DNA from: Bifidobacteriaceae bacterium
Lineage (GTDB): Bacteria; Actinomycetota; Actinomycetes; Actinomycetales; WQXJ01
Direction: 5' to 3'
Assembly: GCA_031278655.1 (NCBI GenBank)
Contig: JAITJZ010000074.1
Coordinates: forward strand, 1-52,839
Length of the DNA: 52,839 nt
Shown: piece after piece, positions 1 through 52,839 of the stretch
How positions within the stretch are numbered: position 1 is the stretch's first letter
Layout: each line of letters begins with the position of its first letter
Made by a program: the position numbers and the translations under genes
Notes under the pieces: generated by a model
The model's database searches: none
What the model was told of the DNA's origin: nothing
The model's input: the letters and a program-made list of their open reading frames with translations, nothing else

Positions 1-116
1 CCCGGCCCAAGCCATGGCCGACCACTTCCAACACGGCCCGCAAGGCCAACAAGACCAACTGCCGCTAGCGGCATGAGGAAAACCCAACTAACCGTCCATA
101 GAGTTTGACACAGCAC

Positions 117-146
117 ACAATGTGTGCGGGGTTATGTCACCGCCCC
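117..146. repeat. Family A repeat, half element
   Basis: This contains the right arm GCGGGGTTATGTCAC (126-140) with the same left flank (caatgtgt) as the complete element 135 bases downstream. The matching left arm is missing, so this is a truncated copy. Confidence 0.7.
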
Positions 147-218
147 GGCGCCGCCCGCGCGCCGGGCTTGGCGTAGCCGCAGGTCAGAGCCTTAGCCGGG
201 CGCGTGTGCTGGTGGGCT

Positions 219-276
219 GGTGACATAACCCCGCGCAAGTTTGCGCGGGGGTCAATGTGTGCGGGGTTATGTCACC
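219..276. repeat. Family A repeat, complete nested palindrome
   Basis: Outer arms of 16 bases (219-234 and 261-276) are perfect inverted repeats built on GACATAACCCCGC / GCGGGGTTATGTC. An inner inverted repeat, CCCCGCGCAA (229-238) with TTGCGCGGGG (241-250), shares bases 229-234 with the outer stem, so the two stems cannot form together. The same element occurs twice near 25 kb. Function is unknown; a bidirectional terminator, a REP-like element or a protein-binding site are all possible. Confidence 0.8.
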
Positions 277-351
277 GCCCCGGGCCGCGCCCGGCACCTC
301 GGCGGCCGAACCAGCCACAGGCGCGGCGGCCGCGGCCTGCGCCAGGGCACG

Positions 352-394
352 TAAGCCCGGTCAAGTTGCGCGTCGGCGAAAGTGACCGGGGTTA
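352..394. repeat. Family B inverted repeat, copy 1
   Basis: Arms TAAGCCCGGTCA (352-363) and TGACCGGGGTTA (383-394) pair with one mismatch around a 19-base centre that includes AGTTGC. The flanks match the copy 147 bases downstream, so this is a tandem duplication. Confidence 0.75.
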
Positions 395-498
395 GCTGCG
401 GGGCCGGGGCGCGCAGCGCGCCCTAGGCGACGCATAAGCCCTGGTCACGCGCGCGGGGCCGACACGCGCGCGGCGCCGGCGGCCTGCGCCAGGGCATG

Positions 499-541
499 TA
501 AGTCCGGTCAAGTTGCGCGGCGGCGAAAGTGACCGGGGTTA
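499..541. repeat. Family B inverted repeat, copy 2
   Basis: Arms TAAGTCCGGTCA (499-510) and TGACCGGGGTTA (530-541). The surrounding bases are nearly identical to the first copy (cctgcgccagggca upstream, ggccggggcgcgc downstream). Two further copies lie near 25.3 and 25.5 kb. Confidence 0.75.
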
Positions 542-864
542 GCTGCGAGGCCGGGGCGCGCGGCGCGCCCGGGCAGCCAACAACCACCGTCCATGGTGCG
601 GGGGGAGAGAGAGAAACGACACAACAGCCGCCCGCCCCTGGGCAAGCGGACCAGCACACTCATTCCGGCAGGCGGCCACCCCCGAAACACGCCACCATGC
701 CGCACACCAACGACCTTGCCTAGCCGCACTATGTAGCCGAAGCCTTTGCACCTGAGCGGAGTTTCGCCTACTCGGGGTCCCCGCAAAATCTCGGAGCGAA
801 GCGGAGAGAGTCTGTGGGGTGCCTCTAGACCCTGTGGCGCCGCCAGAGAAGTGCAGTACGCTCG

Positions 865-1701
865 GTGGGCATGGACTCGCAGACTCAGCTCACGGCCCTG
901 GGGGTGGTTCAACGGATTCAGGGGGCGCTGCCAGCGGAAACGCATCCGGGGACGGTGGACGTTTTCCTTGAGGGGGACCCCGATTTGGCGGTCAAGGGCG
1001 TCGCGGTGACCATGATGGCCACCCTTGAAGTGCTGGAGATGGCGGTGGCGGGCGGGGCGAACATGGTGATCACGCATGAGCCGCTCTACTTCAACCATCA
1101 CAACGCCTTCGTCCCGCAGCTGGCGGGCGGCGATGACCCGGTTTATCTCGCCAAGCGCGCGTTCCTGCTGGAGCGCCGGGTGACGGTCTGGCACTGCCAC
1201 GACCGCCTCCACCAAATCCGGCCGGACATGATTCATCTGGGGGTGTTGACCGCGCTGGGGTGGCCCAGCGACGGGATCGGCCTGGGGCTGGGGCCCTCGG
1301 TGGTGGACATACCGGAGGCGAGTCTCGGCGATGTGCTCCGGCACGTCGCCGACAAGCTGGGGTCGACCTCGCTGCGCTATGTGGGAGACCCCCACCAGCG
1401 CGTTCGCCGGGTGGCGGTGGCCTGCGGCTACGGCGGGCTGGAGCCCTTCAGGCCGGTGCTGAGCAGCGATGAGATCGACCTGGCGATGGTCGGGGAGGCA
1501 TGGGAGTGGGAATTCGGGGAATACGCCTATGACGCCGCCTGGATCGGCCGGGAGTCGGGCCGGCCGAAGGCCTTCGCCGTCCTCGGCCACGTTCCCTCCG
1601 AACAGCAAGGCATGGCCTTCTTCGCCCGGCGGCTCCAGGAGATTGTGCCGGAAGTGGACGTCAGCTTTGTGCCCGCGGCCGACATCTACCGCTCGCTTTG
1701 A
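865..1701 (+). CDS. NIF3-like dinuclear metal-centre protein (DUF34)
   Basis: This is a NIF3/YbgI/YqfO-family protein. Known members form hexameric toroids with a two-metal site in each subunit; the physiological reaction is not settled, although some are annotated as 'GTP cyclohydrolase 1 type 2'. Family signatures visible are ITHEPLYF near residue 70 (usually ITHHPLIF, metal ligands) and the C-terminal GHVPSEQ motif (usually GHxxTE/SE, the second set of ligands). The length of 278 residues is close to the short bacterial form without a PII-like insert. Two starts are possible, GTG at 865 and ATG at 871; neither has a strong ribosome binding site. The protein is probably cytoplasmic. It stands alone, 220 bases before the dehydrogenase gene, so a shared operon is uncertain. 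Confidence 0.88.
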   Translation: MGMDSQTQLTALGVVQRIQGALPAETHPGTVDVFLEGDPDLAVKGVAVTMMATLEVLEMAVAGGANMVITHEPLYFNHHNAFVPQLAGGDDPVYLAKRAFLLERRVTVWHCHDRLHQIRPDMIHLGVLTALGWPSDGIGLGLGPSVVDIPEASLGDVLRHVADKLGSTSLRYVGDPHQRVRRVAVACGYGGLEPFRPVLSSDEIDLAMVGEAWEWEFGEYAYDAAWIGRESGRPKAFAVLGHVPSEQQGMAFFARRLQEIVPEVDVSFVPAADIYRSL

Positions 1702-1852
1702 GCCAGCCCAACCACGCCGTTGGCCGGGGGGCAGGCGCCCGCCGGGAAGGGCCAGGCCCAATTGGTAACGTTTTCGTCACGATTCTGGGCGTAGCCGCGG
1801 GGGCGCGCTGGCGCTAAGGTTCATCAGGACGCCCGGGGCGCCCAGCCAAACC
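1702..1852 (+). promoter_or_regulatory. Upstream region of the polyol dehydrogenase
   Basis: The intergenic stretch holds an AACGTT-centred sequence (ggtaacgttttcgtcac, about 1761-1777). This loosely resembles the CG-centred operators of LacI-family sugar regulators. No regulator gene is nearby, so this is a weak prediction. Confidence 0.25.
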
Positions 1853-1922
1853 GACCACACGAGACCACACCAGACCACGCCAGACCGCAACCGACCACGA
1901 CAGATCGCATCGGAGACCGCAA
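1853..1922 (+). repeat. Helically phased 10-bp tandem array before the dehydrogenase start
   Basis: Seven 10-base units begin GACCAC, GACCAC, GACCAC, GACCGC, GACCAC, GATCGC and (G)AGACCGC at 1853, 1863, 1873, 1883, 1893, 1903 and 1913. The array runs directly into the ATG at 1922 and replaces a recognisable Shine-Dalgarno sequence. The exact 10-base period puts every unit on roughly the same face of the helix. It could be an operator array, or simply another minisatellite of the kind seen across this window. Confidence 0.75.
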
Positions 1923-2956
1923 TGCCGCAAATTCCCAAGACCATGCGCGCCAGCGTCCTCAAAGCCCAGGGCGACCTGGCGCTCGAAGACGTCCCGACAC
2001 CGGCGCCCGCCCCAGATCAAGTGGTGGTCAAGGTTGGCGCCGTCGGCATTTGCGGCTCCGACGTGCATTACTTCAAACACGGCCGGATCGGGGACTTCGT
2101 GGTCGACGCGCCCATCATTCTGGGGCACGAGGCGGCCGGGACAATCGTGGAAGTCGGCACCGGGGTGGACCCGGGGCGGATCGGCCAAAGGGTCTCGATC
2201 GAACCGCAGCGCGCCTGCCGCGTCTGCGCGCAGTGCAAGGCCGGGCGCTACAACCTCTGCCCGGCCATGGAGTTCTACGCCACGCCGCCGGTCGACGGCG
2301 CCTTCAGCGAGTACGCCGTCATCCAGCACGATTACGCCCACCCCTTGCCCGATGCCGTGTCCATCGAGGCGGGAGCATTGTGCGAGCCGCTGTCGGTGGG
2401 AATCTGGACCGCGCTGAAGGCGGGCATCAGGCCCGGCTCGTCGGTGCTGATAGCCGGGGCCGGGCCGATCGGCGTCATCATGGCCCAAGTGGCGCGCGCC
2501 TACGGCGCCTCGCGCGTGGTCAGCTCCGACCCGATCGCCCAGCGCCGCGAGCGCGCCACCCGCCTGGGCGCCACAGACGCCATTGACCCCGCGGCCAGCG
2601 ACATCGCCAAACTCGGGCTCGACGTCGACGTCTTCATCGACGCCGCCGGCAACGAGGGCGCCGTCAGGGACGGCATCATGGCGCTGGGCCCGAACGGGCG
2701 GGCGGTGCTGGTCGGCATGGGCGCGGACGACATGCTCTTGCCGGTCTCAAGGATCCAGGCCCGGGAACTGATCGTGACCGGCATTTTCCGTTACGCCAAC
2801 ACCTGGCCGGTGGCGATCGACCTGGTCGCCTCGGGGCGCGTGGACATGGACGCCCTGGTGACCCAAACGTTCGGCTTGTCTGAAGTGCCAGCCGCGCTGA
2901 CGGCATCGGGCGACCCCAAAAACCTCAAAGTGGTGGTCTACCCCGACCGGGCGTAG
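1922..2956 (+). CDS. Zinc-dependent polyol (sorbitol/xylitol-type) dehydrogenase
   Basis: A medium-chain, zinc-dependent alcohol dehydrogenase of the sorbitol/xylitol/L-iditol branch. It would oxidise a polyol to a ketose with NAD+. Visible motifs are GICGSDVHYFKHGRIGDF near residue 43 (catalytic zinc Cys and the polyol-dehydrogenase signature), GHEAAG near residue 68 (zinc His/Glu), the structural-zinc cysteine lobe CRVCAQCKAGRYNLC near 98-112, and the Rossmann motif GAGPIGV near 180. The length of 344 residues is typical. No kinase or transporter is adjacent, so the true substrate cannot be fixed. The 10-bp phased array directly upstream may control it. Its stop codon lies inside an 8-bp tandem repeat shared with the convergent lyase gene. 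Confidence 0.9.
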   Translation: MPQIPKTMRASVLKAQGDLALEDVPTPAPAPDQVVVKVGAVGICGSDVHYFKHGRIGDFVVDAPIILGHEAAGTIVEVGTGVDPGRIGQRVSIEPQRACRVCAQCKAGRYNLCPAMEFYATPPVDGAFSEYAVIQHDYAHPLPDAVSIEAGALCEPLSVGIWTALKAGIRPGSSVLIAGAGPIGVIMAQVARAYGASRVVSSDPIAQRRERATRLGATDAIDPAASDIAKLGLDVDVFIDAAGNEGAVRDGIMALGPNGRAVLVGMGADDMLLPVSRIQARELIVTGIFRYANTWPVAIDLVASGRVDMDALVTQTFGLSEVPAALTASGDPKNLKVVVYPDRA

Positions 2957-2994
2957 AGCGGCAGAGCGGCAGAGCGTCAGAGCGTCAGAGCGAG
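2955..2994. repeat. 8-bp tandem repeat covering two convergent stop codons
   Basis: Five units of AGAGCGGC/AGAGCGTC/AGAGCGAG lie at 2955, 2963, 2971, 2979 and 2987. The TAG of the plus-strand dehydrogenase (2954-2956) and the TGA of the minus-strand lyase (2985-2987) both fall at or within the array. No terminator hairpin is visible between these convergent genes. Confidence 0.8.
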
Positions 2995-4433
2995 TCGCCG
3001 AAGTCGGCCCGGAACTTGGCCACCAGTTCGTGCGCCCAGTCGCCGATCGGCTCCAGGCGGCCGTAGAAGAAGCGCAGGATCTCCGGCTCCTCGATCCAGC
3101 GCAGGCCGCCGACGAGGCGGCGGTTGGCGTGCAGCCAGCGCAGGCGGTCGATCGCGTAGGACACCTGTGACAACGTGAACACGCGCCGTGGCACCGCCAA
3201 CCGCACCAGCTCCATGTGCGCCAGCGGTTCGGAGCCGTCCGGATTGCGCTGCTCAGACATGGTGCCGCGTTCCATCCCGCGCACGCCTGAGGCCAAGTAA
3301 ATGGCGCCGGCCAGCGCCGCCGCCGGGTACTCGGTCTGCGGCAGATGATCCAAGAAGCGCATCGCGTCAACATGCGCGCCCAGCCCGCCGGCGGGCTTGA
3401 CCACCGGCACGCCGTGAGAATCCAGCTCCGAGACCATGTGTTCAATGAACTGCGGCCCCTGGTTGATCATGTCCTCGTCCATGGTCTCGTCCAGGCCCAC
3501 GGTGATGGCCTCCATCTCGCGCACGGACATCCCGCCGTAGGTCAAGAAACCCTCATACATGGGCACCAGGCCGCGCATCCGCTTGTAGGTGGACTCGTCG
3601 CGGATGCAGATGCCGCCGCCGCGCCCGAAGCCCAGTTTGCGGGCCGAGAAGTAGACGATGTCGCAGGCGTCCGCTATGGCGCGGCAGATCTGGGGGATGG
3701 ACAGGTGGGCGGCGGCGCGCTCGCGTTGCTTGATGAAATAGAGGTTGTCGGCCAGCAGCGAGGCGTCCATGACCAGGGTCAGGCCGTGGCGGGTGCAGGC
3801 GGCCCGGACCTGGCGCAGATTCTCCAGGGAGAACGGTTGCCCGCCGATCAGGTTGGTGCCGGCCTCGACCCTGACGAAGGCGATCCGCTCGCGGCCGACC
3901 TCCGCCACCAGGCGGTCCAGCGCCGCCACGTCGAAGTTGCCCTTGAAATCGCCCGGCGCGTCGACGGACAGCCCGTCCGGGTTGATCAATTCCAGGACCT
4001 CGCCGCCGAGTTCCACAATGTGCGCCTTTGTGGTGGTGAAGTGGTAATTCATCGGCACCAGCGAGCCCGGGCGGACATAGGTTTTGGCCAGGATGTGTTC
4101 GGCCGCCCGGCCCTGGTGGGCCGGCAAGAAATAGTCCATGCCGAAGATCTCCCGCAGTTTGGCGTGCAAACGTGAGAAGGTGGCCGAACCGGCGTAGGCG
4201 TCATCGGCCAAGAGCATGGCGGCCTGCTGGCGGTCCGACATGGCGTTGACGCCGCTGTCCGTCAGCATGTCCAGGAACACGTCGCGGTTTTGGAGCAGGA
4301 AAGTGTTGTAGCCGGCTTTGGCGACGGCGGCCAGCCGTTCCTCGATCGGCAGCAGCGTCAGTTTTTGGATGATACGGACTTTGTGCATTTCTAGGGGCAG
4401 GCTTTGCCCGCTGAAATACGTCACCTTTGGCAT
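2985..4433 (-). CDS. Tryptophanase / tyrosine phenol-lyase-like beta-eliminating lyase (divergent)
   Basis: A PLP enzyme of the tryptophanase (tryptophan to indole, pyruvate, ammonia) and tyrosine phenol-lyase family; 482 residues against 456-471 usual. Shared signatures in order: NTFLLQNRDVFLDMLTDSG, ADDAYAGS, HQGRAAEHI, DFKGNFD, GGQPFSLENL, YFIKQRE, the PLP-lysine region FSARKLGFGRGGG, EGFLTYGGM and LVRLAVPRR. Key positions differ. The MDSAR motif, whose Arg contacts the PLP phenolic oxygen in E. coli TnaA, is MDASL here, and SxKKD is SARKLGF. I therefore cannot say whether the substrate is tryptophan, tyrosine or another amino acid. It lies 27 bases downstream of fpg on the same strand, so the two may be co-transcribed. 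No tnaC-type leader or aromatic permease is visible. Confidence 0.8.
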   Translation of the reverse strand: MPKVTYFSGQSLPLEMHKVRIIQKLTLLPIEERLAAVAKAGYNTFLLQNRDVFLDMLTDSGVNAMSDRQQAAMLLADDAYAGSATFSRLHAKLREIFGMDYFLPAHQGRAAEHILAKTYVRPGSLVPMNYHFTTTKAHIVELGGEVLELINPDGLSVDAPGDFKGNFDVAALDRLVAEVGRERIAFVRVEAGTNLIGGQPFSLENLRQVRAACTRHGLTLVMDASLLADNLYFIKQRERAAAHLSIPQICRAIADACDIVYFSARKLGFGRGGGICIRDESTYKRMRGLVPMYEGFLTYGGMSVREMEAITVGLDETMDEDMINQGPQFIEHMVSELDSHGVPVVKPAGGLGAHVDAMRFLDHLPQTEYPAAALAGAIYLASGVRGMERGTMSEQRNPDGSEPLAHMELVRLAVPRRVFTLSQVSYAIDRLRWLHANRRLVGGLRWIEEPEILRFFYGRLEPIGDWAHELVAKFRADFGDSL

Positions 4434-4460
4434 TCGCGGAACTCCTGGGTTTGGCCGCGC

Positions 4461-5453
4461 TCACCTGCGCGGCGGGGTTTCCAGCCTAGCGCTCTTGTCG
4501 CGCCGGCCGCCTTTGTCGCCTTTGCCGCCGATGCCGTTGGGCCGCCAGCGCTGGCAACGCGGGCAGAGGTGGGTGCCGCGCCCGGCGACGCGAATCTTGA
4601 TGATCGGCTGGCCGCAGCGGGGGCAGGGCTGGCCTTGGCGGCGGAAGACCTTGGCGAAATCGAGGTAGGCGCCGCGGCGGCCCTCGGCGTCGACATAATT
4701 GCGGTCGGTCGAGCCGCCCAGCGACAGCGACAGCTCCATGACGGCGGCCGCCGCCGTCAAGAGTTCCTTCAGCTTGCGGTCCGTGACGGATGCGACCGGC
4801 GTGGCGGGATGGACGCGGGAGGCCCAGAGCGCCTCATCGGCGTAGATGTTGCCGATCCCGGCCACCACCGACTGATCCAGCAGCGCCGCCTTGATGGGCG
4901 AGCGCCGCCGCCGGCGCAGGCGCTCCCTGGCCGCCGGCCAGGCCCCGGCGTCCAGCGGCTCCGGCCCCATCTTGGCCAGCAGCGGGATCGCGGTCACCTG
5001 GGACTGAGGCATCAGCGCCAACCAGCCGAATTTGCGCTGGTCGTTGAAGTACAGCCGGGCGCCGCCGGCGAATTCGACGATCACTCGGGTGGAGTTGTCC
5101 GGCAGCGACCCGATCAGCGAGTCATTGGGGTGGCCGGCGCCCCAGGCCTCGGCCCCGCCGGCAGGCGGGCCAACTGCGCGCGGGCCGGCTGCGCGCGGGC
5201 CGGCTGCGCGCGGGCCCCTGAAGACCATTTGCCCGGTCATCTTCAGGTGCGCCACCAGGCAGCGGCCGTCGTCAAGGTCGAGCCCCAGGACCTTGCCCCG
5301 CCGCCAGGCCCTGACGAAGCGGCGGCCGATCAGCGACGCGGGGTCGCCGCGCAAGCTGGCGGGCGCCAAAACGGCGACGGCGGCGATCGGCGAACCGATC
5401 ACCAAACGCTCGAGCCCGCGGCGGACGGTTTCGACTTCGGGCAATTCCGGCAC
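4461..5453 (-). CDS. mutM: Formamidopyrimidine-DNA glycosylase Fpg (MutM)
   Basis: A base-excision repair enzyme that removes oxidised purines such as 8-oxoguanine and cleaves the abasic site. The start PELPEVET is diagnostic: Pro2 (after Met removal) is the nucleophile and Glu3 the general acid. LKMTGQ carries the conserved beta-lysine, and the C-terminal zinc finger is CPRCG...CPRCQ (about residues 281-304). It has 330 residues, against about 270-290 usual. The excess comes from an Ala/Gly/Pro-rich insertion at about residues 79-107, encoded by a 15-bp minisatellite, and a basic tail after the zinc finger. Both lie where they should not disturb the catalytic fold. Confidence 0.95.
   Translation of the reverse strand: MPELPEVETVRRGLERLVIGSPIAAVAVLAPASLRGDPASLIGRRFVRAWRRGKVLGLDLDDGRCLVAHLKMTGQMVFRGPRAAGPRAAGPRAVGPPAGGAEAWGAGHPNDSLIGSLPDNSTRVIVEFAGGARLYFNDQRKFGWLALMPQSQVTAIPLLAKMGPEPLDAGAWPAARERLRRRRRSPIKAALLDQSVVAGIGNIYADEALWASRVHPATPVASVTDRKLKELLTAAAAVMELSLSLGGSTDRNYVDAEGRRGAYLDFAKVFRRQGQPCPRCGQPIIKIRVAGRGTHLCPRCQRWRPNGIGGKGDKGGRRDKSARLETPPRR
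5176..5215. repeat. 15-bp minisatellite inside fpg
   Basis: Nearly three copies of GCGCGCGGGCCGGCT at 5176, 5191 and 5206. On the coding (minus) strand they encode repeating RAAGP units in a loop of Fpg. Confidence 0.85.
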
Positions 5454-5730
5454 CGCCCCAGCTTAACCGCCAGGTCACGGCCGGCGCCGCGCGGCTGGCC
5501 CCACATTGGGCAGGAGAACAGCGAATAAGATGGCACGGTAAACGCGCAAGAATGGTGTTGGAATGTTGGCGCGGAGGAAGGGACCCAGCATAGGCTGACT
5601 CATCTCGACCGCCGGCAGTGAGAGATTGGGCGATTGGCGGTGAGGCGGAATTGGCGGTCAGAGAATTGGCGGCCAAGAACACGGTTGTTGGGTTTTCCCG
5701 TATCCAGTAATCAGCGGGAGGCAGAAGCTG
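5454..5730 (+). promoter_or_regulatory. Divergent upstream region of the giant surface-protein gene
   Basis: A 277-base gap between fpg (minus) and the giant gene (plus). It holds several attggcgg units (about 5630-5672) and a good ribosome binding site, GGGAGG at 5716-5721, ten bases before the ATG at 5731. I see no clear -35/-10 pair. Confidence 0.5.
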
Positions 5731-8700
5731 ATGAGACGTCCTCGGAAGGCGATTGGCAATAAGGCGAAACGCGGGGCCACGCGGCTGTTGGCGCTGGCGG
5801 CGGCCGCCGCCCTGGGACTGGTGGGCCTGGTGGTGGCGCAGCCGGAAGCGGCCAAGGCGTCGTTCTCGACTGGCGGGACGGGACGCTTCCGTGACCTGAT
5901 CGACTGGTTCGAATGGGGCGCCAATGTCGGCGACATCGTCAAAGCAGGCACCGTCACCAACATCCGCACTGAGGGGGCCACCAAGATCGAAACCGCCTGC
6001 ACCATCTTCAACATCTCCAGCAAGGGGAATAACAAAGACCCGCTGCGGGTGAAGCGGCCCGGCTCCTGGAAAAGCGACGGTTTCGACAACCTTTACAACA
6101 TTGGCGGCACAGACGGAAACAACCAGCAATTGGCGGGCATCACCCACGCCGTCCAGGGCGACTTGGTCACGTTCACGATCTCCTGCAAGATGACCCTGAT
6201 CGACCCGAAGCTGGGGTCGACAGAGGTTGATCTGCCGGGCTTGGTCTTCGCCGACGCGGAGGCGTCCGGGAGCGACGAGTACGTCACAGCCAAGCCCGGC
6301 TCAGGTTTCACCGGTTGGCGGATCATCGACCGCTACAGGGGCGAAGACTGCAAGGTCTCGACCATCGCCAAACTGGCCAACGACGACACTCTGACCCTGA
6401 CGTCATCGGCCTCCTCCGAATGCGAAGCGCAGGATCAGAAGGACGGCACCTTCCTGGGCGGCGGCCCGACGGCTGTGGCCTTCATGGAGGGCACCACCAG
6501 CGCGACGGTCACGATCAAAGGAAAAGGGCTGTCAGCCGTGGCCATCGGCGTGGTCAGTTTCATCGACTGGGGCGATGCCGACTCGAGTTACGGCGCGGCC
6601 GGGGTCCTGGCCCTGCCGCCGTGGACCGGCGGCCTGCTTCAGCGAGGCAACACTGACCTGTTCGAGGCGGTCTCAGCCACAGACCCGACCCCCAAGTTCG
6701 CCTTGGCCGAGGTCGGGTCGCCGGGGGTGCGGCTGGGCAACCTGGTGGACGGCGAACCGGCCCCGCTCTACAGCGTCACCGCCACTGGCGATGACGCCAA
6801 CAACCTCGATGACGAGGACTTGGCCATCCCGGCCACCATCACCGGCTACCGCGGCGGCACGGTCATCCTCAACGACCTCGAGTGCGTCGGTGACGGCCGG
6901 ATCTGGGGGTGGATCGACTTCAACGAGAGCCACAGCTTCGGGGCGGAGGACTGGGGCGGACCGGTGCCGAGCGCCGGCCAGCCCGTCCAACCCGGTTCGG
7001 TCCCGTGCGCGTCGGCCGTCGGCGAGGAGGCTGTCTTCTCGATGGCTTGGGATGTGCCGGCCGACGCCAAGCCGCAACCGGTGGGCAAGACCGCCATTGT
7101 GCGCATGGGCATAACGACTGATTCCCGCGTCACCGATGAGCCAGTCGGGGTGGCGATCACCGGAGAGCTTGAGGATCACGCGGTCGACTTCCTGCTCGAC
7201 CCTTATGTGGTCGAGAAGACCTCGACCGCGACGGAGGACTCGCGTGTGGGCGACGTGATCACCTATTCGGTCAAGATCACCACCCCGACCGCGACGGGCA
7301 CCTCGACCACGCCGGACACAATCGTGGTCAAAGACGATCTCAGCGACGTGCTTGACGACGCCACCTGGCTGAACCAGACCGGCGGCGGCGGCGCCTTCTC
7401 CCTTGACTCCAGCCTGTTGACCTGGACCGGGGCGCCGCCGGCGGCCGGCGCCTCCAAGACCATCACCTACCAGGTCCAGATCAACGGCGACGTCGCCGGC
7501 AACCGCGAGCTGAAGAACGTCGCCTGGGTCGACAATCCGGCCGTCGCCACCACCCCGGCCTGCGACATCGGCGTGGCTTCCGGCCGCGACCCGGATAGCG
7601 ACGAACCCTGCGCCTCGCTCAACGCCGAGACCCCGTCGCTGGCCCTGACCAAGACCTCGACCAACGCGGCCGACAAGCGCGCCGGCGACCTGGTGACCTA
7701 CACCGTCACCGCCACCAACGAGGGGCCGGGAACGTTCACCGAAGCCGCGCCCGCGACCATTTGGGACGACTTGTCCGGCATTCTTGACGATGTCGAGTTG
7801 GTCAGCGTGTCCGTCGACCGGCCGGGCGGCCACCTGGACGCGACCGCGGACGCGGGCGACCCGTACATCGGCTGGTCAGGGCCGCTGGCGGACCTTCAAT
7901 CGGTGCAGTTGACGTACACCGTGCGACTGACGGCCGCCGGCGATGGCGCCCTGAGGAACGTGGCCTGGGTCCGCGCCGACCCGACGCCCCCGGCCGCGCC
8001 GCCCACCCAGAGCCCGGCCTGCGCCCTGAGCCCGGACTCGGTCACGGGAGAGGTCTGCGCGGTGGTCGAATTCGGCCTGCCGCGCCTGGAGGTGTTCAAG
8101 CAGGTCGACGCGCCGGCCGAGGTCCGCCCGGGCGATGTCATCAGCTTCACCGTCACCGCCAAGAACACCGGCCAGGCCGGCTTCGACAGCCAGCGGCCGC
8201 TGGTGTTGGCGGACGACATCCAGGACATCGTGGACGGCCTGACCTACAACGGCGATGGCGCCGCCAAGATCAGCGGCGCGGCGGCGGGCCAGTTGACGGT
8301 GGACGTGTTGACCGGCAGGTTGTATTGGGTCGGCGAACTGGCCCAGGGCGCGAGCGTGGTCATCACCTATTCGTTCACGGCCACCGGCCACGGCAACGGC
8401 CTGGCCGGGAACACGGCCTGGGCGCCGCGCGGCCAGACGGCGCCGGCCCAGGGCGGCGACGAGCCGCCCCCGCCGGACTGCCTCGACCAGAACAACGACC
8501 CGATCAGCGACGGCGGCTTGGACCCGAAGACCGGCGAGCCGTGCGCCCAAGTGATTGAGAAAAGGCCGCTGCTGCGCTTGTCCAAGACCGTCCGCGTCGA
8601 GGGCGGCGCCGGGGCGATTCCCGGCGCGACGGTGACTTACACCATCACCGGCGCCAACGTGGGCGCGCAGGACTACACCGAGGCCGACCCGGCGCCGATC

Positions 8701-11700
8701 TGGGACGACCTGACTGAGGTGGTGGCCTCAGCCGCCTACAACAACGACGCCAAGGCTTTGATCGGTCAGCTTGACGCGCCCAGCCAGCCAGCCTTCAGCG
8801 CTGGCGGCGCCGACCCGACCGAGGCCCGTGACCTGCTGAAATGGTCTGGGCCGCTGGCGGTCGGCGAGACAGTTGTCATCACCTATTCGGTCACGTTGGC
8901 GGCCGGCGGGGCGGGGACGCTGCGCAACGTCGCTTGGGCGCAGCGGGCCGATCCGCCCGCGACTCCGGCTTGCGACCAGGCGCCGCCGTTGCCGGACGAC
9001 CCGACCAGCCGCCAGGTCTGCGCCGCCGCCGAGTTGGCCCGGCCGCTGCTGGAGGTCACAAAGGTCGCCGACGCCTCGGACGCGCGGGCCGGGGACACGG
9101 TTCACTACACGGTCACCGCCCGGAATGTTGGCGCCGCCGACTTCACCACGAACACGACGGCTTTGGTGCACGACTATTTGGGCGACGTCATGGACGATGC
9201 CGCCGGGCCGCCCACGGATCTGAAGGCCAGTCGCGGCAACCCGGCTGTGGCCGCGCCGTCCCCCGTTTACCTGGGCGACGGCATCGGGCAAATCCGTTGG
9301 GAGGGCGTCCTGGCGGTGGGCGAGACGGTCACCATCGAATACGACGTCAAGCTGAAGCCCGGGGGGAACGGCGACGTCAAGAACGTGGCCTGGTCGCCGC
9401 TGGCCGCGAACCGGTCCTCGGCGCCGCCGCCGCCAACCGCCTGCGATGGCGGATTCGACAAGGTCACGGGTGAGCCCTGCGCCGAGGTCGGGTACCGGAT
9501 CCCTGACTTCGACCTGTCGAAGTCGTTCGTGGTGGCGGGGAAAGGTTCCGGCGAGCCGCTGGCGGCCGGTGACGAGTTGACCTTCACGATTCTAATTGAG
9601 AACAACTCCGGGGCCGGTTACACCGGCGCGCGCCCCCTGGTGCTGACCGATTCGCTGGCCTCGACCCTGGGTGATTCGACCATCAAGACCAAGCCGGCTG
9701 TGACCGGGGTTGGCGCGGTTGATTTCGACGCCGCGCCGCTGGCCACCTACAGCGGCGCGCTGGGGGACGGCGAGTCGGCGACGATCACCTACACCGTGGT
9801 GTTGAACGCCGCCGGCGACGGCGGCTTCCGCAACATTGTCTTCGCGCCCGGCGGGGGCGCGTCGGCGCCCCCTGACTGCGTCGACTCCGGCGGCGTGGCG
9901 AGCGCGGGCGCGGGCTTGGTCGATTCCGCCACCAATCAGCGCTGCGCCCGCGTCGATGTGTCCTTCCCGGTGCTGAGGATCACCAAGTCCTCCAACATGC
10001 CCTCGCCTTGGGCCCCCGGCCGGGACGTCACCTACAACGTCCAGGTGACGAACATCGGCCCGGCGGCCATAACCGGCGCCACGGTGATGGACGACCTCAG
10101 CCGGGTCACCGGCAACGCTTGCGCGGACTGGGCTCAGGGATCGCAGACAGCCACATCCGGCGCCGTCACCTACGCCGGTGGCGGCACGCGGCCAACGGTC
10201 ACTTGGGTGGGGGACCTGGACGCGGGCGCGTCCGCGACCTTCAGCTTCGCGGTCACGACCCGGGCTTGCGCCGACAACGGCCTGGTCAACGTCGCCTGGC
10301 AGCCGGCCGACCCGGCCGACCCCGACCCCCAGACCCCCGTCTGCGACGGCCACCCGCTGGACTCGGCCAGCGGCGAGCCCTGCGCCAAGACGGACGCGCC
10401 GCTGCCGACGGTCAGCCTGTCGAAGACTCACCAGATCACCCGCGGCGGTCAGGCGTTGACGGCCGGCCAGGCGCCGAGGGCCGGCGATGTGGTGACTTAC
10501 ACCATCACCGCTGAGAACGTGGGCTCCGTGCCCTACACGTCGCTGGCGCCGTTGGTGTTGCGAGACGACCTCAGCCAAATCGGCGATTCGGCCCGGATCG
10601 ACCAAGCCTCTTGGGCCAACGTCTGGGCGCCGGTGGACGCGGCTGACGAAGGCTCGTTCGCGCTGGTCGGCGGCCACATGGTCTGGACCGGGACGCTGAC
10701 GGTGGGCCAGACGCTGACCCTCACGTTCAAGGCGACGCTTCTGGCCGGCGGCGATCCCGTCATCCGGAACGTCGTCTGGGAGCCGGCCAACCCCAACCAG
10801 CCGGATCCGCCGGCGCCAAGCGAGTGCGTTGTCCGCGAGGACCCGAAGCTTGGGCCGAGGGCCGCAACCGGCGAGGCCTGCGCCGACTCGACCTTCGCCA
10901 GGCCGGTGCTGGCGATCGCCAAGACCGCGCAGACCTTTGGGGCTGATCCGCTCAAGACCGGCGACAAGGTCGAGTTCGCCGTCACCATCACCAACACCGG
11001 CTCGGTGGGCTTCCCCGACACGGACCCGGCGCGTTTCTACGACTCGTTGGAGGACGTGCTGATCGGGGCGTCCTACAACCAGGACGCCGCCATTGTTGGC
11101 GACGACTTCCTGACCATGGGCGCGGTCTCATGTCAGGGTGATCCATGCGCGCGGATCGAATGGGAAGGCCCGTTGGCCGCCGGGGCGTCGGTGACGGTGA
11201 CGTTCTCGGTCACCCTCGAAGGCCGCGGCGAGGCCCTGCTTTACAACGTCGCCTGGGCGCCGACCGACCCGAGCGGCACGGCGCCACCGGCCTGCCCGGC
11301 CACCGGGGCAGACCCGGACACCGGCGAGCCCTGCGGGCGGGTGGAGTTGAGGCGCAGCCTGATCCACATGGAGAAAGTGGTGGAGGGCCCGGCCGCGCCC
11401 AGGGCCGGGGACACCTTGACCTACTCGGTCACCTTCCGGAACGTCGGCGACGCGGGCTATGACCAGGAGCACCCGGCCTATTTCTACGACGACCTGAGCG
11501 AAGTCCTGGCCAACGCCAAATACAACGGCGACGCGGCGACGCGAGACGGGTCGGGCGCCAAGACCCTCAGCCTCGATTATGACAAGCCGCTGATCAAGTG
11601 GTCGGGTTCGCTGCCGGCCTGGGGGCAGGTGACCCTGACCTACTCGGTGACGCTGACCGGCGCCGGCACGGCCAGTTTCACCAATGTGGCCTGGGCGCCG

Positions 11701-14700
11701 GTCGACCCGGACGAGTCCGCTCCCGCGGATGAGTTGAAGGCCCTTTGCCCGCCCCGTCAGGACGTGCCGGGCGCAGGCGAGGTCATCCGCTGCGCCTCGG
11801 TGACTGTCGACCGCGGGCTGTTGGAAATCGAGAAACGGGTTGTGGACCCGCCCAGCCTGCCGCACACCGGCGACACCTTGACCTATGAGGTCACGATGAC
11901 CAACAGCGGCGCGGCCGACTACCCGGAAAGCCGCCCGGCGGTGCTCCGCGACGACCTGACCGAGGTCCTGACCGGGGCCCACTACCAGGCGGACGCCGCG
12001 GCGGTGTACAGCCCGGCGGGCGCGGTCCCGCCGGCCCCGGTTTACAGCGCCCCCCATCTGGTCTGGTCGGGGCCGTTGGCGCAGGGCCAATCCGTGACCG
12101 TGACCTACCAGGTGATGCTCCGTTCGAGCGAGACTTCCCAGGTCAGCAACCTGGCTTGGGCGCCGGACCAGCCGTTCACCGCCACCACGCCGCCCCCGCC
12201 CCCAAGCTGCGACGCCGCCAGCGGGACGGGCGCGGGCACAGGCGAAGCCTGCGCCCAGGTGACGCTTGATCGCGGCCTGCTGACCCTGAGCAAAGCGGTC
12301 GACCTGGGCGGCCCGCAGGTCGTCGCCCAAGCGGGCGACGTGCTGACCTACACGGTCACGGTCAAGAACGCCTCGGCCTTGGCCTTCGGCGGCGCCGACT
12401 CGGCGGTCGCCTGGGACCACCTCACCGACGCGCTCAAGGAGGCCGACTGGGTGGCCGGCTCGTTGAGCGCGAGCGTCGGGGCGGCATCGTACAAACCCCC
12501 CACCGAGGCCGACCCGACCGCCAAGATCAAGTGGTCCGGGCCCCTGGCCCCGGCGGGCGAAGACGGCGACACGGCCACCTTCTCCTACAGCCTGAAGGTG
12601 ACCGCCCTTGGCAACGGCCTCATCCGCAACGTCGCCTGGGTGCCGTTCAATCCTCACGCCGCCAACCCCGACTCGCCGACCTGCCAGGCCTCGACCGACG
12701 GCCAGCCGGTGATCTCCATTTCCTCCGGCGAACTGTGCGCCGGGCTGGACGTGCGCTCGCCGCTGCTGGCCCTGTCCAAGTTCTCCAGCCCCAGGGGCCC
12801 GGCGCTGCCCGGGGACGTGATCGACTACTCGATTGTCGCCACCAACGTTGGCGGCGCGGCCTTCACCGCCGAGCGCCCGGCCGTCCTCAAGGACGACCTC
12901 AGCACCATTCTCGATGACGTCGAACTGGTCGGGACGCCAACGGCCACCCTCGGCCAGGCCGAGGTCGACAGCGACGGCGAACTGACCTGGGAGCACGAGT
13001 TGGCGGTCGGCCAAACGGTGACGATCAGCTTCAAGGTCAAGGTCATTGGCGGCGGCGACGGCCAAGCCCGCAACGTTGTCTACCAGCCCTTCGACCCGCC
13101 GGCGGGGCCGGTGGCCTGCGATCAGGCGACCGGGGCGGCCGACCCGGGCACCGGCCAAGCCTGCGCCTTCGACAATCATCCGCTGGGGAAGCTGACCCTG
13201 ACCAAGGCGCTGCTGACGCCGGCGCCCCACGCCCAGGGCAAACAGGCCCAGTACCAAATCATGATCGAGAACACCGGCGGCGCCGCCTTCACCCCGGCCA
13301 AGCCGGCGACGGTCGTGGACGACATCTCCGGCCTGCTGGACGGCGGCCGTTTCAACAACGATCAAAAGGCCGTTGGCGCCGGCGGGCTGGAGGTTGGCGC
13401 GCTCAGCTACGCCGAGCCGCTCCTGACCTGGACCGGCGCCCTGAACCCGGGGGAGGTCGTGACCCTGACCTACTCGGTGACGTGGCTCGCCATCGGCGAC
13501 GGCCTGATGCGCAACGTGGTCTGGCAGCCGGCCGACCCGGACCACCCGCAGGCGCCGGCCTGCGCCAACCTGTCCGGGGTGGACCCGGACACCGGCGAGC
13601 CCTGCGCCGCCACCGACGACCGCCGCCCGTTGCTGGAGATCGACAAGACCTCGACGCCCGGCGGCACGCCGCTGACGGCCGGCGACCAGGTCAGCTACAC
13701 CCTGACCGCCAAGAATGTTGGCCAAGCGGATTACACCGACGGTTTCAAAGCGGTGGTGGAGGACTCGCTCTCGGCGCTTTTGGGCGCGGCGACCTTCAAC
13801 CACGACGCGGCGGCGAAGATCAACGGCCAACCGGTCAGCGACCCGGTGTTCAGGGCGGACACGGCCCGCCTGCGCTGGGAGGGTCCGTTGGCGCAGGACC
13901 AGACCGTCACCATCACCTTCTCGATCACCCTGCTGGCCGGCGGCCTGGGCGTGGGCCGCAACCTGGCCTGGAGCCCGGTCGATCCTGAGATGGAGACGCC
14001 GCCGCGGCCGACCTGCTCGGCGGCCGACGCGGCCGCCGGGCGCGACTCGCTCAGCGGCGAGCCCTGCGACGAGGACGTCTACCACCGCCCAACCCTGTCC
14101 CTGACCAAGTCCTCGGACGCGACCAGCCCCAAGCCGGGCGACATCGTCACCTTCACCCTGGTGGCCATGAACACGTCGGAGGTCGACTTCACCGACCAGG
14201 TGCCCGGCATTGTGCGCGACTACCTTGGCGACGTCCTGGACGACGCCTCCTTCGCCTGGCCGCAGGCGGCCACCGTGACCGGGCCGACGCCCGGCGAGCT
14301 GACCTATGACGACAAAGAGGCCATGCTGACCTGGAGCGGCGCGCTGAAGGCGGGCGAGAGCGTGACCATCACCCTGGTGGTGGAACTGCTGCCCACGGGC
14401 GACGGCTATGTGCGCAACGTCGCTTGGCGGCCCAACCTGCCGGGGCAGACCGCGCCCGAGCCGCCTGACTGCCCGATCTCAGGGATCGACCCGGAGACGG
14501 TCGAGCCGTGCGCGGTGACGCAATTCGACAAGAGCGGGCTGAAGCTGACCAAGACCGCCAGCCCGGCGGACCCGATGCCCGGCGTGACGGTGGACTACAC
14601 GGTCACATTGAAGAACACCGGCCGCATCCCGTTCACCGAGTCGGCGCCGGTGTGGCTCTGGGACGACCTCACTGATGTGATGGGGACCCTGGTGGGAGGC

Positions 14701-17700
14701 AGTTTGGCGGCGGACCGCGCGGGCAATTTGGTCGACCAGTTCGCGGCTTCGCGGCGGATCGGCTGGAGCGGCGCCCTCGCCCCCGGCGAGGTGGTGACCG
14801 TCACTTACAGCGTCCAACTTGACGCCACGATGGGCGCCAGCCGCAGCCGGAGCGTGGCCTGGGTGCCGAACGACTGGTTGAACGTGGAAACGCCGGAGTG
14901 CGTCGACGCGGACAACTCTGGCACGGATGAGTCCACTGGCGAGGTCTGCGCGGCGGTCGCGCTGACGCCGCCGGTGCTGGAGGTGGCCAAGAGCTCGACC
15001 TTGGTCCGGCCCGGCGACCCGGACCCGCCGCCCTACGCGCGGCCCGGTGACCAGGTCATATATTCTCTCCACATCAAGAATGTCGGCAGCGGCGCCTACA
15101 CCGTCACGCACCCGGCGGTGGTGGTCGACTCGCTCAGCCAGGTGCTCGATGACGCCACCTGGGACAACGCCGCGCAGATCGTCTCCGGCCCGGGCGCCTT
15201 GGTCTGGAGCGCCGCCAACGAGCGCTTGACCTGGTCCGGCGACCTGTCGGTGAAGGCGGAGGTGGAGATCACCTATTCGGTGACGGTCAAGGCTGGCGGC
15301 GACGGCCAGTTGGCCAACGTTGTCTGGGTGCCGGAGGACCCGGATTCGGCGGGCGATCCGCCCGCCTGCGACCAGGCCGCCGGGGAGTGGTGCGCCTCGG
15401 GCCAGGTGGCGTTGCCGGAGTTGTCGATCACGAAGTCGGTCACGCAGACGCCAGCGGACGGCGCCTGGCAGGCCGGGGTGCGCCTGACCTACACGCTGAC
15501 CTTGGAGAACACCGGGCGGGGGGATTTTGAGGGGGTCAGTTTGGCGTCGGTCCGCGACGAGTTGGCGGAAGTCTTGGACGATGCCGTCTGGGTCCGTTTG
15601 GTCTCCAAGCCGGTCGCCGGGACCACGGTTTGGGACCCGGTCGACTCGGTGCTGACCTGGACCGGGCCGCTCGCCAGCGGGGCCGTGGTGGCGCTGGTCT
15701 ACGAGGTCGATTTGACGTCCGGCGGCGACGGGCAACTGCGCAACCTGGCCTGGTTCCCGTCGCAACCCGGCCTGGCCGATCCGCCGCCGCCGGACTGCGA
15801 GGCGCCGGTGAACGGTTTGGACCCGGACAGCGGCGAGCCGTGCGCGCTGGACGACAGGCTGCGGGCGATTCTGCAGATCGTCTCCAAGAGCGCCGATGGC
15901 GGGGCTTTCGCCCGCCCCGGGGACACCTTGACCTACACGATTGTGGCCCGCAACCGGGGGGCGGCTGATTTCACCGACGCCCGCCCGGCCGTGGTGGCGG
16001 ACTCCTTGGAGCAGATGCTGGACGAGGTTGAGCCGTTCGACCTGACCACGACCTCTGACGGCGGGGCCGGCGGCGTGTTCGGCTACACCCAGCCGGTGCT
16101 GCGGTGGCTGGGCCCGCTGGCGGCCGGGGCCGAGGTGACCCTGACCTACCAGGTCCGCTTGAAGGGCCTTGGCGACGGCGTGATCGACAACGTGGTTTGG
16201 GCGCCGAGCGACCCGACCTTGGCCGCCCCGGCGGCCCCGGGCTGCGATGATCCGGCGGCGGTGCGTTCGGGCGGGGTTTTCAACAGCTGGTCGGGGGCGG
16301 ATCCCGAGTCCCATGAGAGTTGCGCCAAGATCGAGTTGCGCCCGCCGATCATCGAGGTCTCCAAGACCTCGCAGTTGGCCGGGGCTTTGGGCCAGGCGGC
16401 CCGCCCGGGGGACCGAGTCGACTACACCTTCCGCCTGCGCAACGTTGGCCTGGGCGATTTCACGGACACGCACCCGGCTGTGGCTGTGGATTCCTTGGAA
16501 CTGGTGTTGGATGACACGGAGCCGTTTGACCTGACCACCGCCGCCGACGGCGGCGCCGGCGGCGCCCTCAGCTACGAGGCGCCGCTGCTGAAATGGTCCG
16601 GCCCGCTGGCCGCCGGGGCCGAGGTCGCCGTCACCTATTCGGTGATCCTCAAGTCCGGCGGCGACGGCCGCCTGGCCAACGCGGTCTGGCTGCCGGAGGA
16701 CCCGGACAACCCGGGGCTGGCGCCGGCCTGCGCCCCCGAAGGCGACTGGTGCGCCGCCGACGACCTCAAACTGCCGTCCCTGGCCATCGCCAAAACGGCA
16801 ACCCAGACGCCATCGGGCGGAAATTGGCAGTCCGGCGTGCGCCTGACCTACACCCTGACGCTGCGCAACACCGGGCCGGGCGACTTCACGGACGCCCGCC
16901 CGGCCGTTGTCCGCGACGACCTGACGGACATCATCGACGATGCCGTCTGGGCGGGCGTCGTCGCCAAGCCCAGCGGCGGCCAGGCGACATGGGCGTCACC
17001 GGTCTTGACCTGGTCCGGGCCGCTGGCCGCGGGGGCGGCGGCGGAACTGGTCTACGCCGTCGATCTGACGACCGACGGCGACGGTCGCCTGCGCAACCTG
17101 GCCTGGTTCCCGCTGGACACGGCGGTGGCTTCGCCGCCGGAACCGGGCTGCGAGGACCCGGTGGACGGGTTGGACCCGGACAGCGGCGAACCCTGCGCGC
17201 TGCTCGACCAGGTCCGGCCGATCCTCAAAGTCACGGCCAAGGCCGTCGAGGGCGAGGTCGACGGCGTGGTCGACGCCCATCCGGGCGAGACCGTCACCTA
17301 TCAACTGGACGTGCGCAACATAGGCCCGATCGACTTCACCGCCGCGGCGCCGGCGCTGGTGGCCGACTCCCTGGCCGACCTGCTGGACGACGCCGAACCG
17401 TTCGACCTGGCGACCGCCTCCGACGCCGGCGCCGGCGGCGAGTTCAGCTACGCGGCGCCGGTCCTGGAATGGCGCGGCGAATTGGCGCAAGGCGCCGGGG
17501 TCACCATCACCTACTCGGTGCGCCTCAAGGCCGGCGGCGACGGGCTGCTCAAGAACGTGGCCTGGGTGCCGCGCGACCCGGGGCCGGACCCGCCGGCCCC
17601 CGGCTGCGACCACCCCGACAGCGGCGGGATCGACCCGGAGACCGGCGAGTCCTGTGTCCTGGACGAAGTCGAACCGCCGATCTTAGACGTGGTCAAGACG

Positions 17701-18156
17701 GTTCAAGCGCCCGCGCCGGTGGCCGTCGGCAGCGTGCTCAACTACACCGTCAAGGTCACCAACTCGACGCCGTTCGACTTCCCGGCCGATCGCCCGGCCG
17801 AGGCCTTCGACGACCTCTCCGAGGTCCTGGACGACGCCTCCTACCAGGGCGACGCCGTGGCCAGCCGGGGCACGGTCCGCCGCGAGGGGTCGCGGTTGAT
17901 CTGGAGCGGATCGCTGGCGGCGGGCCAGACCGCCACCATCACCTATTCGGTCAAGGTGGTCGGCGCCGGCGACGGCCGCAGCCGCAACGTCGCCTGGGCC
18001 GAATGGTCGGCGCTGAGCGAGGTCACGGTCGCGGTTCCGGCCGGATTGTCCTCCACCGGGACGGATGTCTGGTTGGTAGCCTGGTTGGCGGGATTGGCGC
18101 TGGCGTTCGGCCTGACAGCGCACCGCCTGGCGCGATGGCGCGCCCGGCGGTCCTGA
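5731..18156 (+). CDS. Giant secreted surface protein with 24 DUF11-type modules
   Basis: 4,141 residues. A Sec signal peptide covers residues 1-43 (basic start, LLALAAAAALGLVGLVV core, likely cut after AKA). Next comes a CshA-like domain (SFSTGGTGRFRDLIDWFEWG) and a GEVED-like domain (WGWIDFNESHSFGAEDW, about 370-480). From about 493 there are 24 DUF11-type beta-sandwich modules of about 150 residues. The module consensus runs KTS...RPGDxVTYTVTxxNVG, DDLSxVLDDA, LxWSGPLAxGxTVTITYSV, GGDGxLRNVAW. Each linker carries a cysteine pair with DPD(T/S)GEPCA. The C-terminus (LSSTG, hydrophobic helix, RWRARR) resembles a non-canonical sortase signal. Known DUF11 proteins are wall-anchored stalks or adhesins; ligand unknown. 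One uninterrupted frame with a strong RBS supports an intact gene. A three-module block appears duplicated. Confidence 0.93.
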   Translation: MRRPRKAIGNKAKRGATRLLALAAAAALGLVGLVVAQPEAAKASFSTGGTGRFRDLIDWFEWGANVGDIVKAGTVTNIRTEGATKIETACTIFNISSKGNNKDPLRVKRPGSWKSDGFDNLYNIGGTDGNNQQLAGITHAVQGDLVTFTISCKMTLIDPKLGSTEVDLPGLVFADAEASGSDEYVTAKPGSGFTGWRIIDRYRGEDCKVSTIAKLANDDTLTLTSSASSECEAQDQKDGTFLGGGPTAVAFMEGTTSATVTIKGKGLSAVAIGVVSFIDWGDADSSYGAAGVLALPPWTGGLLQRGNTDLFEAVSATDPTPKFALAEVGSPGVRLGNLVDGEPAPLYSVTATGDDANNLDDEDLAIPATITGYRGGTVILNDLECVGDGRIWGWIDFNESHSFGAEDWGGPVPSAGQPVQPGSVPCASAVGEEAVFSMAWDVPADAKPQPVGKTAIVRMGITTDSRVTDEPVGVAITGELEDHAVDFLLDPYVVEKTSTATEDSRVGDVITYSVKITTPTATGTSTTPDTIVVKDDLSDVLDDATWLNQTGGGGAFSLDSSLLTWTGAPPAAGASKTITYQVQINGDVAGNRELKNVAWVDNPAVATTPACDIGVASGRDPDSDEPCASLNAETPSLALTKTSTNAADKRAGDLVTYTVTATNEGPGTFTEAAPATIWDDLSGILDDVELVSVSVDRPGGHLDATADAGDPYIGWSGPLADLQSVQLTYTVRLTAAGDGALRNVAWVRADPTPPAAPPTQSPACALSPDSVTGEVCAVVEFGLPRLEVFKQVDAPAEVRPGDVISFTVTAKNTGQAGFDSQRPLVLADDIQDIVDGLTYNGDGAAKISGAAAGQLTVDVLTGRLYWVGELAQGASVVITYSFTATGHGNGLAGNTAWAPRGQTAPAQGGDEPPPPDCLDQNNDPISDGGLDPKTGEPCAQVIEKRPLLRLSKTVRVEGGAGAIPGATVTYTITGANVGAQDYTEADPAPIWDDLTEVVASAAYNNDAKALIGQLDAPSQPAFSAGGADPTEARDLLKWSGPLAVGETVVITYSVTLAAGGAGTLRNVAWAQRADPPATPACDQAPPLPDDPTSRQVCAAAELARPLLEVTKVADASDARAGDTVHYTVTARNVGAADFTTNTTALVHDYLGDVMDDAAGPPTDLKASRGNPAVAAPSPVYLGDGIGQIRWEGVLAVGETVTIEYDVKLKPGGNGDVKNVAWSPLAANRSSAPPPPTACDGGFDKVTGEPCAEVGYRIPDFDLSKSFVVAGKGSGEPLAAGDELTFTILIENNSGAGYTGARPLVLTDSLASTLGDSTIKTKPAVTGVGAVDFDAAPLATYSGALGDGESATITYTVVLNAAGDGGFRNIVFAPGGGASAPPDCVDSGGVASAGAGLVDSATNQRCARVDVSFPVLRITKSSNMPSPWAPGRDVTYNVQVTNIGPAAITGATVMDDLSRVTGNACADWAQGSQTATSGAVTYAGGGTRPTVTWVGDLDAGASATFSFAVTTRACADNGLVNVAWQPADPADPDPQTPVCDGHPLDSASGEPCAKTDAPLPTVSLSKTHQITRGGQALTAGQAPRAGDVVTYTITAENVGSVPYTSLAPLVLRDDLSQIGDSARIDQASWANVWAPVDAADEGSFALVGGHMVWTGTLTVGQTLTLTFKATLLAGGDPVIRNVVWEPANPNQPDPPAPSECVVREDPKLGPRAATGEACADSTFARPVLAIAKTAQTFGADPLKTGDKVEFAVTITNTGSVGFPDTDPARFYDSLEDVLIGASYNQDAAIVGDDFLTMGAVSCQGDPCARIEWEGPLAAGASVTVTFSVTLEGRGEALLYNVAWAPTDPSGTAPPACPATGADPDTGEPCGRVELRRSLIHMEKVVEGPAAPRAGDTLTYSVTFRNVGDAGYDQEHPAYFYDDLSEVLANAKYNGDAATRDGSGAKTLSLDYDKPLIKWSGSLPAWGQVTLTYSVTLTGAGTASFTNVAWAPVDPDESAPADELKALCPPRQDVPGAGEVIRCASVTVDRGLLEIEKRVVDPPSLPHTGDTLTYEVTMTNSGAADYPESRPAVLRDDLTEVLTGAHYQADAAAVYSPAGAVPPAPVYSAPHLVWSGPLAQGQSVTVTYQVMLRSSETSQVSNLAWAPDQPFTATTPPPPPSCDAASGTGAGTGEACAQVTLDRGLLTLSKAVDLGGPQVVAQAGDVLTYTVTVKNASALAFGGADSAVAWDHLTDALKEADWVAGSLSASVGAASYKPPTEADPTAKIKWSGPLAPAGEDGDTATFSYSLKVTALGNGLIRNVAWVPFNPHAANPDSPTCQASTDGQPVISISSGELCAGLDVRSPLLALSKFSSPRGPALPGDVIDYSIVATNVGGAAFTAERPAVLKDDLSTILDDVELVGTPTATLGQAEVDSDGELTWEHELAVGQTVTISFKVKVIGGGDGQARNVVYQPFDPPAGPVACDQATGAADPGTGQACAFDNHPLGKLTLTKALLTPAPHAQGKQAQYQIMIENTGGAAFTPAKPATVVDDISGLLDGGRFNNDQKAVGAGGLEVGALSYAEPLLTWTGALNPGEVVTLTYSVTWLAIGDGLMRNVVWQPADPDHPQAPACANLSGVDPDTGEPCAATDDRRPLLEIDKTSTPGGTPLTAGDQVSYTLTAKNVGQADYTDGFKAVVEDSLSALLGAATFNHDAAAKINGQPVSDPVFRADTARLRWEGPLAQDQTVTITFSITLLAGGLGVGRNLAWSPVDPEMETPPRPTCSAADAAAGRDSLSGEPCDEDVYHRPTLSLTKSSDATSPKPGDIVTFTLVAMNTSEVDFTDQVPGIVRDYLGDVLDDASFAWPQAATVTGPTPGELTYDDKEAMLTWSGALKAGESVTITLVVELLPTGDGYVRNVAWRPNLPGQTAPEPPDCPISGIDPETVEPCAVTQFDKSGLKLTKTASPADPMPGVTVDYTVTLKNTGRIPFTESAPVWLWDDLTDVMGTLVGGSLAADRAGNLVDQFAASRRIGWSGALAPGEVVTVTYSVQLDATMGASRSRSVAWVPNDWLNVETPECVDADNSGTDESTGEVCAAVALTPPVLEVAKSSTLVRPGDPDPPPYARPGDQVIYSLHIKNVGSGAYTVTHPAVVVDSLSQVLDDATWDNAAQIVSGPGALVWSAANERLTWSGDLSVKAEVEITYSVTVKAGGDGQLANVVWVPEDPDSAGDPPACDQAAGEWCASGQVALPELSITKSVTQTPADGAWQAGVRLTYTLTLENTGRGDFEGVSLASVRDELAEVLDDAVWVRLVSKPVAGTTVWDPVDSVLTWTGPLASGAVVALVYEVDLTSGGDGQLRNLAWFPSQPGLADPPPPDCEAPVNGLDPDSGEPCALDDRLRAILQIVSKSADGGAFARPGDTLTYTIVARNRGAADFTDARPAVVADSLEQMLDEVEPFDLTTTSDGGAGGVFGYTQPVLRWLGPLAAGAEVTLTYQVRLKGLGDGVIDNVVWAPSDPTLAAPAAPGCDDPAAVRSGGVFNSWSGADPESHESCAKIELRPPIIEVSKTSQLAGALGQAARPGDRVDYTFRLRNVGLGDFTDTHPAVAVDSLELVLDDTEPFDLTTAADGGAGGALSYEAPLLKWSGPLAAGAEVAVTYSVILKSGGDGRLANAVWLPEDPDNPGLAPACAPEGDWCAADDLKLPSLAIAKTATQTPSGGNWQSGVRLTYTLTLRNTGPGDFTDARPAVVRDDLTDIIDDAVWAGVVAKPSGGQATWASPVLTWSGPLAAGAAAELVYAVDLTTDGDGRLRNLAWFPLDTAVASPPEPGCEDPVDGLDPDSGEPCALLDQVRPILKVTAKAVEGEVDGVVDAHPGETVTYQLDVRNIGPIDFTAAAPALVADSLADLLDDAEPFDLATASDAGAGGEFSYAAPVLEWRGELAQGAGVTITYSVRLKAGGDGLLKNVAWVPRDPGPDPPAPGCDHPDSGGIDPETGESCVLDEVEPPILDVVKTVQAPAPVAVGSVLNYTVKVTNSTPFDFPADRPAEAFDDLSEVLDDASYQGDAVASRGTVRREGSRLIWSGSLAAGQTATITYSVKVVGAGDGRSRNVAWAEWSALSEVTVAVPAGLSSTGTDVWLVAWLAGLALAFGLTAHRLARWRARRS

Positions 18157-18161
18157 GACCG

Positions 18162-18195
18162 CCCACGGTCCGGCGGGGGAGCGCCGGGCCGTGGG
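18162..18195 (+). terminator. Stem-loop after the giant gene
   Basis: A 13-base stem, CCCACGGTCCGGC with GCCGGGCCGTGGG (one G-U pair), has an 8-base loop and begins six bases after the stop codon. There is no T-run, as is common in very GC-rich genomes. It sits between convergent genes. Confidence 0.65.
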
Positions 18196-18203
18196 TGCTA
18201 CGG

Positions 18204-18272
18204 CGATTGGCCTGGTGATTGGCCTGGTGTTGGCCTGGTGATTGGCGTGGTGTTGGGCCGGTGATTGGCCGG
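18204..18272. repeat. 12-bp tandem repeat between convergent genes
   Basis: About six imperfect copies of GATTGGCCTGGT and close variants lie between the giant gene and pgl. They are non-coding on both strands as far as I can see. Confidence 0.7.
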
Positions 18273-18297
18273 GCGCGGCAAGTCGCGGGGCTTCGGC

Positions 18298-19002
18298 TCA
18301 GCCGGCGGCGGCCGCGTCCACCAGCCAAAGCGTCCGCCGCCGCCCGGCCACCCGGGCCGCTGGGACTGAGGTTGCCGCCCAAGCCGCGGCGACGGCATCG
18401 TGCTTAGGGCTGCCCGCCGCCACCAACCAAACCTCGTCGGCGGCGTTGATGGTGTCCATGGTCAGCGAGACGCGGGCGGGCGGCGGCTTGGGCGAGGCGG
18501 GCACGGCGAAGGCGGCGGGCGCGGCCGCCCCGGCGCCGTCCGGCCCGCCCGGGAAAATCGAGGCGACGTGGCCGTCCCGGCCCACCCCCAGCAGCACCAA
18601 CGCGAAGCGGACCCGGAGGCGGCGCAACTCGTCGCCGTAACCGGCGGCGGCCCGCTCCAAGGTCAGCCCCTGGGCGGCGGCGGCCACCGGATGAACGCCG
18701 CCGGGGGATTCGGGCAGGTGGTCGAGCAGGGCCGCGCGCGCCTGGGCGTCATTGCGCTCCGGCGAATCCGCCTCCACAAAGCGCTCATCGCCCCACCAGA
18801 AGTGGACGTCCGGCCAAGACACGGCGCTCAGGAGCGGATTGGCGCGGACGCGCCGCAGGACCTCGACACCCTCCGAGCCGCCGGTCAGCGCCACATGGAT
18901 GGGCGCGGTCAAGGATTGAGCCTCCAACAAGAAGCAGACCAGGCGCGCGGCGGCGGCCTCCGCCACAGCCGCCGCATCCGCCAGCACAATGACGTCCCTC
19001 AT
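18298..19002 (-). CDS. pgl: 6-phosphogluconolactonase
   Basis: Hydrolyses 6-phosphogluconolactone in the oxidative pentose-phosphate pathway (cytoplasm). Of the DevB/Pgl family: 234 residues, with ALTGGS near residue 39, WWGDERFV near 70 and the active-site segment GVGRDGHVASIFPGG near 139. It is the last gene of the tkt-zwf-opcA-pgl operon. Its ATG overlaps the opcA stop codon by four bases, which suggests translational coupling. Ala-rich stretches near the middle and the C-terminus follow the local composition and do not affect the motifs. Confidence 0.93.
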   Translation of the reverse strand: MRDVIVLADAAAVAEAAAARLVCFLLEAQSLTAPIHVALTGGSEGVEVLRRVRANPLLSAVSWPDVHFWWGDERFVEADSPERNDAQARAALLDHLPESPGGVHPVAAAAQGLTLERAAAGYGDELRRLRVRFALVLLGVGRDGHVASIFPGGPDGAGAAAPAAFAVPASPKPPPARVSLTMDTINAADEVWLVAAGSPKHDAVAAAWAATSVPAARVAGRRRTLWLVDAAAAG

Positions 19003-19973
19003 GGCGCGCCTGACGCCGGGGCGTGGGCCAAGCGCGCCGGCAGCGCGCCAGTGACCAGGCGGCCGTAGACCTCATCCGGCTCAAGGCGGCGCAATTCCTC
19101 GGCCAAGGCCTCGGCCCGGCTGCGGCGCGACAGCGTGACCACGCGGTCCACCTGGCCGGTGATGCGCAGCACCGCCTGCGACTCCTCCGACTCCTTGTCC
19201 AAAAGAATGCGCCGCCCGCCGGAAAGATGGAACTCGACCGCCGTCATGAACGACGAATCGACGTCCTGGCGGCGGATCGGCACGCCCAGGCGGTCCGCCA
19301 ACCAGGCCGCCATCAGATGAGTCGAAGCCGAATCCGGGCCGGTGACGGTGGCCGAAGTGACCGGCTCCAGCGGCGGTATCTCCAGGGCGGCCGCCAACTG
19401 CGCCCGCCACGGCGTCAGCCGGGTCCAGGCCAAATCGGTGTCGCCGGGGGTGTAACCGCTGGACATGGCGGCCAGCAGGGCGGCGCAGCCGGGTCCCTCG
19501 ACAATGTGGCGCTCGCAGGCGGTGACGTCGGTGATGCGCCGCGAGGCCAAGCGCCCCAAGGTGTCAGCGGCCGGCACGGGCGGGCGGCGATCCGGCCACC
19601 ACACCACCACCGGGGCGTCGGACAGCAGCAGCGGCGTGGCCACAGCGTCCAGATGATCGCCAGGGCCGCCGCGCAGGCGCAAGACAATGACCTCCGAAGC
19701 GCCGGCGTCCGAACCGACCCTGATCTGGGCGTCCATGGACGCCGGCCCGCCCAGATCCTCAGCCGTCAACACGATCACCCGGCAGGGATGCTCCATCGAG
19801 GCCAGATTCGCGGCCTGGATCGAGGTCTCGATGTCCGCCGCCTCGCACTTGACGATCAGCGTCAGAACGCGCCCGAGGGCGGCCATGCCGCCGTCCTCGC
19901 GCAACTCGACCAATTTGGTGGCGACCTGCGCGGTCGAAGCCGCGTACAGAGGGATGATCACGGCCGCCTCCAT
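18999..19973 (-). CDS. opcA: Glucose-6-phosphate dehydrogenase assembly protein OpcA
   Basis: OpcA is an actinobacterial and cyanobacterial partner protein that activates or assembles glucose-6-phosphate dehydrogenase. I chose the ATG at 19973 because the protein then begins MEAAVIIPLY, matching the short N-terminus of known OpcA; a longer frame upstream only reads into zwf in another phase. The product has 324 residues, with LVELREDGGMAALGRVLTLIV near residue 20 and PVVVWWPDRRPP near 130, both typical. The start lies 16 bases inside the end of zwf and the stop overlaps the pgl start. This tight packing fits an obligate Zwf partner. Confidence 0.92.
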   Translation of the reverse strand: MEAAVIIPLYAASTAQVATKLVELREDGGMAALGRVLTLIVKCEAADIETSIQAANLASMEHPCRVIVLTAEDLGGPASMDAQIRVGSDAGASEVIVLRLRGGPGDHLDAVATPLLLSDAPVVVWWPDRRPPVPAADTLGRLASRRITDVTACERHIVEGPGCAALLAAMSSGYTPGDTDLAWTRLTPWRAQLAAALEIPPLEPVTSATVTGPDSASTHLMAAWLADRLGVPIRRQDVDSSFMTAVEFHLSGGRRILLDKESEESQAVLRITGQVDRVVTLSRRSRAEALAEELRRLEPDEVYGRLVTGALPARLAHAPASGAP

Positions 19974-21610
19974 TCCCGGCCGTCGCGGCGCGTCAGCGCG
20001 TCCGCGCCCGGCGGCCCCCAGGTCCCGGCTTGATAGAGTTCCGGCCCGCCCGGCGTCCGCGCCCAGTGCTCCTCGACCTGGTCGATCAGCCGCCACGACT
20101 CCTCGACCTCGCGCGAGCGCGGGAAAAGCGGGTCGTGGCCCAGCAGAACATCCAAGATCAGGCGCTCATAGGCGTCCGGCAACGACTCGGTGAAAGCGTG
20201 CCCGTAGGAGAAGTCCATGGTCACGTCGCGGACCGCCATGTCGGTTTGGGGCACCTTCGCCCCCACCCGCAGAGTCATGCCCTCATCCGGCTGCACGCGG
20301 ATGACCAGCGCGTTCGCGCCCAGGTAGCGGGTGTCCAAGCCAGCGCGGACCTGGCTGGCGGTGCGTGAGAAAGTGATCGCCACCTCCGTCACCCGCCGTC
20401 CCAGGCGTTTGCCGGTGCGCAGGTAGAAAGGCGTGCCCGCCCAGCGGTCGGTCATGACCTCGAGTTTGAGCGCGCCGAAGGTGTCGGTGGTCGATCCGGC
20501 CGACACGCCCGGCTCATCCAAGTAGGCCGCCGCCGGGATGTTCCCCTGCCAGCCCGCCGTGTACTGGCCGCGGACGGCGCACTCGGCCACCGGCCCGGGA
20601 ATCCGGGTGGCCGCCAGCACCGCCTCCTTGGCCGCCCTCAGGTCGGCCGCGCCGAAGGAGGCCGGCTCGTCCATGGCGGTGATGGCCAGCAGTTGCAGCA
20701 GATGGTTCTGCATCACATCGCGGGTGGCGCCGATGCCGTCGTAGTAGCTGGCGCGCGAGCCCACGCCCAGTTCCTCGGCCATGGTGATTTGGACGTGGTC
20801 GACGTACCGCCCGCACCACAGCGGCTCGAAGACCTGGTTGGCGAAGCGCGTCGCCAACATTCCCCGCACGGTCTCCTTGCCCAGGTAATGATCGATCCGG
20901 AAGACATTGGCCGGGTCGAAGGCCCGGCCAAGGGCCGCGTCCAACTCCCGTGCCGAGGCCGCGTCGCGGCCGAACGGTTTCTCGACCACCACCTTGGCGC
21001 CGTCAGGGCCGCCCACTGGTCCGCCCGCCGGTCCGCCCGCAGGTCCGCCCGCCGGTCCGCCCGCCGGTCCGCCCGCAGGTCCGCCCGCCGGGGCTCCGGC
21101 GGCTCGATCAGCGGCTCGATCAGCGGCTCGGTCGGCGGCCCGGCCCGAGGCCAGCCCGGCCGCCGCCAACTGGTCACAGATGACGCCAAAGACGGCCGGC
21201 GGCATCGACAGATAAAAAACCCGGCCCACTCCGGTGCCGAAACGCTGATCCGAAGACTCCAACGCCTCGGCCAACTTGGCGTAGGTGGCCGGGTCGGCGA
21301 CATCGCCGCTGACATAGGTCATCGACGCGGTCAACTGCTCCCAGACCCGCTGGCGGAAAGGCGTCCGCGCGCCGGCGGCCACGGCGGCGTGAGCGTGCGA
21401 CACGAACTGCGCCGTGGTCCAATCCGACCTGGCCACCCCCGTCAAGGAAAACCCCGCCGGCAACAGTCCCCGGTTGGCCAGGTCGTAGATGGCGGGCATG
21501 ACCTTGCGGCGGGCCAGGTCGCCGGTGGCGCCGAAGATCGTCAGCGCGCACGGCGCCGGGATCCGCGGAACGCGCTGATCCGCCGGATCGACCAGCGGGT
21601 TGACGAACAT
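19958..21610 (-). CDS. zwf: Glucose-6-phosphate 1-dehydrogenase with repeat insertion
   Basis: First step of the oxidative pentose-phosphate pathway, making NADPH. Motifs: FGATGDLARRK near residue 25 (nucleotide binding), EKPFGRD near 215 and RIDHYLGKE near 245 (active-site His/Lys). The start ATG at 21610 shares one base with the tkt stop (TGATG), so tkt and zwf are coupled. The protein is 550 residues, against about 490-515 usual. The extra residues are a low-complexity block at about 158-205 (ADRA units followed by GGPA units), encoded by two adjacent 12-bp minisatellites. It sits just before the EKPFGRD strand, in a loop between secondary structures. No transaldolase gene separates tkt and zwf, unlike in many actinobacteria. 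Confidence 0.95.
   Translation of the reverse strand: MFVNPLVDPADQRVPRIPAPCALTIFGATGDLARRKVMPAIYDLANRGLLPAGFSLTGVARSDWTTAQFVSHAHAAVAAGARTPFRQRVWEQLTASMTYVSGDVADPATYAKLAEALESSDQRFGTGVGRVFYLSMPPAVFGVICDQLAAAGLASGRAADRAADRAADRAAGAPAGGPAGGPAGGPAGGPAGGPAGGPVGGPDGAKVVVEKPFGRDAASARELDAALGRAFDPANVFRIDHYLGKETVRGMLATRFANQVFEPLWCGRYVDHVQITMAEELGVGSRASYYDGIGATRDVMQNHLLQLLAITAMDEPASFGAADLRAAKEAVLAATRIPGPVAECAVRGQYTAGWQGNIPAAAYLDEPGVSAGSTTDTFGALKLEVMTDRWAGTPFYLRTGKRLGRRVTEVAITFSRTASQVRAGLDTRYLGANALVIRVQPDEGMTLRVGAKVPQTDMAVRDVTMDFSYGHAFTESLPDAYERLILDVLLGHDPLFPRSREVEESWRLIDQVEEHWARTPGGPELYQAGTWGPPGADALTRRDGREWRRP
21018..21134. repeat. Two adjacent 12-bp minisatellites inside zwf
   Basis: Six copies of GGTCCGCCCGCC/A lie at 21018-21089 and three copies of GCGGCTCGATCA (the last degenerate) at 21099-21134. 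Read on the minus strand they encode GGPA and ADRA tetrapeptides. The 12-base period keeps the frame. Confidence 0.9.
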
Positions 21611-23694
21611 CAGCGGTTGGCGCTGGCGGCCGCGATCGACTGGCGGGCGGCATCGGCCACGTGTTCCGGCGTGAAACCGAACTTGGCGAACAACTCCCCG
21701 GCGCCGGCCGACTCGCCGAAAACCTCGACCGAGACGCACCGCCCGGCGTCCCCGACCAACTGGCGCCACGGCATCGCCACCCCCGCCTCGACGGCGACCC
21801 GGGCCCTGACGGCGGCCGGCAGAACGTCCTCGCGGTACTCCGGGGTCTGCTCCGCGAACCACTCCAAACACGGCGCCGAGACCACGCGCGCCCCGATCGA
21901 CTCGGCCGCCAGCAACGACCGCGCCGCCAACGCCAATTGCACCTCCGAGCCGCTGGCCAGCAGCAACACATCGATCTTCGGCAGGGGCGAATCGGCCAGG
22001 ACGTAAGCGCCGCCGCAAAGGTCGCGGGCCGCGCCCAAGCCCTCGCCCAGGCGGTCGAAGACCGGCAGGTTCTGGCGGCTCAGGATCAGGGCCGCCGGGC
22101 GGCGGCGGGCCAACAGGTGACGCCAGGCCCAAGCGGTCTCATTGGCGTCCGCCGGGCGGATCACGTCCAAGCCCGGCACCGTCCGCAGCGAGGCCAGCTG
22201 CTCGACCGGCTGATGGGTGGGGCCGTCCTCGCCGACCCCGATCGAATCATGCGTCCAGACATAGGTGACCGGCAGATTCATCAGGGCGGTCAGGCGCACC
22301 GCGCCGCGCATGTAGTCGCTGAAGACCAGGAAGGTGCCGCCGTAGGGCAACGTTGGGCCATGCAACGCGATCCCATTCATGACGGCCGCCATGGCGTGCT
22401 CGCGGACCCCGAAGTGGACGGTCCGCCCGCCCGGGCTGTCCGGCAGGAACGAGGTCTCGCCCGCGATGGTGGTGTTGTTGGAGCCCGCCAGATCCGCCGA
22501 GCCGCCCCACAATTCCGGCAGTTTGGCGCCCAGTGCCGCCAGCACCTTGCCCGATGCCGCCCGGGTGGCCAGCGCTGTTCCGGCCGGGAACAGGGGCAGC
22601 GCGTCTTCGATCGCCTGGGGCAGTTCGCGGTTTTGGAGCCGGTCCCACAGTTCGGCCGCCTCCGGGTTGGCGGCGCGCCAATCGTCGAACTTCGCCTGCC
22701 AGGCGATGCGCGCCTTGGCGCCCCGGTCGCGCGCCTGGCGGGTGACGGCCAGGACTTCCTCGGGCACATTGAAGGTCTTGTCCGGGTCCAATCCCAGCGC
22801 CCGCTTCAGGCCCGCGACCTCGGTGGGGCCGAGCTTGGCGCCGTGGATGGCGCCGGTGTTCTGCTTCGACGGCGACGGCCAGCCGATGATCGAGCGGAGC
22901 CGCACAATTGACGGGCGGCCGACCTCGGCCTTGGCCGCGGCCAGCGCCTGATAAAGGGCCTCGTAGTCCTCGCGGTAACGCCCGCCGCTGGTCCAATCGA
23001 CGCTTTGGGTGTGCCAGCCGTAAGCCTTGTAGCGCTCGAGCACGTCCTCGGTGAAGGCGATGTCGGTGTCGCCCTCGATTGAGATTTGGTTCTGGTCGAA
23101 CAGCACCACCAGGTTGCCCAGCCGCTGCGTGCCCGCCAGCGACGAGGCCTCGGCGGTGATGCCCTCCTCCATGTCGCCTTCGCCGGCGACAACCCAAATG
23201 GTGTGGTCGAAAACGCTGTTTTGGCTGGTGGGCGGGGCGGCGGCATCGGCGGCTGGCGGGTCGAACAGCTGGCGCTCGCGGCGGGCGGCCATGGCCATGC
23301 CGACGGCGCTGGCCAAACCCTGCCCGAGCGGGCCGGTGGACATCTCGACGCCGGGCGTGACGCCGTGCTCGGGATGGCCCGGCGTGATCGAGCCGGCCGT
23401 GCGCAGCGCCTTCAGATCCTCCAGCGACAGGTCGTAGCCGGCCAGGTACAACTGCGTGTACAGCATGATCGAGGTGTGCCCGGCGCTGAGCACAAAGCGG
23501 TCGCGGCCGGGCCAGGCCGGATCGGCCGGGTCGTGGGTCATGAGGCGCTGGAACAGCAGATAGGCGGCGCCCGCCAGCGATATGGCGGTGCCGGGGTGGC
23601 CGGAGCCGGCTTTTTCGACGGCATCGGCGGCGAGGGCTTTGGCGGCTGCGACCGCCTCGTTGTCCAGATTGGTCCAGTGAAGCGATTGCGACAT
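21610..23694 (-). CDS. tkt: Transketolase
   Basis: TPP-dependent transfer of two-carbon units in the non-oxidative pentose-phosphate pathway. The sequence carries SGHPGTAISLAGAAYLLF near residue 35, STGPLGQGLASAVGMAMA, the TPP/metal motif GEGDMEEGITAEASSLAGTQRLGNLVVLFDQN (split here by position only, near 170-200), and FGVREHAMAAVMNGIALHG near 430. About 694 residues is normal. I prefer the ATG at 23694, with AGGA eight bases before it, over the in-frame GTG two codons upstream. It is the first gene of the operon with zwf, opcA and pgl. It is divergent from the recombinase gene, with only about 70 bases in between for both promoters. Confidence 0.96.
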   Translation of the reverse strand: MSQSLHWTNLDNEAVAAAKALAADAVEKAGSGHPGTAISLAGAAYLLFQRLMTHDPADPAWPGRDRFVLSAGHTSIMLYTQLYLAGYDLSLEDLKALRTAGSITPGHPEHGVTPGVEMSTGPLGQGLASAVGMAMAARRERQLFDPPAADAAAPPTSQNSVFDHTIWVVAGEGDMEEGITAEASSLAGTQRLGNLVVLFDQNQISIEGDTDIAFTEDVLERYKAYGWHTQSVDWTSGGRYREDYEALYQALAAAKAEVGRPSIVRLRSIIGWPSPSKQNTGAIHGAKLGPTEVAGLKRALGLDPDKTFNVPEEVLAVTRQARDRGAKARIAWQAKFDDWRAANPEAAELWDRLQNRELPQAIEDALPLFPAGTALATRAASGKVLAALGAKLPELWGGSADLAGSNNTTIAGETSFLPDSPGGRTVHFGVREHAMAAVMNGIALHGPTLPYGGTFLVFSDYMRGAVRLTALMNLPVTYVWTHDSIGVGEDGPTHQPVEQLASLRTVPGLDVIRPADANETAWAWRHLLARRRPAALILSRQNLPVFDRLGEGLGAARDLCGGAYVLADSPLPKIDVLLLASGSEVQLALAARSLLAAESIGARVVSAPCLEWFAEQTPEYREDVLPAAVRARVAVEAGVAMPWRQLVGDAGRCVSVEVFGESAGAGELFAKFGFTPEHVADAARQSIAAASANR

Positions 23695-23762
23695 GGTCAC
23701 AATCCTAGGGGCGGCCTGCTCGGGTCCCTGGGCCGATGCACCCGGTAGGCCAAGATTGAGAT

Positions 23763-24878
23763 GTGCGAACCGCCGCCGCCGTGAGGCGCTATCTGACCCA
23801 TCTGCGGGTCGAGCGGGCGCTCAGCGCCGCCACCCTGGCGGCTTACACCGCCGACTTGGCGCGTTACCTGGATCACCTTGGCGCTTCGCGCCTGAACTGT
23901 GCCGGGGCGGGCGGTGCCGGCGGTGCCGGTGGTGCCGGTTCGGCGGGCGTGGGTCCGGCGAGCGCTGGGTTGGCGAGCGCTGGGCCGGCGAGCGCTGGGC
24001 CGGCGAACGCTGGGTTGGGCGAGTCTTGGCGCGGTTCGGGGTCGAGCGGGACCGGGCCGGGCGACCTGGGCCCGGGCGAGACCGGGAGCGGCGACCCGGA
24101 GTTGGCGGCTGTGACGCCAGCAGTGATCGAGGGCTTCCGCGAGCGGTTGGCGGCGGACGGGCTGGCGGCCGCCTCGGTCGCGCGGACGATGGCGTCGGTG
24201 CGCGGGCTGCACCGGTTCGCGTTCTTGGAAGGCTGGACCCAGTCTGACCCGGCCGGGGAGGTCGCGCCCCCCAAGACGTCCGCGCGGCTGCCGAAGGCGC
24301 TCACGACCGGCCAGGTCGAGGCGCTGATCGCCGCCACCGGCGAGGACCTGACGGCCCGCGCGCTGGTCGAATTGCTTTACGGCGCCGGCGCTCGCGTCTC
24401 CGAAGTTCTGCAACTGGACGTTGACGACCTGGGCCTGGGCGACCGGGGCGCGGGCGCCCAGGTCCCGCCGAGCGCTTGGGTTCGGGTGGTGGGCAAAGGC
24501 GGCAAGGAGCGGATCGTCCCGATGGGCGGGTGCGCCCAGGCCGCTGTCGAGTCCTATCTGGTGCGCGAGCGTCCCGCGCGCGTCGCGCGCGGCGGCGGCA
24601 CGCCGGCGCTGCTGGTTGGGCGGCGCGGGCGGCGCCTGACCCGCCAGGCCGCTTTTGAGCTGGTCAGGTCCGCCGGCGAGGCGGCTGGCCTGGAGGGAGT
24701 CAGCCCCCACACACTGAGGCATTCCTTCGCCACTCATCTGCTCCAGGGCGGCGCCGACATCCGCGTGGTCCAAGAACTCCTCGGCCATGCCTCCGTCACC
24801 ACGACCCAGATCTACACCAAGGTCACCCCCGACCAGCTGCGCGAGGTCTACGCCGCCGCCCACCCTCGCGCCCTCTGA
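23763..24878 (+). CDS. XerC/XerD-type tyrosine recombinase with repeat insertion
   Basis: A site-specific recombinase of the XerC/D family, which resolves chromosome dimers at dif. The catalytic set is complete: Arg in GARVSE, Lys in GKGGKER, His-x-x-Arg in HTLRHSF, His in LLGHASV and Tyr in TTQIYTKV. Its 371 residues exceed the usual 295-320. The excess is mainly an Ala/Gly/Ser/Pro-rich insertion at about residues 46-105 in the N-terminal DNA-binding domain, encoded by 9- and 15-bp repeats, plus a short insertion near 225-240. The start is a GTG with a weak ribosome binding site. XerC, XerD and a mobile integrase cannot be told apart with confidence, but the motif spacing looks like a housekeeping Xer. 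It lies beside repeat locus 2 and I saw no dif site. Confidence 0.85.
23911..24014. repeat. 9-bp and 15-bp minisatellites inside the recombinase gene
   Basis: GCGGTGCCG-type 9-base units lie at about 23911-23939. Four copies of a 15-base unit, CCGGCGAGCGCTGGG (with substitutions), follow at 23955, 23970, 23985 and 24000. They encode GAG and PASAG repeats. Confidence 0.85.
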
Positions 24879-24931
24879 CCCCGCCCGCCCCCGCGCCCTC
24901 TGACCCCGCCCGCCCCCGCCCGGGCCGCCAT

Positions 24932-25015
24932 CGGCTGGGCGGTGGTCGTAACCCCGCGCAAGTTTGCGCCGGGGTCAATGTGTGCGGGGTTATGTCATGG
25001 CGGGCGCCGGGGCGG
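24932..25015. repeat. Family A repeat, locus 2 copy 1
   Basis: An 84-base unit identical to the copy 137 bases downstream. It holds CCCCGCGCAA (24952-24961) with TTGCGCCGGGG (24964-24974), a stem with one bulged base, and the right arm GCGGGGTTATGTCA (24984-24997). The left outer arm is GTCGTAACCCCGC, not GACATAACCCCGC, so the outer stem is imperfect here. Confidence 0.8.
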
Positions 25016-25068
25016 GCGCGGGGTGGGCGGTGTTGTCCCAGGTCAGCTCGTTGCCGTTGTTTCGCCGC

Positions 25069-25152
25069 CGGCTGGGCGGTGGTCGTAACCCCGCGCAAGT
25101 TTGCGCCGGGGTCAATGTGTGCGGGGTTATGTCATGGCGGGCGCCGGGGCGG
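25069..25152. repeat. Family A repeat, locus 2 copy 2
   Basis: Second identical 84-base unit (offset 137). Together with the previous copy and the two B elements that follow, it repeats the A-A-B-B order seen at 117-541. Confidence 0.8.
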
Positions 25153-25282
25153 CGGCCGTGGGCGGCAAGACCAGTGGCCCCGCCCCGCCTGCCGGTCCCG
25201 CGGCTCCGCCGCGGCAAGACCAGTGGCCCCGCCGCGCCGACCAAACCAGCGCCCGCCGCTCCGCCGCGCCCCGGTGGCACGC

Positions 25283-25370
25283 GGAACAGGGCGGATGGGG
25301 CCGCGTGCGGGCACGTAAGTCCGGTCAAGTTGCTCGCGGGTGAAAGTGACCGGGCTTAGTTGCTGGGCGG
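25283..25370. repeat. Family B repeat, locus 2 copy 1
   Basis: Arms TAAGTCCGGTCA (25316-25327) and TGACCGGGCTTA (25347-25358) pair with one G-T position around a 19-base centre. The 88-base unit recurs 146 bases downstream with a single difference. Confidence 0.8.
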
Positions 25371-25428
25371 GCGCCGCGCAGCGGCCCGGGGCGATGTGTT
25401 GTGCCAGGTCACGCGCGCGGAGTTGACG

Positions 25429-25516
25429 GGAACAGGGCGGATGGGGCCGCGTGCGGGCACGTAAGTCCGGTCAAGTTGCTCGCGGGTGAAAGTGACCGGA
25501 CTTAGTTGCTGGGCGG
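25429..25516. repeat. Family B repeat, locus 2 copy 2
   Basis: Arms TAAGTCCGGTCA (25462-25473) and TGACCGGACTTA (25493-25504) are a perfect 12-base inverted repeat. This is the best-conserved copy. The rest of the 24879-25590 gap holds no gene that I can support. Confidence 0.85.
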
Positions 25517-25590
25517 ACCCGCTCGGAGACTTGGGTTGCCGGGGGCTGGGCTTTGCCGGGGCTGAGAGGGGCGGACAACTTGTCGGTTGC

Positions 25591-26664
25591 TCAGGCCAGC
25601 GACTTGGAGTAGAGGGCGTAGTGGTGGCTGCGGGTGATCTGATCTGGCAGGTAGTGGGCGGTCGGCGCGTCCTCATGGATCAGCGCGCCGATGGCGGGGA
25701 CGCCCAGGCGGGCGGCTCGGGCCAGTCCGGGCAGGGTCAGGGCCGGTCCCAGGCCGCGATAGGCCCGGTCGACCGCCAGGTAGGAACAGATCAAGGCGCC
25801 CGGGCGCAGTCGCCGGGCGAAGATGGCGGCCAGCGCCCGCGCCGGTCCGGAGTCAAGTGAGCGCCCGAAATCGGGCGTCACGGCGGCGAAGCCGACCAGT
25901 CGCTCGTCGGCCCAGGCCAGCTGGCTGGCGCGGCGGTCCAGGAGCCGGCCGAGTGGCCGCAGCAGGGCCGCGAACTGGTCGAACGTCAGCGGATGAAACT
26001 CCGCCATGATGGCGAAGCGATCCATCACCAGGCCGTGAATCGCCGCCAAGGCGGCCTCGAAGCCCAAGCCCAAGGGCCGGACTTCGACGCCGTTGGCCTG
26101 GGCGTGGGCGCGCACGGCGGCCGGGCGCCACGGGCCGTCTGCGGGAACTCGCGGCCGCGCCACAACGCTGGAATGGTAGCGGCCGGTGACCTCGTAACCG
26201 GAGGCCTCCCACAGGCCGGGGTATTCGGGTCGGTTGAACGGCTCGCCGAAGAACGGCGGCACATCGAAATGATCCAGTTTCATCCGATACCCGACCCAAT
26301 AATCGGGGTCGAACGGCCCCCGGATGGCCAAGGCGCCGCGATCTGCCGCCAGCGCCTCGGCGGCGGCCAACAGGGCCGGCGCGGCGGCCAGATCGAGGCA
26401 TTCGAAGAAGCCGAGGCGGGCAACGGATGAGCCGGACCGGAAACAGACCGCGCAACGGCCGGCGGCCCGCCCGTGCCGATCGACCGCCAGCAGCGGGCGG
26501 AAGTCCAGGTCCGCGGACAGCGGGTGGCGGCTGGCCAACAGCGCCGCCTCGTGGTGGGCTTGCCCGCCCCTGAAACGTCGGTCCGGGTAAACCCGCTCGA
26601 CCAGGCCGCGCCATTCGGCGCCGGTCGACGATCCCGCCTCGGCCGCGACTATTCGCCAGTTCAT
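25591..26664 (-). CDS. YghO-like GNAT-family acyltransferase
   Basis: 357 residues from the ATG at 26664. The protein resembles YghO-type proteins. It has the conserved block LGFFECLDLAAAPALLAAA...RGPFDPDYW near residues 110-150, followed by FFGEPFNRPEYPGLWEASGYE, and a C-terminal GNAT fold whose acyl-CoA-binding turn reads VDRAYRGLGPAL near 305. YghO relatives are often found beside lipid-synthesis genes, but their reaction is unproven. It is the last gene of the lipid operon and its ATG overlaps the stop of the PS decarboxylase fusion by four bases (ATGA). From context it may acylate an amino headgroup or a lipid intermediate; this is inference. No signal peptide or membrane helix is seen. 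Confidence 0.7.
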   Translation of the reverse strand: MNWRIVAAEAGSSTGAEWRGLVERVYPDRRFRGGQAHHEAALLASRHPLSADLDFRPLLAVDRHGRAAGRCAVCFRSGSSVARLGFFECLDLAAAPALLAAAEALAADRGALAIRGPFDPDYWVGYRMKLDHFDVPPFFGEPFNRPEYPGLWEASGYEVTGRYHSSVVARPRVPADGPWRPAAVRAHAQANGVEVRPLGLGFEAALAAIHGLVMDRFAIMAEFHPLTFDQFAALLRPLGRLLDRRASQLAWADERLVGFAAVTPDFGRSLDSGPARALAAIFARRLRPGALICSYLAVDRAYRGLGPALTLPGLARAARLGVPAIGALIHEDAPTAHYLPDQITRSHHYALYSKSLA

Positions 26665-29600
26665 GATCCGCCCCCCGGCTGCCCGGGAACCGACCCGGCC
26701 GCGCCCGGCCGCCACTCGCCGCCAGCCCCGCCAGTCCTGCCAGTCCTGCCAGTCCCGCCAGAAGCCCCGCCAGCCCCGCCAGAAGCCCCGCCACAAGCCC
26801 CGCCAGAAGCAGCGCCAGAAGCAGCGCCAGAAGCCCCGCCAGAAGCCCCGCCAGAAGCACCGCAGGCCAACAGCTCGACCGTGCCAGCGGCGCCGTCGAG
26901 TCTGAGCCGGTCGCAGTCAGCCAGCAGGCTGGTGGCGCCGGCCACGCCGGCCACGAAGGGCACCCCCAACTCGCGCGCGACGATCGCCGTGTGGGACAGC
27001 AGCGATCCCTTCTCGCTGACCACGCCCGCGGCGGAGGCGAGATGGAAGACCCAGCCGGGGTCCGTCGCCTCGGTCACCAGGATCTTGCCCGCCGCCGCGC
27101 CGGCCTCGAGCGGGCCGCGCACCACCAGGGCCGGCGCCTCCCTCCGTCCGCCGGAGCAGCCCTCGCCCTGGAGCACCAGTCCGGCCGCCCGCGGCGGGGC
27201 CGGCGCGCCAACCCCGTCGCCCCGCCCGCCAATGGTCGAGCGCGGCACGATCAGCCCGGCGAACTCGACTCGCGGATAGGCGGGCAGCCTTCCGTAGGCG
27301 GCGAGTTCGCGCCGCCGCCGCTCGACCAGGGCGCGGGCGTCCGGCGGGCCGCCCTCGGCCAGCGCCTCAGTCAGCGTCAGATGGGTCACGTCCTCGGCGC
27401 GCGCCAGTCGCCCCGAACGCGCCAACTCCAGGCCGCGGAGCCGAAAAAGCTCTCGGACCATCCCGAACAGCCGCGACCGGTCCAGCCGCGACAGCTCTCG
27501 CGCCTCGACGCCCGCCCGCGCCCGCCGGGCCAGCCAGCGGGCCGCCGCCCGGTGGCGACGGGGGAAGACGCTGTCCGCCGCCGGAGCCGTCGGCAGGGCG
27601 TCGTTTTGCCCGATGCCGTGCCCGCGTTTGGCCGCCCCGGCCTGGTCCGCTCGCCCCGGCAGGCGCCCAGGGACCGCCGGCTCGGCCGGCCAGGTCTGCC
27701 CGATGCCGTCCACCAGCGCCCGTATCAGCGTCAGCGGATGGGACCGGGCCGTCTCGGTTTCGAGTTTGAGTTCGCCGGTGGCGCGGTCGCCGTAGCGGTC
27801 GATGAAGTCTTTGAGCGCGCGGGCGAAGCCGCCATGCGGCCGCCCGGCCGCCAGCCAAGCGCGAACGTCCTGGTCAGAGGCCAGAACTCTGAGGAAGGCG
27901 GCCAGTTCCGGATCGGCTTGAACCGACCGGCCCAACTCCTGCCTGGCCGTCAGCGGCTCCAGCGACACCAGCGGCCTCCCTTGGGCGATGAGTCGCGCGG
28001 CGGCATCGGCCGGGCGGGCCACACCCGCCCGCTTGGCCAGGGCCGTGAGCGCCGCCGCGAAGGCGAAGGCGTGGATGTCGTTGATCAAGGTGACATCCCA
28101 GCGCGGCCCCAACTCGTCGGCCAACCAGCCGTAGATCGCCGCCGCTCTTGGTGCGCTCAGCCCGCCCGCGCCGGGCCCGCCCGCGCCGGGCCCGCCCGAG
28201 CCGGAACCACCCGAGCCGGAACCGCCCGCGCGGGAACCGCCCGAGCCGGGACCGTCCGCGCCCGAGCCCGCCCCACTGGTGTCCCCGCCCGTTCGATGTC
28301 CGCCCGCGGCATCGCCGGCGAGTCGACGCCAGAACTCGCGCTCGACGGCCGCGAAGCGGCCATGCAGGGCTTCCACCAGCGCCGGCGCCCGCGCCACCGC
28401 CAGCCCCAATGACAGCCACAGCCGCACCCGATGAGCCGGCCCCAGCGCCGGGCCGGCGCGGAAAGCGCGCTGGCGCACGCCCAACATGTCCTGCCAGGCC
28501 GCCACCACGACGCGCGGGAACGGCAGCAGCGTCAGCAGCGCGTACCAGTTGGAAATCTGGTAATACATCCGCCCGCCCCACCAGGCGACCATCGCCCGCA
28601 GGTCGCCGTCGCGCTCGCGCGCCACCGCCGCCGAACCCAACCGCTCCGCCAACGCCCGGAACACCCGGTGATAGATGTCGCCCGCGAACGAGGCGGTCAG
28701 CGCCCGGCTCAGCCCCGGATAGCTCTCGACCACGTTTGAGTTGTCGAGGATCACCCCGCCGCGCCCGAGCGTCGTGACAGGTCGCGCCTGCAGCAGCCAA
28801 AGTTCGCCATCGTGCCCGATGACGACCTCTAAGTCGGCCGGGGCGCCCAGTTCGCGCACGGTCGCGTCGGCCAGGGCTGTCAATTGGTCGAGCTGGTCGC
28901 GGGTCGCCGTGGGCCCTTCCCCGGGGCAATCGGCGCTGATCAGCGCGCGGTCGCCGCCCGGTGGGCGATAAATCAGATAGGTGGCCAGGGCGGTCGAATC
29001 GTCCACGCCGGCGCCAACGCCGCGCCCCAGGGTGATCACAGCCTCGTCCAGGGGGCCGACCGGGTTGGATGTGAAGACCACGCCGGAGAGCGCGGCCGGG
29101 ATCATCGGCTGGATCACCACGCCGATCAGCGACTCGGCCAGGCTGGCCCGCCCGCAGGCGCGGGCATAGGCGAGGGCGGCCGGGCTGAAGGCCGAGCGCC
29201 AGACCTCGAGCACGGCCGCGCCCACATCCGGGCCGGGAACGCCCAGGCGGGTCAGATAGCACCCGGCCGCGGAGCGCTCGGCCCCGTCCTCGGCCAGCGC
29301 CGATGAACGCACAGCGTAGAGCCCGTCAGGGCGGACGCCCTGGCCGATGGCGCGCCTCAGGTCCGCGCCCAACTCGAGGTCCGCCAGAACGTCCGCGGCG
29401 ACGGCGGCCGCCCGGGCGGCATCGGGCAAGGCGATGGCCGCGGCCAGGCGCTCCCAAACCGGTGTCACGGCCGAGCGCATGGCGGCGACGGCCACGGCCG
29501 CGAAATCGGGGACGGGCAGACCGGCGCCGCGCAGCCGGGCCAAGGCCGCCGCCTTGGGACCGGCGGCGCCGTCGCGGGCGCCGGCGGCGTCGAGCCAAAA

Positions 29601-30608
29601 CCGCGGCGTCCCAAAGTCAGGCGCGGTCCCGCCGAGGCCGGCGGCTGGCTGAGCGGCTGCCGGGCGGCCGGACGCCGCTGGCAGGTCGGGGCTCGCTGGG
29701 AGGCCGGCGGCCGGCTGAGCGGCCGCCGGGCGGGGCGTGATCAGGCCGATGCGAGCGCCGAGGGTCACCCTGGTCTCCAGGCCGCGGCGGCTGAGTTCGA
29801 CGATGTCTGGGTCGATCGCCACGCGGCCGGGCGCCAACAAGACCACCAAAGTGGACCCGCCCAGGTCGAACCGGCCCTGCTCCTGGCCGCGCGCGAAGGT
29901 GGCGGCGCCGGCGTCGACAATCCGCCCCACGGTCAGGGCCCCGACCGCGATCACATAGGTCAGGCCCAGGTTCTCAGCCTCGAGCAGGCTGACCAGGCGC
30001 TGGTTGTGGGCCAGCGCCGGGCGCCCGGCCGAGGCCGGGCCAACGCTGTCCAGCCGACCCGGGATCCAACGCCGCCAGCGGGTCCGGCCCGCGTCCTGGT
30101 AGACGTAATGGTGGAAATCGTCCACCGACAGGCGGAAGACAAGACACCAACCGCCTTCGAAGGCGGCCGTCGGCGCCGAGGCGCCCACCAATTCGCCCAG
30201 CCGGTAGCTGACGCCCTTGACCGTCACGGCCCGGCCCGGCCCGGTCGGCTGGGCCAGCAGCTTGGAGTCGGCCGGGGCGATCAGATGGGTCGGCGTCTGA
30301 TCGATCGGCCGGGCGCCCGGCCGGGGCCGCCGGGCGAAGAAGGCGGCGAAGCTGGGCCAGTCGGAGGCGTCGCATTCGTCGAGGTCAATCCCATGTGCCG
30401 CCGCGAACGGGGCGATCCGCCGGGCGGACGCCCGGCTGCGGGCCGGGGCCGCCGCCAGGCGTGAGAACCAGGGCCGCGACACCGCCCAATTGACCAGCGC
30501 GCGGCCGGGGCCGGCGCCATAGATCAGTCCGAGCGCGCGCGGCGACGGCACGGTTTCCTCGAGCCAACGGCCGGTGGCGCGGTCGAAGACGCGGCTGGCC
30601 GGGTTCAC
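26661..30608 (-). CDS. Phosphatidylserine decarboxylase fused to an RPH-like dikinase
   Basis: 1,315 residues from the GTG at 30608, which overlaps the pssA stop as GTGA. Residues 1-300 are a PS decarboxylase proenzyme: PIDQ...LIAPADSKLL near 101-118, FHHY near 165, VGALTVGRI near 222, and the self-cleavage site GST at 251-253, whose Ser would become the pyruvoyl group. Residues about 345-650 are a PPDK/PEP-synthase ATP-binding domain (GPKAAALARL; YAVRSSALAEDG; LLQARPVTTL). A long middle domain and a swivelling phosphohistidine domain (EKGSLLSHTAIVARELGVPF, near residue 1200) follow. There is no PEP/pyruvate TIM barrel, so this part matches rifampin phosphotransferase (RPH) architecture, not PEP synthase. 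Two low-complexity blocks come from minisatellites. The phosphate acceptor is unknown. Confidence 0.85.
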   Translation of the reverse strand: MNPASRVFDRATGRWLEETVPSPRALGLIYGAGPGRALVNWAVSRPWFSRLAAAPARSRASARRIAPFAAAHGIDLDECDASDWPSFAAFFARRPRPGARPIDQTPTHLIAPADSKLLAQPTGPGRAVTVKGVSYRLGELVGASAPTAAFEGGWCLVFRLSVDDFHHYVYQDAGRTRWRRWIPGRLDSVGPASAGRPALAHNQRLVSLLEAENLGLTYVIAVGALTVGRIVDAGAATFARGQEQGRFDLGGSTLVVLLAPGRVAIDPDIVELSRRGLETRVTLGARIGLITPRPAAAQPAAGLPASPDLPAASGRPAAAQPAAGLGGTAPDFGTPRFWLDAAGARDGAAGPKAAALARLRGAGLPVPDFAAVAVAAMRSAVTPVWERLAAAIALPDAARAAAVAADVLADLELGADLRRAIGQGVRPDGLYAVRSSALAEDGAERSAAGCYLTRLGVPGPDVGAAVLEVWRSAFSPAALAYARACGRASLAESLIGVVIQPMIPAALSGVVFTSNPVGPLDEAVITLGRGVGAGVDDSTALATYLIYRPPGGDRALISADCPGEGPTATRDQLDQLTALADATVRELGAPADLEVVIGHDGELWLLQARPVTTLGRGGVILDNSNVVESYPGLSRALTASFAGDIYHRVFRALAERLGSAAVARERDGDLRAMVAWWGGRMYYQISNWYALLTLLPFPRVVVAAWQDMLGVRQRAFRAGPALGPAHRVRLWLSLGLAVARAPALVEALHGRFAAVEREFWRRLAGDAAGGHRTGGDTSGAGSGADGPGSGGSRAGGSGSGGSGSGGPGAGGPGAGGLSAPRAAAIYGWLADELGPRWDVTLINDIHAFAFAAALTALAKRAGVARPADAAARLIAQGRPLVSLEPLTARQELGRSVQADPELAAFLRVLASDQDVRAWLAAGRPHGGFARALKDFIDRYGDRATGELKLETETARSHPLTLIRALVDGIGQTWPAEPAVPGRLPGRADQAGAAKRGHGIGQNDALPTAPAADSVFPRRHRAAARWLARRARAGVEARELSRLDRSRLFGMVRELFRLRGLELARSGRLARAEDVTHLTLTEALAEGGPPDARALVERRRRELAAYGRLPAYPRVEFAGLIVPRSTIGGRGDGVGAPAPPRAAGLVLQGEGCSGGRREAPALVVRGPLEAGAAAGKILVTEATDPGWVFHLASAAGVVSEKGSLLSHTAIVARELGVPFVAGVAGATSLLADCDRLRLDGAAGTVELLACGASGGASGGASGAASGAASGGACGGASGGAGGASGGTGRTGRTGGAGGEWRPGAAGSVPGQPGGGS
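26737..26868. repeat. Minisatellite in the 3' end of the decarboxylase-dikinase gene
   Basis: Repeated CCGCCAGAAGCC / CGCCAGAAGCAG-like 12- to 15-base units. On the minus strand they encode a tail of GASG repeats after the phosphohistidine domain. Confidence 0.8.
28161..28270. repeat. 15-bp minisatellite within the dikinase middle domain
   Basis: About seven copies of a CCCGCCCGAGCCGGA-like 15-base unit. They encode GSGSGGPGAGG-type linker sequence on the minus strand. Frame is kept. Confidence 0.85.
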
Positions 30609-31309
30609 CGCACCGCCGCCAAACCCGCCGTCAGGCCCACCGCCACCAGGATCAAGACCGCGTTCCAAAAGCCTCTGGGCTTGGCCACGGGCACATCCCA
30701 GACGAACAAGACGGCCAGGACCAACAAGCTCCCCGCCATCAGCCAGCCCAACTGGGCGGGGGCGAAGGCCAGCCCGGCCAGCCCGGCCAGCGGCGCCACC
30801 AGGGCGGCGTAGGTGACCGGCAGCCCCCGGTAGTGGGTCAGCCGCGGCGCGGGCCGCTCCGGCTCAGGGTTGACGGCCGGGCTGGGCGCGGCCGGGTCGC
30901 TCGGCCCGCCGGATTGGTCGGCCAGGCCCGCCGCCGGCTCGCTGCCCGCCGCCCGCTCGTGGGCGTCGGCGTCGAACCAGGCCAGGCGCGTCAGGCCGGC
31001 GATGACGTAGACGGTGGCGGCCGCCCAGGCCCAAGGCTGCGAACCGGTGGCCAACGTGACCGCGGCCGGGAGCGCCAGGAAGCAGACGGCATCGGCCAAG
31101 GAGTCGAGCGCCACTCCCAACCGGCGTTCGAGGGCGGTGCGCTGGAAACGGCCGGCGAAGGCGCCGTCGAAAAGATCGGCCAGCCCGGCGGCGGTCAGGC
31201 AGATCAGCGCCAAGGCGACCTCGCCGGCGCCGGCCCAGCCGAGCCCGGCCACGCCGGCCGCCACCCCGGCGTAGGTGACCAGGTTCGCCGGATGCGGGCC
31301 CGCCAGCAT
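30605..31309 (-). CDS. PssA-like CDP-alcohol phosphatidyltransferase
   Basis: 234 residues from the ATG at 31309, which overlaps the upstream gene's stop as TGATG. It is an integral membrane enzyme of the CDP-alcohol phosphatidyltransferase superfamily. The active-site segment reads LFDGAFAGRFQRTALERRLG followed by VALDSLADAVCFLALPA. The DSLADxVxF...PA ending is typical of phosphatidylserine synthase (CDP-diacylglycerol plus serine gives PS and CMP). The spacing in the first half differs from the classical DGxxAR-x8-G pattern. A Pro/Ala/Glu-rich cytosolic loop sits at about residues 121-154. It lies directly before the PS decarboxylase fusion, which supports a PS-to-PE function. The lipid part of its substrate could be unusual given UbiA upstream. 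Confidence 0.8.
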   Translation of the reverse strand: MLAGPHPANLVTYAGVAAGVAGLGWAGAGEVALALICLTAAGLADLFDGAFAGRFQRTALERRLGVALDSLADAVCFLALPAAVTLATGSQPWAWAAATVYVIAGLTRLAWFDADAHERAAGSEPAAGLADQSGGPSDPAAPSPAVNPEPERPAPRLTHYRGLPVTYAALVAPLAGLAGLAFAPAQLGWLMAGSLLVLAVLFVWDVPVAKPRGFWNAVLILVAVGLTAGLAAVR

Positions 31310-33876
31310 CAGGCCTCGCCCAGCAAGGTGACCGTCCCGGCGGCGCCGTCGACCTCGACCATGGCGCCGTCCGGGATGGCGGTGGTCGCCCCGGCCAACG
31401 CCACCACGCAAGGGATGGCGAACTCCCGGGAGACTATGGCGGCGTGGCAGAGCATGCCGCCGTGTTCGGTGACCACGCCGCCCAGGCGGGCGAAGGCCGG
31501 CGTCCAGCCGGTGTCGGTGAAGCGGGTGACCAGGATGTCGCCTTGGGCGAGCCGCCCGATCTGGTCCAGGGAGTCGACCACGCGGGCGCGTCCGCGCCCG
31601 GTCGAGGCTTGGCAGCCGATGCCTTGGAGGCGTTCGCCGGCGGCGCTGGGTCTGACCGGCGCCCGGACGCCGACGCGGTCGCCGATCTCATCGGGTCCGC
31701 GGTAGTTGCGGTAGGCGGTGAAGTAGCGCCGGTGGCGGTCGATCTGTTGGCGCAGTTGGGCCGGGCTGGCCCGGCCCTCGATGACCGCCCAGACTTGGCC
31801 GACCTCGGTGAACCAGAGGTCCTCGGCGCGCTCGATCACACCGCTGGCCGCCCAATGCTCGGCCAGGCGCAGGGCCGCCTGCCGGATCACGTGGTAGTGC
31901 TTGGTCGAGACGTCCCGGAAGGCCTCGCGCCACCACAGCAGGCGCCGCATTTGGCGGACTTTGGCGGTCAGCGCCCGGACCCGGCGGGGCGGGACCGCGG
32001 CGCGGAGGCGACCGATGGCGGCGGCGAAGGCCGCCTCGGCCCTTTCGGCGTCGCGGCGTGGCGAGGCTTCGTCCGACAGTTCGAGGTTGGCCCGCAGGTG
32101 GCGGATGACGGCCGCCGGGTCCTCCGCGAACGACGGCTGGGTGATGTCGAGTTCCCGGTCTGAGTGGTGGCCGTGGCGCTCCAGCCAGGCGCGCAGTTCC
32201 GCCAGCTGGGCCCGGCCGGCGTCGATGGCGCCGGGGCCGGCGGCGCCTTCGCCGGACAACGCCCGGGCGATGGCCTGGGGTTCCGTTTGGCGCCACCAGC
32301 GGGCGGCCGCCGGATCGGCCAGGATCCGCCGTGACAGCTCCCACAGTTCGTAAAACGGGGCCAGATGGGAAACGGCGCCCTGCCCGCCGCCTTGCCCGCC
32401 GCCTTGCCCGATGCCGTGCCCGCCGTTTTCGCCGCCCGCCCGCCGCCCTTGGGCCAGGTCGGCGTCGATCCGCGTGCCCAGGCCGCCGATCAACGCCAGG
32501 TAGTCGCCTGGGCCGACGTGCTTCAGAATGGTCGACTTGAACAAGGGCTGGTGGACCTGGTTCAAGAAGATTTGCGAGAAATAGGTCGATTCGCTGGCCA
32601 GGTAGTCGTCCTTGGTGATGCCCAAGAACAGGCCCGGCAGCGCCTCGGGGGCGGCCGCCGCCAGCGCCGCCGTCCGCGCCTGATAGGTGGCCTCCAATTC
32701 CGCCCTCAGGCGCCGCGCCGACCGCAGCCGCCGGCGCAGCCAGATCGTCTCCGTGACGGCGACCCGCGCCACCGTCCAGGCCGTCCGGGGCGTCAAGCGG
32801 GTGGCCTCGCCGTCGCCCTCATAGGCCGGGGCGATCCCAAGGTCCTCGTCAAACTCGCGTTCGACATAACCCGGCACCCGCGCCATGGCCTCTTTGGCCA
32901 ACTGGGCGTTCCAGTATGGCCGGCCGTGAAAGACCCGGCTGGCGCGCCGCCAGCGCTTGGCCGGGAGCATGCCGGAGCCGATCAGGAACTCGGGGAAGGC
33001 CCGCTCCCAGATGTACTCGTAGAGCGACCACATGAAGGGCGGGAAGACCGCCGAGGAGACGCCGCCGTCGCGGAAGTCGGCGGTGGTCCAAGTGTCTTCG
33101 ACCCCGGCGTGGTTGATGGATGTGATCGGCCGAGACTGGACCACGCGCACCTGGTCGCCGTCGAAGACGGCCTCGATGTCGCAAGGCGCGCCGGCCCATT
33201 CCTGGATCCGCCAGACCGCGTCCCACAGGTTCTCCAAACCGCGGGCGCTGACCGGTGAGGCGGCGGCGGGTGGCGGCGCGGCATCGGGAATCCGGCGCTC
33301 CAGCCAATCGTGAACGTGCCTTTGGGCGCTGATCCGCCCGCCCACCAGGTCGGCCGCCGGTCCCGGCGCGAGTTCGGCCACGGCCACGGTGTCCGCGCCG
33401 GTGACCGGATCGACGGTGAAGACCACGGCCGAGGCGGTGGCGGGGGCCATCCGCTGGATGATGACGCCCATGTCCGGGTCCGGCGCGGCGCCGGCGTGGT
33501 CGCGGTAGGCGGCCGGGCGCGCGGCCTGGCCGGAGCGGTAGCAGCGCACGATGGCGCCGGCCAAGTCTTCGCGGCGCACGTCCAGACAGCTCTCAAACTG
33601 CCCGGCGAAGGACAACTCGGCGCCGTCCTCCTGTCTGCCGGATGAGCGGACCGCCCAGCGGGCGTCGGGGAAGGCGGCGGTGGCGGCGTCGATGGCGTCC
33701 AGGGCGGCCTGCGGCAACGCCCCGCTGGCGCGGAAGGCCTGGCAGATCGCCACCGGCGCAACCCAGCCTGGCGGGACGCCCACGTCCAGCGCCGTCAATT
33801 CGCCCAGGGTGGCGGCTTTGCCGCCTACGGCGGCGGCGTCGAGTCCGGGCCTGAGCGGCGCCAACGGTTCGGTCAT
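31309..33876 (-). CDS. Stand-alone RPH-like ATP:alcohol phosphotransferase (dikinase)
   Basis: 855 residues from the ATG at 33876, which overlaps the previous gene as ATGA. The N-terminal ATP-binding domain shows VGGKAATLGEL near residue 16, WAVRSSGRQEDGAELSFAGQFES near 75, and VVQSRPITS near 260. A middle domain of about 450 residues follows, then a C-terminal phosphohistidine domain (TEHGGMLCHAAIVSRE, His near residue 810). It ends there, without the PEP-binding barrel of true PEP synthase. This size and order match rifampin phosphotransferase (about 865 residues), which uses ATP to phosphorylate a hydroxyl group and releases AMP and Pi. In this operon the acceptor may be a lipid alcohol (inference). 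A Gly/Gln-rich linker near residue 495 carries the CCGATGCCG motif. Confidence 0.82.
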   Translation of the reverse strand: MTEPLAPLRPGLDAAAVGGKAATLGELTALDVGVPPGWVAPVAICQAFRASGALPQAALDAIDAATAAFPDARWAVRSSGRQEDGAELSFAGQFESCLDVRREDLAGAIVRCYRSGQAARPAAYRDHAGAAPDPDMGVIIQRMAPATASAVVFTVDPVTGADTVAVAELAPGPAADLVGGRISAQRHVHDWLERRIPDAAPPPAAASPVSARGLENLWDAVWRIQEWAGAPCDIEAVFDGDQVRVVQSRPITSINHAGVEDTWTTADFRDGGVSSAVFPPFMWSLYEYIWERAFPEFLIGSGMLPAKRWRRASRVFHGRPYWNAQLAKEAMARVPGYVEREFDEDLGIAPAYEGDGEATRLTPRTAWTVARVAVTETIWLRRRLRSARRLRAELEATYQARTAALAAAAPEALPGLFLGITKDDYLASESTYFSQIFLNQVHQPLFKSTILKHVGPGDYLALIGGLGTRIDADLAQGRRAGGENGGHGIGQGGGQGGGQGAVSHLAPFYELWELSRRILADPAAARWWRQTEPQAIARALSGEGAAGPGAIDAGRAQLAELRAWLERHGHHSDRELDITQPSFAEDPAAVIRHLRANLELSDEASPRRDAERAEAAFAAAIGRLRAAVPPRRVRALTAKVRQMRRLLWWREAFRDVSTKHYHVIRQAALRLAEHWAASGVIERAEDLWFTEVGQVWAVIEGRASPAQLRQQIDRHRRYFTAYRNYRGPDEIGDRVGVRAPVRPSAAGERLQGIGCQASTGRGRARVVDSLDQIGRLAQGDILVTRFTDTGWTPAFARLGGVVTEHGGMLCHAAIVSREFAIPCVVALAGATTAIPDGAMVEVDGAAGTVTLLGEA

Positions 33877-34466
33877 AGCGGGCTCCGGCGCAGATGGGCC
33901 AGGTAGAGGATGGCGTTGAGGGCCAGATGCGTGGCCCCGCCCAGAACCACCCACCAGGCCGCCTCCAGCGGCGTCAGGCGCCCGGGCAGCCAGGCCACCG
34001 CCACCAGGCCGATGATCGAATCGCACTGGTCGAGGGCGATCAGCGCGTGCTTGACCGGGCCTGTGGCCGAGCGGCCGGGGGCCACGCCCAGGCGGCGCTT
34101 GAGGAACGAGTTCGGCAGTTCGAACAGGGCGTAGGCCGCCCCGAGGGCGGCCCCGAACCAGAGGCTGACCCAGGGGCTCGCGCCGAAGCGCAGATAGACG
34201 CGGTCGCAGGCGGCCAGGCCGGGGGCGGCTTGGCAGAGCCAGCCCCAGGCCAGCGAACAGACGGCGGCCAGGACGATCATGCCGATGAGGCCCTTGTAGG
34301 TCTTGTTCGGCCCGAACCAGGGCCGGCCGTCGCGCCACCGGCGGTCGCCGTCAAGCGGCGCGTTCGCTTTGCGCGCCAGCGGCAGTTTGACCCAGACCAT
34401 GTTCAGGACGCCGGCCAGCAGGGCGGGCATCAGGGTCACAAAGGGTTCGGCGAGCCAATGCCGCAT
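33873..34466 (-). CDS. CdsA/CarS-like CDP-lipid synthase
   Basis: 197 residues with four to five predicted membrane helices. Motifs fit the CTP-transferase superfamily of CDP-diacylglycerol synthase (CdsA) and archaeal CDP-archaeol synthase (CarS): FGPNKTYKGLIGMI near residue 51, ELPNSFLKRRLGVAPG near 116, and the metal-binding LDQCDSIIGLV near 144. The short length and the GPNKTYKG/SFLKRR arrangement are closer to CarS than to 270-residue bacterial CdsA. It would activate a phospholipid acid with CTP for the PssA-like enzyme encoded further along the operon. It directly abuts ubiA upstream and overlaps the dikinase gene downstream by four bases. Confidence 0.8.
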   Translation of the reverse strand: MRHWLAEPFVTLMPALLAGVLNMVWVKLPLARKANAPLDGDRRWRDGRPWFGPNKTYKGLIGMIVLAAVCSLAWGWLCQAAPGLAACDRVYLRFGASPWVSLWFGAALGAAYALFELPNSFLKRRLGVAPGRSATGPVKHALIALDQCDSIIGLVAVAWLPGRLTPLEAAWWVVLGGATHLALNAILYLAHLRRSPL

Positions 34467-35372
34467 CTAGGTTCCCCACCCCGCCAGATGGGCGGCGATC
34501 AACGCCACGACCGTGCCCTCGGCCGCGTATTCGTACCATTGCACCCGGCTGACCAAGGCGAAGGCTTGGGGGCGGCGGATGAAGCGGAGCGATTGCCAAA
34601 CCAGCCAGGCGTAGGCTCCGGCGACGGCGATCACCGCCCAAGGATACAGTTTCCAAACCAGGTACGAGGTTGTCGCCAGGTCGGCCGCCATGACGCCCAG
34701 AATGAATAGAACCGGCCGTCTGACACCGAACAGTTTGGAATAGGTGGTGTATTCCGTCTCGTCTTCCGGGGCTCGGATTTTGCGCGCGATTTCCCAGATC
34801 AGGCCGGGGAAGTAGAGGGTCAGCGCGATGGCAGCGTTGGGGAGGGTGATGAGCGGCACATCGTATTTGTGGCAGGCGAAGGAGATCACGTAAAGATTCA
34901 TCACAATCTGGACCGGATTGTGCGTTATCAGCGCCAGCGGCAGGCTCGGCTGGATTTTGGCCTTGGCGAAGAACCAGAGCGACATGGCGGTGCCGTAAAC
35001 CGCCAGGAAGGCGAACCAGGCCAGGTTGTTCATCAGGGCCACATTCAGGCCGATGACGGGCAGGTCGACGGCCGCCAGCAGGACGGCCAAGTCCAGGCGG
35101 TGCACCCGGCCGGAGGGCAGGGCGCGGTCCGGGAAGAGCCGTTGGTCGCTGTGGAAGTCCTTGAAGTCGTCCGCGATCCGCAGTGTCAGGAGAAAGGCGA
35201 AGATCGTCAGCGTGCCGACGGCCTCCTGCCAGCCCAGGCGGATCGGGCCGATCTGGGTTTGATTGGTCAGTAGGACCAAGAAGTAGATCTCGAAGAACAG
35301 CACCGCCGCCAATCCCAGCCGGGGGAGGACCGGGTACATCTCCTTGAGGTAGACGCGCAGGCGTTTGGGCAC
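34467..35372 (-). CDS. UbiA-family prenyltransferase
   Basis: First gene of the six-gene lipid operon. UbiA enzymes are membrane proteins that move a prenyl group from a polyprenyl diphosphate to an aromatic ring or to a glycerol-phosphate lipid. The first Asp-rich motif is clear: RIADDFKDFHSDQRLFPDRALPSG, near residue 65. The second is acidic but divergent: RKIRAPEDETEYTTYSKLFG, near 205. About eight hydrophobic segments fit. I place the start at GTG 35372 (VPKRLRVYLKEM, 301 residues) because the longer frame runs through the divergent promoter region; the ribosome binding site there is weak, so the start is uncertain. The acceptor cannot be told from the sequence. Confidence 0.82.
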   Translation of the reverse strand: MPKRLRVYLKEMYPVLPRLGLAAVLFFEIYFLVLLTNQTQIGPIRLGWQEAVGTLTIFAFLLTLRIADDFKDFHSDQRLFPDRALPSGRVHRLDLAVLLAAVDLPVIGLNVALMNNLAWFAFLAVYGTAMSLWFFAKAKIQPSLPLALITHNPVQIVMNLYVISFACHKYDVPLITLPNAAIALTLYFPGLIWEIARKIRAPEDETEYTTYSKLFGVRRPVLFILGVMAADLATTSYLVWKLYPWAVIAVAGAYAWLVWQSLRFIRRPQAFALVSRVQWYEYAAEGTVVALIAAHLAGWGT

Positions 35373-35581
35373 GCCCGCCAGGTTAGCGCCAGGTCGGCGC
35401 CGCCGCCCAACTCCGGGGCCGACCCTCTGGTTGCGGTCAAGAGCGCGCCAAGGACAAGGGATAATTGGGTTCATTGTCGGTGCATTTACTTTGACGTCAA
35501 AGAGGTAGTAGAGTTTACTTTGACGTCGAGATATTTGCGAGGGCGCGCCGGCGACGGGGCGTCCGGAAAGGGAAGCACAAC
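35373..35581. promoter_or_regulatory. Divergent promoter region between the lipid operon and acnA
   Basis: A 209-base AT-richer gap. It holds two direct repeats of TTTACTTTGACGTC at 35485-35498 and 35514-35527 (29 bases apart). The first extends into a perfect 14-base palindrome, CTTTGACGTCAAAG (35489-35502). This looks like an operator for a dimeric regulator, and could act on acnA, on the ubiA operon, or on both. The acnA ribosome binding site is the GGAAAGGGAAG run ending a few bases before the start. Confidence 0.65.
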
Positions 35582-38332
<2,751 letters not shown>

Positions 38333-38707
38333 GCACCCGGCCGGTTTCGGGGCGCCGGGCAACGCCGCCAGCGCCATTGACGCCGATGCCGTCGGTGCCG
38401 CCGGTGCCGCCGGCGCCGTCGATGTCCGATGCCGCGCGGTCGCCTTGGGTCGCGCGGTCGCCTTGGGTCGCGCGGCCGGCTTGGGTCGCCCGGCCGGCTT
38501 GGGGCGCCCGGCCGGCTTGGGCCCCGCTGGACGGGGCAGCGGGACTGGCGCGGCGGCATCGGGCGGCTTGGCGGCAAAACCGGTCCTGCGGCCTTACCAT
38601 TGAAACTCGGCCGCCCGCCGCGGCGGCCAGTGATAGCAGAAAGGTGCCAGCCTTTGAACGCTGCGCGCAGAGACCCGGGCCGAGGCCGAACTCGACCGCC
38701 GGGGACG
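38333..38707 (+). other. Gap between acnA and dxs
   Basis: No gene supported. It contains GCC-rich runs, three copies of CCGATGCCG/CGGCATCGG (38383, 38426, 38554), an 18-bp tandem array and a possible ribosome binding site (agaaaggtg near 38638). An open frame runs through it in phase with dxs, but that part shows no similarity to DXS and is repeat-derived. Confidence 0.7.
38434..38523. repeat. 18-bp tandem array, five copies
   Basis: Units GCGCGGTCGCCTTGGGTC (twice), then GCGCGGCCGGCTTGGGTC and two further variants, start at 38434, 38452, 38470, 38488 and 38506. It lies upstream of dxs and, because 18 is a multiple of three, keeps an open frame that could mislead start calling. Confidence 0.9.
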
Positions 38708-40579
38708 GTGTTGGCCCAGGTGACGGGGCCGGCCAGCCTCAAGAAGCTGGCCCCGGAGCTGGTCGATGACCTGGCGGCGGACATCCGCGACTTCCTGGTC
38801 GACAAGGTCGCCAAAGCTGGCGGCCACCTGGGGCCGAACCTCGGCGTGGTCGAACTGACGATCGCCCTGCACCGGGTCTTCGACTCGCCGCGCGACACCC
38901 TGCTGTTCGACACCGGGCACATCGCCTACGTCCACAAAATCCTGACCGGGCGCCAGGAATTCGACCGGCTGCGCCAGGCGGGCGGGCTCTCCGGGTACCC
39001 GGCGCGGGCCGAATCCGTCCACGACGTCATCGAGAACACGCACGCCTCAGCCGGCCTGTCGTGGGCGGCCGGGATCGCGGCCGGCCGGCGCCTGGCGGGG
39101 CAGTCCGACCGCTTCACCGTCGTGGTGGTCGGGGACGGCGCGCTGACCGGCGGGATGAGCTGGGAGGCGCTCAACAACATCGCCGAATCGGACCAGGGGC
39201 GCCTGGTGGTCGTGATCAACGACAACGGCCGGTCTTACGCGCCGACCATCGGCGGGCTGGCCAACCACCTCTCGGGCTTGCGCACCGCGCCTCATTACGA
39301 GCGCGTCCTGGGCTGGGGCAAGCGGCAACTGCGCTCGCACGGCGGCTGGTTCGGGCGCTTCCTCTACGGTGCCCTGCACGGCCTCAAGAAGGGTGTCAAG
39401 GACGTGGTGGCGCCGCAGGCGCTGTTCGAGGACCTGGGCCTGAAGTACATCGGCGCGGTCGACGGCCACGACGAGGCCGCCGTCGAACGGGCGCTGAACC
39501 AGGCCAAGGCCTTCGGCGGGCCGGTCCTGGTCCACGTCATCACCGAGAAGGGGCGCGGTTATGTGCCCGCCGAGGGCCACGGCCCCGACCGCTTCCACTC
39601 CGTCGGCCGCATCCACCCGGAAACCGGCCTGCCCCTGGAGCCCTCGCGTTTTGGCTGGTCATCGGTGTTCTCTGATGAGTTGGTGCGGATCGGCCGCGCC
39701 GATCCGAAGGTCGTCGCCATCACCGCCGCGATGCTCGAGCCGGTTGGCCTGGTGCCGTTCGCGGCCGAGTTCCCGGATCGTGTCTTCGACGTCGGCATAG
39801 CCGAGCAGCACGCCGCCGCCCTGGCGGCCGGGCTGGCCTACGCCGGCCTGCACCCGGTCGTGGCCGTCTACGCCACCTTCCTCAACCGCGCCTTCGACCA
39901 GGTGTTGATGGACTGCGCCCTGCACCGGGCGGGCGTCACCTTTGTCCTCGACCGCGCCGGGATCACCGGCGCGGACGGCCCCAGCCACAACGGGCAATGG
40001 GATTTGGCGTTGTTCCGGCTGGTGCCGGGGTTGCGTTTGGCGGCGCCGCGCGACGCGTCGGCGCTGCGCCGGTTGCTGCGCCAGGCCGTCGCCGTCCAGG
40101 ACGCGCCCACCGTTGTGCGTTACCCCAAGGGTCCGATGCCGCGCGACATCCCCGCGATTGGACGTCAAGAGGGGTTGGAGGTGCTTTCCCGGACGGGTCC
40201 CAATCCGTTGGTGTTGCTGGTGGCGGTCGGTTCTGAGGCGGCCACGGCGTTGGCGGCGGCCGAGTTGCTGAAGGAGCGCGGCGTTGCCGCCACGGTGGTC
40301 GATCCGGGTTGGGTCTACCCGGTGGCCGGCGGCCTGCCGCGGCTGGCGGCCGCTCACGAGCTGGTCGTGACCGTCGAGGACGGCATGGTCTGCGGGGGAG
40401 CGGGCGAGGCGATCGCCCGCGCCATCGCCGCCGAAGGCTTGACCTTGCCGGTGGTGACCTGCGGCTTGCCGAAGGCGTTCTTGGCCCACGGCGCCCGCCG
40501 GTCGATCGCTGAAGCCCACGGTTTGACCGCGCAGGGGGTGGCGGCCCGCGCGCTGGCCGCCATGCCGGCCGCCATCTGA
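38708..40579 (+). CDS. dxs: 1-deoxy-D-xylulose-5-phosphate synthase
   Basis: First enzyme of the MEP isoprenoid pathway: pyruvate plus glyceraldehyde 3-phosphate give DXP, with TPP. Signatures: GGHLGPNLGVVELTIALHRVF near residue 38, DTGHIAYVHKIL near 63, the TPP motif GDGALTGGMSWEALNNI near 142, and DRAGITGADGPSHNGQWDLA near 415. From the GTG at 38708 the protein (623 residues) begins VLAQVTGPASLKKLAPEL, which fits the family. A TTG at 38654 with AAAGG upstream is an alternative adding 18 residues. Its isoprenoid product line could feed the UbiA enzyme of the lipid operon 3 kb away; this is inference. Confidence 0.95.
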   Translation: MLAQVTGPASLKKLAPELVDDLAADIRDFLVDKVAKAGGHLGPNLGVVELTIALHRVFDSPRDTLLFDTGHIAYVHKILTGRQEFDRLRQAGGLSGYPARAESVHDVIENTHASAGLSWAAGIAAGRRLAGQSDRFTVVVVGDGALTGGMSWEALNNIAESDQGRLVVVINDNGRSYAPTIGGLANHLSGLRTAPHYERVLGWGKRQLRSHGGWFGRFLYGALHGLKKGVKDVVAPQALFEDLGLKYIGAVDGHDEAAVERALNQAKAFGGPVLVHVITEKGRGYVPAEGHGPDRFHSVGRIHPETGLPLEPSRFGWSSVFSDELVRIGRADPKVVAITAAMLEPVGLVPFAAEFPDRVFDVGIAEQHAAALAAGLAYAGLHPVVAVYATFLNRAFDQVLMDCALHRAGVTFVLDRAGITGADGPSHNGQWDLALFRLVPGLRLAAPRDASALRRLLRQAVAVQDAPTVVRYPKGPMPRDIPAIGRQEGLEVLSRTGPNPLVLLVAVGSEAATALAAAELLKERGVAATVVDPGWVYPVAGGLPRLAAAHELVVTVEDGMVCGGAGEAIARAIAAEGLTLPVVTCGLPKAFLAHGARRSIAEAHGLTAQGVAARALAAMPAAI

Positions 40580-40618
40580 GCTGGGCGCTGTCGCGGCGTC
40601 AGCCGGCCGGGCCCGGCG

Positions 40619-41968
40619 TCAGTCGGCCGGGTCGGCGCTCCCCGGCTGATCTGGGCGCACAGGGAGATCTGGGCTCACAGGGAGATCCGGGCTCCCCGGA
40701 AGATCGGGGCGCACCAGGTGATCTGGGCTCACAGGGAGATCGGGGCGCGGCCGGGGTTTGGGGTGACGCGGGGGATCGGGATGATCGCGGATGGCGGCGG
40801 CCACGATCGGCGCGACCGCCTCGATCTGCCAGCCGCGGGCGCCGCCCGCGGCCATCGCCTCGGCCACCGCCTGCGGGGCCTTGAACACCACCGAGCGAAC
40901 CAGGTCTGGCTGCATCAGGTTCTCGACCGGAATCTGTTCGGCCTCGGACAGCTCCGCCAACTGCGCCTTGACCTGAGCCATGCGCGCGGCCGCGGCCGGG
41001 TGGCGCACGTGCCACTGCCGGATCGGCGGCAACTGGTCGTGGCTCGGCCCGCGCAAGGTTGGCCAAGCCGTCGGCGGCAAGGCCAAGGCCTCGGCCACGG
41101 CCGCCCACCAATAGTCCTTGAGCTTGGTCTGGCGGTGCCCGTTGAAAGGCGGGATCGCGGCCAGGGCCTCGCAGGACGTCGGCATCGCCTGGGCCGCCGC
41201 GATGATGGCCCGGTCCGGCAGCACGCGCCCTGGGAAAACGTCACGCCTGGCCCCCAGCCGGTCGCGGGCCTCCCACAGCGAGCGCACCACCGCCAACTGG
41301 CGGCGGTCCTTCAGGCTGTGGCGGCCGCTGGTCCGCCGCCAAGGCTCCGGGCGCGGGGCGGGCGGCGCCGCCGCCAGCACCGCCCGGGCCTCGGCCTGAG
41401 CGATCTCCAGTTTCCCGGCCGCCTCCAGCTCGCGTTCGAGCACGTCGCGGACGTCGACCAAGACGGCCACGTCCAAGGCGGCGTAGTTGAGCCAAGCCCT
41501 CGGCAGCGGGCGGAGCGACCAGTCCTGCGCCGAATGCTCCTTGGCCAAGCCCAGCCCAAGCGTGCGCGCCACCACCGCCGCCAGGCCCACGCGCGGCGCC
41601 CCAAGGATGCGTGAGGCCAACTCGGTGTCGAAGATCAAGGCCGGGTCGAGGCCGCATTCGCGCAGACAGGGCAGGTCCTGGGAGGCGGCGTGGAAAACCC
41701 ATTCGACGTCCGCCAGCGCGCGGTCAACCGAACTGAGGTCCGGCAGGGCGCGGGCGTCGATCAAAACGATCCCGGTCCCGCGCCGGAACAATTGCACCAA
41801 TTCGGCCCGCGCCTGGTAACGGAAACCGCTGGCCCGCTCGGAATCGGCGGCCACCGGCCCCGTGCCCTGCGACAGGAGCTCCACCGCCTCGGCCAGGGCC
41901 CGGCGGGTGTTGGTCACGGGCGGCACGCCGGTCGGCGGCGTGTTGAGCGGGAGAATCGATTCAGTCAT
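40619..41968 (-). CDS. rnd: Ribonuclease D-like 3'-5' exonuclease with repeat tail
   Basis: A DEDDy exonuclease plus HRDC domain, acting on RNA 3' ends. Exo I is VAADSERASGFRY (Asp and Glu near residues 42-44), Exo II HAASQDLPCL near 93 and Exo III YAALDVAVL near 162. HRDC-like sequence covers about 210-300. The last 50 residues or so are a Pro/Asp-rich tail of six-residue repeats (SPDLPV type), encoded by an 18-bp minisatellite. At 449 residues it is longer than E. coli RNase D (375), but actinobacterial forms are usually a little over 400. It is convergent with dxs and upstream of no obvious partner; the acnA-dxs-rnd-DUF3000 order is a common actinobacterial arrangement. Confidence 0.9.
   Translation of the reverse strand: MTESILPLNTPPTGVPPVTNTRRALAEAVELLSQGTGPVAADSERASGFRYQARAELVQLFRRGTGIVLIDARALPDLSSVDRALADVEWVFHAASQDLPCLRECGLDPALIFDTELASRILGAPRVGLAAVVARTLGLGLAKEHSAQDWSLRPLPRAWLNYAALDVAVLVDVRDVLERELEAAGKLEIAQAEARAVLAAAPPAPRPEPWRRTSGRHSLKDRRQLAVVRSLWEARDRLGARRDVFPGRVLPDRAIIAAAQAMPTSCEALAAIPPFNGHRQTKLKDYWWAAVAEALALPPTAWPTLRGPSHDQLPPIRQWHVRHPAAAARMAQVKAQLAELSEAEQIPVENLMQPDLVRSVVFKAPQAVAEAMAAGGARGWQIEAVAPIVAAAIRDHPDPPRHPKPRPRPDLPVSPDHLVRPDLPGSPDLPVSPDLPVRPDQPGSADPAD
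40648..40755. repeat. 18-bp minisatellite in the 3' end of rnd
   Basis: Six units of GATCTGGGCTCACAGGGA and variants start at 40648, 40666, 40684, 40702, 40720 and 40738. They encode the repeated hexapeptide tail of the RNase D-like protein. Confidence 0.9.
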
Positions 41969-42024
41969 GTCGTTCTAAGCCTATGCCACCAGTGCGGACG
42001 TCCGCCGCGTAGCCGCCTTGGGGG

Positions 42025-42594
42025 TCAACGCCGCCTCAGCGGTATGACGTCATCGGGCAGCACTTCAACCCCCCCGAGCTTGGCCAAGAACCGCAACCAG
42101 GCCGTCAACTGGCCCCCGGCGTCGGGGCCGCCAGGCGTCCAGGAGGCGCGGACCTCGACGCCGACCGACGTGCCGCGCATTCTCAGGCCCCCGAACGATT
42201 CGGACAGCGTGCGCGTGACCGTGCCCGCCAAGTGGCCCATCACCAGTGATTCGATGTCGAGCGACTCGGCCAGGTAGCTCCAGGCGACCTCGGCCAGGAA
42301 GGGGTCGTCGCCCAGCTCCGGCTCCAACTCGGCGCGGCCAACCGTCACAATCCGGAAGTCGCCCTCCCAGACCGGATGGCCGTCAGGCTCGTGCAGCACC
42401 ACGAACGAGCCGGACGACTGGTCGGCGTCTTCCTCGCCGGGGAAGCGAGCCTCGATCGCCACGGCGAATGGCGCCGCCCGGATTGGCGCGGGGATTTCCT
42501 CAAGGACCGCTTGGCCGGGCAGCTCGGCCCGGCGGATCGACTCGAGCGCTTCGACGAAGCGCGCCGGCGGCGGTGCGTGCGAGGGCCTTTCCAC
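42025..42594 (-). CDS. DUF3000 protein
   Basis: A conserved actinobacterial protein of unknown function. Recognisable family segments are LEEIPAPIRAAPFAVAIEA, GSFVVLHEPDGHPVWEGDFRIVTVGRAELEPELGDDP (near 60-100, split by position) and LGGVEVLPDDVIPLR at the end. I suggest the GTG at 42594 (189 residues) because sequence upstream of it is repetitive and not conserved, but the start is uncertain and a longer frame reaches 42699. No signal peptide or membrane helix is seen. It follows on the same strand as rnd, with rnd located downstream (56-base gap), a common pairing in this phylum. Confidence 0.75.
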   Translation of the reverse strand: MERPSHAPPPARFVEALESIRRAELPGQAVLEEIPAPIRAAPFAVAIEARFPGEEDADQSSGSFVVLHEPDGHPVWEGDFRIVTVGRAELEPELGDDPFLAEVAWSYLAESLDIESLVMGHLAGTVTRTLSESFGGLRMRGTSVGVEVRASWTPGGPDAGGQLTAWLRFLAKLGGVEVLPDDVIPLRRR

Positions 42595-42713
42595 GTCTTG
42601 AACGCTACGCGGCCCGCCGTCGGCCGCGGTGTTCCCACGCCGCGAACCCCGCAAGCCGCGCCCCAAGCCGGCCCGCCGGCGGGCGCGGCTCAGCGGCACA
42701 GCGGCTCAGCGGC

Positions 42714-43199
42714 TCAGGAGAGGAGTTTGGTGGTGCCGGAATAGAAGTGGATCACGGGCACGCCGAGCGCGCGGCGGGCCTTGGCCGACCAGTCCTCGTG
42801 GAGCGCGTCGCCAATCAGATGCGGCCGGGTCACAAAGACCACCGCCGAGGGCTTGCTTGAGGCGATGACCTGCACCAGGGCCGCGATCGGGTCGCCGGGG
42901 ACGGCTTCGCCGTCGGCTTTGAGGCCGGCGGCGCGCAATTCGGCCAGGGACTCGCGCAGAACCGCCGACGCCCGCCGCAGGCTGCCCGCGTCCGGGTCGT
43001 GGCCGCCCAATGTGGCCCAGGCGTCCGCCAGTTCGCCCAGCACCAGGTGATCCATGGCCGCGCGCAGCCTCGGTTCTGGGTCGGCGATGGGCGCCAGCAC
43101 CTGAACAAAGGTGTCGGCCCCGTAAAGCCCCACCATTTGATCGACGTCGGAGCGCGCCAGCGGGGTGTCGACTAGGACGGCGATGTTCCCTGATGCCAT
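42714..43199 (-). CDS. Small conserved protein, universal-stress-like
   Basis: 161 residues, function unknown. It starts [25 protein letters not shown], has a central SLAELRAAGLKADGEAVPGDPIAALVQVI segment and a VVFVTRPH strand, and ends in GVPVIHFYSGTTKLL. The alternating beta/alpha pattern (a strand at the start, a strand before the final loop) is reminiscent of nucleotide-binding universal stress proteins, but the classical G-x2-G-x9-G-S/T motif is not evident. Its start lies 28 bases inside the end of folA, so it belongs to the thyA-folA transcription unit. Confidence 0.6.
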   Translation of the reverse strand: MASGNIAVLVDTPLARSDVDQMVGLYGADTFVQVLAPIADPEPRLRAAMDHLVLGELADAWATLGGHDPDAGSLRRASAVLRESLAELRAAGLKADGEAVPGDPIAALVQVIASSKPSAVVFVTRPHLIGDALHEDWSAKARRALGVPVIHFYSGTTKLLS

Positions 43200-43810
43200 C
43201 TCTCAAACCTATACCGCAGCGACGAGGCGCTGGTCAGCCAGCCGGCGGCCGGTTGGCGCCGGGTCAGGCGCCAGGCGGCGCCCAGGGCCGGGGCATGGGT
43301 GTCGCCGTCCACGTCCAGGTCGATGACGGTCATCTCGGCCAGGGTCGCCAGCGGCTCGAACAGCCGGTAGACCTGGCCGCCGCCGATCACCCAGAGCGGC
43401 CCGGCCAGGCCGCTGGCGCTGGCGGCGGCGAGGGCCTCGGCCACGTCGCCGACGCCTGTCGCGCCCGATGCCGTCCAGTCGCGCCGCCGGGTCAACACCA
43501 GGTTGGCGCGCCCCGGCAGGGGACGGAACGCCTCCGGCAGCGCCTCCCAGGTGGCGCGGCCCATCACCACCGGATGACCGGCGGTCAAGGACTTGAAGCG
43601 GCGCAGATCCTCCGGCAGGCGCCAGGGCATCGCCCCGTCGCGCCCGATCACCCCGCCGCTGGTCTGCGCCCAGATCAAAGCCACCGCCAGCCCAGCCGCG
43701 CCGCCCGCGCCGACCGCGCCGTCCGCCCCAGCCGCGCCGTCCGCGCCAGCCGCGCCGTCCGCCCGGTCCGCGCCAGCCGCGCCAGCCGCCTCGGCGGGCC
43801 CCAGAGTCAC
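43172..43810 (-). CDS. folA: Dihydrofolate reductase with repeat-rich N-terminus
   Basis: Reduces dihydrofolate to tetrahydrofolate with NADPH, renewing the cofactor used up by thymidylate synthase. Motifs: [22 protein letters not shown] near residue 55 (substrate Asp/Glu region), [12 protein letters not shown] near 80, LVLTRRRDW near 105 and [12 protein letters not shown] near 140. The start is a GTG that overlaps the thyA stop as GTGA, indicating coupling. About 40 extra residues (AGADGAAG-type repeats) precede the first conserved strand, encoded by imperfect 15-bp-like repeats at about 43688-43795. They would be a flexible N-terminal tail. Confidence 0.93.
43688..43795. repeat. Minisatellite at the 5' end of folA
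   Basis: Imperfect CCAGCCGCGCCGTCCGCC-type units (15 to 18 bases). They encode Ala/Gly/Asp repeats at the FolA N-terminus on the minus strand. Confidence 0.75.
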
Positions 43811-44604
43811 ACCGCCACCTGCGCCTTGATGGCCGGATGGTGCTGGTAATCGGGGAAGGCGAAATCCGACAACTGGTACTCGAACAAGGACGGCGCCCGG
43901 CGCAGCTCAAGGTGCGGCGGCGGATAGGGCTCGCGGCTGAGCTGGAGGCGGACCTGGTCGAAGTGGTTGGCGTAGATGTGGCAGTCGCCGCCGGTCCAAA
44001 CGAATTCGCCGACCTCCAAATCGGTCTGCTGGGCCACCATGTGCGTCAGCAGCGAATAGGAGGCGATGTTGAACGGCACTCCCAGGAACAGATCGGCGCT
44101 GCGCTGATAGAGCTGGCAGGACAACCGCCCATCGGCGACATAGAACTGGAACAGCAGGTGGCAGGGCGGCAGCGCCATCTCTTCCAACTGGCCAACGTTC
44201 CAGGCCGAGACGATCATCCGGCGCGAGTCGGGCTGGCGCCGGAGCGACTCCAGCACCTGCGAGATCTGGTCGATGGCGCGCCCGTCCGCCGCCGGCCAGG
44301 AGCGCCACTGGACGCCGTAGACCGGCCCCAACTCGCCGTCCGGCGCCGCCCATTCGTTCCAGATGCGCACGCCTTGCTCCTGGAGCGGGCGGACGTTGTG
44401 ACCGCCGTCCAAGAACCACAACAACTCGGCGATGACCGATTTCAGGTGCACCCGTTTGGTTGTGACCAGGGGGAACCCCGCCGCCAGGTCGAAGCGCAGT
44501 TGCTGGCCGAAGAGCGAACGGGTGCCGGTGGCGGTGCGGTCGGTCTTGACGGCGCCGCGCGCCATCACTTCCGCCAGCAAGGCCTCATAGGGTGGCCGAG
44601 TCAC
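43807..44604 (-). CDS. thyA: Thymidylate synthase
   Basis: Converts dUMP to dTMP using methylene-tetrahydrofolate. 265 residues, the usual ThyA length. Catalytic Cys lies in [12 protein letters not shown] near residue 147; other signatures are [20 protein letters not shown] near 20, [11 protein letters not shown] near 58 and [22 protein letters not shown] near 170-190. It is coupled to folA by a four-base overlap, giving a classic dTMP/folate pair. The yigZ-like gene lies immediately upstream on the same strand, 13 bases away. Confidence 0.97.
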
Positions 44605-44617
44605 CCAGCCATGGTAG

Positions 44618-45217
44618 CTAACCGGCGCGCAAGCCGGCGGCCGCCAGGGCCGCCTTCAGGGCCGGCTCCAGCTCCGGCGGGAACGTCAGTTCCAGCGTCG
44701 TCACTTCGCCGTACGCCACTTGTCCGATGCCGAGCGCCGGGTTGGCGGCGCCGAAGTTGCGCAAGAGGTTCTCGACTCGCCCAACTTGGTGGGCCGGGAC
44801 CTGGATCGCCAGGCGGCGCCGGGGGGAGTCGGACCGCCATTCGGCCAGGGCCACGGCCGCCGCCACACCCCCGGCGTAAGCCCTGATCAGGCCGCCGCGC
44901 CCGAGGAGGACCCCGCCGAAGTAGCGCGTGCAGACGGCCAGCACATCGGTGACTTGCTCACGGCGCAGGACCTCCAGCATGGGCGCCCCAGCCGTGCCCG
45001 CTGGTTCGCCGTCGTCGCTGGAACGTTGGACGACGGCATCGGACCCCAAAATCATGGCGTAGGCGTGGTGGCGGGCGGCGTGGTGGCGCTTGCGGACGGC
45101 GGCGAGCTGCGCCTTGGCGGCGGCGGCGTCCCTGGCCGGGATCAGCCGAGTGATGAAGCGCGACTTCTTGACCAGTTCTTCGGCGGCGACTTCATGCGCG
45201 AGGTGTCTGAGCCCCAT
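44618..45217 (-). CDS. yigZ: YigZ/IMPACT-family protein
   Basis: 199 residues from the ATG at 45217. The UPF0029/IMPACT N-terminal domain shows [14 protein letters not shown] near residue 18, [11 protein letters not shown] near 48, [15 protein letters not shown] near 67 and [20 protein letters not shown] near 95, followed by the C-terminal DUF1949-like domain. YigZ relatives are soluble and linked to translation or stress control, but the bacterial role is not established. The frame could extend upstream to 45325, but that would overlap pgsA and the extra sequence is not conserved. It lies divergent from pgsA with a gap of about 50 bases. Confidence 0.88.
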
Positions 45218-45269
45218 GAACCAAACGATATAGGGTGTTTGGGCAGCCGCTAGAGGGGAGAACTGGACA

Positions 45270-45869
45270 TTGGCTGGTGAACCGATCGAGCGCAGCGACC
45301 GGATAGTGACGGTCCCCAACGCCATCTCCGCTCTCCGGCTCTGCCTGGTGCCCGTCTTTGTCTATCTGGTCATTCATCATCAGGATGTGTGGGCGATCAC
45401 TGTGCTGGCGTTCTCGGGCGTGACCGATTGGCTGGACGGGTTGGCGGCGCGTCGGCTGCATCAGTACTCGAATCTTGGGCGCCTGTTGGACCCGGCCGCG
45501 GACCGGCTGTTCATTCTGGCGACTGTGTTTCTGCTCGGCTGGCGGGAGATTGTGCCGTGGTGGCTGGTGGCGCTGCTGGCCGCGCGCGAGGCCACCATGG
45601 GGTTGGCGCTGCTGGTGCTGAAGCGGCGGGGGATCGACCCGCCGGCGGTGGTGTTCGCGGGCAAGGCGGCTACCTTCGCACTGATGTACGCTTTTCCGTT
45701 GCTTTTGCTGGCGGAAGTGTCGTATCGCCTGGTGGCGAACGCCGCCTGGGTGCTGGGCTGGGCCTTCGCCATCTGGGGGCTGGCGCTGTACTGGGTCGCC
45801 TGCGGCGCTTACCTGATCGAGACCTATCGCGCGCTGCGCCTGGCGCGCCGGGCGGCGTCGCAGGTCTGA
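45270..45869 (+). CDS. pgsA: CDP-alcohol phosphatidyltransferase, PgsA-like
   Basis: A membrane enzyme of 199 residues. The full active-site motif is present: TDWLDGLAARRLHQYSNLGRLLDPAADRLF near residue 48-78, matching DGxxAR-x8-G-x3-D-x3-D. By family it is a phosphatidylglycerophosphate synthase-type protein, and it occupies the position of Rv1822 (pgsA2) next to the DUF881-sbp cluster. The substrate alcohol has not been proven for this branch. The start is probably TTG at 45270, with GAGGGGAG about ten bases upstream. It starts the plus-strand cluster, with the DUF881 gene one base after its stop. Confidence 0.88.
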   Translation: MAGEPIERSDRIVTVPNAISALRLCLVPVFVYLVIHHQDVWAITVLAFSGVTDWLDGLAARRLHQYSNLGRLLDPAADRLFILATVFLLGWREIVPWWLVALLAAREATMGLALLVLKRRGIDPPAVVFAGKAATFALMYAFPLLLLAEVSYRLVANAAWVLGWAFAIWGLALYWVACGAYLIETYRALRLARRAASQV

Positions 45870-45870
45870 C

Positions 45871-46818
45871 ATGCGCCGCCCCGACGAGTCGATGACGCTG
45901 CTGAAGGAGGTTCTGGCGCGTCCGCTCGACGGCGGCTACGCCGAGGCGGCGCGGCGCCGCGCGCTGCGCGAGGGCGCCGCCGGCGGATCTGGGCCAACAC
46001 GGGCGGGCGCGGGCGCCCGCCTTCGGCGCGAGCAGCGTCCAGATCGGCGCCCAGATCAGGGTCCAGATCAGCGGCGCGGTTGGTGGCGCGACCGGCGTCG
46101 CGGCTGGCTGGCGGTCCTGGTGGCGGCGCTGGTGCTGGGGCTGGCCGGAACCTGGGGCGCGCGCATCCTGCGCTCCCAGGACGAATCCGAGCAGCGGGCC
46201 CGCCAGGCCCTCGAGCGCGCCGCCGCCGAATCCCAGGAGCGCGTCGGCGCCCTGCGCCAACGGACCAGCCAACTCGCGGGCGAGGTCGAGGCGCTGGAGA
46301 ACCAGGCGCTGCAGTTGACCGACCCATCGGCGGCCGCCGAGGCGCGGGCGCTGGCGATCTCCGTGGGCGCGATCGCCGCCGCCGGCCCCGGCTTGGTGCT
46401 GTCGATCACCGAAGACGCAGAGGCCGTCGCGGTCGGATCGGATGAGGCCCGCATCCGCTCCGGCGACCTGCGCATTGTGGTCGGGGCGCTGTGGCAGTCC
46501 GGCGCTGAGGCCATCGCCGTGGGCGGGGTCAGGCTGGCCTCGACCACGGCCATCCGCGATGTCGGCGATCAGATTCAGGTCGGCTTCGAGTCCTTGGGCA
46601 CGCCTTATGTGATCGAGGCGATCGGCCCGGCGGCGGACATGCAGGTGGGTCTGGCCGCAGGGCGGGCGGCGGACCGGATCGGGTTGTTGAGGGGTTATCT
46701 CGGGGCGGAGGTTGCGATCAGGGCGGTCGATCAGGTGGAATTGCCCGCCAGCGCCGCCGTGGCCGGATTGGAACACGTCGCGGTGGCCGCCGAGGTCGGC
46801 GCGGAAGGAAGCGGGTGA
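45871..46818 (+). CDS. DUF881 membrane protein 1
   Basis: 315 residues: a variable cytoplasmic N-terminus with RPDQGPDQ-type repeats, one membrane helix (LAVLVAALVLGLAGTWG near residue 80), a coiled coil (about 103-145), then the DUF881 domain ending in VIEAIGPAADMQVGLAAGRAADRIGLLRGY. DUF881 proteins are actinobacterial and Firmicutes membrane proteins of unknown function, encoded beside sbp and often linked to division or envelope genes. It corresponds to Rv1823 by order. The start codon follows the pgsA stop by one base. Confidence 0.88.
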   Translation: MRRPDESMTLLKEVLARPLDGGYAEAARRRALREGAAGGSGPTRAGAGARLRREQRPDRRPDQGPDQRRGWWRDRRRGWLAVLVAALVLGLAGTWGARILRSQDESEQRARQALERAAAESQERVGALRQRTSQLAGEVEALENQALQLTDPSAAAEARALAISVGAIAAAGPGLVLSITEDAEAVAVGSDEARIRSGDLRIVVGALWQSGAEAIAVGGVRLASTTAIRDVGDQIQVGFESLGTPYVIEAIGPAADMQVGLAAGRAADRIGLLRGYLGAEVAIRAVDQVELPASAAVAGLEHVAVAAEVGAEGSG

Positions 46819-46821
46819 AGC

Positions 46822-47154
46822 GTGATCGCGCTCTTGGGGTTGATCGCCGGGGTGGTGCTGGGCATGGCCACGCAGGCGGATGTGCCGGCGTTCTTGGTGC
46901 CTTACCTGCCCATCGCCGTGGTGGCGGCCTTGGACGCCTTGGCCGGGGCGGTTCGCGCGCTTCTCGACGGCATCTTCGACGACCGCGTCTTTGTGGTCTC
47001 ATTCTTCTCGAACGCGCTGGTGGCGGCGCTGCTGGTGTTCATAGGCGATCAGCTCGGGGTCGGCTCGCAGTTGTCGACGGCGGTTCTGGTGGTGCTCGGC
47101 ATCAGGATCTTCTCCAACGCCGCCTCGATCCGGCGGAAGCTGTTCCGGGCCTGA
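46822..47154 (+). CDS. sbp: Small basic protein Sbp (DUF1290)
   Basis: 110 residues with three membrane helices and the family segments LIAGVVLGMATQADVP, YLPIAVVAALDALAGAVRALLDGIFDDRVF (near 28-57) and GIRIFSNAASIRRKLF at the end. Sbp of Bacillus sits beside division genes; its role is unknown. Equivalent to Rv1824. The start is a GTG three bases after the previous stop, so the gene is tightly coupled to the first DUF881 gene. Confidence 0.92.
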   Translation: MIALLGLIAGVVLGMATQADVPAFLVPYLPIAVVAALDALAGAVRALLDGIFDDRVFVVSFFSNALVAALLVFIGDQLGVGSQLSTAVLVVLGIRIFSNAASIRRKLFRA

Positions 47155-47199
47155 GGGCAGAGCCATGAGGACACAGCCTGGAGGCGAGGTGAGGTCGGC

Positions 47200-47943
47200 G
47201 TGAGTTCCACCCGCGCCCCGGCGGAAGGATCGGCGGCCTGGCGACGGCTCGGCCGCGCCCTGCGCCCGCGCCTGTCGAAGGCCCAATTGACCGCCGGCCT
47301 GCTCTGCCTGGTGCTGGGCTTCGGCGCGGCCACACAGGTCAGGCAGGTCGGCAAGGCGGACTTCTCGAAACTGCGCCAGGACGAGCTGGTGGAAGTCTTG
47401 GACCAACTGGACGCCGAGGCGGCCCGTTTGGAGGCTGAGAACCGCGACCTCGAGCGCGAGCGCGACCGCCTCGAGTCGGATCAGACCAGCCAGCAGGCGG
47501 CGGCCGCCGCCGCCCGCGAACGCGCCCAAGTCCAAGGCATTCTGGCCGGGACGCTCCCGGCTGAGGGGCCGGGGGTGGCGCTGACCGTCCGCGACCCGGA
47601 CCGCAAATTGACCGCCGCCGTGCTTTACATGCTGGTTGAAGAACTCCGCAACGCCGGGGCGGAGGCGATCAGCCTGGGGTCGGCGCGGGTGGTGGCGGCG
47701 ACCTATTTCGAGGACGGCGAAGACAGCTCGGTGATGGTGGACGGTTCCCGGGTGCAACCCCCGTATGAGTGGCTGGCCATTGGCGACCCTTCCACCTTGG
47801 AGACAGCTTTGGGGATTCCAGGCGGCGCCTTGGCGGCGATCAGAACCCTCGGTGGCTCATCGACCGTGTCTGCCAATGACTCCGTCAGCATCACGGCAAT
47901 TCGGGCTTTGATTCCGCCTCGGTACGCTACCGCGCTAGAGTGA
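47200..47943 (+). CDS. DUF881 membrane protein 2
   Basis: 247 residues: a short N-terminus, one membrane helix (LTAGLLCLVLGFGAATQ near residue 30), a coiled coil (about 55-100) and the DUF881 domain (GPGVALTVRDPDRKLTAAVLYMLVEELRNAGAEAI and onward). It corresponds to Rv1825. The GTG at 47200 has a purine-rich ribosome binding site (gaggcgaggtgagg). With the first DUF881 protein and Sbp it may form one membrane assembly; this is inference from constant gene order. Confidence 0.88.
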   Translation: MSSTRAPAEGSAAWRRLGRALRPRLSKAQLTAGLLCLVLGFGAATQVRQVGKADFSKLRQDELVEVLDQLDAEAARLEAENRDLERERDRLESDQTSQQAAAAAARERAQVQGILAGTLPAEGPGVALTVRDPDRKLTAAVLYMLVEELRNAGAEAISLGSARVVAATYFEDGEDSSVMVDGSRVQPPYEWLAIGDPSTLETALGIPGGALAAIRTLGGSSTVSANDSVSITAIRALIPPRYATALE

Positions 47944-47973
47944 TCAGATGCTGCGCGGACCGGAAGGGGTGAG

Positions 47974-48423
47974 GTGAAGATGGAGCCGGATTCGGGACAG
48001 AGTTTTGGCGTCGATTCGACCCAGGCGATCGGCTCCGTGGCCGATTTCGACCGCGAGGAGCCACTCGGCGAAGGTTTGAGCCAAGGGGCGCAGGCCGCCA
48101 TCGACGCCCTGCCGCCCACTTCCGCGTTGCTGGTGGTCTTGCGCGGGCCGAACGCGGGATCGCGTTTCCTGCTCGACGCCGATTCGACCAGCGCCGGGCG
48201 TTCCACCAAATCGGACATTTTCTTGGACGACGTCACCGTCTCGCGCCGTCACGCCAGCTTCGACCGCGACGGCTTCGACTTCGCGGTCCGCGATTTGGGC
48301 TCGCTCAACGGCACCTATGTCAACCGGGAGCGCGTCGACCGCGTGCTCCTGACCGCCGGCGACGAAGTCCAGATCGGCAAGTACCGTCTGACCTTCCACC
48401 CGTCCCCCTCCCGGCCGGCGTGA
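47974..48423 (+). CDS. garA: FHA-domain protein GarA (OdhI)
   Basis: 149 residues. GarA/OdhI binds and inhibits 2-oxoglutarate-using enzymes (e.g. OdhA) unless phosphorylated on an N-terminal ETT motif by Ser/Thr kinases such as PknG. The FHA core is intact: AGRSTKSDIFLDDVTVSRRH near 85-105 and DLGSLNGTYVNRERVD near 115. The N-terminal switch is different: I see VDSTQAIGSV where known proteins have (V)ETTSVFR. A GTG (47974) or ATG (47980) start is possible. In mycobacteria gcvH lies before garA; here it follows DUF881 directly and its stop overlaps ftsR. Confidence 0.9.
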   Translation: MKMEPDSGQSFGVDSTQAIGSVADFDREEPLGEGLSQGAQAAIDALPPTSALLVVLRGPNAGSRFLLDADSTSAGRSTKSDIFLDDVTVSRRHASFDRDGFDFAVRDLGSLNGTYVNRERVDRVLLTAGDEVQIGKYRLTFHPSPSRPA

Positions 48424-49064
48424 CCGGGGCCGCCAGCGCGCAGTCCTGGCCAGCGGGACTGAGCCATCGCGCCAGCTATTCGATCTCGGCTGTGCTTGAC
48501 GCCCTGGCGCGCGAGTTCCCCGAACTGAGCGTCTCCAAGCTGCGCTACCTGGAGGATCAGGGGTTGGTCAGCCCGGAGCGCACCGCCTCCGGTTACCGCC
48601 GCTATTCGGAGGCCGATGTCGAGCGGGTGGCCTGGGTTTTGACCCAGCAACGCGACCACTTCTTGCCGCTGAAGGTCATCCGCGCGCGTTTGCGGGAACT
48701 CGACGCCGCCGGGGAGCGGGCCGAGTCCAGCCCGCGCTGGCCGCGTCCGGCGCCCGTCGACCTTCAGGACGTGGCCATTGTCACCGGCGAGGACCAGGCC
48801 CGCGTCGAGGCCGTGGCCAGGGCCGCCGGGGTCGACCCCAGCTCGGCCGATTCGGCTCTCATCCAGGCCGTCGAGGCGGTCGCCGAATTGGTGCCCTTCG
48901 GCCTCGAGATGCGCCACCTGGGGCCGGTCTTCCACGCCGCCCAGCGCCAGGTCGAGTTGGTCGCCCTGGCCACCGCCGCCGCCCGCGCCGAGGCCCCCCA
49001 GTGCGCCGACGCGATGGCCCGCCTCGCCGCCGCCCTGGTCCGCCTCAAGGCCGCCCAGTTGTAG
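48420..49064 (+). CDS. ftsR: MerR-family regulator FtsR
   Basis: 214 residues. FtsR (Rv1828 type) is a MerR-like transcription factor that activates ftsZ in Corynebacterium. The N-terminal winged helix reads SISAVLDALAREFPELSVSKLRYLEDQGLVSPERTASGYRRYSEADVERV (near 22-71). The C-terminal part has LVPFGLEMRHLGPVFHAAQRQVELV near 158. There is no metal-binding cysteine set, as expected for this subfamily. The GTG start overlaps the garA stop as GTGA. Confidence 0.9.
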   Translation: MTGAASAQSWPAGLSHRASYSISAVLDALAREFPELSVSKLRYLEDQGLVSPERTASGYRRYSEADVERVAWVLTQQRDHFLPLKVIRARLRELDAAGERAESSPRWPRPAPVDLQDVAIVTGEDQARVEAVARAAGVDPSSADSALIQAVEAVAELVPFGLEMRHLGPVFHAAQRQVELVALATAAARAEAPQCADAMARLAAALVRLKAAQL

Positions 49065-49326
49065 CCCGCCCCGCTTGGCCGAGCTTTCGCCCAAAGCCGC
49101 CGATGCCGTGCCCGCAGTCCCGGCGTTGGCGCCGGCTGGGAGCAGGGCCGGGCGGGGACTGGGCTGGGCGGGGACTGGGCTGGGCGGAGCCCAGAGGTTC
49201 AAGTTGAGGTTGAGGTTGAAAGAAAGGCGTGGCGGCTCGGCGTGGCGGATTGACCTGGGGCGCTTGGGGACATAGCGTCAAGGCAGTAGGAGCAGCGCTT
49301 CAGCCAATCGAGAGAAAGTGACTCCC
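49065..49326 (+). promoter_or_regulatory. Gap before the second MerR gene, with candidate promoter
   Basis: Holds a tandem pair of GGGGACTGGGCTGGGC (about 49155-49187), one CCGATGCCG (49100) and a ttgaggttgaggttg run. A candidate promoter has TTGACC (49251-49256) and TAGCGT (49273-49278) with a 16-base spacer. A purine-rich ribosome binding site (gagagaaag) precedes the ATG at 49327 by eight bases. In mycobacteria a DUF151 nuclease gene sits in this gap; none is present. Confidence 0.5.
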
Positions 49327-49884
49327 ATGGCCTTCGATGAAAACGGCCACACAGCCGAACAAGGGCTGTTGTTCGGCGAGCGGGTCACCGACGAGTCAAT
49401 CGGCTTTCGCGGGCCAACGGCCTGCCGGGCGGCCGGGATCACCTACCGGCAACTGGACTACTGGGCGCGCACCGGGCTGGTCGAGCCGTCGGTTCGGCCG
49501 GCCACCGGGTCCGGCACCGCGCGCCTCTACAACTTCCGCGACATTCTGGTCCTGAAGATCGTCAAACGGCTGCTCGACACGGGCGTGTCGCTGCACCAAA
49601 TCCGGTCCGCCGTCCAACACCTGCGCGCCCGGGGAGTCGAAGACCTGGCCACCGTCACCCTCATGTCAGACGGCGCCTCCGTCTACGAGTGCACCAACGC
49701 CGACGAAGTCTTCGACCTTGTGCAAGGCGGCCAAGGGGTCTTCGGCATCGCGGTCTCAAGGGTCTGGCGCGAAGTCGAGGGCACCCTGGCGGAACTGCCG
49801 TCCGAACGTTCGGCGACGGCATCGGCGGTGGCGGCCCCCGTCGACGAACTGGCCGCCCGGCGCCGGGCGCGCCGAGTTTCGTAG
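49327..49884 (+). CDS. MerR-family regulator (Rv1830 type)
   Basis: 185 residues from ATG 49327 (a GTG at 49318 would add three). The N-terminus GHTAEQGLLFGERVTDESIGFRGPTACRAAGITYRQLDYWARTGLVEPS (near 7-56, split by position) and the following ARLYNFRDILVLKIVKRLLDTGVSLHQIRSAV are typical of this small MerR branch. The C-terminal half (TLMSDGASVYECTNADEVFDLVQGGQGVFGI) is conserved with Rv1830. Targets are unknown; the position beside ftsR and garA is shared with mycobacteria and corynebacteria. The last 30 residues are Ala/Arg-rich and contain the codons of one CCGATGCCG copy. Confidence 0.88.
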   Translation: MAFDENGHTAEQGLLFGERVTDESIGFRGPTACRAAGITYRQLDYWARTGLVEPSVRPATGSGTARLYNFRDILVLKIVKRLLDTGVSLHQIRSAVQHLRARGVEDLATVTLMSDGASVYECTNADEVFDLVQGGQGVFGIAVSRVWREVEGTLAELPSERSATASAVAAPVDELAARRRARRVS

Positions 49885-49942
49885 TTTGAGACTTAGATCA
49901 CAATCCAAAGCCCGCCCCCAAACGCCTGCCTAGCCTGAGTGG

Positions 49943-51583
49943 GTGGGCACATCTACTATTCACACCGGACCCATGGCCCCCTTGGTCATCAGCGTCTTCC
50001 GGTGGCTGTGGCTGGCCCAACTCGTCTCCAACATCGGCAGTTGGATGCAGACCGTCGGCGCGCAATGGCTGCTCGTCGGCGATGACCACGCCGCCCTCCT
50101 GACCGCCCTGGTCCCGGCCGCCTCGCTGCTGCCGGTGCTGGCTCTGTCGCTGCCGGCCGGGGTGCTGGCCGACTCGCTCGACCGGCGTTGGCTGCTGATC
50201 GGGTCGAACGCCTTCATGGCCCTGGCCGCCGGCGTGCTGGCGCTGACCGTCTGGACGGGGACGGCCGGGCCGGCCGTGGTGCTGGTCCTGACGTTCGCGC
50301 TGGGCTGCGGCACCGCCGTCGGCTCGCCGGCCTGGCAGGCCATCCAACCGGACCTGGTGCCGCGCTACCTGATTCCCTCGGCCTCGGCCATCACCAGCGC
50401 CAACATCAACGTGGCGCGGGCCGTCGGCCCGGCCGTCGCCGGCGGCCTGGTGGCCTGGGCGGGTCCGGGCCTGGTCTTCGCCGTCAACGCCCTCAGCTTC
50501 CTCAGCGTCATCGCGGCGCTGGCTCTGTGGCACGGCACGCCGCGCTCGCGCGGCTCCGTCGGCATGGGACCGGCCATCGCCTCCGGCCTGCGTTACGTCC
50601 GCAACGCGCCCGGCGTCAAACGCATCACCCTGCGCGCGGCCGTCTTCGTGATCCCGGCCAGCGCGCTCTGGGCGCTCCTGGCGGTGATCGCCCACGGGGT
50701 CATGGGCCAGCAATCAGGCGGCTACGGGCTGATGCTGGGCAGCCTGGGCGTGGGCGCGGTCCTGGGCGCGCTGGTGCTGCCGGCCCTGCGGGGCCGGTTC
50801 TCCAACAACGGTCTGCTGGTGGGCGCCAGCGTGCTCTACGGCATCGCCATGGTGGCGGTCGCCTTCCTGCGCTCACTGATGGCCGTGCTGGTCACCTTGG
50901 TGGCGGCCGGGGTCGGCTGGGTGATCGTCCTGTCGGTGCTCAACACCGCCATCATGCTGACCCTGCCGGCCTGGGTCAGGGCCCGCTCGCTGGCCGTCTA
51001 CTCGCTCGTCTTCATGGGCGGCCAGGGCGTCGGCTCGATGATCTGGGGCATGGTGGCCAGCGTCATCGGCGCCTTGGCGACCCTGATGGTGGGGGCGGCG
51101 CTGGTCTTCCTGGGGTTGGTGACGATGGCGTTGTGGCCGCTGTACCGCTCGACCGGGCGCCTCGACCGGGATGTCGCCGCCATGCCGGAGGCTATGCCCG
51201 ATGACGTTGTCCCCGCCTCGGCCGGACCGGTCCTGATCCAGATCGCCTACCAGGTCTCGGCCGATGACGCGGAGGCCTTTGAGCAGGCGGCCCGCGCGCT
51301 GGCGACTTCGCGCCGCCGCACCGGCGCGACCAGTTGGGACCTGTGGCAGGACGTCGGCGACGAGCAGCGTTTTGTCGAGCAGTACAGCCTGTCGACCTGG
51401 GGGGAACACATCGCCCAGCGGGAGGAGCGCATGACCGGTTACGACCGCGAACTAGAACGTCAAACCATGGCGCTGGCCGCGCCGAATCCCGAGGTGACGC
51501 ACCTGATTCGGCCGGAACACATGCCGCGGACCGATCGGGGGATCGCCGTGGCCGATTTGCAGAAGCAAGGAGCAAGCAAATGA
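49943..51583 (+). CDS. MFS exporter of the EntS/MFS_3 type
   Basis: 546 residues. About 12 membrane helices (residues 15-420), with the loop motif GVLADSLDRRWLL near 72. A C-terminal soluble domain of about 110 residues (VLIQIAYQVSADDAEAFEQAARAL...) resembles a dimeric alpha-beta barrel. This is the usual make-up of Pfam Transmembrane secretion effector (MFS_3) proteins, which include siderophore and drug exporters. The start is GTG 49943. The substrate cannot be guessed. Its stop overlaps the downstream HdeD-like gene by ATGA. Confidence 0.85.
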   Translation: MGTSTIHTGPMAPLVISVFRWLWLAQLVSNIGSWMQTVGAQWLLVGDDHAALLTALVPAASLLPVLALSLPAGVLADSLDRRWLLIGSNAFMALAAGVLALTVWTGTAGPAVVLVLTFALGCGTAVGSPAWQAIQPDLVPRYLIPSASAITSANINVARAVGPAVAGGLVAWAGPGLVFAVNALSFLSVIAALALWHGTPRSRGSVGMGPAIASGLRYVRNAPGVKRITLRAAVFVIPASALWALLAVIAHGVMGQQSGGYGLMLGSLGVGAVLGALVLPALRGRFSNNGLLVGASVLYGIAMVAVAFLRSLMAVLVTLVAAGVGWVIVLSVLNTAIMLTLPAWVRARSLAVYSLVFMGGQGVGSMIWGMVASVIGALATLMVGAALVFLGLVTMALWPLYRSTGRLDRDVAAMPEAMPDDVVPASAGPVLIQIAYQVSADDAEAFEQAARALATSRRRTGATSWDLWQDVGDEQRFVEQYSLSTWGEHIAQREERMTGYDRELERQTMALAAPNPEVTHLIRPEHMPRTDRGIAVADLQKQGASK

Positions 51584-52356
51584 CTCAGACCCAACCTTGG
51601 ATCAATCCGGCCCCCGGCGGGCCCGGCGGGCCCGAAGGCCCCGAAGGCCCCGCCTTCGAACCCGCCTTCGCGCCCGGCTTCAGGCCGCCGCACGGTCACC
51701 ACCGCCGCAGCGGGTCTGCGCCCGGCGGGCTTGGGGGCGGCGGGTCTGCGCACGATGGGCTTGGCCGCGGCCGGCCGAGCGGTTGGCTGGCCGACCGGCC
51801 GTTCGAGCTGGGCCCGAAGCAGGCTGGCCGCTGGCGCGTGATGTTGACGGTCAGGGGTCTGATCGGCCTGGCGCTGGGCTGCCTGATCCTGTTCTGGCCA
51901 GGCCCTTCGATCGACGTCCTGGCCCTGGTGATCGGCGTCTTCTGGATCGCGGCCGGAGTTGTGCGGATCGTCATCGGCGCGGTCGACTCCGAGTTCACCA
52001 CGGGCGTGCGGGTCCTCAACGCCATCGTCGGCGTGCTGTTGGTGGCGATCGGCGCGGTCGCCGTCCGCTTCCCGGGCTTCGGGCTGCTGGCGACGGTGCT
52101 GCTGATCGGCTTCGCCTGGCTGATGGAGGGCGCCGCCACTCTGGCCCTGGCGCCGCCGCGCCACCAAGGCCGAGGCTGGGCCATCGCCTTCGCCGTGGTC
52201 TCGATCGTGGCCGGGGTCCTGATCATCGCCTGGCCGGTGGCGGCCCTCTTGCCGCTGTTGATCGTGGCCGGGGCGGCCCTGGTGGTGGGCGGCGTCTTCG
52301 ACGTCATCACCGCCTTCACCATCAAGTCGCGCCCGCGCCAGCCCCAGCCGCTCTGA
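51580..52356 (+). CDS. HdeD/DUF308-family membrane protein
   Basis: 258 residues from the ATG at 51580, which overlaps the exporter's stop by four bases. A disordered Gly/Pro-rich N-terminus (about 75 residues, with PGGLGGGGSAHDGLGRG units) is followed by six membrane helices of the DUF308/HdeD type (LTVRGLIGLALGCLILFW onward). E. coli HdeD gives acid resistance, but most homologues are uncharacterised. A longer open frame upstream lies inside the exporter gene and is a shadow. Confidence 0.85.
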   Translation: MTQTQPWINPAPGGPGGPEGPEGPAFEPAFAPGFRPPHGHHRRSGSAPGGLGGGGSAHDGLGRGRPSGWLADRPFELGPKQAGRWRVMLTVRGLIGLALGCLILFWPGPSIDVLALVIGVFWIAAGVVRIVIGAVDSEFTTGVRVLNAIVGVLLVAIGAVAVRFPGFGLLATVLLIGFAWLMEGAATLALAPPRHQGRGWAIAFAVVSIVAGVLIIAWPVAALLPLLIVAGAALVVGGVFDVITAFTIKSRPRQPQPL

Positions 52357-52392
52357 CCGTCCGGCGCGCCCCGGCGCGGCGCGGCCCGGGGC

Positions 52393-52839
52393 GAGTGGTC
52401 AAATTGACCACTCGAGGGCCAAAACCGCGTTGAGTGGTCAGTTTGACCACTCCAAAACCAGCCCCGCCCGATGCCGCCGGGCCGGGTTTTCGTGTTTGGC
52501 CAGGTCAGGCCGCCGCGCTGGTTTGGGGTCGTCTGGGCCCGGGTCGAGGCGAGTGGTCAAATTGACCACTCAAGGGCCAAAACCGCGTTGAGTGGTCAGT
52601 TTGACCACTCCCAAGCCGGCGTTGTCCGATGCCGCCGGGCCGGGTTTTCGTGTTTGGCCAGGTCAGGCCGCCGCACTGGTTTGGGGTCGTCTGGGCGCGG
52701 GCCGGGGCGAGTGGTCAAATTGACCACTCGAGGGCCAAAACCGCGTTGAGTGGTCAATTTGACCACTCCAAACCCAGCCCCGCCCGATGCCGCCGGGCCG
52801 GGTTTTCGTGTTTGGCCAGGTCAGGTCGCCGCACTGGTT
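52393..52839. repeat. 158-bp tandem array of paired palindromes (runs off the end)
   Basis: Nearly three units with a 158-base period (starts 52393, 52551, 52709). Each has two 21-base palindromes 39 bases apart, with arms GAGTGGTCAA and TTGACCACTC around one central base (second copy of each pair sometimes has GTCAG). They lie at 52393, 52432, 52551, 52590, 52709 and 52748. Each unit also has one CCGATGCCG (52468, 52626, 52784). The units are almost identical. There is no gene here. Function unknown. Confidence 0.93.

Follow-up and report, generated by a model that had tools for sequence, protein, structure and literature searches.

A phosphatidylserine decarboxylase joined to an RPH-type dikinase in a conserved operon of lipid-type genes from Bifidobacteriaceae

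The window, a 52,839-nucleotide contig from a Bifidobacteriaceae metagenome-assembled genome (MAG), encodes a protein in which a phosphatidylserine decarboxylase (PSD) is followed by a rifampin-phosphotransferase-like (RPH-type) dikinase. The fusion is best explained as the lineage-specific joining, in one small actinobacterial group, of two enzymes from one conserved lipid operon; a probability of about 0.6 is given to this explanation as a whole. The operon, absent from an earlier sequence-only reading of the window, is a more informative feature than the fusion itself. It lies on the minus strand, in the order UbiA-like, CarS-like, dikinase 2 (dk2), PSS-like, PSD fused to dikinase 1 (dk1) and GNAT, and every junction overlaps or abuts:

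34467..35366, minus strand: divergent UbiA-superfamily prenyltransferase (NF010118 type); core conserved, start approximate; NF010118 at 368 bits (cut-off 443), alignment
33873..34466, minus strand: CarS-like CDP-lipid synthase; PF01864 at 29.1 bits (cut-off 22), PRK04032 at 57 of 148 bits
31309..33876, minus strand: dk2, RPH-type; ATG at about 33876 overlapping the CarS stop (ATGA); PF01326, PF00391, motifs
30605..31312, minus strand: CDP-alcohol phosphatidyltransferase, archaetidylserine-synthase-like (PSS); ATG at about 31310 at the dk2 stop (TGATG overlap); PF01066 at 37.7 bits, TIGR04217 at 49 bits (cut-off 200)
26661..30608, minus strand: PSD::dk1 fusion gene; 1315 residues from GTG 30608; open frame, overlapping junctions, homologous fusions
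29739..30608, minus strand: PSD domain, residues 1-290; Asp (APADSK), His (DDFHH), GGST 250-253 at about 29861-29850; PF02666, residues kept in relatives
about 29559..29738, minus strand: Pro/Ala-rich inter-domain linker, residues about 291-350
26859..29558, minus strand: dk1, RPH-type; ATP-grasp domain, substrate domain with ARELSR, swivel domain with SHTAIVARE
26661..26858, minus strand: low-complexity Gly/Ala/Ser C-terminal tail, poorly conserved
25591..26664, minus strand: tandem-GNAT transferase-like protein; ATG 26664 overlapping the fusion stop (ATGA)

The CarS-like protein scores over its Pfam cut-off and under the NCBIfam equivalog cut-off, and the PSS-like protein is also under its NCBI cut-off. 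The GNAT-like protein has no Pfam or NCBIfam match; the predicted fold of its homologue at locus L002 matches tandem GNATs. Elsewhere in the window, a gene for 1-deoxy-D-xylulose-5-phosphate synthase, of the isoprenoid precursor pathway, is found at 38429-40579 on the plus strand, about 3 kb from the UbiA-like gene, and a 4141-residue protein resembling surface adhesins, with a CshA domain and numerous DUF7927/DUF11 repeats, is encoded at 5731-18156, also on the plus strand.

The minus-strand frame 26661-30668 is open throughout its 1335 codons. GTG 30608, which overlaps the stop of the upstream gene (GTGA), is the most likely start. Numbered from the TTG at 30668, the frame matches PF02666 at residues 107-306 (125.7 bits, cut-off 22), the ATP-grasp family PF01326 at residues 369-636 (95.5 bits) and the phosphohistidine domain PF00391 at residues 1193-1262 (74.8 bits), all well over the Pfam cut-offs. 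The open frame and these domains bear out the sequence-only reading, which had proposed an uninterrupted frame joining a PSD to an RPH-like dikinase and had placed the linker near 29,650-29,720, close to the position found here (about 29,740-29,560). Both enzymes are whole, since stand-alone PSDs align up to residue 288-290 and stand-alone dk1 proteins from about residue 331-350. There is no ATG, GTG or TTG between residues 289 and 350 of the window fusion. The dikinase is therefore not easily made alone, and a separate dk1 starting in the linker at one of these three codons is ruled out.

The fused PSD retains the catalytic Asp and His and the GST self-cleavage site, which was correctly assigned beforehand to residues 251-253, exact when counted from GTG 30608; every one of the 19 aligned PSDs has the His and the GGS. 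Cleavage is predicted to give a beta chain of 251 residues (27 kDa) and an alpha chain of about 1064 residues (108 kDa). In known PSDs, the beta chain remains bound to the alpha chain after self-cleavage, and the same is expected here. The earlier idea that cleavage would free a short beta chain from a dikinase-bearing alpha chain thus holds for the unusual make-up but probably not for the freeing. The unusual point would be the inverted size ratio, the predicted alpha chain being about four times as long as the beta chain and carrying the whole dikinase.

The catalytic residues are retained in the dikinase half as well, to judge from the aligned sequences. Its GPK, VRSS and SHTAIVARE motifs are the equivalents of Lys22, Arg117 and the C-terminal swivel His, and ARELSR aligns to YREYPK of RPH-Lm. 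In RPH-Lm, the corresponding residues are Arg117, Arg666/Glu667 in the phosphotransfer site and His825 (PMC4844700); no dk1 member that covers the region lacks their counterparts, VRS, the R-E pair and SHTAI. Modelled with AlphaFold2 (mean pLDDT 79.9, pTM 0.62), the L002 fusion consists of folded bodies and an unstructured linker at 296-321, where pLDDT is below 50. A Foldseek search matches its dikinase part to RPH-Lm (E about 1e-29; about 930 aligned columns with 5hv2 and 5hv1) and its PSD part to the E. coli enzyme (E about 1e-7). The global TM-scores, 0.28-0.37 by query, are low, as expected for a mobile multi-domain protein, so that the fold match rests on local fold and residues.

The earlier designation of the dikinase as rifampin-phosphotransferase-like is apt for fold and motifs. 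It does not extend to function: against the NCBIfam equivalog for rifamycin-inactivating phosphotransferase (RIF_Ptrans), the fusion dikinase scores 153 of 999 bits, far under the cut-off, and no rifamycin resistance function follows. The PEP-binding barrel PF02896 of pyruvate, water dikinase and PPDK is absent from both the fusion and dk2, and present in a separate gene of the genome on contig C89; PEP synthase is thereby ruled out as the identity of the dikinase. Among its relatives are phenol kinases, RPH and prodigiosin ligases. Its substrate is tentatively taken to be a lipid or polyol alcohol.

The same joined frame was found by a scan of genome contigs in L002 (JAIRTF010000025.1), from a MAG deposited as Bifidobacteriaceae, where the fusion has about 1220 residues. 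Among 18 genomes of the window's family searched with PF02666, a PSD was present in five (G000, G001, G004, G006 and G012). The full fusion occurs in G000, which is the window's own genome, and in two others, G004 (its contig being the same sequence as L002) and G012 (locus L015); in G001, which belongs to another genus (locus L016), it runs to the contig end, inside the dikinase. In G012 and G001 the operon order is that of the window, as far as the contigs reach. The PSD of G006, considered as a further fusion, was rejected: it is unfused, of a different type, and its contig does not carry the cluster. Most of the genomes are MAGs (the window's own is 92.65% complete, G004 72%), and their sampling is partial.

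Overall, the two other full fusions are about 62-68% identical to that of the window, with 70-72% in the PSD part, 68-70% in the dikinase part and 36-40% in the linker. Differences are in excess at third codon positions in both enzyme halves, indicating purifying selection. As the same fusion is present in independent genomes, sequencing error, frameshift or chance is ruled out as the origin of the joined frame. Of the outcomes named beforehand, recurrence in several genomes is what was observed, and a frameshift between two genes is not, the frame being joined in L002, G012 and G001 alike. Among plasmid records, none covers 80% of the fusion. The open-access papers searched yielded no description of the fusion, of the cluster or of a PSD of this kind, in line with the sequence-only reading; on the basis of this search, the fusion is taken to be previously undescribed.

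Relatives of the operon were found in Clostridia. Of 396 genomes sampled across the phylum, one, the window's own, has the UbiA marker NF010118 at E≤1e-30. Around the clostridial genome G413, the marker was detected in 11 of 298 genomes of the same family and 7 of 391 of the same class, both counts including G413. In all, the marker is present in 17 clostridial genomes, most of them with the cluster. In 14 clostridial loci the PSD is a gene of its own, in the order PSD-UbiA-dk1 in 13 of these, and several have an AMP-dependent ligase after the GNAT. In the actinobacteria, UbiA heads the operon, which leaves the PSD adjoining dk1; loss of the stop codon between these neighbours would yield the fusion. 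In the trees, dk1 includes the fused dikinase, whose sister is L034 (0.97); dk2 forms a separate clade (1.0), and the fused PSDs form one clade (1.0). Horizontal transfer is likely, given that the UbiA proteins of the window and of Clostridia are about 50% identical and that the marker is rare in the phylum. As PSD and dk1 are separate in Clostridia, fusion is not needed for function. A different fusion within this set of genes occurs at L043 (G589), where a GNAT is joined to an AMP-dependent ligase (831 residues, 6200-8695) near a UbiA-like gene, with no CarS, PSD or dikinases nearby.

The PSD half could be the cell's ordinary PSD, making phosphatidylethanolamine for the bulk membrane, with the dikinase joined to it by chance. 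The fused PSD is indeed the sole PSD found in the window's genome and in its three fusion-bearing relatives. This explanation is nevertheless considered unlikely: PSD and dk1 share the cluster in the 14 clostridial loci, the clostridial chromosome G985 encodes a second PSD away from its cluster, and a dedicated pair of CarS-like and PSS-like genes adjoins the fusion although CdsA is encoded elsewhere.

An ordinary CdsA was found elsewhere in seven of the eight genomes tested, the exception being the 72%-complete G004. The CarS-like enzyme would therefore be an additional CDP-lipid synthase. The CdsA match of the window's genome (G000:C158:3987-4793) has one in-frame TAG. No full-length GGGPS/PcrB (PF01884) was found in 15 cluster genomes, which gave two short weak matches only. 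Taken together, CdsA in seven of eight genomes and no GGGPS in 15 look like a parallel head-group pathway for a non-standard lipid, which may be prenylated.

The late enzyme types of the operon (UbiA, CarS, CDP-alcohol serine transferase and PSD) are also those of the archaeal archaetidylethanolamine pathway, which comprises GGGPS, DGGGPS, CarS, archaetidylserine synthase and a decarboxylase. The operon differs in the lack of GGGPS, a divergent UbiA, two extra dikinases, a GNAT and bacterial hosts. Canonical archaeal lipid synthesis was rejected on the lack of GGGPS in the 15 genomes. Production of true archaeal-type ether lipids (archaetidylserine, archaetidylethanolamine) would fit the CarS-like and archaetidylserine-synthase-like matches and one UbiA-like sequence that matches DGGGPS weakly (E=0.0014). 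It is judged improbable, as besides the missing GGGPS the UbiA family profile has no PDB match, and the archaeal route is not known to have a step for two RPH-type dikinases.

The best-supported reading of the operon, whose gene content, linkage, residues and predicted folds are described above, is that it would provide a second amino-phospholipid route beside the CdsA route, with a non-standard lipid core and with dikinases supplying phosphate esters. We infer the product, the substrates and the following order of steps. The UbiA-like enzyme would make the lipid core, probably prenylated. The RPH-type dikinases would convert ATP to AMP, Pi and a phosphate ester, the phosphate being carried on the swivel His, and would so add phosphate to the alcohol groups of intermediates. 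The CarS-like enzyme would then form a CDP-lipid, in which the CDP-alcohol transferase would exchange CMP for serine. Self-cleavage of the PSD half at Gly251-Ser252 would be followed by decarboxylation of the serine head group, giving ethanolamine. Acylation of the product, or of an intermediate, is the probable role of the GNAT, joined in several Clostridia by the AMP-dependent acyl ligase. The fusion would keep the decarboxylase and the kinase together and at equal levels, although neither chemistry requires it. It is tentatively proposed, at rather less than even odds, that the clusters of actinobacteria and Clostridia encode a bacterial route to membrane lipids that has not been described before. 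In this route, prenylated lipid alcohols would be phosphorylated by RPH-type dikinases ahead of CDP activation, in place of the missing GGGPS step, and the fusion would be a Rosetta-stone link.

Each half of the fusion has a characterized counterpart. The PSD shares its fold, catalytic Asp/His and GGST motif with E. coli Psd (PF02666, PDB 7cnw); by contrast, its predicted alpha chain would carry a full dikinase (108 kDa in all), and its gene adjoins a CarS-like gene, not cdsA. The dikinase shares the ATP-grasp domain, the central substrate domain, the C-terminal swivel His and the Arg/Glu of the second active site with RPH-Lm (PDB 5fbs, 5hv1; PMC4844700), and differs in a score under the RIF_Ptrans cut-off, a diverged substrate domain, its lipid-gene context and the attached PSD. 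HpeHI, a catabolic two-component phenol dikinase of the RPH type, is split over two chains and acts on small hydroxyl substrates (PMC12167813). HpeI (9goj) is a structural match of the fusion dikinase, which is entire and shares one chain with the PSD.

The operon might make a small specialised product rather than a membrane lipid, by prodigiosin-ligase- or phenol-kinase-like chemistry: the dikinase superfamily also includes PigC/RedH and HpeHI, and clusters for such products often contain GNATs and AMP-ligases. This is given very little weight, as CarS, PSS and PSD all belong to enzyme types of lipid head-group metabolism and the conserved gene set contains no transporter and no peptide or polyketide synthase. 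If the operon instead makes a prenyl or other non-standard amino-phospholipid, as preferred here, its product would be an additional membrane-lipid class for gut-type bacteria. A lipid substrate would also be added to the dikinase superfamily, in which rifamycins, phenols and pyrrole pigments are the substrates of the characterized members that do not act on pyruvate. The fusion links an orphan RPH-type dikinase to the pathway of a PSD-type decarboxylase, in a cluster beside normal phospholipid genes. With an alpha chain four times longer than the beta chain, the fused PSD would also be a test of what PSD self-cleavage tolerates.

Variant clusters give hints about the dikinases. L033 has no dk2 at the locus (judged from 19 kb) and has a DgkA-type kinase (PF01219) beside CarS at 12002-12367. 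Enzymes of the DgkA family are lipid-alcohol kinases. The arrangement in L033 suggests a lipid-alcohol kinase step before CarS, and hints that dk2 does the same elsewhere. A DgkA-type kinase also lies beside CarS in L036 (4167-4745), with no dk2 on the available stretch; in both of these clostridial clusters it may replace dk2. In L041 (G434), dk1 (5759-7333) has only 524 residues, begins right after UbiA and lacks the whole ATP-grasp domain, which the dk2 of that cluster retains. The truncated dk1 resembles the HpeH/HpeI split, a hint that dk2 may charge dk1.
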